From positions 1-41,832 of the forward strand of contig JAHIRD010000021.1 of the NCBI GenBank assembly GCA_018818835.1: a stretch of DNA of 41,832 nt, written 5' to 3'. A model generated the notes under the pieces. The model made no database searches. It was not told the origin of the DNA and was given only the letters and a program-made list of their open reading frames with translations. The translations under genes and the position numbers were made by a program. Shown piece after piece: positions 1-41,832 of the stretch (position 1 is its first letter; every line of letters begins with the position of its first letter). Source of the DNA: Pseudomonadota bacterium (lineage in GTDB: Bacteria; Desulfobacterota; Desulfobacteria; Desulfobacterales; Desulfolunaceae).

Positions 1-412
1 CTATGTGTCATAATGTGCAATGAATCGGTGGTGTATTGTCCGTTCGAACATGGATTCCGGGTCACAAAAAACCGTGCCCGGAATGACAGGAACTGGCGTT
101 GAACAATAACTAGAGACCGGAATTCTAACTTAACCTCGGCTGTGTCATTCCGGGCGTAACGCAGTGGAGACCCGGAATCCATGGCTGCTATGTGTCATAA
201 TGTGCAATGAATCGGTGGTGTATTGTCCGTTCGAACATGGATTCCGGGTCACAAAAAACCGTGCCCGGAATGACAGGAACTGGCGTTGAACAATAACTAG
301 AGACCGGAATTTTAAATTATCCTCGGCCGTGTCATTCCGGGCGTAACGAAGTGGAGACCCGGAATCCATGGTGGCTATGTGTCATAATGTACAATGAATG
401 GGTGTTGTATTG
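1..412. repeat. 187-bp tandem repeat, 2.2 copies
   Basis: The sequence beginning CTATGTGTCATAATG at 1 starts again at 188 and at 375, so the period is 187 bp: two full units (1-187, 188-374) and a 38-bp partial third. Copies 1 and 2 differ by only a few bases. Each full unit carries two hairpin-capable pairs of ATTCCGGG and CCCGGAAT (54-61 with 77-84, and 147-154 with 171-178 in unit 1). The array may extend left of the window. No protein of credible composition is encoded. It looks like a REP/BIME-type intergenic array; its function is unknown. Confidence 0.9.
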
Positions 413-441
413 CCCCGTACACCTGCAGAAAAGAGATCGCC

Positions 442-735
442 ATGACAATGGTTGGTGAACCTGAATTGTTACTAAAATTAGCAAAAATGCGAATGCCATT
501 TGGGAAATATAAAGGTCTTTTACTAATCGATTTACCTGAACCTTACGTTATCTGGTTTTCCCAGAAGGGCTTCCCTGGGGGGTATCTTGGTGAAATGCTG
601 GGCCTTGTGTATGAAATCAAAGTAAATGGACTGGAATATCTATTCGATCCCTTAAGGGAAGGGGGACAAAAACAGTCTACCCACCAGCCCCCCAGATTGG
701 CGCGCCCATCAGATAACCGGCTGCGCCGGTTGTAA
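442..735 (+). CDS. DUF3820 family small protein
   Basis: A protein of 97 residues if it starts at ATG 442, which has the purine-rich AAGAGA stretch about 8 bases upstream. An in-frame ATG at 394 lies inside the last repeat copy and is less likely. The core reads MPFGKYKG, then LIDLPEPYVIWF, QKGFPGG, LGEMLGLVYEIK and NGLEYL, which is the DUF3820 pattern (short proteins sometimes called putative quorum-sensing-regulated virulence factors). The tail after residue 75 is low-complexity and not part of the family. The biochemical function is not established. It stands alone between the repeat array and the first regulator and has no evident link to the catabolic genes. Confidence 0.8.
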   Translation: MTMVGEPELLLKLAKMRMPFGKYKGLLLIDLPEPYVIWFSQKGFPGGYLGEMLGLVYEIKVNGLEYLFDPLREGGQKQSTHQPPRLARPSDNRLRRL

Positions 736-831
736 TCAAACGCCATGTCTTTGGCTTGGGATCGAAGCTTTAGTGATTGAATTAGCAAAGGACGTGCCAG
801 TCCCTGCCTTTATTTAAATCCGTAACAATCT

Positions 832-863
832 GAAATAATTTAATTAATTTAATTAATTTAATA
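832..863. repeat. AT-rich short tandem repeat
   Basis: A run of AATTAATTT-type units, about four in tandem, in the gap between the DUF3820 gene and the small downstream reading frame. It is simple sequence and no function can be assigned. Confidence 0.6.
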
Positions 864-916
864 AGATGGAACGAAATAAACCGATGGGTATATGCGGTGT
901 AAGAATGGTTTACAAT

Positions 917-962
917 GTGTAAAATATTACACCTGTCTGACCTTGATGGACAAGGGTCAGAC
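917..962. promoter_or_regulatory. two adjacent inverted repeats
   Basis: GTGTAA-AATA-TTACAC (917-932) is a perfect 6-bp inverted repeat. It is followed at once by GTCTGACC (935-942) and GGTCAGAC (955-962), an 8-bp inverted repeat with a 12-base loop. They lie at and just inside the start of a doubtful small reading frame. They could be an operator, an RNA hairpin or a decayed mobile-element end; the sequence does not decide. Confidence 0.4.
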
Positions 963-1137
963 TGATCTTGAAGAAAACAGGGTTTTCTCCCGGAAAACCT
1001 CAGATCGATTCGGTCTGGAATACGATGAACTGAAGGGATCGGATCGGATGCTGCAGAAACTGATAAACGGACCCAGGGATGACGAGTTCGTTGTCATCGA
1101 AAAGGGGGGAATGTTTACATTTGAACACTTTATTTAA
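946..1137 (+). CDS. hypothetical small protein (doubtful)
   Basis: A 63-residue frame from ATG 946; a longer version starts at 892. The composition is protein-like (for example DEFVVIEKGGMF near the end), but no domain is recognised and there is no clear ribosome-binding site. Its last eight bases overlap the end of the convergent MerR-TetR gene. It could be a real small gene, a gene fragment or chance. Confidence 0.3.
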   Translation: MDKGQTDLEENRVFSRKTSDRFGLEYDELKGSDRMLQKLINGPRDDEFVVIEKGGMFTFEHFI

Positions 1138-2092
1138 CGGGCATGGTCTGTTCATTTTTTGACTTTTTGTATTTTGATACAAAAGAGATTACTTTTTTCT
1201 CATGCTGGGCATCTTTGAATAAGGGCAGGCCGTTTGTTAACAGATCAATAAGAAATAACTGAATTTTATCAAATGTGTAGGAATTATCGACAGTCATCCT
1301 GAAACTCATGGTTTCGATAAGGCCGGTCAATCCATAAGCCAGAAGGTCAGGGTCGGTTTTTCTGATCAATCCCTTGTCCATGGCTGTCTGGAGTTCCGTG
1401 ATAATGGGTTTGGTCAATTCATGATAAATTTGCTTGACGCGGTTCTGGAAGAATTCCGAATCCCGTGTCATTTCAGCGCGAAGCTGGTTCATAATTTCTG
1501 CGTATTTCGAATATTTTTCAAAAAATACTCGGCCTCTCAGAACAAGACGCATGACAAAATCATCTTCATTTTTTATGGCTTCTCTGGCACTGCCCAGAAT
1601 GTTTTCAACAATTCCCGCGATGGCTTCAATGAAAAGCTCTTCCTTGTTTTTAAAATAGATATAAAATGTCCCCGTTGAAATTTCCAGTGAGTCGGTTATA
1701 TCTTTCACTTTTGTCTTATAAAACCCTTTATTGGAAAATATTTTTATAGCCGCATCAATAATTTCATTTTTCCTTTTGTTTCTTACGCCATCAAGATGAT
1801 TACTGTTATCAGGCAAATCTGCCATGAAATCAGGATGTGATTGATATTCCTTGAGATGGGAAGAAAGCCTTTCTTTAATGTAGCTTATGGGTATTTTTAA
1901 ATCATTTTTCATTTTTTGGATCAACGTGATCCGTTCGATATGTTCGTCGTCATAATACGACATCGTAAGGCTGGTTTTTATGGGGGGATGTAACAATCCT
2001 TCACGTAAATAAAAATGAATGGTTGAACGAGGGACGCCTGTTAATTTTTCAACCTCATTGATCTTGTAATAATTTTTTATTTTATTTTCCAC
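1130..2092 (-). CDS. MerR-TetR fused transcriptional regulator (unit A)
   Basis: A DNA-binding regulator of 320 residues that probably controls the divergent unit A operon and itself. Residues ~5-75 are a MerR-type winged helix: a YYKINEVEKLTGVPRSTIHFY-type recognition segment, then REGLLHPP and a SYYDDEHIERI wing. Residues ~105-165 are a TetR-type helix-turn-helix (IIDAAIKIFSNKGFYKTKV, then STGTFYIYFKNKEELF), and the rest is a TetR-like ligand-binding domain. Most TetR proteins are about 200 residues with no MerR part, so this is a two-headed regulator. It is closely similar to the 17255-18214 regulator and less so to 13590-14453. The ligand is plausibly an acyl-CoA or the pathway substrate (inference). 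Confidence 0.88.
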   Translation of the reverse strand: MENKIKNYYKINEVEKLTGVPRSTIHFYLREGLLHPPIKTSLTMSYYDDEHIERITLIQKMKNDLKIPISYIKERLSSHLKEYQSHPDFMADLPDNSNHLDGVRNKRKNEIIDAAIKIFSNKGFYKTKVKDITDSLEISTGTFYIYFKNKEELFIEAIAGIVENILGSAREAIKNEDDFVMRLVLRGRVFFEKYSKYAEIMNQLRAEMTRDSEFFQNRVKQIYHELTKPIITELQTAMDKGLIRKTDPDLLAYGLTGLIETMSFRMTVDNSYTFDKIQLFLIDLLTNGLPLFKDAQHEKKVISFVSKYKKSKNEQTMPVK

Positions 2093-2356
2093 TGGTTACC
2101 TTTGTAAGCTGCATGATTGTTCTTGTAAAGTATTAAGTGCAACATGATTGGCCATTGTTTAAAAACCACAATTTTCAATATATACCCTTTTATAACTATA
2201 AATCCATACCTTTTTTTGGCTTAATTTTAAATCTGATATTTAAAACCTTTAATAACAGAAAATATCATTTATTAAGTAAGATAGATTTCTGGATCGGTTG
2301 AAATGGCCATGGTTTATCGCCATATTTCTATAGAACTATGTCAATAATAAATTATA

Positions 2357-2385
2357 TTGACAAAAAAAATCATTGTTGTTAATAG
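2357..2385 (+). promoter_or_regulatory. candidate sigma70 promoter of unit A
   Basis: The 379-bp gap between the divergent regulator and the thiolase is AT-rich and holds TTGACA at 2357-2362 and TAATAG at 2380-2385, with a 17-base spacer. An 8-bp inverted repeat, ATTGTTGT (2372-2379) and ACAACAAT (2408-2415), overlaps the spacer and the probable transcript start and is a candidate operator. The assignment rests on consensus match only. Nothing else gene-like is in the gap. Confidence 0.5.
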
Positions 2386-2471
2386 AGAAACGAAGCGTCA
2401 TTTCTGTACAACAATAGCTCTTACTATCGTCACGTATTACTTTTTTAAAGTTTTTTATAATGGAGGTCGCC

Positions 2472-3653
2472 GTGAGTCATGGAAAAATAGCGATTATTGG
2501 CATTGGAGAAGTGCCCACACGAATTATGCCTGAAAGAACCCGATGGGACATTCTGTACGACGTCTGTATGGAGGCAATCAAGGATTCGGGTCTTCACAAG
2601 AACGACATTGAGGGCGTGATTACGACAGCCCCCCAGGCCCAGCCTGTTATCGCCTCGGAGTTGTCATTCGGAAAATTACCTGAAGAGCTCGGACTGAAAG
2701 GATGCAAGGACAATTGCATTTGTAATGCGGGAGGTGCGGGGACAAGCAATTGTCTTCGACTTGCAGAACAGTACATTACATCGGGTGTTGCTAAAGCCGT
2801 TCTTATCCCGCATGTAACGGTTCACTCGGACATACCTATTGAGGATACAATCAATTTTTTTGCCCGCGCGGGTGTGGATATGCAGTGGGAATACCCTTTC
2901 GGCTCGACATACAACCTTATCATGGGACTGATGGCCAATCGATTCATGCATGAGAGCGGGTGCACCCCCGAAGAAATGGCATCGGTTGTGACGGCGCTGC
3001 GCAGCTGGGCTGCAAAAGATCCCAATTCCCTGTTTTATGGAAAAGAAGTCCCCACTGTGGAAAAGGTTCTTTCGTCATCCATGCTCAATACGCCGCTCCA
3101 TAAGCGGGAAAGCAATATGCTTGCAGACGGCGGGAGTGCCATGATTGTCGTTTCGGCAGAAGATGCAAAAAAAATGGGCCGCCCGGCTGCATACAAATTG
3201 GGGGAATCCGTCAGATATTTCAGCGGAACGCCTGTTGTCAGGGATATCCGGGTCGTTCAGGAGGGTTTGAGAATTACGGCTGAAGAAGCATTATCCCAAG
3301 CCGGCATTACAAAAGAGGATATCAATTTGTGGAATTGTTATCTGGCCTACCCCCTGGGTCATCCCATGATGGCGGAAATGCTCGGCGTCGCTCCAAAGGG
3401 GGAGGGTGGCAAGTACTTCCTTGATGGACGAATGTCATTTGGTGGCGACATTCCATGGTCCACCATTGGTGATGCGCCGGGACGCGGCCACACGGGATCG
3501 GGTGTCAGTGCTGCCACCTATGTGGAAACGGCCCGTCAGCTCATGGGCAAGGCCGGGGAACGCCAGGTCAAAAATTGCCGTTATGTCTATCAAAATACAA
3601 GCGGTGGTTCAGGATTTAACAATATTGCAACGATCTGGGGAGGGCAACTGTGA
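2472..3653 (+). CDS. thiolase-superfamily protein (SCP-x/BbsB-like), unit A
   Basis: Probably the C-C bond-cleaving enzyme of the pathway, acting with the DUF35 protein encoded next. It has 393 residues. GTG 2472 is preferred over ATG 2460 because GGAGG sits at 2462-2466 and the paralogue at 18499 starts with ATG at the aligned codon. The N-terminal part matches SCP-x-type thiolases (KIAIIGIGEVPT). The nucleophile region has Cys78, Cys82 and Cys84 followed by NAGGAGTSN, so the usual CxSG box is altered: Cys84 fits N-x-x-C-x-A-G if a four-residue insertion is allowed. GRGHTGSG with His340 is the counterpart of the GHP His. The last thiolase Cys (CxGGG) is replaced by NTSGGSG. Thiolase/DUF35 pairs include benzoylsuccinyl-CoA thiolase and Ltp2-type retro-aldolases, so either cleavage type is possible. 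Confidence 0.85.
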   Translation: MSHGKIAIIGIGEVPTRIMPERTRWDILYDVCMEAIKDSGLHKNDIEGVITTAPQAQPVIASELSFGKLPEELGLKGCKDNCICNAGGAGTSNCLRLAEQYITSGVAKAVLIPHVTVHSDIPIEDTINFFARAGVDMQWEYPFGSTYNLIMGLMANRFMHESGCTPEEMASVVTALRSWAAKDPNSLFYGKEVPTVEKVLSSSMLNTPLHKRESNMLADGGSAMIVVSAEDAKKMGRPAAYKLGESVRYFSGTPVVRDIRVVQEGLRITAEEALSQAGITKEDINLWNCYLAYPLGHPMMAEMLGVAPKGEGGKYFLDGRMSFGGDIPWSTIGDAPGRGHTGSGVSAATYVETARQLMGKAGERQVKNCRYVYQNTSGGSGFNNIATIWGGQL

Positions 3654-4057
3654 TGGATATGACAAAACCGATACCGCTGACACAACCGTGGACCGAGGCG
3701 TTCTGGGAAGGGACGAAACATCGGAAACTTCTGATACAGCATTGCAGGGACTGCAATTCAAATATCTTTTATCCGCGTAAATTCTGCCCGGAATGCTGGT
3801 CTGAAAATCTGGACTGGATTCAGGCAAGCGGCAAGGGCACCGTTCATTCCTTTTCAACGGCCTATGACATGGTGGAACCCCGCTTTATGGAGGATCTGCC
3901 GTATACACTGGCTTACGTGGATCTGGATGAGGGGATACGTATGGCCACCCGCATTGTGGACTGCGAGCCGGAAGAGATTGAAATAGGAAAACGGGTTGAG
4001 GTGACGTTTCATAAACTGAACGATGATTTCTATCTTCCATACTTTAAACTCATTTAA
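3653..4057 (+). CDS. DUF35 OB-fold Zn-ribbon protein, unit A
   Basis: A 134-residue partner subunit of the preceding thiolase. The ATG overlaps the thiolase stop as TGATG, implying translational coupling, and GGGGAGGG lies about 10 bases upstream. A rubredoxin-like zinc ribbon is seen as Cys31, Cys34, Cys45 and Cys48 (C-x2-C-x10-C-x2-C), followed by the OB-fold (SGKGTVHSFSTAYD, then YTLAYVDLDEGIRM). In known systems (BbsA with BbsB, ChsH2 with Ltp2) this protein is required for activity of the thiolase-like partner and helps place the acyl-CoA. The near-identical paralogue at 19680 keeps all four cysteines. Confidence in the family is high; the stable complex is inferred. Confidence 0.88.
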   Translation: MDMTKPIPLTQPWTEAFWEGTKHRKLLIQHCRDCNSNIFYPRKFCPECWSENLDWIQASGKGTVHSFSTAYDMVEPRFMEDLPYTLAYVDLDEGIRMATRIVDCEPEEIEIGKRVEVTFHKLNDDFYLPYFKLI

Positions 4058-4074
4058 GACAAAGGCTGATGACT

Positions 4075-4899
4075 ATGGGTACATACAAAACAATCACCTA
4101 TGACATATCAGGACCTGTCTGCCGGATTACGTTGAACCGGCCTGATAAGTTTAATGCCATTGACCGGACCATGTCGAAAGAGATCCGGGATGCGTTTGTC
4201 GCTGTCAGAGGTGAGGATTCGGTGGGCGTTGTCGTCTTCAGCGGAAATGGCAAGTCGTTTTGCAGCGGAGGGGATTTAAGTGTCTTTCCATCCCTGGCCG
4301 TACATCAGAAATCCATGGACTGGCTGGCGCATGACGGCCTTGATATCCAGAAAGCCATTACGAATTGTGGAAAAGTGGTCATTGCCAAAATAACCGGTGT
4401 CTGTCTTGCCGGTGGGTTTGAACTGGCACTGGCCTGCGATCTGATTTACGCGAAGGAGAGCTCCCGGTTCGGGTTTACGGAAATCAACATGGGTATCCTC
4501 CCCGGGTGGGGGGGGACGGCGCGGATCGCACGGAGCATGCCTTTGTTCCGTGCCCGTGAGATCGTTTACAGCGGAAGAAAAGATTACAACGCAAAAAACA
4601 TGTACGACATGGGTATGCTGACCCGCGTATTTGCGGATGATGTTTTTGAAGAAGAATTTGAAAAAGTCGTTGCAAACATCGCATCGAAAAAACCCATCGC
4701 CCTGCGAATGGCAAAAGAAATCATGGCTGCATCCGTGAACGGAATCGATATCGACGCTGCCCTCACAGTGGAACGGAATGCGATTCAATGGCTGGTCTAT
4801 GCCCCGGACATTCAGGCAATGATGGAGGGTTTCAGGCAAACACCTGACGCACTCATTGCCCAGCAGAAAAAGGATAACGAGAGAAGTGATATGAAATGA
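4075..4899 (+). CDS. enoyl-CoA hydratase/isomerase (crotonase family), unit A
   Basis: Crotonase-fold protein of 274 residues, likely adding water across a 2,3-enoyl-CoA. ATG 4075 is chosen because AAAGG is about 9 bases upstream and the paralogue aligns there; ATG 4069 is possible. The oxyanion-hole segment AGGFELALACD carries the Glu matching hydratase Glu144 (rat numbering). FGFTEINMGILPGWGGT carries the Glu matching Glu164. Both catalytic acids are thus present, which supports hydratase over isomerase or hydrolase use, although ring-hydrolysing crotonases also exist. It lies 17 bp after the DUF35 gene. The 86-bp gap to the next gene holds a long hairpin. Confidence 0.88.
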   Translation: MGTYKTITYDISGPVCRITLNRPDKFNAIDRTMSKEIRDAFVAVRGEDSVGVVVFSGNGKSFCSGGDLSVFPSLAVHQKSMDWLAHDGLDIQKAITNCGKVVIAKITGVCLAGGFELALACDLIYAKESSRFGFTEINMGILPGWGGTARIARSMPLFRAREIVYSGRKDYNAKNMYDMGMLTRVFADDVFEEEFEKVVANIASKKPIALRMAKEIMAASVNGIDIDAALTVERNAIQWLVYAPDIQAMMEGFRQTPDALIAQQKKDNERSDMK

Positions 4900-4902
4900 C
4901 GG

Positions 4903-4951
4903 GATGGGTCGTATGGCTCATATGTTTCATCGTATAAGCCATATACCCATC
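4903..4951. repeat. long imperfect hairpin between hydratase and dehydrogenase genes
   Basis: GATGGGT (4903-4909) with TATGGCT (4912-4918) pairs with AGCCATA (4937-4943) and ACCCATC (4945-4951), giving a stem of 14 base pairs broken by a small internal bulge, with further partial pairing inward. It is not followed by a T-run, so it is not a typical terminator. It sits inside the unit A operon. The matching junction in unit B is only 15 bp and lacks it. It may be an mRNA processing or stability element, or a small repeat insertion. Confidence 0.6.
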
Positions 4952-4985
4952 ACCCCGATGGTTGACATTTCGAGGAGATAAACAC

Positions 4986-6149
4986 ATGGATTTTGAATTA
5001 AGCAAAGAACAGAAGATGATCAAAAAGGAAATGAGCAACTTCTGTAAGAAAGAATTAAACAAGGATTATGTCCATTGGATGGATGAACATGTTGATTTCC
5101 CGCCCGATGAGCTGTGGCAGAAATTTGTTGACATCGGATTCTTTAAATACAGCATACCCGAGGAGTACGGTGGCGAGAATCTTGGTATTGTGGATACCAT
5201 GATCGCATTTGAGGAAATCTGCAAAGCATCCATGTCTGTGGGTCTTGCCCTGGGCGTGACAACAGGATTCGGGACACGGTTTATCAGTGAACTTGGAAAC
5301 AAAGAACAGAAAGATCAGTATCTTCCCCTTATTGCTGAAGGAAAACTGAAAACATGTATGGCTCTGACCGAGCCTTCCGGCGGGACGGACATTCTGGGTT
5401 CCGTAAAAACGGAAGCTGAGGAAAAAAGCGACCGGTGGGTCGTTAATGGTGAAAAAGTCTTTATTACGGGGGCGCATAAATCGGATTACATGATGACCTT
5501 CTGTAAAACGGAAAAGGATCAAAAACCGACCCGGTCCCTTTCCGTGTTGATGATCCCATCTCACTTAAAGGGAATATCCATTACACGGATTCCGAAAATC
5601 AGCTGTCACCATTGTGATTCGGTGGGGATTACGTTCAACAATGTTGACGTGCCCAAAGAATATCTTATCGGCACCCGTGGGAACGGATGGTATGAGAGCC
5701 TCACTGTCCTTAATCCCGAAAGAATCGGATGCGCGATCATGGGCGTCGGTTTAATTTCCGCGGCCTACGAGGATGCTTTCGAATATGCGAAACAGCGGCA
5801 TGCCTTCGGAGGCCCGATCAGCCGGTTTCAGATCCTCCAGCACTACCTTGCAGATATGTACATCAATCTCGAAAATTCAAGGAATCTGACGTACAAAGCG
5901 GCATGGCTGTGTGACAAAGGCCTTCCCTATCATTTCGAGGCCACCATGGCGAAACTTGTTTCATCGGAAGGTGCCCTGCATGCAGGCAGGTACGGTGCCG
6001 AGATCATGGGAGGGTACGGTATCTGCTCGGAATATCCCATGCAGCGGTATCTCCGGGATGCCTATCAACTTCAGTTTTCTCCCATATCCAATGAAATGAG
6101 CAAAAATATGTTGATGCAGTTCCAGGGTTTACCAAAATCCTGGTCATAA
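4986..6149 (+). CDS. acyl-CoA dehydrogenase (IVD/LCAD-type base), unit A
   Basis: FAD enzyme of 387 residues that oxidises an acyl-CoA to the 2,3-enoyl-CoA. ATG 4986 is preferred: GAGGAG lies 8-13 bases upstream and the paralogue starts there. Typical blocks are CMALTEPSGGTD (~124-135), WVVNGEKVFITGA (~151-163) and YAKQRHAFGGPI. The usual catalytic Glu in the EGT block near the C-terminus is missing: the aligned residues are FSPIS with Pro366. Instead Glu245 in NPERIGCA occupies the position of the catalytic Glu in isovaleryl- and long-chain acyl-CoA dehydrogenases. This suggests a branched, long or bulky substrate (inference). Electrons would go to ETF, which is not encoded here. Confidence 0.9.
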   Translation: MDFELSKEQKMIKKEMSNFCKKELNKDYVHWMDEHVDFPPDELWQKFVDIGFFKYSIPEEYGGENLGIVDTMIAFEEICKASMSVGLALGVTTGFGTRFISELGNKEQKDQYLPLIAEGKLKTCMALTEPSGGTDILGSVKTEAEEKSDRWVVNGEKVFITGAHKSDYMMTFCKTEKDQKPTRSLSVLMIPSHLKGISITRIPKISCHHCDSVGITFNNVDVPKEYLIGTRGNGWYESLTVLNPERIGCAIMGVGLISAAYEDAFEYAKQRHAFGGPISRFQILQHYLADMYINLENSRNLTYKAAWLCDKGLPYHFEATMAKLVSSEGALHAGRYGAEIMGGYGICSEYPMQRYLRDAYQLQFSPISNEMSKNMLMQFQGLPKSWS

Positions 6150-6236
6150 TCCATACCGGTTATGTGGTTGTCAAACTGGCGTATGGTTCAAGATTGGTGT
6201 TAACCCTAACAATGATCGTATTGACAAGGAGTCATC

Positions 6237-7238
6237 ATGGAGCAAGACAATTTTTTTAAAATTGACCCGGAACCCCATCTGATGGGGAACATGGATACCA
6301 TCGCACATTTTCCAGGTGTCCAGATGTGGTGGCGATCCATTGAAAATATCCATCGCCCTTTACTGACAGGCGCACCCCCGGAAATTTATTCGATCCTTGA
6401 ACCCTGGGAGATGGAAAAAAACTCAGATCCCGGTAATCTTCTGCGATCCATGGACAAATACGGGGTCGATATTGCCTGTCTTCTTCCGGAATCCATGATG
6501 GACACAACGGGTTATACAAGCCGTTGGTGCAGTAATGGTGATATGGCAAAGGTCGTGGAATCAAATCCGGATCGGTTCATGTATCAGCCGAATATTTCTC
6601 CGATTAAATTCAAAGGGGTTGCAAATACAATCTGGGAACTTGAGTACTGGGTGAAGGAAAAGGGGGCAAAGATTTTTAAATTTTACCCGCCTGAAGATAC
6701 ATACATCAATGATCCGGATCTCTGGCCATTTTATAAAAAAGCCGAAGAATTAAACATCGTTCTTGATATCCATACCGGCTTCAGCTGGGTTCCCCCGGGA
6801 AAAAGCAAATATGCGCTGCCCATATACCTTGACGATGTGGCCCGGGATTTTCCGGGTCTTGTGATCAATGCCTTCCATATGGGCTATCCATATTGTGATG
6901 ACCTTAACATGGTGGCCATGGGACATCCCAATGTGTATGTGTGCCTCAGTCTTCTCGTCCCCTGGGCCATCTCATCACCGGGGAATTTCGCACGGATCAT
7001 CGGCGAAGCCCTTCGATGGGTCGGCCCCGATAAAATAATCTGGGGGACGGATTATGCGGGTTTTTCAGCGCAGATCATGACAGCCGTCAAGGGGCTGAGG
7101 GAATTCCAGATTCCTGAGGATATGCAGAAACTTTACGGATATCCGGCCATTACCGATGAGGACAGGGCAAAGATATTTGGCGGAAATCTCGGCCGTCTTC
7201 TTGAAATCGATACAACAAAAAGGCGGATTGGTAAATAA
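6237..7238 (+). CDS. amidohydrolase_2 family, decarboxylase-like (unit A)
   Basis: TIM-barrel metalloenzyme of 333 residues (PF04909-like). The first metal motif is E-x-H (Glu12, His14 in DPEPHL) instead of the H-x-H of most amidohydrolases. With His179 (DIHTGFSW), His214 (AFHMGYP) and Asp272 (WGTDYAG), this reproduces the Glu/His/His/Asp metal site and catalytic His of gamma-resorcylate-type decarboxylases. A non-oxidative decarboxylation, or its reverse, of an enolisable acid or CoA ester is therefore a better guess than amide hydrolysis; hydrolysis or hydration of a cyclic substrate is the alternative. Two paralogues (16118, 22248) keep the same residues. No signal peptide, so cytoplasmic. 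Confidence 0.82.
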   Translation: MEQDNFFKIDPEPHLMGNMDTIAHFPGVQMWWRSIENIHRPLLTGAPPEIYSILEPWEMEKNSDPGNLLRSMDKYGVDIACLLPESMMDTTGYTSRWCSNGDMAKVVESNPDRFMYQPNISPIKFKGVANTIWELEYWVKEKGAKIFKFYPPEDTYINDPDLWPFYKKAEELNIVLDIHTGFSWVPPGKSKYALPIYLDDVARDFPGLVINAFHMGYPYCDDLNMVAMGHPNVYVCLSLLVPWAISSPGNFARIIGEALRWVGPDKIIWGTDYAGFSAQIMTAVKGLREFQIPEDMQKLYGYPAITDEDRAKIFGGNLGRLLEIDTTKRRIGK

Positions 7239-7396
7239 CGGGATTTGGCTGGAGTCTGAAGACAAAGGTTTTATCTTAACCACCCGCTCCCGTTGGTCGC
7301 TGAAGAACACGAAGAGCACGAAGAAAGGCAAAATAGGTCTTCTTTAGGGTGACCTGACAGACGCCTGCTATGTATGACGATTGGAGAAATGATTAA
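7239..7396. repeat. intergenic gap with CACGAAGAG/CACGAAGAA duplication
   Basis: A 158-bp gap holding the tandem nonamer pair 7308-7316 and 7317-7325 within a GAAGAACACGAAGAGCACG context, a short motif often left in intergenic sequence. In unit B this exact position is occupied by an FMN/4Fe-4S oxidoreductase gene, so the gap marks the point where the two paralogous operons differ. No coding remnant of that oxidoreductase was found here by eye. Confidence 0.5.
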
Positions 7397-8401
7397 ATGA
7401 TGATCACGAAACAAGGCTCAGGCGGATTGTTTACAGATCCGGACCCGGATAAAGCGCGGTTGTTTTTCAGAAACGACAAACGAAACGCGCGGATGATGAA
7501 AAGCAAGATCATGCCTCTGTCCAGGGCAATGGACTGGTTTGTCCGGGATGGGGATTATCTTGCCATTGGAGGGTTCGGGTCAAACAGAACGCCGATTGCG
7601 GCCTGTCATGAAATCGTACGCCAGAAAAGAAAGAATCTGGGGTTTCTCGGTCATACGTCAACCCATGATATGCAGATACTCAGTGCCGGTGAGGTGTATG
7701 ACCGGATAGACATATCCTATGGTGTGGGTCTTGAAGCAAGGGGCTTGTCAAGATGCTCGAGATCATACATGGAAAGCGGCAGGGTGACCGTCACGGAATG
7801 GACCAACTATTCGTTGACGGCCCGCCTGAAAGCTGCATCCATGGGGGTTCCGTTCCTGCCGGCCCGGCAGATGTTAGGGACAGACACATTTGAACGGAGC
7901 GCCGCGAAACAGGCCACGTGTCCGTTTACGGGTATGGAACTTACCCTCATTCCGGCATTATTCCCCGATGTGAGTGTTATCCATGTTCATGAAGCCGACT
8001 GCTATGGAAACGCCCGATTCAACGGGATTGCCGTATCCGATATTGAGTTGGCCCATGCCTCGAAGCGGCTGGTCATTACAGCAGAACGCATCGTACCCCA
8101 CTGCGAAATAACGAGAAATCCGGATGCCACATTGATTCCATTTTATCTGGTGGATGCGGTCTGTGAGGTGCCTTACGGCGCGTATCCCGGTGGAATGCCC
8201 TATGAATATTTTTCTGATGAAGAGAATCTGAATGCATGGCTGCTCGCTGAAAAAACGGCTGAAGGATTTGCTGAATTTATTCAACGTGAGATTTTTGATT
8301 GCAAAGATCATAACGAGTATATCGGGATTCACGGCGGGATTCAACGGATGATCGAATTAAGAAATAAAGAACTGCTGATCGAAAAAGAGGTAATCGTTTG
8401 A
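7397..8401 (+). CDS. glutaconate CoA-transferase-like alpha subunit, unit A
   Basis: A 334-residue type I CoA-transferase subunit of the GctA family. Seen: DGDYLAIGGFGSNRTP (GctA DGDxIALGGF block), LGFLGHTSTHDMQIL, MGVPFLPARQMLGTD, VIHVHEADCYGNARF, and a C-terminal part with VDAVCEVPYGAYPGG and FDCKDHNEYI, all matching glutaconate CoA-transferase alpha. About 40 residues precede the family start. Together with the beta subunit it should move CoA between an acyl-CoA and a free carboxylic acid. Its stop overlaps the beta start by 4 bp (TTGA). The length is close to GctA of Acidaminococcus (320). Physiological substrate unknown; a dicarboxylic or unsaturated acid is suggested by the family. Confidence 0.88.
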   Translation: MMITKQGSGGLFTDPDPDKARLFFRNDKRNARMMKSKIMPLSRAMDWFVRDGDYLAIGGFGSNRTPIAACHEIVRQKRKNLGFLGHTSTHDMQILSAGEVYDRIDISYGVGLEARGLSRCSRSYMESGRVTVTEWTNYSLTARLKAASMGVPFLPARQMLGTDTFERSAAKQATCPFTGMELTLIPALFPDVSVIHVHEADCYGNARFNGIAVSDIELAHASKRLVITAERIVPHCEITRNPDATLIPFYLVDAVCEVPYGAYPGGMPYEYFSDEENLNAWLLAEKTAEGFAEFIQREIFDCKDHNEYIGIHGGIQRMIELRNKELLIEKEVIV

Positions 8402-9168
8402 AACATTATAACGACATGGAAATGATGATTGTTGCGGCAGCAAAAGAACTGGAAAATGGCGTAACGATCGCTGTAGGGACAGGCGCTCCCTGTGCTGCAG
8501 CCATGCTTGCGCAGAAAACGTCCGCCCCTGATCTGATTATCTTTTTTGAAGCGGGCGGAATTCATCCAACCCTGGTTGAGATGCCCATTTCTGTCGGTGA
8601 TTCACGGACATTCTACAAAGCGTCCAGGGCCGGCTCAATGGGCGATGTCATGGATGCCTGCGCCCGGGGCCTTGTGGATTATACCTTTCTGGGGGGAGCC
8701 CAGATCGACATGTACGGCAATCTGAATTCAACGATGATTGGTAAAGATTACACCAAACCGTCCGTTCGGTTTCCCGGAAGCGGGGGAGCCAATGATTTTG
8801 CATCGTTGTGCTGGCGAACCATGGTCATGACGATTCAGGATAAACGACGATTTGTAAGGAAGATGGATTTCATTACCTCTCCCGGCTGGCTGTCAGGCCA
8901 TGATTCACGGAGCAACAGCGGGCTGCCTGATCAGACTGGCCCCCACCGGATCATAACAAACATGGCTATCATGGACTTCGAACCGGTATCCCGGCGCATG
9001 CGGGTGATATCACTGCATCCCGGTTACTCGGTTGATGAGGTTCAGGATAACTGCGGTTTTGAATTACTGCGGTCTGACAGTATTTCCGTGACCCCTGAAC
9101 CCACAGACCATGAACTGAAGGTGCTAAGGGAAGACGTTGACCCTGAAAAATATCTTATTGGAAGATGA
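8398..9168 (+). CDS. glutaconate CoA-transferase-like beta subunit, unit A
   Basis: A 256-residue GctB-family partner of the alpha subunit. Start is TTG 8398, supported by AGAGG about 8 bases upstream, the 4-bp overlap with the alpha gene, and alignment with the ATG of the paralogue at 25718. Glu51 in FFEAGGIHP aligns with the catalytic Glu54 of Acidaminococcus GctB, the residue that forms the glutamyl-CoA thioester. LGGAQIDMYGNLNST and RFPGSGGAND follow as in GctB. Presence of this Glu argues for true CoA transfer. Relatives that do other chemistry (AibAB decarboxylase, IpdAB ring hydrolase) are known to lack it. Confidence 0.9.
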   Translation: MKHYNDMEMMIVAAAKELENGVTIAVGTGAPCAAAMLAQKTSAPDLIIFFEAGGIHPTLVEMPISVGDSRTFYKASRAGSMGDVMDACARGLVDYTFLGGAQIDMYGNLNSTMIGKDYTKPSVRFPGSGGANDFASLCWRTMVMTIQDKRRFVRKMDFITSPGWLSGHDSRSNSGLPDQTGPHRIITNMAIMDFEPVSRRMRVISLHPGYSVDEVQDNCGFELLRSDSISVTPEPTDHELKVLREDVDPEKYLIGR

Positions 9169-9303
9169 TGATGATTCAGGGGGCATGTGTATGAAGACGA
9201 TGACGTGTATGAACTAATTCCCTCTTACTGTCTGAATATGATGATTTCATACAGGTGTCCCCGATTAATTTTAAATTATAACAGACGAACCGGATAAACG
9301 ACG

Positions 9304-10635
9304 ATGTTGAATGAACAATACAGAAAAAAATCAGTGTCTGCCGAAAAGGCTGCAGGTGTCGTTAAATCAAATGACTGGATTGACTATGGTCATATGCTCT
9401 CCTCACCGATGTATATGGATAAGGCGTTGAGTAAACGTGTCGGTGAGGTGACGAATGTGAACATCCGCTGTTCCGGTTTTCCCGGCTTTTCGGCCGTTGT
9501 CATGGTAGATCCTAAGCAACAGAGTTTTACTTACAATACGGCATTTTTGACACTGGCAGACAGGGCCTTGAATACGGATGGGGCGATCAGCCATATCCCG
9601 TCTCTTTATCACGAAATTCCGGGTTTCAGCAGAAAACATCATCATACGGATATCTGTATTATCAGAACGACTCCCATGGATAATAACGGGTTTTTCAACT
9701 ACGGCATCTGCAATGACTGCCAGAAAGAAATGATTCCAAACGCAAAAATCATTATTGTGGAAGTCAATGAGACAATGCCCAGGTGCCTGGGGGGCAACCA
9801 TGAAGCAATTCATATTTCGGACGTTGATTATATCGTTGAATCCGATCATGAGCCCTTGTTGACGATTCCTTCAACAGAACCCAGTGAAAATGACCGACGG
9901 ATTGCCGGTCATATTATCAGTGAATTGAGAAATGGGGATTGTATTCAACTGGGCATAGGTGGCATGCCCAACGCCTTGGGCCGGCTGATTGCCGAGACCG
10001 ATATCAAGGACCTGGGCGTTCATACTGAAATGATGGTGGATGCGTATCTGGATCTTTACAATGCAGGAAAGATCACAAACCTGAACAAGGTGGTTGATAA
10101 AGGAAAGATGGTCTATACTTTTGCCATCGGGAGTCAGAAACTTTACGATTTTATGGATAATAACCCCTTATTTTCGAGCTATCCCGTCGATTATACAAAT
10201 GATCCCGGGCGAATTGCATTAAATGATCAAGCGGTTTCGATCAACGGATGTATTGAGGTGGATCTTTTTGGTCAAGTCTCTTCCGAGTCACACGGGTTGC
10301 GTCAAATTTCGGGAACAGGCGGGCAGTTTGACTTCCATTTCGGAGCGTATCATTCACGTGGTGGAAGGTCCTATGTCTGTATGAATTCCACACGGACGGA
10401 TAAGAAGGGAAATCAGCATTCAACTATTCGTCCCTTTCTTGAACCGGGCACCATTGTAACATTACCAAGAACGGTTGTGCATAACGTTGTCACGGAGTAC
10501 GGCATTGCCATGCTGAAAGGAAAATCCCTGTGGGAGCGGGCCGAAGCATTGATCGGGATTGCCCATCCTGACCATAAAGACCGTTTGATGAATATGGCCC
10601 ATGACATGAAAATATTTACAAACCAGAATCGATAA
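9304..10635 (+). CDS. 4-hydroxybutyrate/acetyl-CoA CoA-transferase family, unit A
   Basis: A 443-residue one-chain type I CoA-transferase (acetyl-CoA hydrolase/transferase family). QLGIGGMPNAL (~215-225) is the CoA-binding block. GVHTEMMVD carries Glu242, the catalytic glutamate that takes up CoA. SINGCIEVDLFGQVSSES and RQISGTGGQFDFHFG are family signatures. It would activate an acid with acetyl-CoA or a product acyl-CoA as donor. It is the second, unrelated-in-detail CoA-transferase of the operon, so two acids or two CoA-recycling steps are implied. The 135-bp gap before it has no gene. Confidence 0.88.
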   Translation: MLNEQYRKKSVSAEKAAGVVKSNDWIDYGHMLSSPMYMDKALSKRVGEVTNVNIRCSGFPGFSAVVMVDPKQQSFTYNTAFLTLADRALNTDGAISHIPSLYHEIPGFSRKHHHTDICIIRTTPMDNNGFFNYGICNDCQKEMIPNAKIIIVEVNETMPRCLGGNHEAIHISDVDYIVESDHEPLLTIPSTEPSENDRRIAGHIISELRNGDCIQLGIGGMPNALGRLIAETDIKDLGVHTEMMVDAYLDLYNAGKITNLNKVVDKGKMVYTFAIGSQKLYDFMDNNPLFSSYPVDYTNDPGRIALNDQAVSINGCIEVDLFGQVSSESHGLRQISGTGGQFDFHFGAYHSRGGRSYVCMNSTRTDKKGNQHSTIRPFLEPGTIVTLPRTVVHNVVTEYGIAMLKGKSLWERAEALIGIAHPDHKDRLMNMAHDMKIFTNQNR

Positions 10636-10675
10636 AATTGCATTATCGCGGATGCTATGGAGTGTTTAAATCATT

Positions 10676-11512
10676 ATGCAGAACCTGCCATTAAAAGGTA
10701 AAATCGCATTGGTAACGGGAGCGTCCAGAGGAATTGGAAGGGCAATAGCCATCGCCCTTGGCCAAGCGGGTGCAGATGTTATTGTGACAGATCTGCTGAT
10801 TGAAAATGAAGAAATTCCACACCATGATTTGGAAAACTACAGTGCATTATCTGCATATTTTGCAGAAAAAAAACAGATAAACACCCTGGCTACCTGTGAG
10901 TTTATCAGGAAATCGGGTGTCCGAAGCATGGGCCTTAAAATGGATGTGACAAAAGAGGATGATATCGTTTCACGGATTGACGATGTTTCTAAATCATTTG
11001 GACATATCGATATTCTTGTGAATAATGCCGCTGTTATGGATGGGCTTGGATTGCTTGAAAAACAGACAACCCGAACCTTTGAAAGGGATCTTAAGGTCAA
11101 TCTGACCGGCGCGTTTTTATGCTCCAGGGCGGTGTGGCCAACGATGAAGGCCACCGGCTGGGGACGTATCATCAATATTTCATCGTTTACAGCGGATTCA
11201 GGAGCCTTTGCCCAACCGGGATATTGCGCGTCCAAAGCCGGGATGCTGGGTTTGACAAAAACCCTGGCCCTTGAAGGGGCGCGTTATGGAATAACCGTGA
11301 ATGCGGTTTTGCCGGGGTTTATTGCCACAGAAGCCGTCAATCTCTACTCCGAGGACATGAAAGAAAGAATTTGCAATCGAAACCCCATGAAACGAATGGG
11401 AACGCCTGAAGAGGTTGCAGCAACAGCCGTTTTTCTTGCATCCCATCAGGCAGGGTATATAAACGGTGCGTCTATTCCTGTAACCGGAGGAATGGAGCTG
11501 CTTGTTTTTTAG
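10676..11512 (+). CDS. short-chain dehydrogenase/reductase, unit A
   Basis: NAD(P)-dependent SDR of 278 residues, the likely 3-hydroxyacyl-CoA (or ring-alcohol) dehydrogenase of the operon. TGASRGIG (14-21) binds the cofactor, NNAA (116-119) is the structural motif, and Ser169/170, Tyr183 and Lys187 (YCASK) form the catalytic set. An Asp soon after the second strand (VTDLL, Asp39) favours NAD over NADP. About 30 extra residues at 43-80 (ENYSALSAYF region) are unusual for classical SDRs (about 250 residues) and are shared with the paralogue at 27858. It closes the unit A operon, followed by 206 bp before the porin gene. Confidence 0.9.
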   Translation: MQNLPLKGKIALVTGASRGIGRAIAIALGQAGADVIVTDLLIENEEIPHHDLENYSALSAYFAEKKQINTLATCEFIRKSGVRSMGLKMDVTKEDDIVSRIDDVSKSFGHIDILVNNAAVMDGLGLLEKQTTRTFERDLKVNLTGAFLCSRAVWPTMKATGWGRIINISSFTADSGAFAQPGYCASKAGMLGLTKTLALEGARYGITVNAVLPGFIATEAVNLYSEDMKERICNRNPMKRMGTPEEVAATAVFLASHQAGYINGASIPVTGGMELLVF

Positions 11513-11589
11513 ATCATGTAAAAAAGTATTAAGGCAAAAGAAAAATATCCATTCCTTAAAAATAGCTCAACACATCTAAACCATACAGT

Positions 11590-11616
11590 CACTATATATA
11601 GCCAAAGCATATAGTG
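11590..11616. promoter_or_regulatory. inverted repeat upstream of porin gene
   Basis: CACTATAT (11590-11597) and ATATAGTG (11609-11616) form a perfect 8-bp inverted repeat with an 11-base spacer, in the AT-rich 206-bp gap between the SDR and FadL-type genes. It could be a regulator-binding site controlling porin expression, or a hairpin. The gap otherwise contains only AT-rich sequence and the AAAGGAG ribosome-binding site of the porin gene. Confidence 0.45.
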
Positions 11617-11718
11617 CTCGAATATATAAAGCTGGAAATGAGATACATATTTTCCCATGGTAAGATATGGTCAAATTTTCAGAATTTTAACTACCTATAA
11701 TTAAAGGAGATTGTAGTT

Positions 11719-13017
11719 ATGTTTTTAAAATTTGCCCGTATTGTCACGCTGTGCAGCATGTTTATCGGTTCAATCATGCTTCCTTCCATAACATTCGGCA
11801 ATGGTTGGAGCGGTTATTTGCAAGGTGCCAAATCAAATGGCATGGGCAATGCCTTCACGGGACTTGCCGATGATCCATCGGCTGTTTTTTACAATCCGGC
11901 CGGGATTGTTCAGCTGGACGGGAATCAATTTTCCCTGGGTTTTGCTATCCCAATGGTGAGTGGGGAATTCAAAAGTAACGGAACATCAGGAATGGTTGAT
12001 GATACAGCCGGGAAAACCACGGACCTGGACACGCAGTTCGTTTTTATTCCCAACATGTATTTTACGTCCAAACTGAATGATAAAATTACGTTGGGGATAG
12101 GGCAGTACACGGTTTTTGGACTGGGTTTCAAATGGCCCGATTCCTTTGATGGAAGATATGCTCCCGGTGGTAAAAATGGTGAAATACAAACGATAACCCT
12201 CAGCCCGGTCGTTGGGTATAAAGTGACGGACAAACTGTCTGTTGCAGTGGGTGTATGCGCTGAACGAGCAAATATGATTCTTGAAAACAAAACGTTTATC
12301 GCGCCAGGCGTGGATGATGTGGAGACAAAAATAAGCGGTGCGGATTACGGGTTTGGCTGGAACACGTCCCTTCTGTATAAGTACATGGATAATTTGAGTT
12401 TTGGGCTGAATTACCGCAGCAAGATTAACCATTCGTTCAATGATCTGGATTTTGAATTCAATCCGCAAATTGCCATGGTCGGTATAACAAATACAAACGC
12501 GGACATGGATATCTCCTTACCCCAATACGCATCGTTCGGACTGGCCTGGGAAAAAGGGCCCTGGACATGGACCATGGACGGTTACTGGTGGGACTGGTCA
12601 TCAGAGGACAAAATGACGTTTAAGCTAAATACACCTGTTGCCGGGCAATCGACCATAACCACAGCCATGGACTGGCATGATACAATGTCATGGGCCATAG
12701 GGACTCAATACAAGACCCAGTTGCTTGATCGTGACGTCTGCTTCAGAGGCGGTTTTATGTATGATGAAAGCCCCGCACCGGATAAAACGCTTAACCCGTC
12801 GGGTTTCCATGGTGACAATCTTCTGTATAATCTCGGTGTGGGATTCAAACTTGGCCCATTTTACAATGACCTACACCTGACATATGTGTACACGAAAGAC
12901 AAGGCATGGAATAACGATACCGGAAATGCACCCAATCCGGGTGGCGGACAAGTTACAGGAGAATTTCAGAATTATAACACCTTTATATTCGGTTCCAGTT
13001 TGACGTATAAATTTTAA
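11719..13017 (+). CDS. FadL/TodX-type outer-membrane hydrophobic-substrate transporter
   Basis: A 432-residue outer-membrane beta-barrel protein. Residues 1-31 are a Sec signal peptide (basic start, hydrophobic MFIGSIMLPSITF stretch). The mature N-terminus shows the FadL hatch pattern: GAKSNGMGNAFTGLADDPSAVFYNPAGI. The C-terminus ends in FGSSLTYKF, with the terminal Phe typical of barrel proteins. FadL relatives let fatty acids, toluene, terpenoids or other hydrophobic molecules across the outer membrane. AAAGGAG precedes the start. Placement right after unit A and before a strong terminator suggests the unit A substrate is hydrophobic (inference). Confidence 0.9.
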   Translation: MFLKFARIVTLCSMFIGSIMLPSITFGNGWSGYLQGAKSNGMGNAFTGLADDPSAVFYNPAGIVQLDGNQFSLGFAIPMVSGEFKSNGTSGMVDDTAGKTTDLDTQFVFIPNMYFTSKLNDKITLGIGQYTVFGLGFKWPDSFDGRYAPGGKNGEIQTITLSPVVGYKVTDKLSVAVGVCAERANMILENKTFIAPGVDDVETKISGADYGFGWNTSLLYKYMDNLSFGLNYRSKINHSFNDLDFEFNPQIAMVGITNTNADMDISLPQYASFGLAWEKGPWTWTMDGYWWDWSSEDKMTFKLNTPVAGQSTITTAMDWHDTMSWAIGTQYKTQLLDRDVCFRGGFMYDESPAPDKTLNPSGFHGDNLLYNLGVGFKLGPFYNDLHLTYVYTKDKAWNNDTGNAPNPGGGQVTGEFQNYNTFIFGSSLTYKF

Positions 13018-13042
13018 AATTAAATGACAGGGTTGTTTCATT

Positions 13043-13099
13043 CAGCCGTGACAACGAAACATGCCCGAAAGGCTACTTGAGTTGACACGGCTGTTTTTT
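13043..13099 (+). terminator. rho-independent terminator after porin gene
   Basis: CAGCCGTG (13043-13050) pairs with CACGGCTG (13086-13093). After one mismatch, CAAC (13052-13055) pairs with GTTG (13081-13084). A run of six T follows at 13094-13099. The loop is long (about 25 bases), but stem plus T-run on the + strand is convincing. It ends the unit A/porin transcript. Confidence 0.75.
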
Positions 13100-13172
13100 A
13101 GGTGACAATCCATGTGTTTTATTCTGAAATAATGTGTGTTATTTTGTATTCGTAATTATCCACAGGGGTATT

Positions 13173-13283
13173 GACCCATTCAGATGACCCATTCAGAGAC
13201 TCTCTCTTATTTCTTGGAACCTCACTTGCTATAATCGTAATCCGACTATGAAATACTCGGTTCTGCCCACCGGTTCTGCCCAC
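13173..13283. repeat. two 13-bp tandem duplications
   Basis: GACCCATTCAGA occurs at 13173-13184 and 13186-13197, and CGGTTCTGCCCAC at 13258-13270 and 13271-13283. Both have a 13-base period. They lie in otherwise non-coding sequence upstream of a dead SDR remnant and look like slippage or footprint duplications. Confidence 0.6.
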
Positions 13284-13373
13284 CGGATATCCCCAGCGGC
13301 TTGACATGGCCTTTCCCATGGTCTTGAGTCTGATCTTCACATCTATTTCGATTCTACATCTGATGACAATCTT

Positions 13374-13568
13374 GATGGGGCTCTTCCGTTGCTTTACGCG
13401 GCCACTATGGATATTCCAGGTGGATCATATATAGGACCCGGTGGGGTGTGGCAGATCAGGGGATACCCCAAAATCGTCAGTCCGGGTCAGGCATCGAACA
13501 ATAGTGAAGACGCAGAGGCGCTGTGGAGACTCTCAGAGAAATTGACGGGCGTGCGGTATATTTATTAA
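13374..13568 (+). pseudogene. C-terminal remnant of a short-chain dehydrogenase gene
   Basis: Reading GAT at 13374 to TAA at 13566-13568 gives DGALPLLYAATM, GGSYIGPGG, QIRGYPKIV and ALWRLSEKLTGVRY. This is the characteristic C-terminus of retinol/protochlorophyllide-reductase-like SDRs (…LYAAT…GGxYxGPxG…RGYPK…LWxxSExLTGV). No start codon, Rossmann motif or catalytic YxxxK lies upstream; the 250 bases before it are non-coding with short tandem duplications. So about three quarters of the gene are gone. It is unrelated in subfamily to the operon SDRs. The rest of the 13018-13589 gap holds only the terminator and the small duplications. Confidence 0.75.
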
Positions 13569-13589
13569 TTTTGAAAAAATATAAATATG

Positions 13590-14453
13590 TTACCGCAGGA
13601 TGAAGCCGTTAGACGTAAAATCCAGCAGGAATTCCAGTATATCTTTAATGGAATAATTGTCGTCAAAGGACATTCTCAGGCACATGGTTTCAATCAGGCC
13701 TGTCAGGGCATGGGCCAGGAGATCTTTATTCATGGGGCGCGCCAGTTTTTCATCAATCAGCTGTTGCAGTTCCTCAATGACCGGTTCGGTAAGATCCTTG
13801 TAAATCTGTTTGATTTTTTCATGGGGCCATTGATCATCACCGGCCATATCCGCCCGAACCTGGCTGATAATTTCATTGTACCGGAGATAGTGTTCATGAA
13901 ACATTTCACCCCTGACGATCAATTTTCCCAGAGTGGTTTCCTCTTTTTTTATCGCTTGGTTTGATTCTTCTATGATCGTTCGAATGACAGCATCCACGAC
14001 ATTGCCAAACAACTCCCTTTTATTTTCAAAATAGAGGTAAAACGTGCTGATGGAAATCCCTGAGGATTCAACAATATCCTGAATAGTGGTTCGATAGTAT
14101 CCTCTCTTTGAAAAAACGTTTACTGCAGAGGTGATGATCTCCTGCCGGCGGTGGTCCCTTATTTTTGATGTGTTTTTAGATTTACTGTTATTAGCGGCAC
14201 GGATCCGTTTCTGTTCCTGATGGCCCGATTCCTGGATCTCCTTTTTTATAAAATTGATGGGGAGTCCTTGCTCATTTTTCAATTGTTGAATTTTTTCAAG
14301 TTGTTCAACATGATGTTGATCATAATAAGCCATGGTCTTACCGGTTTTAATGGGGGGATGCAGCAACTTTTCTCTGAGATAGAATTGAATGGTCGAGCGT
14401 GGTAAACCGGAAATTTGGACTAAATCTGAAATGCGCATATATTTTTTATTCAC
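13590..14453 (-). CDS. MerR-TetR fused transcriptional regulator (unit C)
   Basis: A 287-residue regulator divergent from the FMN oxidoreductase/amidohydrolase pair and presumably controlling it. Residues ~5-70 are the MerR-like winged helix (MRISDLVQISGLPRSTIQFY, LLHPPIKTGKTMAYYD). Residues ~100-160 are the TetR helix-turn-helix (SAVNVFSKRGYYRTTI, FYLYFENKRELF), followed by a ligand-binding domain. It is about 30 residues shorter than the two other copies, mainly at the C-terminus, and is the most diverged of the three. It is transcribed toward the SDR remnant, and its stop lies 21 bases from the remnant's stop. Confidence 0.87.
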   Translation of the reverse strand: MNKKYMRISDLVQISGLPRSTIQFYLREKLLHPPIKTGKTMAYYDQHHVEQLEKIQQLKNEQGLPINFIKKEIQESGHQEQKRIRAANNSKSKNTSKIRDHRRQEIITSAVNVFSKRGYYRTTIQDIVESSGISISTFYLYFENKRELFGNVVDAVIRTIIEESNQAIKKEETTLGKLIVRGEMFHEHYLRYNEIISQVRADMAGDDQWPHEKIKQIYKDLTEPVIEELQQLIDEKLARPMNKDLLAHALTGLIETMCLRMSFDDNYSIKDILEFLLDFTSNGFILR

Positions 14454-14590
14454 AGAACTGCTCCTTTTCCATTAATTAACCTGATCGTAGCATACATTTA
14501 TCATCAGAGAAAGAGCAAACTGGCATGCAACTGTTCACTAACTAAAAAGTTGTTATAAACTGTATATAGCTGTTTTTTATAAGTATATTA

Positions 14591-14602
14591 TTGACAATGT
14601 CA
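14591..14602 (+). promoter_or_regulatory. TTGACA box with TGACAATGTCA palindrome
   Basis: In the 214-bp AT-rich gap between divergent genes, TTGACA (14591-14596) is part of the 11-bp palindrome TGACA-A-TGTCA (14592-14602). A TATAGA sits only 11 bases downstream, and the 17-base position (TACGTT) is a poor -10, so the promoter may need an activator, or the box may be an operator. All three divergent regulator gaps in the window have a TTGACA box in AT-rich sequence. Confidence 0.4.
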
Positions 14603-14667
14603 TTTAATATAGATACGTTTCTACATATACATTATTATATTAAAACTATAAACAAGGAGATTCTAAA

Positions 14668-16089
14668 ATGTCAAAAACCCCAAAAGATTTAGACATCAGT
14701 CCCATTTTCCAGCCGATCACAATCAACAAACTGGAAATTAAAAATCGAATCGCAATGTCACCGATGAATTGTAATTACACGGACCCGGACCATTATATGA
14801 GCCGTCAGCAGATGGCCTACTACGGGGCCAGAGCTAAGGGCGGAACCGGATTGATCATCACCGAGGCCCAGGCGGTTTCGGAGCACCCCATTGCTGATAC
14901 CTACAGGAAGTACAATAACCCCTGTCTCACCAACTACAAATATGTCCCCACACAGTCTAATTTTGTGGAACATGTCCATAGTTTTGGGGCGAAAATTTTT
15001 GCACAACTGTTTACGGGGCCGGGCCGACAGGGTAGCAACGATCTTGGCGCTGCGGGTATCGTTGCCGCTTCCGCTATACCTTGGGAATCGCAGATCGAAA
15101 AGATGATCAATGGTGTAACCGATGACGTTATAAAAGCCGGTGCCCGCTTGGCGGGATATCATGGTGAAATCCCCCCTTTATCTGATTTTGATAAATTTTT
15201 GGAATTTGCACAAAAAATCCCCATGCTACATCTGGTAGGGCAAACGCCAAGAGAAATTTCAAAAGAGGAAATCAACATACTTGTAAAAGATATGGGTAAA
15301 GGGGCTAAAGTTGCCAAATTATGCGGCTACGACGGGGTCGAAGTCCATGCCTGCCACGGTTATCTCGTGCATACCTTTTTGTCTGAACGGTCTAACCAGC
15401 GAAAAGATGACTATGGCGGCAGCTTTGAAAACAGGATCCGGTTTATGCTGGAATTGATTCGATCAGCCAGACGAGCGGTCGGCCCTGATTATCCGGTGGG
15501 TGTTCGCTTCAGCGCCGCTGAAGATTTGCCCGGCGGGTATACTGCAGAGACAGCGGCAAAAATGGCCAAACGATGTCAAGAAGAAGGCGCTGACTTTATT
15601 AACCTTTCCCATGGCTCCTATGAAGCCATGAGTGATTTTCTACCCAACGATGAAGGCCAGGTGATTGAGAAAGCAGCCATCATAAAAGCTGCGGTAACGA
15701 TTCCGGTGATGTGTCCTTCGGTCCACAATCCTGAGAATGTCGTGGATGTATTGAAAAACGGCAAGGCCGATATCGTGCAGCAGGGCCGACAGCAGATTTG
15801 CGATCCGGACTGGGTCAATAAGGTCATGAACCGCCAATTTGATGATATTATCAAATGTACGCGTTGCAATCGGGGGTGTATTTTACGATTTGTCGCCATG
15901 CTTCCGGTTCGCTGTGTTCGCAATCCAAGAACCGGACAAGAAGAGTTTATTGATGAGTACATGAAACGACCGATTCCTCCCATCAAACAGAAAGTGTGGC
16001 ATGAAATTCAAGAGTTGACGGAAAAAAATCCTTCTAAAATATGGAAATACACGGATGAAGAATTTATTGAAGCAATAAATATAGATTAA
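14668..16089 (+). CDS. FMN/4Fe-4S oxidoreductase (OYE/2,4-dienoyl-CoA reductase N-terminal type), unit C
   Basis: A 473-residue old-yellow-enzyme TIM barrel with a C-terminal iron-sulfur site. Seen: LEIKNRIAMSPMN, GGTGLIITEAQAV, GYDGVEVHACHGYLVHTF with the His pair for substrate carbonyl binding, NQRKDDYGGSFENR, and Cys397, Cys400, Cys404, Cys416 (C-x2-C-x3-C-x11-C), as in 2,4-dienoyl-CoA reductase. The NAD(P)/FAD domain of that family (another ~200-250 residues) is absent, so electrons must come from a separate partner. An insertion of ~50 residues (141-190) precedes TPREISKEEI. Likely role: reduction of an enone or dienoyl/ring system. AAGGAG precedes the start. Confidence 0.86.
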   Translation: MSKTPKDLDISPIFQPITINKLEIKNRIAMSPMNCNYTDPDHYMSRQQMAYYGARAKGGTGLIITEAQAVSEHPIADTYRKYNNPCLTNYKYVPTQSNFVEHVHSFGAKIFAQLFTGPGRQGSNDLGAAGIVAASAIPWESQIEKMINGVTDDVIKAGARLAGYHGEIPPLSDFDKFLEFAQKIPMLHLVGQTPREISKEEINILVKDMGKGAKVAKLCGYDGVEVHACHGYLVHTFLSERSNQRKDDYGGSFENRIRFMLELIRSARRAVGPDYPVGVRFSAAEDLPGGYTAETAAKMAKRCQEEGADFINLSHGSYEAMSDFLPNDEGQVIEKAAIIKAAVTIPVMCPSVHNPENVVDVLKNGKADIVQQGRQQICDPDWVNKVMNRQFDDIIKCTRCNRGCILRFVAMLPVRCVRNPRTGQEEFIDEYMKRPIPPIKQKVWHEIQELTEKNPSKIWKYTDEEFIEAINID

Positions 16090-16117
16090 ATGGTTCAATA
16101 AAAAAGGAGTAAATCTT

Positions 16118-17164
16118 ATGGCAGATAAAAAAATGGCGATTTCTGAAGAGCAGCTTAAAATTTTTGGAACAGATGATTTTTTTAAAATCGATCCTGAAAT
16201 GCACCTGATTGGTGACGTAGAACCATATAGCTATTTCCCAGGCGTTCAAATGTGGTGGAAGGCAATACAAAACATTCACAGGCCGCTTCTAATGGGTGTG
16301 AACCCAGAGCTTCTTTCCGCCATACCCCCGGTAGCACTTGAAGCGAGTAATGATCCGGAACTGCTTCTGGAAGTCATGGATTTCTGTGGAGTTGATGTCG
16401 CTTGCCTTTTGCCGGAGTCCTGCATGGATACAACTGGTTTTGCAGGCAGGTTCTGTTCCAATGGAGAAATGGGAAGGATTGTTGACAAGCATCCCGATCG
16501 GTTTATCTATCAGCCCAATATGTCACCTATCAAGCACCGGGGTGTTAAAAACGCGATTTGGGAATTGGAGTACTGGGCCAAGGAAAAAGGTGCAAAGATA
16601 TTCAAATATCTATGCACCGAAGACACCTATATCAATGATCCTGATCTATGGCCCTTTTATAAAAAAGCTGAAGAATTGGGAATTGTCCTGGATATCCATA
16701 CGGGTATGTCCTGGTGTCCCCCTCAGGCCAGCAAATATGCCAACCCCATATTTCTTGACGATGTATGCAGGGATTTTCCGGAATTGAAGATTATCGCCTT
16801 TCATATGGGCTATCCCTTTTGTGATCAACTGAACATGGTTGCCATGGGTCATCCGAATCTCTTTGTCTGTCTAAGCCTTCTCGTACCATGGGCGATTACA
16901 CAACCCCGGAAATTTGCAAAAATTTTGGGTGAGGCAATGCGATGGGTCGGACCTGATAAAATCATATGGGGAACGGATTGCGCCGGAATCGGTGCCCAGG
17001 TTATTGGCGCAGTTTACGGGCTTCGAACGTTTCAAATCCCTGAAGATATGCAGGAAGGGTATGGCTATCCTGAAATCACTGAAGAAGACAAACGGAAAAT
17101 TTTCGGCGGCAATCTGGCCGGATTGTTAGGTATTGATCCTTTGAAACGAAGAATAAAAAAATAG
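16118..17164 (+). CDS. amidohydrolase_2 family, decarboxylase-like (unit C)
   Basis: A 348-residue paralogue of the amidohydrolases at 6237 and 22248, with a 15-residue N-terminal extension. The metal and catalytic residues are kept: Glu27-x-His29 (DPEMHL), His in DIHTGMSW, His in AFHMGYPFC, Asp in WGTDCAG. It differs where the others read GFSWVPPGKSKY (here GMSWCPPQASKY) and FKFYxPEDTY (here FKYLCTEDTY), so it may accept a different substrate. It is 28 bp behind the FMN oxidoreductase with AAAGGAG as ribosome-binding site. The two make a compact operon, suggesting successive steps such as reduction and decarboxylation (inference). Confidence 0.84.
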   Translation: MADKKMAISEEQLKIFGTDDFFKIDPEMHLIGDVEPYSYFPGVQMWWKAIQNIHRPLLMGVNPELLSAIPPVALEASNDPELLLEVMDFCGVDVACLLPESCMDTTGFAGRFCSNGEMGRIVDKHPDRFIYQPNMSPIKHRGVKNAIWELEYWAKEKGAKIFKYLCTEDTYINDPDLWPFYKKAEELGIVLDIHTGMSWCPPQASKYANPIFLDDVCRDFPELKIIAFHMGYPFCDQLNMVAMGHPNLFVCLSLLVPWAITQPRKFAKILGEAMRWVGPDKIIWGTDCAGIGAQVIGAVYGLRTFQIPEDMQEGYGYPEITEEDKRKIFGGNLAGLLGIDPLKRRIKK

Positions 17165-17200
17165 TCAAAACGCCGGTTTGAAAATGTTTGAAAAAGGAAG

Positions 17201-17230
17201 GTGTAGTGGGCCGCGGTCGGCCCACTACAC
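17201..17230. terminator. bidirectional terminator between convergent genes
   Basis: GTGTAGTGGGCC (17201-17212) and GGCCCACTACAC (17219-17230) form a perfect 12-bp stem, extendable to 13 bp, with a 4-base loop. It lies between the convergent ends of the unit C amidohydrolase and the unit B regulator. The + strand continues TAATTTTG, and the - strand continues CTTCCTTTTTC, so it can serve both genes. Confidence 0.82.
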
Positions 17231-17254
17231 TAATTTTGATGTAATGGATGTTTT

Positions 17255-18214
17255 TTATTCTTTGTCGATTTTTTTATCTGTGCTTTTCAGCCGTTCAAGA
17301 TAGCTCTGAAACATCTCTACCTGCATTGATTTCATCGTCAAAGGCAGCCCGTTTACTAGCATATCAATTAAAAATTTAAATATTTTATCAATGGTATACG
17401 CTTTGTCCACCGACATTCTGAAACATAAGGACTCGATAATTCCCGTCATGGCATATGCCATAAGATCAGAGTCGGCTTTCCGGATAATGCCCAGTTCCAT
17501 GGCCTCGTTCAATTCTTTGATGACGGGTAGTGTCAGGTCATGGTATATTTTTTTCACCTTGTCCTGGAACCATTTTGAATCCCTTGTCATTTCAGCACGA
17601 AGCTGATTAAGGATCTCACTGTATTTTGAGTACTGCTCAAAAAAAACCTGCCCTCTCAATAACATTCGCATGATGGGATCTTTTTCATTTTTAATGGCCG
17701 TGGCTGCACCACCCAGGATGGTTTTAACAACATCATTAATGGCCTCAAGAAAGAGTTCATCTTTGTTTTTGAAGTAGATATAAAATGTTCCAATGGACAG
17801 GTCCAGGTCATCGGTAATGTCTTTGATTTTGGTTTTGTAAAACCCTTTTTTAGAGAAAAGTTTGACACCGGCATTGATAATTTCATTCTTCCGTCTGTCC
17901 TTGAGATCTCCAATAAGAGAATAACCAAGTGCTTTAGAGCTCCGATCCTTAGACATTGATTCCGGTTTGCTGCCTGAATCCTGCTTCGCCAGCCTCTCCT
18001 TGATGAATCTGGTGGGAATCCCCTGGCCTGTTTTCATCTGCTGAATCAGCTTTAGCCTTTCAACATGGCTTTCATCATAATAGGCCATGGTCTGGCCTGT
18101 TTTTACCGGGGGATGCAAAAGCCCCTGCTTCAGGTAAAAATGAATGGTGGATCGGGGAATCCCTGTTTGTTTTTCAACGTCAATTATTTTCAGATAACCC
18201 TCTTTTTTTTTCAA
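17255..18214 (-). CDS. MerR-TetR fused transcriptional regulator (unit B)
   Basis: A 319-residue regulator divergent from the unit B operon. N-terminal MerR-like winged helix (LKIIDVEKQTGIPRSTIHFY, GLLHPPVKTGQTMAYYDESHVERL), then a linker rich in Ser and Lys, then a TetR helix-turn-helix (IINAGVKLFSKKGFYKTKI, IGTFYIYFKNKDELF) and a ligand domain. The ligand domain is very close to that of the unit A regulator (shared FFE.YSKY, NQLRAEMTRDS, KADSDLMAY-type segments). This suggests that A and B respond to the same or a similar ligand and arose by duplication together with their operons. Confidence 0.88.
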   Translation of the reverse strand: MKKKEGYLKIIDVEKQTGIPRSTIHFYLKQGLLHPPVKTGQTMAYYDESHVERLKLIQQMKTGQGIPTRFIKERLAKQDSGSKPESMSKDRSSKALGYSLIGDLKDRRKNEIINAGVKLFSKKGFYKTKIKDITDDLDLSIGTFYIYFKNKDELFLEAINDVVKTILGGAATAIKNEKDPIMRMLLRGQVFFEQYSKYSEILNQLRAEMTRDSKWFQDKVKKIYHDLTLPVIKELNEAMELGIIRKADSDLMAYAMTGIIESLCFRMSVDKAYTIDKIFKFLIDMLVNGLPLTMKSMQVEMFQSYLERLKSTDKKIDKE

Positions 18215-18370
18215 AATCTTGCCTCATTTGGATTGATTTGCGTTTAACTGTAAATAAACTATTAAGTTGATTATGACAATTTATTTTTTTTAAATTTCAG
18301 CCCAGTCTTAAACTTCCGATACTACCGACTTGTCCGGTGCGACAAAAATTAATTAACCGTAAAAAATATA

Positions 18371-18418
18371 TTGACAGGCCAATATTTGATTGATAGTCAA
18401 TAAATGAATCTTCATTTA
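18371..18418 (+). promoter_or_regulatory. candidate promoter box and 18-bp palindromic operator, unit B
   Basis: TTGACA at 18371-18376 lies in the 284-bp divergent gap. Downstream at 18401-18418 is TAAATGAATCTTCATTTA, an 8-bp perfect inverted repeat around TC, a size and symmetry fitting a TetR-type dimer. No good -10 lies at exactly 17 bases, so the promoter call is weaker than the palindrome. The rest of the gap is AT-rich with no coding signal. Confidence 0.5.
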
Positions 18419-18498
18419 CGTTATAGTGTATAAATTTGTATTCTGAATGACAGAATAGATCCATTCACCATAGTATTTTAAAACCAAGGGAGGTCGCC

Positions 18499-19680
18499 AT
18501 GAGTCATGGCAAAATCGCAATCATCGGAATCGGGGAAGTACCCACCCGGATCATGCCCGAACGAACACGATGGGACATACTTTATGATGTGTGTACAGAA
18601 GCCATCAGAGATTCGGGATTGGACAAAAACGATATTGAGGGTGTCATTAATGTTGCACCCCAGGCTCAACCTAAACTGGCCGCAGAACTCTCTTTTGGCA
18701 AATTACCAGAAGAACTTGGGCTCAAGGGTTGTAAAGACAATTGTACCTGCAATGCAGGCGGTGCAAGCACAAGCAACTGTATAAGACTTGCGGAGCAGTA
18801 CATCACCTCCGGTCTTGCCAAGGCCGTATTGATCCCCCATGTCACCGTTCATTCCACGGTGAAACCGGAAGACCTGATCAGTTTTTTCGCCAAAGCCGGA
18901 GTGGACATGCAGTGGGAATATCCCTTCGGAACCACGTATAATATTCTGATGGGGATGATGGCCAACCGATATATGCACGAAACAGGCGCTAAACCGGAGC
19001 ACATGGCGTCTGTTGTCACTGCCCTTCGAAGTTGGTCATCAAGAGATCCCAATTCATTTTTCTATAATAAAGAGGTCCCTTCCCCGGAAAAGGTCTTTTC
19101 GTCATCCTTACTGAACACACCGCTTCATAAACGGGAAAGCAACATCCTGTGCGACGGCGGCAGCGCCATGGTGATTGTTTCGGCGGATGTTGCTAAAAAA
19201 ATGAAAAAACCTGCGGCTTATAAACTGGGCGAATCGGTACGATATTTCAGCGGCACGCCGGTTCTGAGAGACTTTCACAAAGTGGCCGAAGGTCTCTCGC
19301 TGACAGGTGTGGAAGCCATGAAGGAGGCAGGCGTTACCAAGGAGGATATCGATCTTTGGAATATTTATATGGCCTACCCCATGAACCATCCCATCATGGC
19401 TGAAGCCTTGGGGATTGCCCCCATCGGTGAAGGCGCCAAATATTTTTACGACGGCAGAATGTCATTTGGCGGCGATATTCCCTGGTCAACCATTGGGGAT
19501 GCGCCGGGTCGCGGTCATACGGGATCAGGGGTCAGCACGGCCATGTATGTGGAAACAGCCCGTCAATTGATGGGCAAGGCAGGTGAAAGACAGGTGAAAG
19601 ATTGCAAATACGTATATCAGAATACAGCAGGCGGTTCCGGATTTAACAATATCGGTACTGTCTGGGGGAGGGATTTATAA
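18499..19680 (+). CDS. thiolase-superfamily protein (SCP-x/BbsB-like), unit B
   Basis: The 393-residue paralogue of the 2472-3653 gene, the same length and mostly identical. ATG 18499 follows GGGAGG by 6 bases, which fixes the start of both copies. Cys78, Cys82 and Cys84 before NAGGASTSN are kept, as are GRGHTGSG and the Cys-less NTAGGSG end. So the altered active-site pattern is conserved in both copies and is not a sequencing or decay effect. Its stop overlaps the DUF35 start by one base (TAATG). Expected to work with that protein to cleave a 3-oxoacyl- or hydroxyacyl-CoA. Confidence 0.86.
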   Translation: MSHGKIAIIGIGEVPTRIMPERTRWDILYDVCTEAIRDSGLDKNDIEGVINVAPQAQPKLAAELSFGKLPEELGLKGCKDNCTCNAGGASTSNCIRLAEQYITSGLAKAVLIPHVTVHSTVKPEDLISFFAKAGVDMQWEYPFGTTYNILMGMMANRYMHETGAKPEHMASVVTALRSWSSRDPNSFFYNKEVPSPEKVFSSSLLNTPLHKRESNILCDGGSAMVIVSADVAKKMKKPAAYKLGESVRYFSGTPVLRDFHKVAEGLSLTGVEAMKEAGVTKEDIDLWNIYMAYPMNHPIMAEALGIAPIGEGAKYFYDGRMSFGGDIPWSTIGDAPGRGHTGSGVSTAMYVETARQLMGKAGERQVKDCKYVYQNTAGGSGFNNIGTVWGRDL

Positions 19681-20114
19681 TGGATGCTCAGGATATTCAA
19701 TTTGATATGACGCGGCCGTTGCCGGAAACACAACCCTGGTCAGTGGCCTTCTGGGAAAATGCAAAAGAGGGAAAACTCGTTGTGCAACATTGCAAGGATT
19801 GCAACACGAATATTTTTTACCCGAGAAAGATATGTCCCGAATGCTGGTCTAAAAATCTTGACTGGATAGAAGCCAGCGGAAAGGCAACAGTATACATGTT
19901 TTCGACAGCCTACGATATGGTGGAGCCCCGTTTCTGGGAAGATATCCCCTATACCATCGCCTATGTTGATCTGGAAGAAGGTATCCGGATGATGACCCGA
20001 ATCGTTGATTGCAAACCCGAGGATATAAAAATTGGCATGACTGTAGAGGTCGTTTTCAAAAAATTGAATGATGATTTTTATCTCCCTTATTTCAAACCGG
20101 TTGAATCAAAGTAA
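19680..20114 (+). CDS. DUF35 OB-fold Zn-ribbon protein, unit B
   Basis: A 144-residue paralogue of the unit A DUF35 protein, with seven more residues at the N-terminus. Zinc-ribbon cysteines are Cys38, Cys41, Cys52 and Cys55. The OB-fold segment reads SGKATVYMFSTAYD and YTIAYVDLEEGIRM. The start codon shares a base with the thiolase stop, indicating coupled translation and a 1:1 complex (inference from the BbsA/BbsB and ChsH2/Ltp2 precedents). Confidence 0.88.
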   Translation: MDAQDIQFDMTRPLPETQPWSVAFWENAKEGKLVVQHCKDCNTNIFYPRKICPECWSKNLDWIEASGKATVYMFSTAYDMVEPRFWEDIPYTIAYVDLEEGIRMMTRIVDCKPEDIKIGMTVEVVFKKLNDDFYLPYFKPVESK

Positions 20115-20125
20115 TGGTGGGCAGA

Positions 20126-20950
20126 ATGAACCAATACGAAACGATTATCTATAAAATAAGTGGCCCGGTCTGCACCATCACCTTGAACCGGCCGGAAAAG
20201 TACAACGCCATCAACCGACAAATGGCCGCAGAGCTCCTGGACGCATTTCGTGCAGTAAGAGATGTCCCGGACGTGGGTGTGGTTGTTTTTGAAGGCGCGG
20301 GAAAAGCATTTTGCACCGGTGGGGATCTTTCCATTTTTCCTTCGCTTGCCGTGCATGAAAATTCCCTGAACTGGCTTGCCCATGACGGATTGGATATCAT
20401 CCGTGCAATTGGAAGCTGCGGGAAAGTCGTCATCGGTAAAATTGATGGTCATTGCCTGGCAGGCGGTCTTGAGCTGGCTCTTGGCTGCGATCTTCTGTAC
20501 GCCAGGGAATCTGCAAAAATCGGCACCACGGAAATCAATATGGGCATTCTCCCCGGATGGGGAGGAACCGCCCGAATCGTGAGAAGCCTGCCGATTTTCA
20601 GGGCAAGAGAAATTATCTACAGCGGCCGGAAAGATTATTCGGCCCGCCAGATGTATGACATGGGCCTGCTGACCAACGTTTTTACGGATGATGAATTTGA
20701 GGAAAAATTTCAGGCAGTTGTAGCTAACATCAGTATGAAAAAACCCATTGCCCTTCGCATGGCAAAAGAAGTCATGGCCAAATCAGAGGAGTGTGGAAGC
20801 CTTGAAACAGCGCTGGCCTTGGAGCGCAATGCTAATCAGTGGCTGATTTACTCACCGGATATCCAGTCGGTCATGGATGAATTTCGAAAGGCACCAGACA
20901 CGTTGACTGGCATCCAGAAGGAAATGAACAAAGCATCGGATGCCAAATAA
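20126..20950 (+). CDS. enoyl-CoA hydratase/isomerase (crotonase family), unit B
   Basis: Paralogue of the 4075-4899 gene, 274 residues from ATG 20126. ATG 20114, which overlaps the preceding stop, is also possible and would add four residues; 20126 is chosen because it aligns with the unit A start and GGTGGG lies just upstream. Catalytic Glu residues are present in AGGLELALGCD and GTTEINMGILPGWGGT. The last ~15 residues are variable between copies. Expected to hydrate the product of the adjacent dehydrogenase. Confidence 0.87.
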   Translation: MNQYETIIYKISGPVCTITLNRPEKYNAINRQMAAELLDAFRAVRDVPDVGVVVFEGAGKAFCTGGDLSIFPSLAVHENSLNWLAHDGLDIIRAIGSCGKVVIGKIDGHCLAGGLELALGCDLLYARESAKIGTTEINMGILPGWGGTARIVRSLPIFRAREIIYSGRKDYSARQMYDMGLLTNVFTDDEFEEKFQAVVANISMKKPIALRMAKEVMAKSEECGSLETALALERNANQWLIYSPDIQSVMDEFRKAPDTLTGIQKEMNKASDAK

Positions 20951-20965
20951 AAGGAGTATTTTAAC

Positions 20966-22144
20966 ATGGACTTTGGATTTAGTAACGAACAGAAAATGAT
21001 TCGAAAAGAATCCATCAACTTTTGCAAAAAAGAGTTGAATAAGGATTATGTGAAATGGATGGACGAAAATGTGGATTTTCCGCCTGACGAGCTCTGGCAG
21101 AAATTCACCGATATCGGTTTTTTCCGCGCCAATCTGCCGGAAGAGTACGGTGGAGACGCGATAAGCGTCCTTGACGGCATGCTCGCATTTGAACCGATTT
21201 GCAAGGCATCCATGTCGGTTGCCCTTGCCGTGGGAGCAACCATCGGGTTTGGTACCCGGTTCATCGCGGATCTCGGAACCAAAAAACAGAAAGAAGAATT
21301 GCTGCCGCTGATCGGTGAGGGCAAACTGAAGACGTGTATGGCATTTACCGAACCCGCAGGTGGAACGGATATCCTGGGCTCCATTTCCACGTTTGCCGAA
21401 GAAAAGGACGACCGGTGGGTCATAAACGGTGAAAAAGTATTCATCACCGGCGCCCATGTGTCGGATTACATGATCACCATATGTAAAACCGACAGAGAGG
21501 CTTCTCCCAGTAAGTCGCTTTCCATTTTTCTGATACCGGCCAAGTCCAAAGGCATCACCATCACCCGGATTCCTAAAATCAGCTGCCATCATTGCGATTC
21601 CGTGGGGATTACCTTTAATAATGTGGAAATTCCCCATGAGAACATTCTCGGGACAAAAGGAAACGGCTGGTATGAAATGCTGACCGTGATTAACCCGGAA
21701 CGGATCGGCTGCGCCATGATGGGCGTTGGTCTCATGGCCGCCGCCTATGAGGATGCCATGGATTATGTCAAAAAAAGGCATGCATTCGGAGGTCCCATCA
21801 GCCGCTTTCAGATTCTTCAGCATTATCTCGCTGACATGTACATCAATTTGGAAAATTCCAGAAACCTGACATACAAGGCCGCCTGGCTCTGTGACAATGG
21901 CAAGGACTACCACCTGGAGGCGACCATGGCAAAAGTCGTTGCCGCCGAAGGATCGCTCCATGCCGGAAGATATGGCGCTGAAATTTTGGGCGGATATGGC
22001 ATCTGTGGTGAATACCCCATGCAGCGATATCTGAGAGATGCCTATCAACTCCAGTTTTCTCCCATATCAAACGAGATGAGCAGAAATATGCTGATGCAGT
22101 TTCAGGGACTGCCCAAATCATGGTCCGGCAGCGAGGCCCTTTAA
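20966..22144 (+). CDS. acyl-CoA dehydrogenase (IVD/LCAD-type base), unit B
   Basis: A 392-residue paralogue of the unit A dehydrogenase, AAGGAG 9-14 bases upstream. CMAFTEPAGGTD, WVINGEKVFITGA and KKRHAFGGPISRF identify the FAD fold. As in unit A, the C-terminal EGT Glu is replaced (FSPISNE), and Glu245 in NPERIGCA is the candidate base at the isovaleryl-CoA/long-chain dehydrogenase position. Five extra C-terminal residues (GSEAL). No ETF or membrane oxidoreductase gene is nearby. Confidence 0.9.
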   Translation: MDFGFSNEQKMIRKESINFCKKELNKDYVKWMDENVDFPPDELWQKFTDIGFFRANLPEEYGGDAISVLDGMLAFEPICKASMSVALAVGATIGFGTRFIADLGTKKQKEELLPLIGEGKLKTCMAFTEPAGGTDILGSISTFAEEKDDRWVINGEKVFITGAHVSDYMITICKTDREASPSKSLSIFLIPAKSKGITITRIPKISCHHCDSVGITFNNVEIPHENILGTKGNGWYEMLTVINPERIGCAMMGVGLMAAAYEDAMDYVKKRHAFGGPISRFQILQHYLADMYINLENSRNLTYKAAWLCDNGKDYHLEATMAKVVAAEGSLHAGRYGAEILGGYGICGEYPMQRYLRDAYQLQFSPISNEMSRNMLMQFQGLPKSWSGSEAL

Positions 22145-22247
22145 AGGAGCGATAACACTAAGTATCACTCACAATTCCAGGAAGGCCACGATCGATGTGT
22201 CGGACACCACATAAACGCCGAAATGGCTAAATAGGAGATAATTAAAA

Positions 22248-23273
22248 ATGGGTAATGAATTTAAAAAAGACGATTTTTTTAAAATTGATCCTGAGCCCCA
22301 CTTGATGGGAGATATGGATAGTATCAGCCATTTCCCCGGCGTTAAAATGTGGTGGAAGGCGATCGACAGTATCAGCAGGCCTCTTTTCACGGGCTGCTTG
22401 CCGGAGATGCTTTCAGCTTATCTGGAAGGAATGGAAGAATGGGAAATCGTAAAAAACGGTGATCCGAATAACCTCATACGATCCATGGACAAATACGGCG
22501 TGGATATCGCGTGCCTGCTACCGGAATCCATGATGGACACCACCGGCTATACCAGCAGGTGGTGTTCAAACGGAGATATGGCCAAAATTGTGGAAACAAA
22601 TCCGGACCGGTTTATGTATCAGCCGAACATTTCTCCGATTAAACATAAAGGTGTCAAAAACACCATCTGGGAGCTCGAATACTGGGTGAAGGAAAAAGGG
22701 GCCAAAATATTCAAATTTTATGCGCCTGAAGATACCTACATTAATGATCCCGACCTCTGGCCGTTTTATAAAAAAGCGGAAGAGTTGGGCATCGTTCTGG
22801 ATATTCATACCGGTTTCAGTTGGGTGCCCCCCGGAAAAAGTAAATATGCCCTGCCCATTCTGATTGATGATGTGGCACGTGATTTTCCGGACCTGGTCAT
22901 CAATGCATTTCATATGGGGTATCCGTATTGCGACGATTTAAACATGGTTGCCATGGGGCATCCCAATGTGTACGTGTGCCTGAGCCTTCTCGTTCCCTGG
23001 GCCATCACGTCGCCCAGAAAATTTGCAAAAATTTTTGGCGAAGCCATGAGATGGGTCGGACCGGACAAGATCATATGGGGGTCGGATTATGCAGGATTCA
23101 GTATCCAGGTCAAAGGTGCGGTCCAGGGCTTAAGAGATTTTCAAATTCCGGAAGATATGCAGGAAGGGTATGGCTACCCACCGATCACCGATGAGGACCG
23201 TGCCAAAATTTTCGGCGGCAATCTGGGCCGGCTGTTAGGCATTGATACAACCAAACGTAGAATCAACCCCTAA
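22248..23273 (+). CDS. amidohydrolase_2 family, decarboxylase-like (unit B)
   Basis: A 341-residue paralogue closest to the unit A copy. Metal-site residues Glu16-x-His18 (DPEPHL), His in DIHTGFSW, His in AFHMGYPYC, and Asp in WGSDYAG are kept. A five-residue insertion relative to unit A lies near residue 55-60 (AYLEGMEEW). The 103-bp leader before it has a small GTGTC-G-GACAC palindrome around 22200 and GGAG as ribosome-binding site. Function inferred as for 6237: metal-dependent decarboxylation or C-C hydrolysis on a pathway intermediate. Confidence 0.83.
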   Translation: MGNEFKKDDFFKIDPEPHLMGDMDSISHFPGVKMWWKAIDSISRPLFTGCLPEMLSAYLEGMEEWEIVKNGDPNNLIRSMDKYGVDIACLLPESMMDTTGYTSRWCSNGDMAKIVETNPDRFMYQPNISPIKHKGVKNTIWELEYWVKEKGAKIFKFYAPEDTYINDPDLWPFYKKAEELGIVLDIHTGFSWVPPGKSKYALPILIDDVARDFPDLVINAFHMGYPYCDDLNMVAMGHPNVYVCLSLLVPWAITSPRKFAKIFGEAMRWVGPDKIIWGSDYAGFSIQVKGAVQGLRDFQIPEDMQEGYGYPPITDEDRAKIFGGNLGRLLGIDTTKRRINP

Positions 23274-23289
23274 CCTTTGACAGGAGAAT

Positions 23290-24699
23290 ATGATGAATTA
23301 TCCAGCATTGTTCGAACCGATTCAACTCGGCAACATTGAATTAAAAAACAGAATCGCCATGGCACCGATGAACGTGGGATATACGGGGCCAAACGGATAC
23401 CACAGCGATCAGAGTACCGCCTGGTATGCCATGAGAGCCCGTGGTGGTTTCGGGCTGATTATAACCGAATGCGTTGTGATGAATCCGCATCGTTGGGGGG
23501 GACAGCAAAGCTTGAATCCGTCCCTGATGATTGATGAACGGTATTACCGGTACCACAGTGAACTTACGGAAATGATTCATCACTTCTCCGACTGCAAAAT
23601 CTGCATCCAGCTCAGTCCGGGATGGGGACGGCAGGGGCATCCCCATGCTGAATCGAGAGATTGCCCTGCAGGTGCTCCTTCAGCTATTCCAATGGAAACG
23701 GATTTACGAAATTTAAATAAAGGATGGGTACGACAGATCACGAGACTCGCACGTGAAGCTGTTGGAGAGGAAGCTGTCGCATTGGTCCCTGATTTTGATA
23801 AAGTCAAGGAAATGAACGATGAAGAATATGCTGCGTTTAAAGTCGAGGCATTAGGCTTGCTTGCTATGATTGCCCCTGAAATGGGTCATGTCGTCGTTGG
23901 GGACACGCCTCGTGAGCTTACGAAGGAGGAAATCGTAGATCTTGAAGATCGATTTGCAACACAAACGTACGCTTCATATAAACTGGGATATGATGCTGTG
24001 GAAGTCCATGCCCCCCACGGGTATCTATTACATCAGTTTCTTTCATCACGGTCGAATCACAGACATGATGAATATGGAGGAAGTTTAGAGAACAGGGCAC
24101 GGTTTTTAACAAATATTATTGTCAAAACACGTGAAAAAATAGGACCTGACAAGGCATTTGGCGTAAGACTTTCAGGTGATGAACTTATGCCGGGTGGGAT
24201 TACCCATGACGAAATGAAACAGGTGGTTACCCTGTGCAAGGATGCCGGAGTTAATTTTATCAATGTGTCTCAAGGCTCCTATGAAAACCCCGGAGCTGCC
24301 TTTGCTCCGGACGGTGAGGATGAATTCACCCGATGGGCACCCGGATTCAAGGAAGCCTCTGGCGGCCTTCCTGTTATTACCCCGGGTTTCATCAATCCTG
24401 AAATTGCTGAAAATGCGATTACTTCGGGAAAGACTGATATTATTTCTCTTGGAAGACAATCAATTGCGGATCCTTTCTGGCCGGTAAAGGTTAAGGAGGG
24501 CAGAGAAAAAGACATCGTCAAATGTATCAGATGCCAGAGATGTTACATGGATTTGATGACGGCAAACTGGTGCCGGTGTTCGGTAAATCCCATCGTAGGC
24601 AAGGAAAAATACTATACGGAACTGTTTCTTGACACGCCTAAACTTAAGAAAAAAGTCGATCTGTTTTTAAAGAAGGCCAAAGATTTACCCCAGATTTAA
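23290..24699 (+). CDS. FMN/4Fe-4S oxidoreductase (OYE/2,4-dienoyl-CoA reductase N-terminal type), unit B
   Basis: A 469-residue relative of the unit C oxidoreductase. Seen: IELKNRIAMAPMN, GGFGLIITECVV, GYDAVEVHAPHGYLLHQF, RHDEYGGSLENR, then Cys412, Cys415, Cys418 and Cys430. The C-x2-C-x2-C-x11-C spacing is one residue shorter than the usual x3. The NAD(P)/FAD domain is absent, and an insertion (~138-205) precedes TPRELTKEEI. By eye its codons in 23700-24300 are more A/T-rich than those of the CoA-transferase genes that follow, and the gene has no counterpart in unit A, so it may be an insertion into this operon. Role: reduction of an activated C=C bond. Confidence 0.85.
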   Translation: MMNYPALFEPIQLGNIELKNRIAMAPMNVGYTGPNGYHSDQSTAWYAMRARGGFGLIITECVVMNPHRWGGQQSLNPSLMIDERYYRYHSELTEMIHHFSDCKICIQLSPGWGRQGHPHAESRDCPAGAPSAIPMETDLRNLNKGWVRQITRLAREAVGEEAVALVPDFDKVKEMNDEEYAAFKVEALGLLAMIAPEMGHVVVGDTPRELTKEEIVDLEDRFATQTYASYKLGYDAVEVHAPHGYLLHQFLSSRSNHRHDEYGGSLENRARFLTNIIVKTREKIGPDKAFGVRLSGDELMPGGITHDEMKQVVTLCKDAGVNFINVSQGSYENPGAAFAPDGEDEFTRWAPGFKEASGGLPVITPGFINPEIAENAITSGKTDIISLGRQSIADPFWPVKVKEGREKDIVKCIRCQRCYMDLMTANWCRCSVNPIVGKEKYYTELFLDTPKLKKKVDLFLKKAKDLPQI

Positions 24700-24717
24700 T
24701 GATTGCAGGAGACGGTT

Positions 24718-25731
24718 ATGAATATCGGCAATAAAGGTCGGGGTATCTTATTCACCAACCCTGACCCGGATCAGGCCCGCGCTTTTTTCAGAGATAAAAA
24801 GAGCGACGCCCGATCCATGAAAAACAAAGTCGTGGACTTGAAAAGCGCTATTTCCAATTACGTTCACGATGGAGATTATCTGGCCATCGGAGGGTTCGGT
24901 GCAAACCGGACCCCCCTGGCGGCCTGCCATGAAATTGTTCGGCAAAAGAAAAAAAAGCTGGGTTTTTTGGGCCACACCTCAACCCATGACATGCAGATTC
25001 TCAGTGCGGGTGAGGTCTATGACCGGATTGATGTATCGTACGGTGTGGGCCTGGAAGCACGGGGATTGTCCCGCTGCTCAAGGGCATATATGGAAAGCGG
25101 CACGGTCAGGGTGACCGAATGGACCAACTACGCGTTGACCGCACGGTTGAGGGCCGCATCCATGGGGCTCCCGTTCATGCCCGTCCGGGAAATGCTTGGA
25201 ACGGACACCTTTGCCCAAAGCGGGGCGGTCCAGGCCGCATGCCCGTTCACGGGTAAGCCGGTGGCCCTGGTGCCCGCCCTTTACCCCGACGTTGCCGTAA
25301 TCCATGTCCATGAGGCGGATTGCTTCGGGAACGCCCGGTTCCAGGGCATTGCCATCGCGGATATAGAACTGGCCCATGCCTCCAAACGTCTGATCATCAC
25401 CACGGAAAAGCTGGTCAATCATGATGAAATCAGCCGGGACCCGGCCCTGACCCAGATCCCCTTTTATCTGGTGGATGCGGTGTGTGAAGTCCCCTACGGT
25501 GCTTATCCCGGCGGGATGCCCTATGCGTATTTTTCCGATGAACACCATATCAGGCAATGGCTGGATGCGGAAAAAGACCCGAAGACGTTCAGGGACTTTC
25601 TTGACCGGGAAATATTCGGCTGCAAGGACCACAACGATTATCTGAATCTCCATGGCGGCCTTGAACGCATGAGCGCCTTGCGGGCCGAAGAATTTTTCCT
25701 GCATAAGGAGGATCATCATGACGGCGTATAA
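24718..25731 (+). CDS. glutaconate CoA-transferase-like alpha subunit, unit B
   Basis: A 337-residue paralogue of the 7397 gene. ATG 24718 is chosen over the upstream in-frame TTG at 24703 because GGAG lies about 8 bases before it and the protein then begins like its paralogue. GctA blocks are DGDYLAIGGFGANRTP, GHTSTHDMQIL, MGLPFMPVREMLGTD, VDAVCEVPYGAYPGG and FGCKDHNDYL. It overlaps the beta gene by 14 bp. From here to 28697 the DNA looks more G/C-rich than the matching unit A genes. Confidence 0.88.
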   Translation: MNIGNKGRGILFTNPDPDQARAFFRDKKSDARSMKNKVVDLKSAISNYVHDGDYLAIGGFGANRTPLAACHEIVRQKKKKLGFLGHTSTHDMQILSAGEVYDRIDVSYGVGLEARGLSRCSRAYMESGTVRVTEWTNYALTARLRAASMGLPFMPVREMLGTDTFAQSGAVQAACPFTGKPVALVPALYPDVAVIHVHEADCFGNARFQGIAIADIELAHASKRLIITTEKLVNHDEISRDPALTQIPFYLVDAVCEVPYGAYPGGMPYAYFSDEHHIRQWLDAEKDPKTFRDFLDREIFGCKDHNDYLNLHGGLERMSALRAEEFFLHKEDHHDGV

Positions 25732-26488
25732 CGACATGGAAATCATGATCGTGGCTGCGGCCAGGGAACTTGAGAACGGTGCCACGGTTGCGGTTGGAAC
25801 CGGTGCGCCCTGTGCGGCGGCCATGCTGGCCCAGAAAACCCACGCCCGGGACCTGATCATCATGTTCGAAGCCGGCGGCATCAGCCCGTGCCTGGTTGAC
25901 ATGCCCATTTCCGTGGGGGACTCCCGGACCTTTCACCGGGCTTCCAAAGCCGGAAGCATGGGGGACGTGATGGATGCCTGTGCCAGGGGAAGCGTGGACT
26001 ACACCTTTCTTGGCGGCGCCCAGATCGATATGTACGGCAATCTCAACTCCACCATGATCGGAACGAACCACCAGAAACCCACGGTGCGTTTTCCCGGCAG
26101 TGGAGGTGCCAATGATTTTGCCTCTTTGTGCTGGCGGACCATGGTCTTGACGGTTCAGGACAAACGGCGTTTTGTGGAAAAACTGGATTTCATGACCACA
26201 CCGGGCTGGCTCGACGGTGGAGATTCCAGGGAAAAAAGCGGGCTGCCTCCGGGAACCGGTCCCTACCGAATCATCACCAACATGGCCGTCATGGATTTTG
26301 AGCCCGTATCCAAACGCATGCGGGTGATATCGATTCATTCGGGTTTTTCCTTTGAAGACATTCAGGCCCATTGCGGATTTAAATTGATCAAAGCCGAGAC
26401 CCTGGCCCATACGCCCGACCCCACGGACCTGGAGTTGTCCGTTCTCCGGAAGGACGTGGACCCTAAGGGGTATCTGATCGGGAGATAA
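25718..26488 (+). CDS. glutaconate CoA-transferase-like beta subunit, unit B
   Basis: A 256-residue GctB-family protein, same length as the unit A copy, ATG start with AAGGAGG 7-13 bases upstream inside the alpha gene. The catalytic Glu51 (MFEAGGISP) is conserved, as are LGGAQIDMYGNLNST and RFPGSGGAND. It forms the active CoA-transferase with the alpha subunit. Confidence 0.9.
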   Translation: MTAYNDMEIMIVAAARELENGATVAVGTGAPCAAAMLAQKTHARDLIIMFEAGGISPCLVDMPISVGDSRTFHRASKAGSMGDVMDACARGSVDYTFLGGAQIDMYGNLNSTMIGTNHQKPTVRFPGSGGANDFASLCWRTMVLTVQDKRRFVEKLDFMTTPGWLDGGDSREKSGLPPGTGPYRIITNMAVMDFEPVSKRMRVISIHSGFSFEDIQAHCGFKLIKAETLAHTPDPTDLELSVLRKDVDPKGYLIGR

Positions 26489-26495
26489 GGATATT

Positions 26496-27839
26496 ATGAG
26501 TCTATCACAACAGTACATCCAAAAAAAAGTTTCGGCCGAAAAAGCGGCATCTATGATTAAATCCGGAGACTGGGTCGATTACGGTCATATGCAGTCTTCA
26601 CCGATTTTCATGGACAAAGCCCTGAGCATGCGCGTGGGCGAGGTCGAAGATGTCAATATCCGCTGTTCGGGATTTCCTAATTTGTCATCCATTGTCATGG
26701 CTGACCCGAACCAGACAAGCTTCCGTTACAACACGGCTTTTCTGACTCTTGCGGACAGGGCTCTGAACACGGAAGGCATCATCAGCCATATCCCGGGCCT
26801 TTACCATGAAATCCCCGGCTTCAGTTCCAGACATCACCATACGGATGTCTGCATCATCCGGACGACCACCATGGACAAGAACGGATTTTTCAATTACGGG
26901 GTCTGCAACGATTGCCAGAGTGAAATGATACCCAACGCCAAGATGCTCATCGTGGAAGTGAACGAAACCCTTCCCCGCTGCCTGGGGGGGCTTCACGAAT
27001 CGGTGCATATCTCGGATGTGGATTACATCGTGGAATCCGATCACGAACGCCTTGTGGCCTGGCCATCCATAGAACCGACGAATAACGACCGGCTCATCGC
27101 CCAGCGCATCATCCGGGAACTTCGCAACGGGGACTGCCTCCAGCTGGGAATCGGGGGGATGCCCAATGCCCTGGGCAAACTCATCGCAGAGACCGACCTG
27201 AAAAATCTGGGCGTCCACACGGAAATGATGGTGGATGCCTATCTGGACCTTTACAAGGCAGGAAAAATCTCGAATGCCAATAAAACCCTGGACAAGGGTA
27301 AAATGGTGTACACCTTTGCCATCGGTGAACAGAGTCTCTATGATTTTCTGGACAACAACCCCATCTGTGCCAGCTACCCGGTCAGCTACACCAATGACCC
27401 TTGCAGGATTGCCGCCAATGATCAGGCCGTTTCAATCAACGGCTGTATCGAAGTGGATCTTTTCGGACAGGTGTCATCGGAATCATCCGGAATCCGTCAG
27501 ATCTCCGGGACGGGGGGCCAGTTCGATTTTCATTTCGGGTCTTACCATTCAAAAGACGGAAAATCCTTTGTCTGCATGAACTCAACCCGTACGGACAAGG
27601 ACGGACAGGTTCATTCGAACATTCGCCCCGTTCTTGAATCGGGCACCATCGTCACCTTACCGAGAACCGTGACCCACAACGTGGTCACCGAATACGGCAT
27701 CGCCATGCTCAAAGGCAAATCCGCCTGGGAACGGGCCGAGGCACTGATCGATATTGCCCATCCGACATTCCGTGACGAACTGATCCTGCAGGCTGAAGCC
27801 ATGAAAATTTTTACCAATCGCAACAGCCAGAATAAATAA
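26496..27839 (+). CDS. 4-hydroxybutyrate/acetyl-CoA CoA-transferase family, unit B
   Basis: A 447-residue paralogue of the 9304 gene. QLGIGGMPNAL, GVHTEMMVD with catalytic Glu243, SINGCIEVDLFGQVSSES and RQISGTGGQFDFHFG are all kept. It sits only 7 bp after the beta subunit (135 bp in unit A), so unit B is the more compact operon. Substrate not known. The presence of this enzyme beside GctAB in both units suggests two distinct CoA-transfer steps. Confidence 0.88.
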   Translation: MSLSQQYIQKKVSAEKAASMIKSGDWVDYGHMQSSPIFMDKALSMRVGEVEDVNIRCSGFPNLSSIVMADPNQTSFRYNTAFLTLADRALNTEGIISHIPGLYHEIPGFSSRHHHTDVCIIRTTTMDKNGFFNYGVCNDCQSEMIPNAKMLIVEVNETLPRCLGGLHESVHISDVDYIVESDHERLVAWPSIEPTNNDRLIAQRIIRELRNGDCLQLGIGGMPNALGKLIAETDLKNLGVHTEMMVDAYLDLYKAGKISNANKTLDKGKMVYTFAIGEQSLYDFLDNNPICASYPVSYTNDPCRIAANDQAVSINGCIEVDLFGQVSSESSGIRQISGTGGQFDFHFGSYHSKDGKSFVCMNSTRTDKDGQVHSNIRPVLESGTIVTLPRTVTHNVVTEYGIAMLKGKSAWERAEALIDIAHPTFRDELILQAEAMKIFTNRNSQNK

Positions 27840-27857
27840 TGGATTATGGGGGGCACT

Positions 27858-28697
27858 ATGAATCATTCACAGCCGTTATCGGGTAAAACCGCTCTGGTCA
27901 CCGGAGCATCGAGGGGCCTTGGCCGTGCCATCGCCCTGGCTCTCGGTCAGGCCGGAGCAAATGTGGTGGTCACGGACCTTCTTGTGGAGGATGATCAACC
28001 GGATAAAGAAAAACTCTCTGAATACAGTATCCTTGCCGCTCATTTTTATGAAAACAGCATGGTCAGAACCCTGTCGACCAGCCGTGACATCGAAAATATG
28101 GGCGTCGGGAGCATGGCCCTGAAAATGGATGTGACCGACGAGGACAACATCCGCAATGTGGTCGCTCAGGTGGAAGATACCCTGGGCGGTGTGGATATTC
28201 TTGTGAACAACGCCGCCGTCATGGACGGCCTGGGGCTGATGGAAAACCAGTCTCTAAAAACTTGGGAGCGGGACCTTCGGGTCAATCTCACCGGAACGTT
28301 TCTCTGTACCCATGCGGTCTGGGCCGGAATGAAACGAAATAAATGGGGCCGGATCATCAATATGTCCTCGTTCACTGCCGAATCCGGTGCTTTTGCCCAA
28401 CCGGGTTACGCCGCCTCCAAGGCGGGGATGCTGGGTCTGACCCGCACCCTGGCCCTGGAGGGTGCAGCCCACGGGATGACGGTCAACGCCGTCATGCCCG
28501 GATTTATCGCCACCGAAGCCATCGACCTCTACTCACCTGACATGAAAGAGCGCATCTGCAAGCGGAATCCCATGAAGCGCATGGGGACACCCGATGAAGT
28601 GGCATCGCTTGTGTGTTTTCTTGCATCGAAAGAGGCGAGTTATCTAAACGGTGCGGCTATTCCGGTGACCGGGGGGATGGATCTGCTCGTGTTTTAG
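27858..28697 (+). CDS. short-chain dehydrogenase/reductase, unit B
   Basis: A 279-residue SDR, paralogue of 10676-11512. ATG 27858 is preferred to ATG 27846: a GGGGGG stretch at 27848-27853 serves as ribosome-binding site and the product then aligns with the unit A protein. TGASRGLG, NNAA, Ser and YAASK catalytic motifs are present, as is the extra segment after the second strand (EYSILAAHFYENS) shared only with the unit A copy. Last gene of unit B. Probably an NAD-dependent 3-hydroxyacyl-CoA dehydrogenase. Confidence 0.9.
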   Translation: MNHSQPLSGKTALVTGASRGLGRAIALALGQAGANVVVTDLLVEDDQPDKEKLSEYSILAAHFYENSMVRTLSTSRDIENMGVGSMALKMDVTDEDNIRNVVAQVEDTLGGVDILVNNAAVMDGLGLMENQSLKTWERDLRVNLTGTFLCTHAVWAGMKRNKWGRIINMSSFTAESGAFAQPGYAASKAGMLGLTRTLALEGAAHGMTVNAVMPGFIATEAIDLYSPDMKERICKRNPMKRMGTPDEVASLVCFLASKEASYLNGAAIPVTGGMDLLVF

Positions 28698-28830
28698 CAT
28701 TCTTAAAACGGGTGAAAACCTATGGTCTCTTCGTTTGACGGTGTAATCTTTGCCTTGAATGGTCAATTGAAAGGTAGTTTTCCAATATTGACACTGTAAC
28801 GAGAAGCCTCAGTGCCATTAAGCGAAAGAG

Positions 28831-28966
28831 CCTCCGGCGGCCCTTCCGGGGGACCAGATTTTAAAAATCTGGACAAATAATTCTTGGGTTTGAGAAAGAT
28901 CAGACGTTTCCCATACCCGTTTGTCAAACTATTCAAAAGTTTGGCCCCCGGCAGGGCCGCCGGAGG
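28831..28966. mobile_element. MITE/REP-like inverted-repeat element
   Basis: CCTCCGGCGGCCC (28831-28843) and GGGCCGCCGGAGG (28954-28966) are perfect 13-bp terminal inverted repeats around 110 bp. Inside are two further palindromes: CCAGATTTT-A-AAAATCTGG (28854-28872) and CAAACT/AGTTTG around 28926-28941. It encodes no credible protein. It fills most of the 379-bp gap between unit B and the glycosyltransferase gene; the flanks are plain. Whether it moves, or is a folded RNA or terminator-like element, is not decided by sequence. Confidence 0.7.
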
Positions 28967-29076
28967 CATTTAATTATTTTTAAAGTGATCGTGCCATCAG
29001 TTTTTGAAAAGATGCGATACAACATTCCAAATTCGGGCACGTTATGGATGTACTCCTTTCAGGATAAAGGGACGTC

Positions 29077-30378
29077 ATGGAAATCAGCACGCCTTTAAAA
29101 ATTTGCCTGCTCAGTTACAGAAGCAATCCACATTGTGGCGGCCAGGGGGTTTATATCAGAAACCTGAGTAAAGCTCTCATCGATCTCGGCCATGCTGTCG
29201 AAGTGGTTGCCGGGCCGCCTGACCCCATTCTTGATAAGGATGTCACCTTGTCCATGCTTGATTGCCTGAATCTCTACGACCCGACACATAATTCAGGAGT
29301 CTCCCTGTTTGAAAAACTTAAAAACCCCATCAATCTGATAGAATGGCTGAGTGCCGCAACCCAGGGATATCCTGAGCCCTTTACCTTTGGATTGAGGGCT
29401 TACCAATATCTGAATCACCGTCTGAAAAATTATGACATCATCCATGATAACCAGAGTCTTTCATACGGAATCCTGGCGTTAAGCCATCGCATTCCCACGG
29501 TGGCCACCATTCACCATCCCATGACCGTTGACCGGCGGATCGCCATGAAAAGCGTCCGGTCGTTCAGTAAAAAAATCCAGTACATGCGGTGGTTTTCATT
29601 TATCACTATGCAGAAACGTGTGGCAAGGCGGCTGCCTAAAATCATCACGGTATCCGATTTTTCAAAAAAAGATATCGCCCGGGAATACACTATTCCGGAA
29701 AGCAGATTCTCTGTGGTTCATAACGGGATCAGCACCTCAACGTTCCATCCCGTCCCCGAAATCAAGCGTGAGCCGGACCGGATCATCGTCACAAACAGTT
29801 CAGATTCACCGCTGAAAGGCTTGTATTACTTGGTCCAGGCCATTCATATCATTTCAAAACAGAAACATGTCCGGCTTACCGTAATCGGGACGCCCAAAAA
29901 AAACGGTGGCATCGTCAAACTGATAGAAACACTGGGGATCGGTCACCTCATCGACTTCACCGGGCGGATCAGTAATGACGAATTCCTCAGGCAGTATGCC
30001 CGGTCATCCATCGCCATCATTCCATCGGTCTACGAGGGATTCGGCCTTCCGGTGGGTGAAGCCATGGCCTGTGGAATTCCGGTGATCAGCACGAGTGGTG
30101 GCGCTCTTCCCGAAATTGCAGGTGATGCAGCCCTTATGGTTCCCCCTGAAAACCCTGTAGCTCTTGCCAAGGCGATACTTAACCTTCTTAATGATCCCGA
30201 ACGGGCTGAAAGACTTGGACTGGCCGGTTACAAACGGGTGATGGAGAAATTTACGTGGAAAGCCGCAGCTGAAAAAACCGTTGATGCATACCTTGATACG
30301 ATACATCGGTATGACGCTCAGAAAACAATTGAACGTAAAACCCGGCCAGTCATTTTTCCCACAATGCAGGAGGCATGA
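29077..30378 (+). CDS. family-4-type glycosyltransferase (GT-B fold)
   Basis: A 433-residue cytoplasmic glycosyltransferase that would move a sugar from a nucleotide-sugar donor to a lipid or glycan. The N-terminal acceptor domain opens with ICLLSYRSNP and GGQGVYIRNLSKALIDLGH, typical of GT4. The C-terminal donor domain has SDSPLKGLYYLVQAI and the E-x7-E motif in SVYEGFGLPVGEAMACG, followed by PVISTSGGALPEIAGDAA. There is no neighbouring polysaccharide gene cluster, so the glycan is unknown. It is flanked by the inverted-repeat element and by a small unrelated gene. Likely its own transcription unit; no clear promoter was picked out. Confidence 0.88.
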   Translation: MEISTPLKICLLSYRSNPHCGGQGVYIRNLSKALIDLGHAVEVVAGPPDPILDKDVTLSMLDCLNLYDPTHNSGVSLFEKLKNPINLIEWLSAATQGYPEPFTFGLRAYQYLNHRLKNYDIIHDNQSLSYGILALSHRIPTVATIHHPMTVDRRIAMKSVRSFSKKIQYMRWFSFITMQKRVARRLPKIITVSDFSKKDIAREYTIPESRFSVVHNGISTSTFHPVPEIKREPDRIIVTNSSDSPLKGLYYLVQAIHIISKQKHVRLTVIGTPKKNGGIVKLIETLGIGHLIDFTGRISNDEFLRQYARSSIAIIPSVYEGFGLPVGEAMACGIPVISTSGGALPEIAGDAALMVPPENPVALAKAILNLLNDPERAERLGLAGYKRVMEKFTWKAAAEKTVDAYLDTIHRYDAQKTIERKTRPVIFPTMQEA

Positions 30379-30503
30379 CATAATAGATAGGTTGTCGTTT
30401 AACTTCAATCAGTTATGGAAAACGTTTAACATCGACGCAGCGCTCGTGCAGCATGGGAAAGTTTCAAAGGACTGTTAAAACCGAGGTGGGATCTCTTTGG
30501 TCA

Positions 30504-30590
30504 ATGAAAGGTGAACACCCCTTTCTTGCTAAATTAAGGCGCGGCGGGGTGGCTGCGTGTTGTTCTCGTTCGTATCATTTGCGGCATTAA
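30504..30590 (+). other. very small reading frame, doubtful
   Basis: ATG 30504 to TAA 30590 gives 28 residues, ending just upstream of the AAGGAGG of the next gene. It has no good ribosome-binding site of its own and no recognised family. It could be a leader peptide, the relic of an upstream part of the next gene, or chance. The surrounding 30379-30613 gap shows nothing else. Confidence 0.2.
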
Positions 30591-30613
30591 GGGTGAAAGG
30601 AGGTAAGGCAAAA

Positions 30614-30913
30614 ATGTTAAAAATATTGTGGGCACTCAAATTGAGTGATTTAAAAGAAACAATCATCGGGATGCGATCAGTCCTGAAAACACTCGGATAT
30701 CCCACAGGATTGTATGTCATCTGCTATTCCTCAACAAAACAATTTAATGAAGTGATCAGAGACATCGGATTGATGCCTGTTTCAGAACTGATCTGTGGTT
30801 GCGATTATAAATTTTGGAAAGACTATCATCCAAATATTCAATTTTCAAGAGATAAAACCCTACTGAGGGGTGATGCTTTTTGCAACCATACTCTCACATG
30901 GGTAGAGATATGA
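30614..30913 (+). CDS. small protein resembling the C-terminal part of ATC-hydrolase-like proteins
   Basis: A 99-residue protein from ATG 30614, chosen for AAGGAGG at 30597-30603; an in-frame GTG at 30557 would add 19 residues. The C-terminal half shows ELICGCDYKFWKDYHP and then LLRGDAFCNHTLTW. These resemble the conserved Cys- and Asp-containing end of L-2-amino-thiazoline-4-carboxylate hydrolase-like proteins, which are normally about twice as long. It may be a stand-alone half-domain or an N-terminally truncated gene. The strong ribosome-binding site argues for expression. Low certainty on family. Confidence 0.5.
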   Translation: MLKILWALKLSDLKETIIGMRSVLKTLGYPTGLYVICYSSTKQFNEVIRDIGLMPVSELICGCDYKFWKDYHPNIQFSRDKTLLRGDAFCNHTLTWVEI

Positions 30914-31037
30914 TGATTAGATGCCTTTAATTCATTTTCACAATAACTGATAAACATCTATATAGCACAGTGTTACCCCCCACCGAATGGTGAGTGATAA
31001 AATTGGCTCTGTGCATTGTATCGATCAGGAGAAGGTC

Positions 31038-34000
31038 ATGAAGAAATCAGTGGCATACGTAATGGTGTTTGTTTTGCTTGGTATTTTTCTAGTCTCATGC
31101 GGAATGAATAAAGATGATGACAAGACGTTACAAAATAACGGTTCACTTTCTACGGATGAATATGCCAACTTCAAGCTCCTTGATATTTTCGACGGAAGGG
31201 GCTCCGTGGAGGTAATATGGGACAGTATTGACGGGTCGGAGTGCAATTCACGTTTGGTATGTACAGTGGATCAGGTCGTGGATGAATTTGTTTTGTCTAC
31301 CAGTATATGGTCGGAAATTTTTAAAAATGACAAACAGTCTGTGGCCAAATTGTTGTCAGTAGATGCAGTCCATCTCCTTGGGATTATGAAGGATGAGGCG
31401 CCATATTTTAAAGAAAGCCCCGAGGATATTGATGCTTTCTATAGCCAATCCCCAGCGTTTTTGGCCGATCATTTTTATGCCTTTCTCGACAGACTTTGGG
31501 AAGATGACAACACTGCCGGTGAGCAGGCTCTGGCTGATATAGCCTATAAGCTGGTATCCCGAACCCTGGCCAAAAAAACACCTCTGGAAATTCTGGCTGA
31601 TATTCAGGACGATATGGATGATATTGAAGATGACATGTTTGACAGGGATTTCCATAACAGTTCATCCTTCCTGGGTAAACTCCTGATCCAGGCGGACTAT
31701 CCCCTCTGGGTGGATGATAACGGTGCCCCAGTGGATCGGGATTCCATCGACCCTTCGCTGGATACAAATACCGGACAGGGCAATGCCGTTGATGGTATAA
31801 ACAAGCTGGTCAACTGGGTGAACAGGATCGTTGCCGACGATGAGGCAAGAGAAGACCTGTATGGTATGATCAGAGAGTTTGTACGAGTGTTCGATCCTGC
31901 ACCCGATTCAACCCACAGCCGTACCATCAAAGCCCTGCTGCAAAACCTCGAGGATAACTTCACGGTGGGAGGCTCGGTTTACGAGTCCAACCCCATGTAT
32001 AAAAGCGGTCCGGATGATCCCATCTATACGGATGCGTCTTTGAAGCAGACACTCAGAGAATCCTGTCCCTATATTGCACAAATGCTGGCGCGCACGGACC
32101 GGGAAATTTCCCAGAGTTTCACGGATGAAAATGAAACCCCGCAATACATCATCCGTGAGATGATTCGCGGCATGAAAAGCGTGGGGTATGACCCGGATAA
32201 AGTGAGTATAGAAGAAGGCATCCGAATGGTTATGCAATATGATCTGTATGGGCGTGACAGGACACTGCCAAACTCCGGAGCTTACTCTGCATCAATGTTC
32301 GAAAGCATCGCTTTTCTAACAGGCGTAACGACGCATATCGGTTTCAAAGATGGAGGAGAAACCGGAGAGACAACGATAATTTCAAACCCCACTACCCAGC
32401 ATGGCCATGGAGAATTTACAGGGAGTCTCTCTATTAATGATGCACTGATCAACATGTCCTCTAATAAAACCCTGGGTATAGGGCTTTACGATGTAACGTT
32501 CAAAGAAAATGACAAAGATTATCTGTCACGAAGTGTGGTTCCGTTTACCACGGAAACCATGAATTCATATCAATACGATTTTGACCAGAATTGTGGTTTT
32601 CTGAAATCCCTTGCAGGAAACTGCGCCGGAGATGCCGGCAGCCCCGAAGGCGGGAACAGAGTCGGCATTGCTCCCGCTAAAAACGAGTATGCACCCTATG
32701 ACCCCACGGGTTTGGGGATGCCCCAATTGGCGGGCTGGACGACCAACTGGGTGCTCAGAAGCTGTTTCGGCGGCCAGGGGCCCTATTACTATGCCGATCC
32801 CGATGCCCCCATCGTGACGGTCAACGGTAAAAATTATTTCAAATATCTGCGTCCGGACGGTCGTGTCTATGCGTTGGTCAATAAGGACAATGAAACCTGG
32901 GAATACCTCTATCCAACGGACGGAACGCGTGACAAAGAAGATCTGGAAACCGACATACTGGAGGATTATAACGGCCTCAGGCAGCGTTTCAACCGTTATA
33001 AATCTACCTGGTTCACAGATTATTACATGTATCACAGGAACAATATGATCCTTTCGTTGGATAACAGCAATGGAAACCTTGAAATGGTGAACCTGGATGA
33101 CGGGGATTCAGCGGGAAGGCTGACGTATCATGAATTGGTACCCGAAGATGAATCCTCCCATATGCGGGCTTGTTCAAGCCCTGAAGAGGCTTTTTTCAGG
33201 AATTATGAGTGGGTGTATACTGAAAAGAAAATGGCGATAATTGTTCCACAGAGCGTGACGGTCCCGGTTCTGGGATATGGTCTTGTTTTCATGGTACTTG
33301 AAGCTCACGGATGGGCGGGGCTCCAAAACCTCAGGATTTTCGAGGATAACCATGTATGGGCCAAAAAAGGATCGGATGGCGTATCGGATATCCCCGGGGA
33401 TTATCGTGTCGAAATCGTGTCAAATGCGACAACTCTTGTTTCCGTGATGGTGAATGACAATTCGGTTTACAATTCAATGCTTGGAACAGGGAATGCCTGC
33501 CCCAGTATTGTGGGAAGCAGCATGCCGGCCCTTGTCCGGCTTGCATTTCCCAAAAGCCCTTTGACCGACCGTGGAAACAGCGTGGCCGATGTCCTTGTCG
33601 GATCACGTGATTTTGAGGTGGGGGACGACATCTGGAAGAACCGCAATCCCTTTGCCCAGCTTTTCGTATCCATGTCGTATGCCATCGACAAACATCGTGT
33701 GTCATCTGAAAATTACGATCCAAAATCCCTTAAAGCCGCTTTGCTCGCACATTTAAAGAACCTTGCACCTCTTATCAAACCCCAGATGTATTATGAGAAA
33801 CACGGAGAAGGTTGCACACCGCCTTACGACACCTGGAAAGTACGCGTGGCTGGGGGAACCTCGAGTGAACCCTGGTACGGATCTGATTACCTGCATCCGG
33901 CGGTGGGATTTGATGGAACTCCCCGGTGGGACGGGACAGAAGCTGAACGTTATTTTTACCAGCCGGCGCCCGCGAAAACACTGCTCAATGTCATGGTTGA

Positions 34001-35015
34001 CAGTGATAGTACAGCACCTGTCAGCGAAGGGAAACGTATGGATGGAATGCTGCCTATTCTCACGGAAACAAAGACCATCACACAACTTCTTAAGGTTCTG
34101 ATGAGTGATGCCAACGACTGCGATGAATTGTACATCGCTCTTGAGCAGATATTCGGGACCATGAAGTTTACCGAAGGGCAACTGACCGCCATTAACCGCC
34201 AGGCGGAATCAGGAAACCGATTGCCTTTTCCGGACTGGATGTTTGCAATAGGACTGGGGGCGGATGAATTCGGTTTTTATACGGAATTCACCAATGTCAG
34301 GCCGGAGGATATCGTTGTCGATGTGGGATTGGACAGGATGATTGGCCATGATTCCTATGACGATGGTGAGTTCCATGAAGGTTATGGCCTCGCCTATTAC
34401 GTGGATGATCAGGAAAAGAAAGGCTGGACCGACTTCGATAAAGACATGGATACCCTTGAAGATTTCCTGTACCCGGACAGCCATTACAGTGTGGTTGAGC
34501 CTGTTATTGATTTAATTGACGCCATTTTCAGAAGAGATTCCCTGTATTCAAATGATGATATCGCTGGTTTTCTCTATACTCTGGGTAAGTTGTTCACCCG
34601 GTATGATTCAAACCAGAACCGGTGGGTGATTCAGGGAGAGACAGAACTCAACGATTTGTACACGATCATCAAACAACGAATCCCTGAAATCCATGATGAG
34701 ATCAAGGATGAAACCGGGGACAATTACCACGCCATCTACACCATGAATCAGGATGTACTGTCCCGAATGAACGCCTGCGGAACATCGAACGGTATAGTGC
34801 CCTATGTTCTTGATGCCATGAGCACGGATAAAGGCGCGGAAAAGATCATAAGTGATCTTCATGCCTTCCTGACGGATGGGATCATATCGAATCCCGAGCC
34901 TTTGTGGTCCACTCTTGCAGATTTATTATCGGATTTATCCCGTGCCGTGGATCAATCCAAGGACGGTGAGTTGCTGGATTCCGTTTACGAGGATTACGGT
35001 TTTCAACGTAATTAA
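31038..35015 (+). CDS. very large lipoprotein of unknown function
   Basis: A 1325-residue predicted lipoprotein. ATG 31038 is preferred over an upstream in-frame start because AGGAG is 6-10 bases before it and a signal peptide then begins at residue 2: KKS, a hydrophobic stretch, and the lipobox LVSC with Cys21. Gly22 follows with no Asp at +2, so it is probably sent to the outer membrane. The rest is soluble, rich in Asp, Tyr and Trp, with no transmembrane segment and no family I recognise. Several stretches (GYGLAYYVDDQ, TDFDKDMDTLEDFLYPDSHYS) look like a structured extracellular or periplasmic protein. It is followed after 103 bp by the corrinoid-activator gene. A link to that operon is unproven. 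Confidence 0.8.
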   Translation: MKKSVAYVMVFVLLGIFLVSCGMNKDDDKTLQNNGSLSTDEYANFKLLDIFDGRGSVEVIWDSIDGSECNSRLVCTVDQVVDEFVLSTSIWSEIFKNDKQSVAKLLSVDAVHLLGIMKDEAPYFKESPEDIDAFYSQSPAFLADHFYAFLDRLWEDDNTAGEQALADIAYKLVSRTLAKKTPLEILADIQDDMDDIEDDMFDRDFHNSSSFLGKLLIQADYPLWVDDNGAPVDRDSIDPSLDTNTGQGNAVDGINKLVNWVNRIVADDEAREDLYGMIREFVRVFDPAPDSTHSRTIKALLQNLEDNFTVGGSVYESNPMYKSGPDDPIYTDASLKQTLRESCPYIAQMLARTDREISQSFTDENETPQYIIREMIRGMKSVGYDPDKVSIEEGIRMVMQYDLYGRDRTLPNSGAYSASMFESIAFLTGVTTHIGFKDGGETGETTIISNPTTQHGHGEFTGSLSINDALINMSSNKTLGIGLYDVTFKENDKDYLSRSVVPFTTETMNSYQYDFDQNCGFLKSLAGNCAGDAGSPEGGNRVGIAPAKNEYAPYDPTGLGMPQLAGWTTNWVLRSCFGGQGPYYYADPDAPIVTVNGKNYFKYLRPDGRVYALVNKDNETWEYLYPTDGTRDKEDLETDILEDYNGLRQRFNRYKSTWFTDYYMYHRNNMILSLDNSNGNLEMVNLDDGDSAGRLTYHELVPEDESSHMRACSSPEEAFFRNYEWVYTEKKMAIIVPQSVTVPVLGYGLVFMVLEAHGWAGLQNLRIFEDNHVWAKKGSDGVSDIPGDYRVEIVSNATTLVSVMVNDNSVYNSMLGTGNACPSIVGSSMPALVRLAFPKSPLTDRGNSVADVLVGSRDFEVGDDIWKNRNPFAQLFVSMSYAIDKHRVSSENYDPKSLKAALLAHLKNLAPLIKPQMYYEKHGEGCTPPYDTWKVRVAGGTSSEPWYGSDYLHPAVGFDGTPRWDGTEAERYFYQPAPAKTLLNVMVDSDSTAPVSEGKRMDGMLPILTETKTITQLLKVLMSDANDCDELYIALEQIFGTMKFTEGQLTAINRQAESGNRLPFPDWMFAIGLGADEFGFYTEFTNVRPEDIVVDVGLDRMIGHDSYDDGEFHEGYGLAYYVDDQEKKGWTDFDKDMDTLEDFLYPDSHYSVVEPVIDLIDAIFRRDSLYSNDDIAGFLYTLGKLFTRYDSNQNRWVIQGETELNDLYTIIKQRIPEIHDEIKDETGDNYHAIYTMNQDVLSRMNACGTSNGIVPYVLDAMSTDKGAEKIISDLHAFLTDGIISNPEPLWSTLADLLSDLSRAVDQSKDGELLDSVYEDYGFQRN

Positions 35016-35118
35016 TCGTATTAAAACCAGAAAGCCAGCGACAGGTTAATCGTTTTTTCGGAAACCGTAACACCGTTGGCAAAAAATTTCGAAGCACAAC
35101 ACGCTCGCAGAAGGCTTT

Positions 35119-36660
35119 ATGGCATCTCTAACACTAATACCAGGCGGTCAAACAAAGGACTTCCCGAGCTCAACGCGACTCCTTGATGCATTGCTGGACA
35201 TGGGGGTGGTGGTCAGTTCTCCATGCGGTGGCAAGGGGAGTTGCGGGAAGTGCGGGATCAGGTGTGATGGCGGATTATCTGCCAAAACAGATCTGGAAAA
35301 AAACGTTACCGGAAACAACGCACGGAGCCGGTTGGCTTGTCAGGCTGAACTTACAGATGATGTGACTGTCTTCATCGACGAAAAACGTATTCCTCTTCAA
35401 AAATCTTACCCTGCGGTGAATCCTGAGGATCGTTACGCTATTGCCGCAGATATTGGAACCACGTCGGTCAGCGTCGATCTTGTCTGTCTTACCAATGGAA
35501 AGCAAATTAGCCTTGATACGTTCCTAAACCCCCAGCGCAGATTCGGGCACGATGTCATCAGCCGGATTGCTGCTGCGAATAACCCGGAAAATAAAAAAAT
35601 CATGACCCGGCAAATTCGACAGGCCGTACTTGGGACGATTACCGAAGCGATTTCAGCCATGAAGGTTCCCCTCAGCCACATTGAAAAAATCGTATTTTCC
35701 GGAAATACCACCATGCTTTACCTGCTTTTCGGCATGGATGTGTCCGGGCTGGGGAGATTCCCCTTTGAAGCCTTTTGCCTTGATTTTGATGGCATTGAAC
35801 CCTCTGCTATTGATGCCGGCATGTTCCCCAATGCCCGAATATCAGCCGTACCCGCTGTCAGCGCATTTCTGGGAGGTGATTTTCTCGGTGGCCTGACCCT
35901 CTGTCGTGAAAAAGAATATCGTGAAAACACTTTTTTCATTGATCTGGGCACCAATGGAGAAATGTTTCTTATCAATGGATCCGGTCCCATATATGCAACG
36001 TCCTGCGCCATGGGCCCGGCCCTTGAGGGAATTAATATCTCCCGGGGTATGACGGCAGACGAGGGCGCCATAACACATGTCAGGATCGATTTCGGCGAGC
36101 TTGTCCATACCAAGATCGGAGATGCGCCACCTGTCGGTCTGTCCGGCACGGCCTTGATTGATCTTGTCGCTCTTTTTCTGTCTGAGGGATGCATAAGAAA
36201 AAACGGGAGATTTGCCGACGATGGGCTTTTAAACCTTCCCGGGCCAGCGACATTCGAAAAAGGAGAAAAATCAAAGCAGATCCGTCTCTGGAATGACATT
36301 GCCATTTCCCAGAAAGATGTTCGCAATCTTCAACTGGCAAAAGCCGCAAGCCTTGCTGCTGCGCGGCTTATGCTCCAGGAAGCCGGATGCGCGGCAGATG
36401 ACGTCACCCGTGTTCTGATTGCCGGGGATCTTGGCTCGCATCTGGATAAGGATAATTTCAGATCTCTGGGGTTTCTTCCGGATTTTCCCAACGCCACCTT
36501 TCATTTTCTGGGGAACACCAGTCTTCAGGCTGCGGCAAGCATTTGTGTTGATGAGCTGTTTTACCAAAAAGCGGTTCAGTCAAGGGGCCGGGTCAGGGAA
36601 GTGGTCCTTTCCGGCAATCCGGAATTCAGCAAGGAATTTATCAAAAGTATAGAATTTTAG
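35119..36660 (+). CDS. RACo-type ATP-dependent corrinoid activator (2Fe-2S + DUF4445/ASKHA)
   Basis: A 513-residue reductive activator of corrinoid proteins. It uses ATP and an electron to return accidentally oxidised Co(II) to Co(I). Residues ~1-90 are a plant-type ferredoxin with Cys36, Cys42, Cys45 and Cys74 (C-x5-C-x2-C-x28-C). The C-terminal ASKHA part has AADIGTTSVSVDL, FSGNTTMLYL and FFIDLGTNGEMFLI phosphate-binding blocks, ending in a DLGSHLDKDNFRSLGFLP segment typical of DUF4445. It is shorter than the classical RACo (~630). It heads an operon that also encodes the corrinoid protein and its methyltransferases, which fits the role well. Confidence 0.88.
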   Translation: MASLTLIPGGQTKDFPSSTRLLDALLDMGVVVSSPCGGKGSCGKCGIRCDGGLSAKTDLEKNVTGNNARSRLACQAELTDDVTVFIDEKRIPLQKSYPAVNPEDRYAIAADIGTTSVSVDLVCLTNGKQISLDTFLNPQRRFGHDVISRIAAANNPENKKIMTRQIRQAVLGTITEAISAMKVPLSHIEKIVFSGNTTMLYLLFGMDVSGLGRFPFEAFCLDFDGIEPSAIDAGMFPNARISAVPAVSAFLGGDFLGGLTLCREKEYRENTFFIDLGTNGEMFLINGSGPIYATSCAMGPALEGINISRGMTADEGAITHVRIDFGELVHTKIGDAPPVGLSGTALIDLVALFLSEGCIRKNGRFADDGLLNLPGPATFEKGEKSKQIRLWNDIAISQKDVRNLQLAKAASLAAARLMLQEAGCAADDVTRVLIAGDLGSHLDKDNFRSLGFLPDFPNATFHFLGNTSLQAAASICVDELFYQKAVQSRGRVREVVLSGNPEFSKEFIKSIEF

Positions 36661-36712
36661 AGGTATATGAAAAAGTGTATGAAAACCGTAATATGAATAG
36701 GGAGAAAGAGAG

Positions 36713-37795
36713 ATGAAAGCCTTACCATACTATATCATTTTCCAAATGCCTGTCGGCATTATTATGGGATACGTCCATGGAGGTGTCCTCAATTTCATGA
36801 CGCTGGCCATGTTATTCGTGATCATCCCGTTATTGGATTTCTTCATCGGCATCACCAAGATCAACCCAGACCCGGAAGAAGAGCGGCGCCTGAAGGACAG
36901 CCTCCCGCATAAAATCGTCACTTGGCTGGCTGTTCCCGTCCAGGTCGGCATGGTGATCTGGGGTGCCTTTACGGTGGCGCACGGCAGAATGAGCACTTTG
37001 GAGTTCGTTGGTTTCACCCTCTCCATGGGCTGTATGTCCGGGATCATGGGCATCAACCTGTCCCATGAGTTGATGCACCGTGTGAACAACCGGTTCGAGG
37101 TACTTCTTTCCAGGATCATGCTTTGGACTACCGGTTACATGCATTGGGCCATTGAGCATGTGGCAGGTCACCACAGGAACGTGGCCACGCCGGAAGACCC
37201 CGCCACGGCGCGCTCAGGCGAGTCCTTCTATTCCTTCTGGCCCAGGACCGTCATCGGGGGGTTCACGAGTTCCTGGAACATCGAAAAAAAACGGCTCGGG
37301 AGAAAGGGAATCAGGATTTGGAGTAGCCACAACCGCATCATTAGGTACACGACCGCGGAACTGGCCCTGCTGCTCGTATTCTGGGTCCTGCTGGGGCCCC
37401 TGGCCGCAGTCTACTTCATCATCCAGTGCCTCGTTGCCATCTCGCTCCTGGAAGTGGTGAACTACATTGAGCACTACGGTCTTCTCCGAAGGGAGTTGAG
37501 GGAAGGCGTCTACGAGCCTGTAAACGTCACGCACTCATGGAATTCCGGCAACATTCTCACGAACGTATTTTTGTTCAACCTCCAAAGGCACTCTGACCAC
37601 CATGCAGAGCCGAACCGACGCTATCCGGTGCTCCGATACTTCGAGGAGAGCCCACAGTTACCCACCGGTTATGCGGGCATGATGATCCTGGCTCTGATCC
37701 CCCCGCTGTGGCGCAAGGTAATGGACCAGCCTTCCGGCAAGGATAAAGGAATTAAATCCAACATAATAGCAGATGCTCACATGGACCAACAATAG
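36713..37795 (+). CDS. alkB: AlkB-type non-heme di-iron alkane/ether monooxygenase
   Basis: A 360-residue integral membrane enzyme that inserts one O atom from O2 into a terminal C-H bond. About five or six hydrophobic segments are seen (~5-50, 67-88, 98-118, 213-248). All AlkB histidine boxes are present: SHELMHR (His118, His122), EHVAGHHRNVATPEDPA (His149, His153, His154), NYIEHYG (His254), HSWNS (His274) and LQRHSDHHAEP (His293, His296, His297). The TPEDPATAR and FWPRTVIG matches mark it as true AlkB, not a generic desaturase. It lies 52 bp after the corrinoid activator and 14 bp before the methyltransferase. Rubredoxin and rubredoxin reductase genes are not in the window. By eye the gene is more G/C-rich than its neighbours, hinting at transfer. 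An O2-dependent enzyme in this context is odd. Confidence 0.9.
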   Translation: MKALPYYIIFQMPVGIIMGYVHGGVLNFMTLAMLFVIIPLLDFFIGITKINPDPEEERRLKDSLPHKIVTWLAVPVQVGMVIWGAFTVAHGRMSTLEFVGFTLSMGCMSGIMGINLSHELMHRVNNRFEVLLSRIMLWTTGYMHWAIEHVAGHHRNVATPEDPATARSGESFYSFWPRTVIGGFTSSWNIEKKRLGRKGIRIWSSHNRIIRYTTAELALLLVFWVLLGPLAAVYFIIQCLVAISLLEVVNYIEHYGLLRRELREGVYEPVNVTHSWNSGNILTNVFLFNLQRHSDHHAEPNRRYPVLRYFEESPQLPTGYAGMMILALIPPLWRKVMDQPSGKDKGIKSNIIADAHMDQQ

Positions 37796-37809
37796 AAGAG
37801 AGGAACTAA

Positions 37810-38616
37810 ATGATTGTTATTGGAGAAAAAATAAATGGTACGCGCAAAGCGGTAGGCAATGCCATTCGGGCACGTGACAAACAATTGATTCAGGATCTTG
37901 CTAAACATCAGGTGGATGCCGGTTCTGACTTCCTGGATGTGAATGCCGGTACTCCGCGTGACCGCGAACCGGATGACATGGTCTGGTTGGTAGAGACCAT
38001 ACAGGAGGTCTGTGAGACGCCCCTTTGTCTGGATACTGCCAACCCAAAGGCGTTGCTGGCCGGACTTAAACAGGTTCGCTTTCCGACCATGGTCAATTCC
38101 GTCACAGGGGAAAAGCCCAGGATTGACGGTATTCTTCCACTGGCGTGTGAGTTTAAGACAAACGTGATTCTCTTGCCGATAGATGACGGCGGCATCCCCA
38201 AGACGAGCAACAGCAGGATGGTCATCATTGAAGAGCTGGTCAACCTTGCAAAAGGGGGAGGGCTACTCGAAGAACAGCTTTATATTGATCCGCTGGCCAT
38301 CGCGATCAGTACAGGGACCGAAGGGGCGCTGGTCACATTTGATACCATCAGGAAAATACGTGAAATGTATCCCAAGGCGCATGTAACCATCGGTTTGTCA
38401 AATATTTCATTCGGTATGCCGCTAAGATCCATTATTAATCAAAGTTTTTTATCCATGCTGGTTTTATCAGGTTTGGACAGCGCCATTATGAACCCGAATG
38501 ACCGGCTGTTAAAGGGAACCATGTTGGCTTCGGAGATGCTGGTCAACAAGGACAGGCACTGTCAAACGTTCAGTCGGGCTTACCGATCGGGAGCTCTCAA
38601 TATTCACGAAAAATAA
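37810..38616 (+). CDS. methyltetrahydrofolate:corrinoid methyltransferase
   Basis: A 268-residue pterin-binding TIM barrel (AcsE/MtvA type) that passes the methyl group between a methylated corrinoid protein and tetrahydrofolate. Seen: VIGEKINGTRKAV at the start, then VDAGSDFLDVNAGTPRD, LCLDTANPKAL, MVNSVTGEKPRID and THVTIGLSNISFGMP-like ends, all typical of the family (the Asp and Asn that bind the pterin are in LDVNAG and VNS). It is in series with the corrinoid protein 20 bp downstream. In O-demethylation it is the second methyltransferase (MT-II); in the reverse direction it could methylate a product. Confidence 0.9.
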   Translation: MIVIGEKINGTRKAVGNAIRARDKQLIQDLAKHQVDAGSDFLDVNAGTPRDREPDDMVWLVETIQEVCETPLCLDTANPKALLAGLKQVRFPTMVNSVTGEKPRIDGILPLACEFKTNVILLPIDDGGIPKTSNSRMVIIEELVNLAKGGGLLEEQLYIDPLAIAISTGTEGALVTFDTIRKIREMYPKAHVTIGLSNISFGMPLRSIINQSFLSMLVLSGLDSAIMNPNDRLLKGTMLASEMLVNKDRHCQTFSRAYRSGALNIHEK

Positions 38617-38636
38617 TACATTAGGAGAATTACACC

Positions 38637-39281
38637 ATGGATATTCAGCTGTTGAAAGAAGCTGTTGTCGAGATGCAGGAAGAAAAAGCGTTATCACTAA
38701 CCAAGCAATATATCGAAGAGGGTGCGGATCCGGTATCACTTTTTCAAGTATACCAGGACGCCTTGGTAGAAATCGGCAAGCGGTATGAACAGGAAATCTA
38801 CTTTATTCCTGAACTGATGATGGCCGGCGAGATTATGAACGCTGCTTCGGAATTGATCAAACCCCTTCTCGCAGAAGGACCGGAGGAAGCGAAAAACAAA
38901 AAAGGAAAAGTTCTGATAGCCACGGTCCAAGGGGATATTCATGATATCGGAAAGAATATTGTGACCATGATGATGGATTTGAATGGTTTTGAGGTGAAAG
39001 ATATCGGTGTGGATGTGTCTAAAGACAGAATTATTGCCGAAGCAGAGGCTTTTGGTGCCGATATTATTGGCCTTAGCGGTCTTCTGACCCTTGCCTTTGA
39101 TCCCATGAAAGAGGTGGTGGAGGAACTCAAGGTTCAAGGCCTCAGGGATAAATATAAAGTCCTCATCGGCGGTGGTCAGATGGACGAGAATATCTGCTCC
39201 TACACAGGAGCTGACGCATTTACGACCGATGCGATTGCAGGCATCAATATGTGCAAGGCATGGATGGAGCGGGTCAGTTAA
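38637..39281 (+). CDS. B12-binding corrinoid protein (MtaC/MtvC type)
   Basis: A 214-residue methyl carrier. Residues ~1-85 are the helical cap domain (EEKALSLTKQYIEEGADP, FIPELMMAGEIM). Residues ~90-214 are the Rossmann-like B12 domain with GDIHDIGKN, where His102 is the lower cobalt ligand in the D-x-H-x2-G motif. IIGLSGLLT supplies the Ser, and LIGGGQ the C-terminal glycine loop. AGGAG lies 7-11 bases before the start. It is the shared substrate of the neighbouring methyltransferases and of the RACo-like activator. Confidence 0.93.
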   Translation: MDIQLLKEAVVEMQEEKALSLTKQYIEEGADPVSLFQVYQDALVEIGKRYEQEIYFIPELMMAGEIMNAASELIKPLLAEGPEEAKNKKGKVLIATVQGDIHDIGKNIVTMMMDLNGFEVKDIGVDVSKDRIIAEAEAFGADIIGLSGLLTLAFDPMKEVVEELKVQGLRDKYKVLIGGGQMDENICSYTGADAFTTDAIAGINMCKAWMERVS

Positions 39282-39364
39282 ATCATCGGTACCCTGTCGC
39301 ATTTAATTTTTGCAGGAGTATGTGAAGACACTTATTTGAGAGTATTACCCCAAGGAGGATTGCC

Positions 39365-40666
39365 ATGATAGATCAACAAAATACTGAATCGTCTGCCAAC
39401 AACCCGGTGTTCGCAGAATATGAGGCACGAAAAAAACGACTCGAAGACGCCATTCAATTAAAAAAACCCGACAGGGTTCCCATTGCTCCGTTGATTGCTA
39501 TTTTTTACCCCACACGGATCAAGGGCATATCCAATAAAGACAATATGTTTAATCAGGCGGAGACGTTTAAAGCGTGGATCGAAGCCGCCGTTCAGCATAA
39601 CTGGGATACGGCGCTTCCACCGATGGGATTCCAGCCCGTCAAACTCTGGGAGCTGCTTCAAATCACACAGATGAAGTGGCCCGGTGGCCAATTGGAGGAT
39701 AATACTCCTTTTCAGTGGGTTGAAGGTGAGTATGCCGCCCGGGAGGAATATGATGAAATGCTCTCCAACCCAAACAGTTTTGCCGTTAAAAAATTCTGGC
39801 CCCGCATTGCCAAGGCCCTTACTCCGATCAGTGATATGATACAGATGGAACCGCCTCCTCCGATGCTTTATTTCTCCAGCGCTTATTCTCTCCCCACATT
39901 TCTGGGTGAAATGACATCCCTACCCGAGATCAGGCAAGTACTCAAGACATTGCTGGCTGTTGCAGACGAGTATGCTGCATTTAAGGAGGGCTTGGCAAGC
40001 TATGTAACGGATGCGAAGAATCAGGGCTTCCCCCTTGTCTTCGGTCCGCAGACAATTACGGCGATCGACTGGGTGGCTGATGTTTTTCGGGGTTTGCGCG
40101 GAAGCATGCTCGATATGTACAGAGCGCCCGATAAATTAAAAGCCCTTGTGGACGAGTTTATACCCTACACAATAGCTGCGCCGATGTTAATGGATACCCC
40201 GTTTGAATGCAAACGAGTGTTTATCCCCATGCACTGGGGCGCTGCCGGGTTTATGTCCGACAAGCAGTTCGCTGAATTTTATTGGCCTTCCTTTAAAGCC
40301 CTTATTATTGGGCTGGTGGATGCCGGCTATACTCCCGTGCCTCTTTTTGAAGGCGATTACACACCCCGTCTAAAGTATCTCGCTGAATTACCCGCCGGAA
40401 AGGTGGCTGGACATTTCGATCATATTGACCGGAAAAAAGCGAAAGAAATGATAGGCGATACCATGTGTTTCTGGGGGAATGTCCCTTCAACTCTTTTGTG
40501 CACCGGCACCCCTCAGCAGGTTGAAGACGATGTGAAGGAATTGATTGATATCTTTGGTGACAACGGAGGGCTGATTATAGACTGCAATATGGGGATACCT
40601 GATGAGGCAAAACCGGAAAATGTCCAGGCCATGACAGACGCTGTGATGAAATATGGAATCTATTAG
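39365..40666 (+). CDS. URO-D-family methyltransferase (MtaA/MtvB-like)
   Basis: A 433-residue protein of the uroporphyrinogen-decarboxylase superfamily. Seen: RKKRLEDAIQLKKPDRVPIAPL at the start (a URO-D methyltransferase opening), FGPQTITAIDWVADVFRG, and a C-terminal part with AGHFDHIDRKKAKEMIGD, CFWGNVPSTLL and DCNMGIPDEA. In such operons this protein is the substrate-side methyltransferase (MT-I) that moves a methyl group from a methoxylated or other methyl donor to the corrinoid protein. The classical His-x-Cys zinc motif of MtaA/MtbA is not obvious (HFD instead), so donor and metal use are open. AAGGAGG precedes the ATG; the 83-bp gap before it is plain. Confidence 0.86.
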   Translation: MIDQQNTESSANNPVFAEYEARKKRLEDAIQLKKPDRVPIAPLIAIFYPTRIKGISNKDNMFNQAETFKAWIEAAVQHNWDTALPPMGFQPVKLWELLQITQMKWPGGQLEDNTPFQWVEGEYAAREEYDEMLSNPNSFAVKKFWPRIAKALTPISDMIQMEPPPPMLYFSSAYSLPTFLGEMTSLPEIRQVLKTLLAVADEYAAFKEGLASYVTDAKNQGFPLVFGPQTITAIDWVADVFRGLRGSMLDMYRAPDKLKALVDEFIPYTIAAPMLMDTPFECKRVFIPMHWGAAGFMSDKQFAEFYWPSFKALIIGLVDAGYTPVPLFEGDYTPRLKYLAELPAGKVAGHFDHIDRKKAKEMIGDTMCFWGNVPSTLLCTGTPQQVEDDVKELIDIFGDNGGLIIDCNMGIPDEAKPENVQAMTDAVMKYGIY

Positions 40667-40678
40667 GAAGGATATATC

Positions 40679-41832
40679 TTGAAGACAAAGAGGGTCGTCA
40701 AATCGGCTTGCAGGATGTGCCACGGGATTTGTCAGGTGTTGGTTCATATGGAGGGAGACCGGGTCGTAAAGATTACAGGTGACCCGCAGAGTCCAATCAG
40801 CCGAGGGTATTTGTGCCCTAAGGGGGCTGCCGCCCCGGAACTTCTCTATCATCCGGACAGGATACGCCAGCCTTTAAAGCGTGCCGGAAAACGTGGAGAA
40901 AACCGATGGGTACCCATATCCTGGGATGAGGCTCTTGAAGAAATAGCAGGCAAGTTCCGGGCCATCAAAGAGGAAAGCGGGGCCGAATATGTCGGGATGA
41001 CCCAGGGCACCGGGCGACCCTATGAAAACATCTATAACCGTTTCGCCAATGCCTTCGGAACCCCCAACTTCACCGCTCCTGCCCATATCTGTTATCTCCC
41101 CCGCATTATGGTGAGTCTATTCAGTATGGGTTTCCCTCTCATGCCTGTCTGTGATGTGCGACCCCATGAGGGTTCTGCTGACCCAGCGTGTATCGTTATC
41201 TGGGGCTGTAATCTTACAGGCTCTATGGGACATGATTCGGGTGACTGTATGTGCGGAGGGTTACTCTCCCGAGCCATAAGAAAGGCCCGTAAGGTGATTG
41301 TCATAGATCCGAGAAGGATCAGTCCGGCCGAAAAGGCGGATCATTGGCTCCAGTTACGACCGGGAACGGATGGCGCACTCGCTCTTGCCATGATTCATGT
41401 GATCATTTCCGAAAACCTGGTCGATCGGGAATTCATAAATAACTATACGATCGGGTTCAACAGGCTCTCTCAGCATGTTGAAACATTCACACCGGAATGG
41501 GCCGAGCCAATAACAACAGTGCCTGCCGATGACATTCGTGCAGCAGCGCGCACCTATGCCACCACGAAGCCTGCCTGCATCCAGTGGGGTAATGGGTTGG
41601 ATCAGAGTGCCTGTAATTTTCAGACTTCAAGGTCCGTCATGATCCTCCGGGCGCTGACCGGTAACCTGGACGTGCCGGGAGGTGATTTTTTTCCCACGTG
41701 GCCACGGGAAATGCATCACAAAACCCCGTTTGTGGATATCAATTTTTCCGGGCTGCAATACTGTCCACCGGAGAATATGGAACGTAAGGTTGATCATGGC
41801 CTGTATCCGCTTATGACGACGGTACAGCAGCC
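40679..41832 (+). CDS. molybdopterin oxidoreductase, DMSO-reductase family (5' part, runs off window)
   Basis: The first 384 residues of a large Mo/W enzyme. TTG 40679 is the start: GGAAGG lies at 40666-40671, 12 bp after the preceding stop, and the N-terminal 4Fe-4S motif begins almost at once (CRMCHGIC … CPKG, C-x2-C-x3-C-x(n)-C). Further blocks are PISWDEALEEIA, IWGCNLTGSMGHD, KVIVIDPRR, WLQLRPGTDGALALAMIHVI and QWGNGLDQS, as in the family. A Cys in HICYLPR is a candidate metal ligand. No twin-arginine signal is seen, so probably cytoplasmic. The reaction cannot be fixed; relatives include thiosulfate/polysulfide reductases, formate dehydrogenases and acetylene hydratase. Its place at the end of the methyl-transfer operon suggests a role in substrate or methyl metabolism. 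Confidence 0.85.
   Translation, partial: MKTKRVVKSACRMCHGICQVLVHMEGDRVVKITGDPQSPISRGYLCPKGAAAPELLYHPDRIRQPLKRAGKRGENRWVPISWDEALEEIAGKFRAIKEESGAEYVGMTQGTGRPYENIYNRFANAFGTPNFTAPAHICYLPRIMVSLFSMGFPLMPVCDVRPHEGSADPACIVIWGCNLTGSMGHDSGDCMCGGLLSRAIRKARKVIVIDPRRISPAEKADHWLQLRPGTDGALALAMIHVIISENLVDREFINNYTIGFNRLSQHVETFTPEWAEPITTVPADDIRAAARTYATTKPACIQWGNGLDQSACNFQTSRSVMILRALTGNLDVPGGDFFPTWPREMHHKTPFVDINFSGLQYCPPENMERKVDHGLYPLMTTVQQ

Follow-up and report, generated by a model that had tools for sequence, protein, structure and literature searches.

Alkane 1-monooxygenases of the AlkB family are membrane diiron enzymes in which O2 and electrons from rubredoxin are used to hydroxylate an alkyl chain, and alkane activation by sulfate reducers is generally regarded as anaerobic. 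The solved AlkBs matched by the protein described here are 8f6t, the AlkB-AlkG complex of Fontimonas thermophila, and 8sbb. They are about 40% identical to it over 337-343 alignment columns and have in common with it the fold, the His boxes and the NYxEHYG motif. Unlike the 8f6t AlkB-AlkG, the present AlkB has no rubredoxin domain and no adjoining rubredoxin was found by motif scan. It differs furthermore from 8f6t and 8sbb in falling into a separate Desulfobacterota-type group and in having a dsrA-bearing host.

The closest described counterparts of the genes around it are the four-component corrinoid O-demethylase systems of Acetobacterium dehalogenans (PMC6739815). Co(I) corrinoids are described there as highly sensitive to oxidation and the activase class as re-reducing Co(II) with ATP. 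As in those systems, the four types of component (MT I, corrinoid protein, MT II and activase) adjoin in the DNA analysed here, and all are encoded together in this stretch of 41,832 nucleotides (the window), which is one entire contig. The differences are that the operon of the window holds an AlkB gene inside, that its MT I is of the URO-D type and that its host is a dsrA-bearing bacterium, not an acetogen.

Oxygenases acting on alkanes are already in print for the phylum of the host. Flavin-binding, P450 and other alkane oxygenases are reported in Desulfobacterota MAGs, the term AlkB being absent from the available part of that text (PMC11857318). In two further sources, alkB is listed together with assA in group RBG-13-61-14, placed under Deltaproteobacteria (PMC13170169), and alkB in delta-proteobacteria is mentioned with citation of Nie 2014 and Wang & Shao 2013 (PMC9526415). 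No paper devoted to AlkB in this phylum came up in our literature searches; since alkB of delta-proteobacteria has been mentioned in print, AlkB in Desulfobacterota is not claimed here as unreported.

The corrinoid operon around alkB

A first reading of the window, made from the letters alone (the sequence-only reading), had placed an AlkB gene 52 bp after a RACo-type corrinoid activator and 14 bp before a methyl-THF methyltransferase, and both gaps were confirmed by the ORF coordinates. The run lies entirely on the + strand. It begins with a RACo-type corrinoid activase of 513 aa (35119-36660) containing 2Fe-2S and ASKHA domains (PF14574, E 4e-58; PF17651, E 2.2e-39; PF00111, E 4.2e-06). AlkB (360 aa, 36713-37795) is followed by a methyl-THF:corrinoid methyltransferase of the MT II or MeTr type (268 aa, 37810-38616; PF00809, E 1.5e-18; 310 bits against NF005719/PRK07535 for a cut-off of 259), by a corrinoid (B12-binding) protein of 214 aa (38637-39281; PF02310, E 4.4e-23; PF02607, E 1.2e-15) and by an MT I-like methyltransferase of the URO-D type (433 aa, 39365-40666; PF01208, E 2.4e-17). 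The last protein, a URO-D member whose matches to MtaA and CmuA are weak, is the putative MT I that would demethylate a methoxylated compound or another methyl donor. Directly upstream of the activase, a 1342-aa protein (30987-35015), lipoprotein-like by eye, has no Pfam match at E 0.001.

Purine-rich stretches resembling ribosome-binding sites were seen by eye before the starts of the operon genes, and a consensus scan of the + strand from 34800 to 39990, whose totals were near chance, gave no terminator-like or promoter-like site. Given the placement of alkB in the operon and the intact reading frames of AlkB and of the genes downstream, AlkB is probably carried on the operon transcript. The tight gaps could also reflect selection for co-expression, and in this respect they were counted against the insertion of alkB proposed below.

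Identity and active site of AlkB

The ORF 36713-37795 encodes a complete AlkB-type protein. It matches FA_desaturase in the Pfam scan (PF00487, E 1.1e-37) and, in the PDB, 8f6t (E 7.5e-84, residues 20-340) and 8sbb (E 1.7e-75). Its AlphaFold2 model (pLDDT 92.3) was compared with solved structures by Foldseek and aligned to 8f6t with a TMq of 0.88 (1.9 Å, 40% identity, E 2.2e-22) and to 8sbb with a TMq of 0.86; after both AlkB entries, the next matches have an E of only about 0.6. The residues H118, H122, H149, H153, H154, H254, H293, H296 and H297, and also H274, are invariant in 31/31 aligned AlkBs. All nine His of the HELxH, EHxxGHH, EHYG and QRHSDHH boxes, which we take to be the metal ligands of AlkB, are intact. 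The presence of an AlkB with full His boxes, as first proposed, is thus borne out by the PDB matches, the fold and the 31-row alignment, and by sequence, His boxes and predicted fold the protein is an alkane 1-monooxygenase, with the enzymatic activity predicted accordingly from these features. Ordinary AlkB hydroxylation would be the simplest mechanism, by analogy with the family.

At position 34 the window AlkB has a Leu that aligns with a Trp of 8sbb and with Val in most relatives. Bulky residues at this Trp position presumably limit chain length in studied AlkBs, so Leu34 is a weak hint of longer substrates. The C-terminal tail (about residues 340-360; 37730-37792, + strand) is modelled with low confidence, pLDDT being below 50 at residues 342-360, and at this place the base composition returns to the local one. 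These two features make the tail a possible edge of an inserted stretch. We also considered the tail as the relic of a displaced DUF1638 gene and rejected this candidate, the last residues being unlike DUF1638 C-termini by eye. The window gene is the only AlkB match in the host genome, and a search of viral contigs with a 36-base stretch of alkB returned 0 exact matches.

Tree and distribution of AlkB

A careful AlkB tree was built from 48 rows, 31 of which, including the window gene, were grouped as Desulfobacterota-type, most of them because of their titles or their relationship to the host. These 31 rows form one side of a branch (95/81). Three rows (L002, L007 and L040) are titled Deltaproteobacteria only, and such rows are labelled Myxococcota in the tree taxonomy; L004 is the Syntrophaceae genome UBA6087, with taxonomy Thermodesulfobacteriota, i.e. 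Desulfobacterota. Within a subgroup of six rows (96/89), the window AlkB is the sister of L082, L003 and L040 (98/77, short of a support star), and its nearest relative is 66% identical. Two divergent matches from the phylum (L213 and L214, 38-39% identical over the match) were counted as outgroup and share a long branch. A quick tree of 102 rows made earlier, in which several long branches including L018 and L007 carried flags, agreed on these sister rows but supported them less well.

AlkB matches were found in 23 of the 291 genomes of the order, and 22 of them cover at least 314 of the 360 residues. One genome (G229) has a piece of 137 residues only and in another (G132) the matches come in pieces, some with stops. 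In the family, AlkB occurs in one of eight genomes, the host itself, and in none of the seven others. A draw from the phylum gave AlkB in 11/395 genomes, five of them shared with the list for the order. Long contigs (1.04 Mb, 505 kb, 407 kb and 382 kb) carry several of the copies, an argument against contamination as a general cause. All 21 AlkB-bearing genomes of the order that were examined have a dsrA match, at E 1e-170 or better in 20 and at 2.6e-109 in G199. As 269 of 282 genomes of the order have such a match, dsrA describes the hosts and is not an association with AlkB. COX1 is no positive correlate either, with a match in 6/21 AlkB-bearing genomes versus 121/261 others (Fisher p 0.17). 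With AlkB in 23 genomes of one order and dsrA in every examined carrier, the use of O2 as a reactant by some of these bacteria becomes testable.

Two deviating sets of sequences were observed. Six rows from family f59 of the order (L096-L100 and L102) form an AlkB subclade in which the NYxEHYG motif reads NY[IVG]VHYG and the first box begins with LSAAHE; all six have Val in place of the Glu that never varies in the alignment of 31 rows. In L101 and L104-L107, all from G132, AlkB matches occur at two places, some with an in-frame TGA, and these are perhaps decaying copies.

The AlkB-corrinoid arrangement in other genomes

The neighbourhoods of other AlkB genes were searched by tblastn (E 1e-5) with the activase, methyltransferase, corrinoid and URO-D proteins. 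No relative of an operon protein was found by AlkB in 80 loci (L002-L081) with flanks of up to 8 kb, several of them cut by contig ends, nor beside AlkB in L082-L107 with flanks of up to 1.5 kb. Within the order, 21 of the other 22 AlkB genomes (L140-L159 and L172) were covered in stretches of 5-19 kb and gave the same negative result, the surroundings in G229 being represented by a 1.9-kb locus only; so did four of six further AlkB genomes from the phylum draw (L220-L223; G308 and G380 were left out). Among the AlkB neighbourhoods read, AlkB therefore stands between an activase and a methyltransferase in the window alone, and the recurrence of this gene order in other genomes, expected of an AlkB-corrinoid functional unit, was not seen. 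The sequence-only reading had named as unfavourable to itself an arrangement found only here and without co-transcription; of this pair, restriction to the window is what the loci read gave.

Other AlkB genes have close neighbours too. By a mechanical ORF call, a same-strand ORF lies within 100 bp of AlkB on at least one side in 11 of 30 other loci, and on both sides in L157 only. Such neighbours include an Fe-S protein at 21 bp (L146) and a VTT/flavoprotein fusion at 61 bp (L155), with a look-alike in L157. In L223, AlkB and a pyridine-nucleotide-disulphide oxidoreductase (flavoprotein reductase, 9352-10593), a possible rubredoxin-reductase partner, share a strand and are 66 bp apart. In L154 (9198-10055) and L159 (7639-8490), the gene after AlkB, likewise on its strand, encodes a predicted metal-dependent hydrolase (PF10118). 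Among 16 neighbour genes scanned with Pfam, the only B12 connection at other AlkB loci was in L143, where a radical-SAM protein with a B12-binding domain (7433-8740) adjoins AlkB on the opposite strand; it is not an operon-type protein. A motif scan of the window and of the surroundings of 28 other AlkB genes found no adjoining rubredoxin.

Corrinoid modules occur, conversely, away from AlkB. In L162, L173, L174, L175 and L169, genes for MeTr, corrinoid protein and URO-D form a group that has no AlkB. The last is a paralogous module of the same genome (G000:C309), which keeps the order MeTr-corrinoid-URO-D with a MeTr 65% and a corrinoid protein 64% identical to those of the window. It differs from the window operon in having a DUF1638 gene directly before MeTr instead of AlkB, and its activase is downstream and 29% identical to that of the window. 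Orthologues of the window activase (58-62% identity) were detected in 4 of 282 genomes searched; a smaller search (96 genomes, E 1e-100) had returned the host only, the genomes with orthologues being outside that draw. Three of the four are beside corrinoid and URO-D-like genes (tested with Pfam in L217 only) and the fourth is at a contig edge. No AlkB was found on the contigs of these orthologues (4-8 kb, four genomes), and in G243 the activase orthologue and AlkB are on separate contigs. The seven other family members had no close relatives of the operon genes at the cut-offs used, the MeTr of G005 being 41% identical.

These data bear on a reading in which AlkB, in micro-oxic conditions, and the URO-D/corrinoid system, in anoxic ones, would be two routes for the methyl or alkyl group of one substrate. 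The common strand, the narrow gaps, the intact His boxes and the lack of a terminator-like or promoter-like site in the scan described above (totals near chance) are all consistent with it. Against these stand the absence of the arrangement from every other AlkB locus read, the related corrinoid modules without AlkB and a base composition which suggests that AlkB arrived later than its neighbours, and we consider this reading very unlikely. The earlier suggestions of a second, micro-aerobic way to open ethers or methyl groups, and of a new role for AlkB in an anaerobe through a corrinoid link, are likewise left without comparative support by an arrangement found only here among the loci read, and functional coupling of AlkB with the corrinoid system was dropped as the lead reading because the pairing was not found at the other loci; the B12-binding neighbour of AlkB in L143 is the one result that points the opposite way. 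As no other AlkB neighbourhood read holds operon relatives and modules elsewhere are without AlkB, the pairing looks, from these sequence comparisons, like an accident of transfer and not like a conserved functional unit.

Base composition and origin of alkB

The proposal that alkB is G/C-richer than its neighbours proved right. Its GC is 0.540 and its GC3 0.723, as compared with a GC3 of 0.498 for the activase and of 0.546, 0.502 and 0.525 for the next three genes downstream of AlkB; both its GC3 and its codon-usage z of 7.4 are the highest of the 30 window genes examined. Raised GC3 (0.64-0.70) is also present in four other window genes (24703-28697). Among 119 host ORFs of at least 200 aa, chosen mechanically from 203 kb and some of them not genes, none reaches the GC3 of AlkB (mean 0.472, maximum 0.654). 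Within the gene, GC3 is 0.67-0.90 over codons 31-330 and 0.53 in both the first 30 codons and codons 331-360. In the nearest relatives (L082, L040, L003 and L004), whose loci have 53-59% GC, the GC3 of the AlkB gene is 0.68-0.74. The GC of AlkB is within 0.04 of that of its locus in 28 of the 29 relatives listed; the exception, L087 (0.542 versus 0.464, +0.078), exceeds its surroundings by more than the window gene does (0.540 versus 0.473). Both L087 and the four window genes of raised GC3 count against the insertion of alkB.

Horizontal acquisition is supported by this outlying composition, by nearest relatives with the same high GC3, by the sporadic occurrence of AlkB and by its absence from the seven other members of the family. 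AlkB might alternatively be ancient and have been kept in the host lineage, its codon usage being odd for other reasons, such as membrane location or expression. Its place inside the Desulfobacterota-type group and the clear GC excess of L087 over its locus fit such vertical descent; the 0/7 family genomes, the 0/119 host ORFs and the agreement of AlkB with its locus in 28 of the 29 relatives speak against it, and we regard it as improbable. A wrong joining of the AlkB segment by assembly or binning would also give the sharp change in composition, and the genome is a draft of 334 contigs. This artefact appears extremely unlikely in view of both neighbouring reading frames, which are intact and in the same orientation, of the purine-rich stretch before the AlkB start, which lies within AT-rich sequence, and of the status of this AlkB as the sole match of the genome.

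The recent horizontal insertion put forward in the sequence-only reading is thus upheld as to transfer by composition, relatives of the same GC3, patchiness and the family genomes, and less so as to date and site. Because the nearest relative is only 66% identical, the donor would be outside the sampled set and 'recent' has composition as its one source. No orthologous activase-methyltransferase junction without AlkB, i.e. no empty site, was found in the genomes searched, so that insertion at this exact site is what we infer and not what we saw. Neither a repeat pair flanking AlkB within 36400-38100 nor a transposase among the 35 window proteins scanned with Pfam was found.

The explanation that we favour, and hold to be likely, is that a dsrA-bearing host gained a single alkB from a higher-GC relative, placed in a pre-existing corrinoid operon, and that the product works as an ordinary AlkB. 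One alkB gene would have been transferred horizontally from this relative into a four-part corrinoid operon already present, where it would have come to separate the activase gene from the methyltransferase gene, and would probably be carried from then on by the operon transcript. When O2 is briefly present, AlkB would hydroxylate alkanes or alkyl chains with electrons from rubredoxin, and the products would enter beta-oxidation. Under anoxia the corrinoid module would work separately, passing methyl groups to THF, and the activase would repair oxidised cobalt.

The host and oxygen

The host genome is a draft of 6.75 Mb. It has a dsrA match (E 9.9e-171) that covers oxidative and reductive types alike, a match to COX1 of the heme-copper oxidases (E 2.3e-141), both subunits of cytochrome bd (CydAB, I and II), a flavodiiron-type protein, rubrerythrin and three rubredoxins above the family cut-off. 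According to PMC11451228, many sulfate reducers have Roo and CydAB, both being widespread in them, and five MAGs of Desulfobacterota have further oxidases. From its gene content the host would be an O2-exposed and, judging by dsrA, presumably sulfate-reducing bacterium.

The remark that no rubredoxin is in view holds for the window, where none was found by motif scan, and fails for the genome, whose three rubredoxins settle the matter at that level and make a possible electron donor for AlkB available. The contradiction first seen between an O2-dependent AlkB and O2-labile neighbours persists in so far as Co(I) corrinoids are O2-sensitive. It is softened by the O2-reducing enzymes and rubredoxins of the host and by an activase of the class that re-reduces oxidised corrinoid. 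The activities of AlkB and of the corrinoid system, moreover, need not coincide, and work at different moments would be a way around the conflict. We also weighed the idea that AlkB is co-expressed with the O2-labile corrinoid system chiefly to protect it as a sink for O2. Its likely co-transcription with a repair activase and the several O2-removing enzymes of the host are in line with this protective role; on the other side, cytochrome bd, a flavodiiron-type protein and a heme-copper oxidase are there already in the host, AlkB requires an organic substrate and the AlkB-corrinoid pairing does not recur, which together render such a role highly unlikely.

An anaerobic route of alkane activation through alkylsuccinate synthase was considered for the host and rejected: the larger of two PFL-like genes is closest to enzymes of the PFL2/glycerol-dehydratase type, and benzyl- and alkylsuccinate synthases rank lower among its matches.

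Returning to the favoured transfer of a single alkB, the operon context matters less, being apparently an accident of that transfer. The AlkB lineage of dsrA-bearing bacteria looks little noticed, recurs among sulfate reducers and their kin, and looks more interesting than the operon. A wider proposition, which we put forward tentatively and with considerable doubt, is that dissimilatory sulfate reducers and their kin own an AlkB lineage that is horizontally passed and is used, next to a wholly anaerobic metabolism, for O2-dependent hydroxylation of alkanes or alkyl lipids at oxic-anoxic borders, and that in this host alkB has fallen under the control that governs transcription of an O2-labile methyltransferase, so that one transcript would serve both states. 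Its bolder version, in which the chemistry of AlkB would be linked directly to that of the corrinoid pathway, strikes us as highly improbable.

Other features of the window

A FadL/TodX-type outer-membrane transporter (11719-13017; PF03349) is a possible importer of hydrocarbons or fatty acids. Two near-parallel clusters (2460-11512 and 18499-28697) contain genes for thiolase, OB-fold protein, enoyl-CoA hydratase, acyl-CoA dehydrogenase, amidohydrolase, CoA-transferases, acetyl-CoA hydrolase/transferase and SDR, and represent either a local duplication or two related catabolic clusters. Three regulators (1130-2092, 13590-14453 and 17255-18214), all on the - strand, each unite two domains in a single protein, a MerR N-terminal one and one of the TetR_N type.
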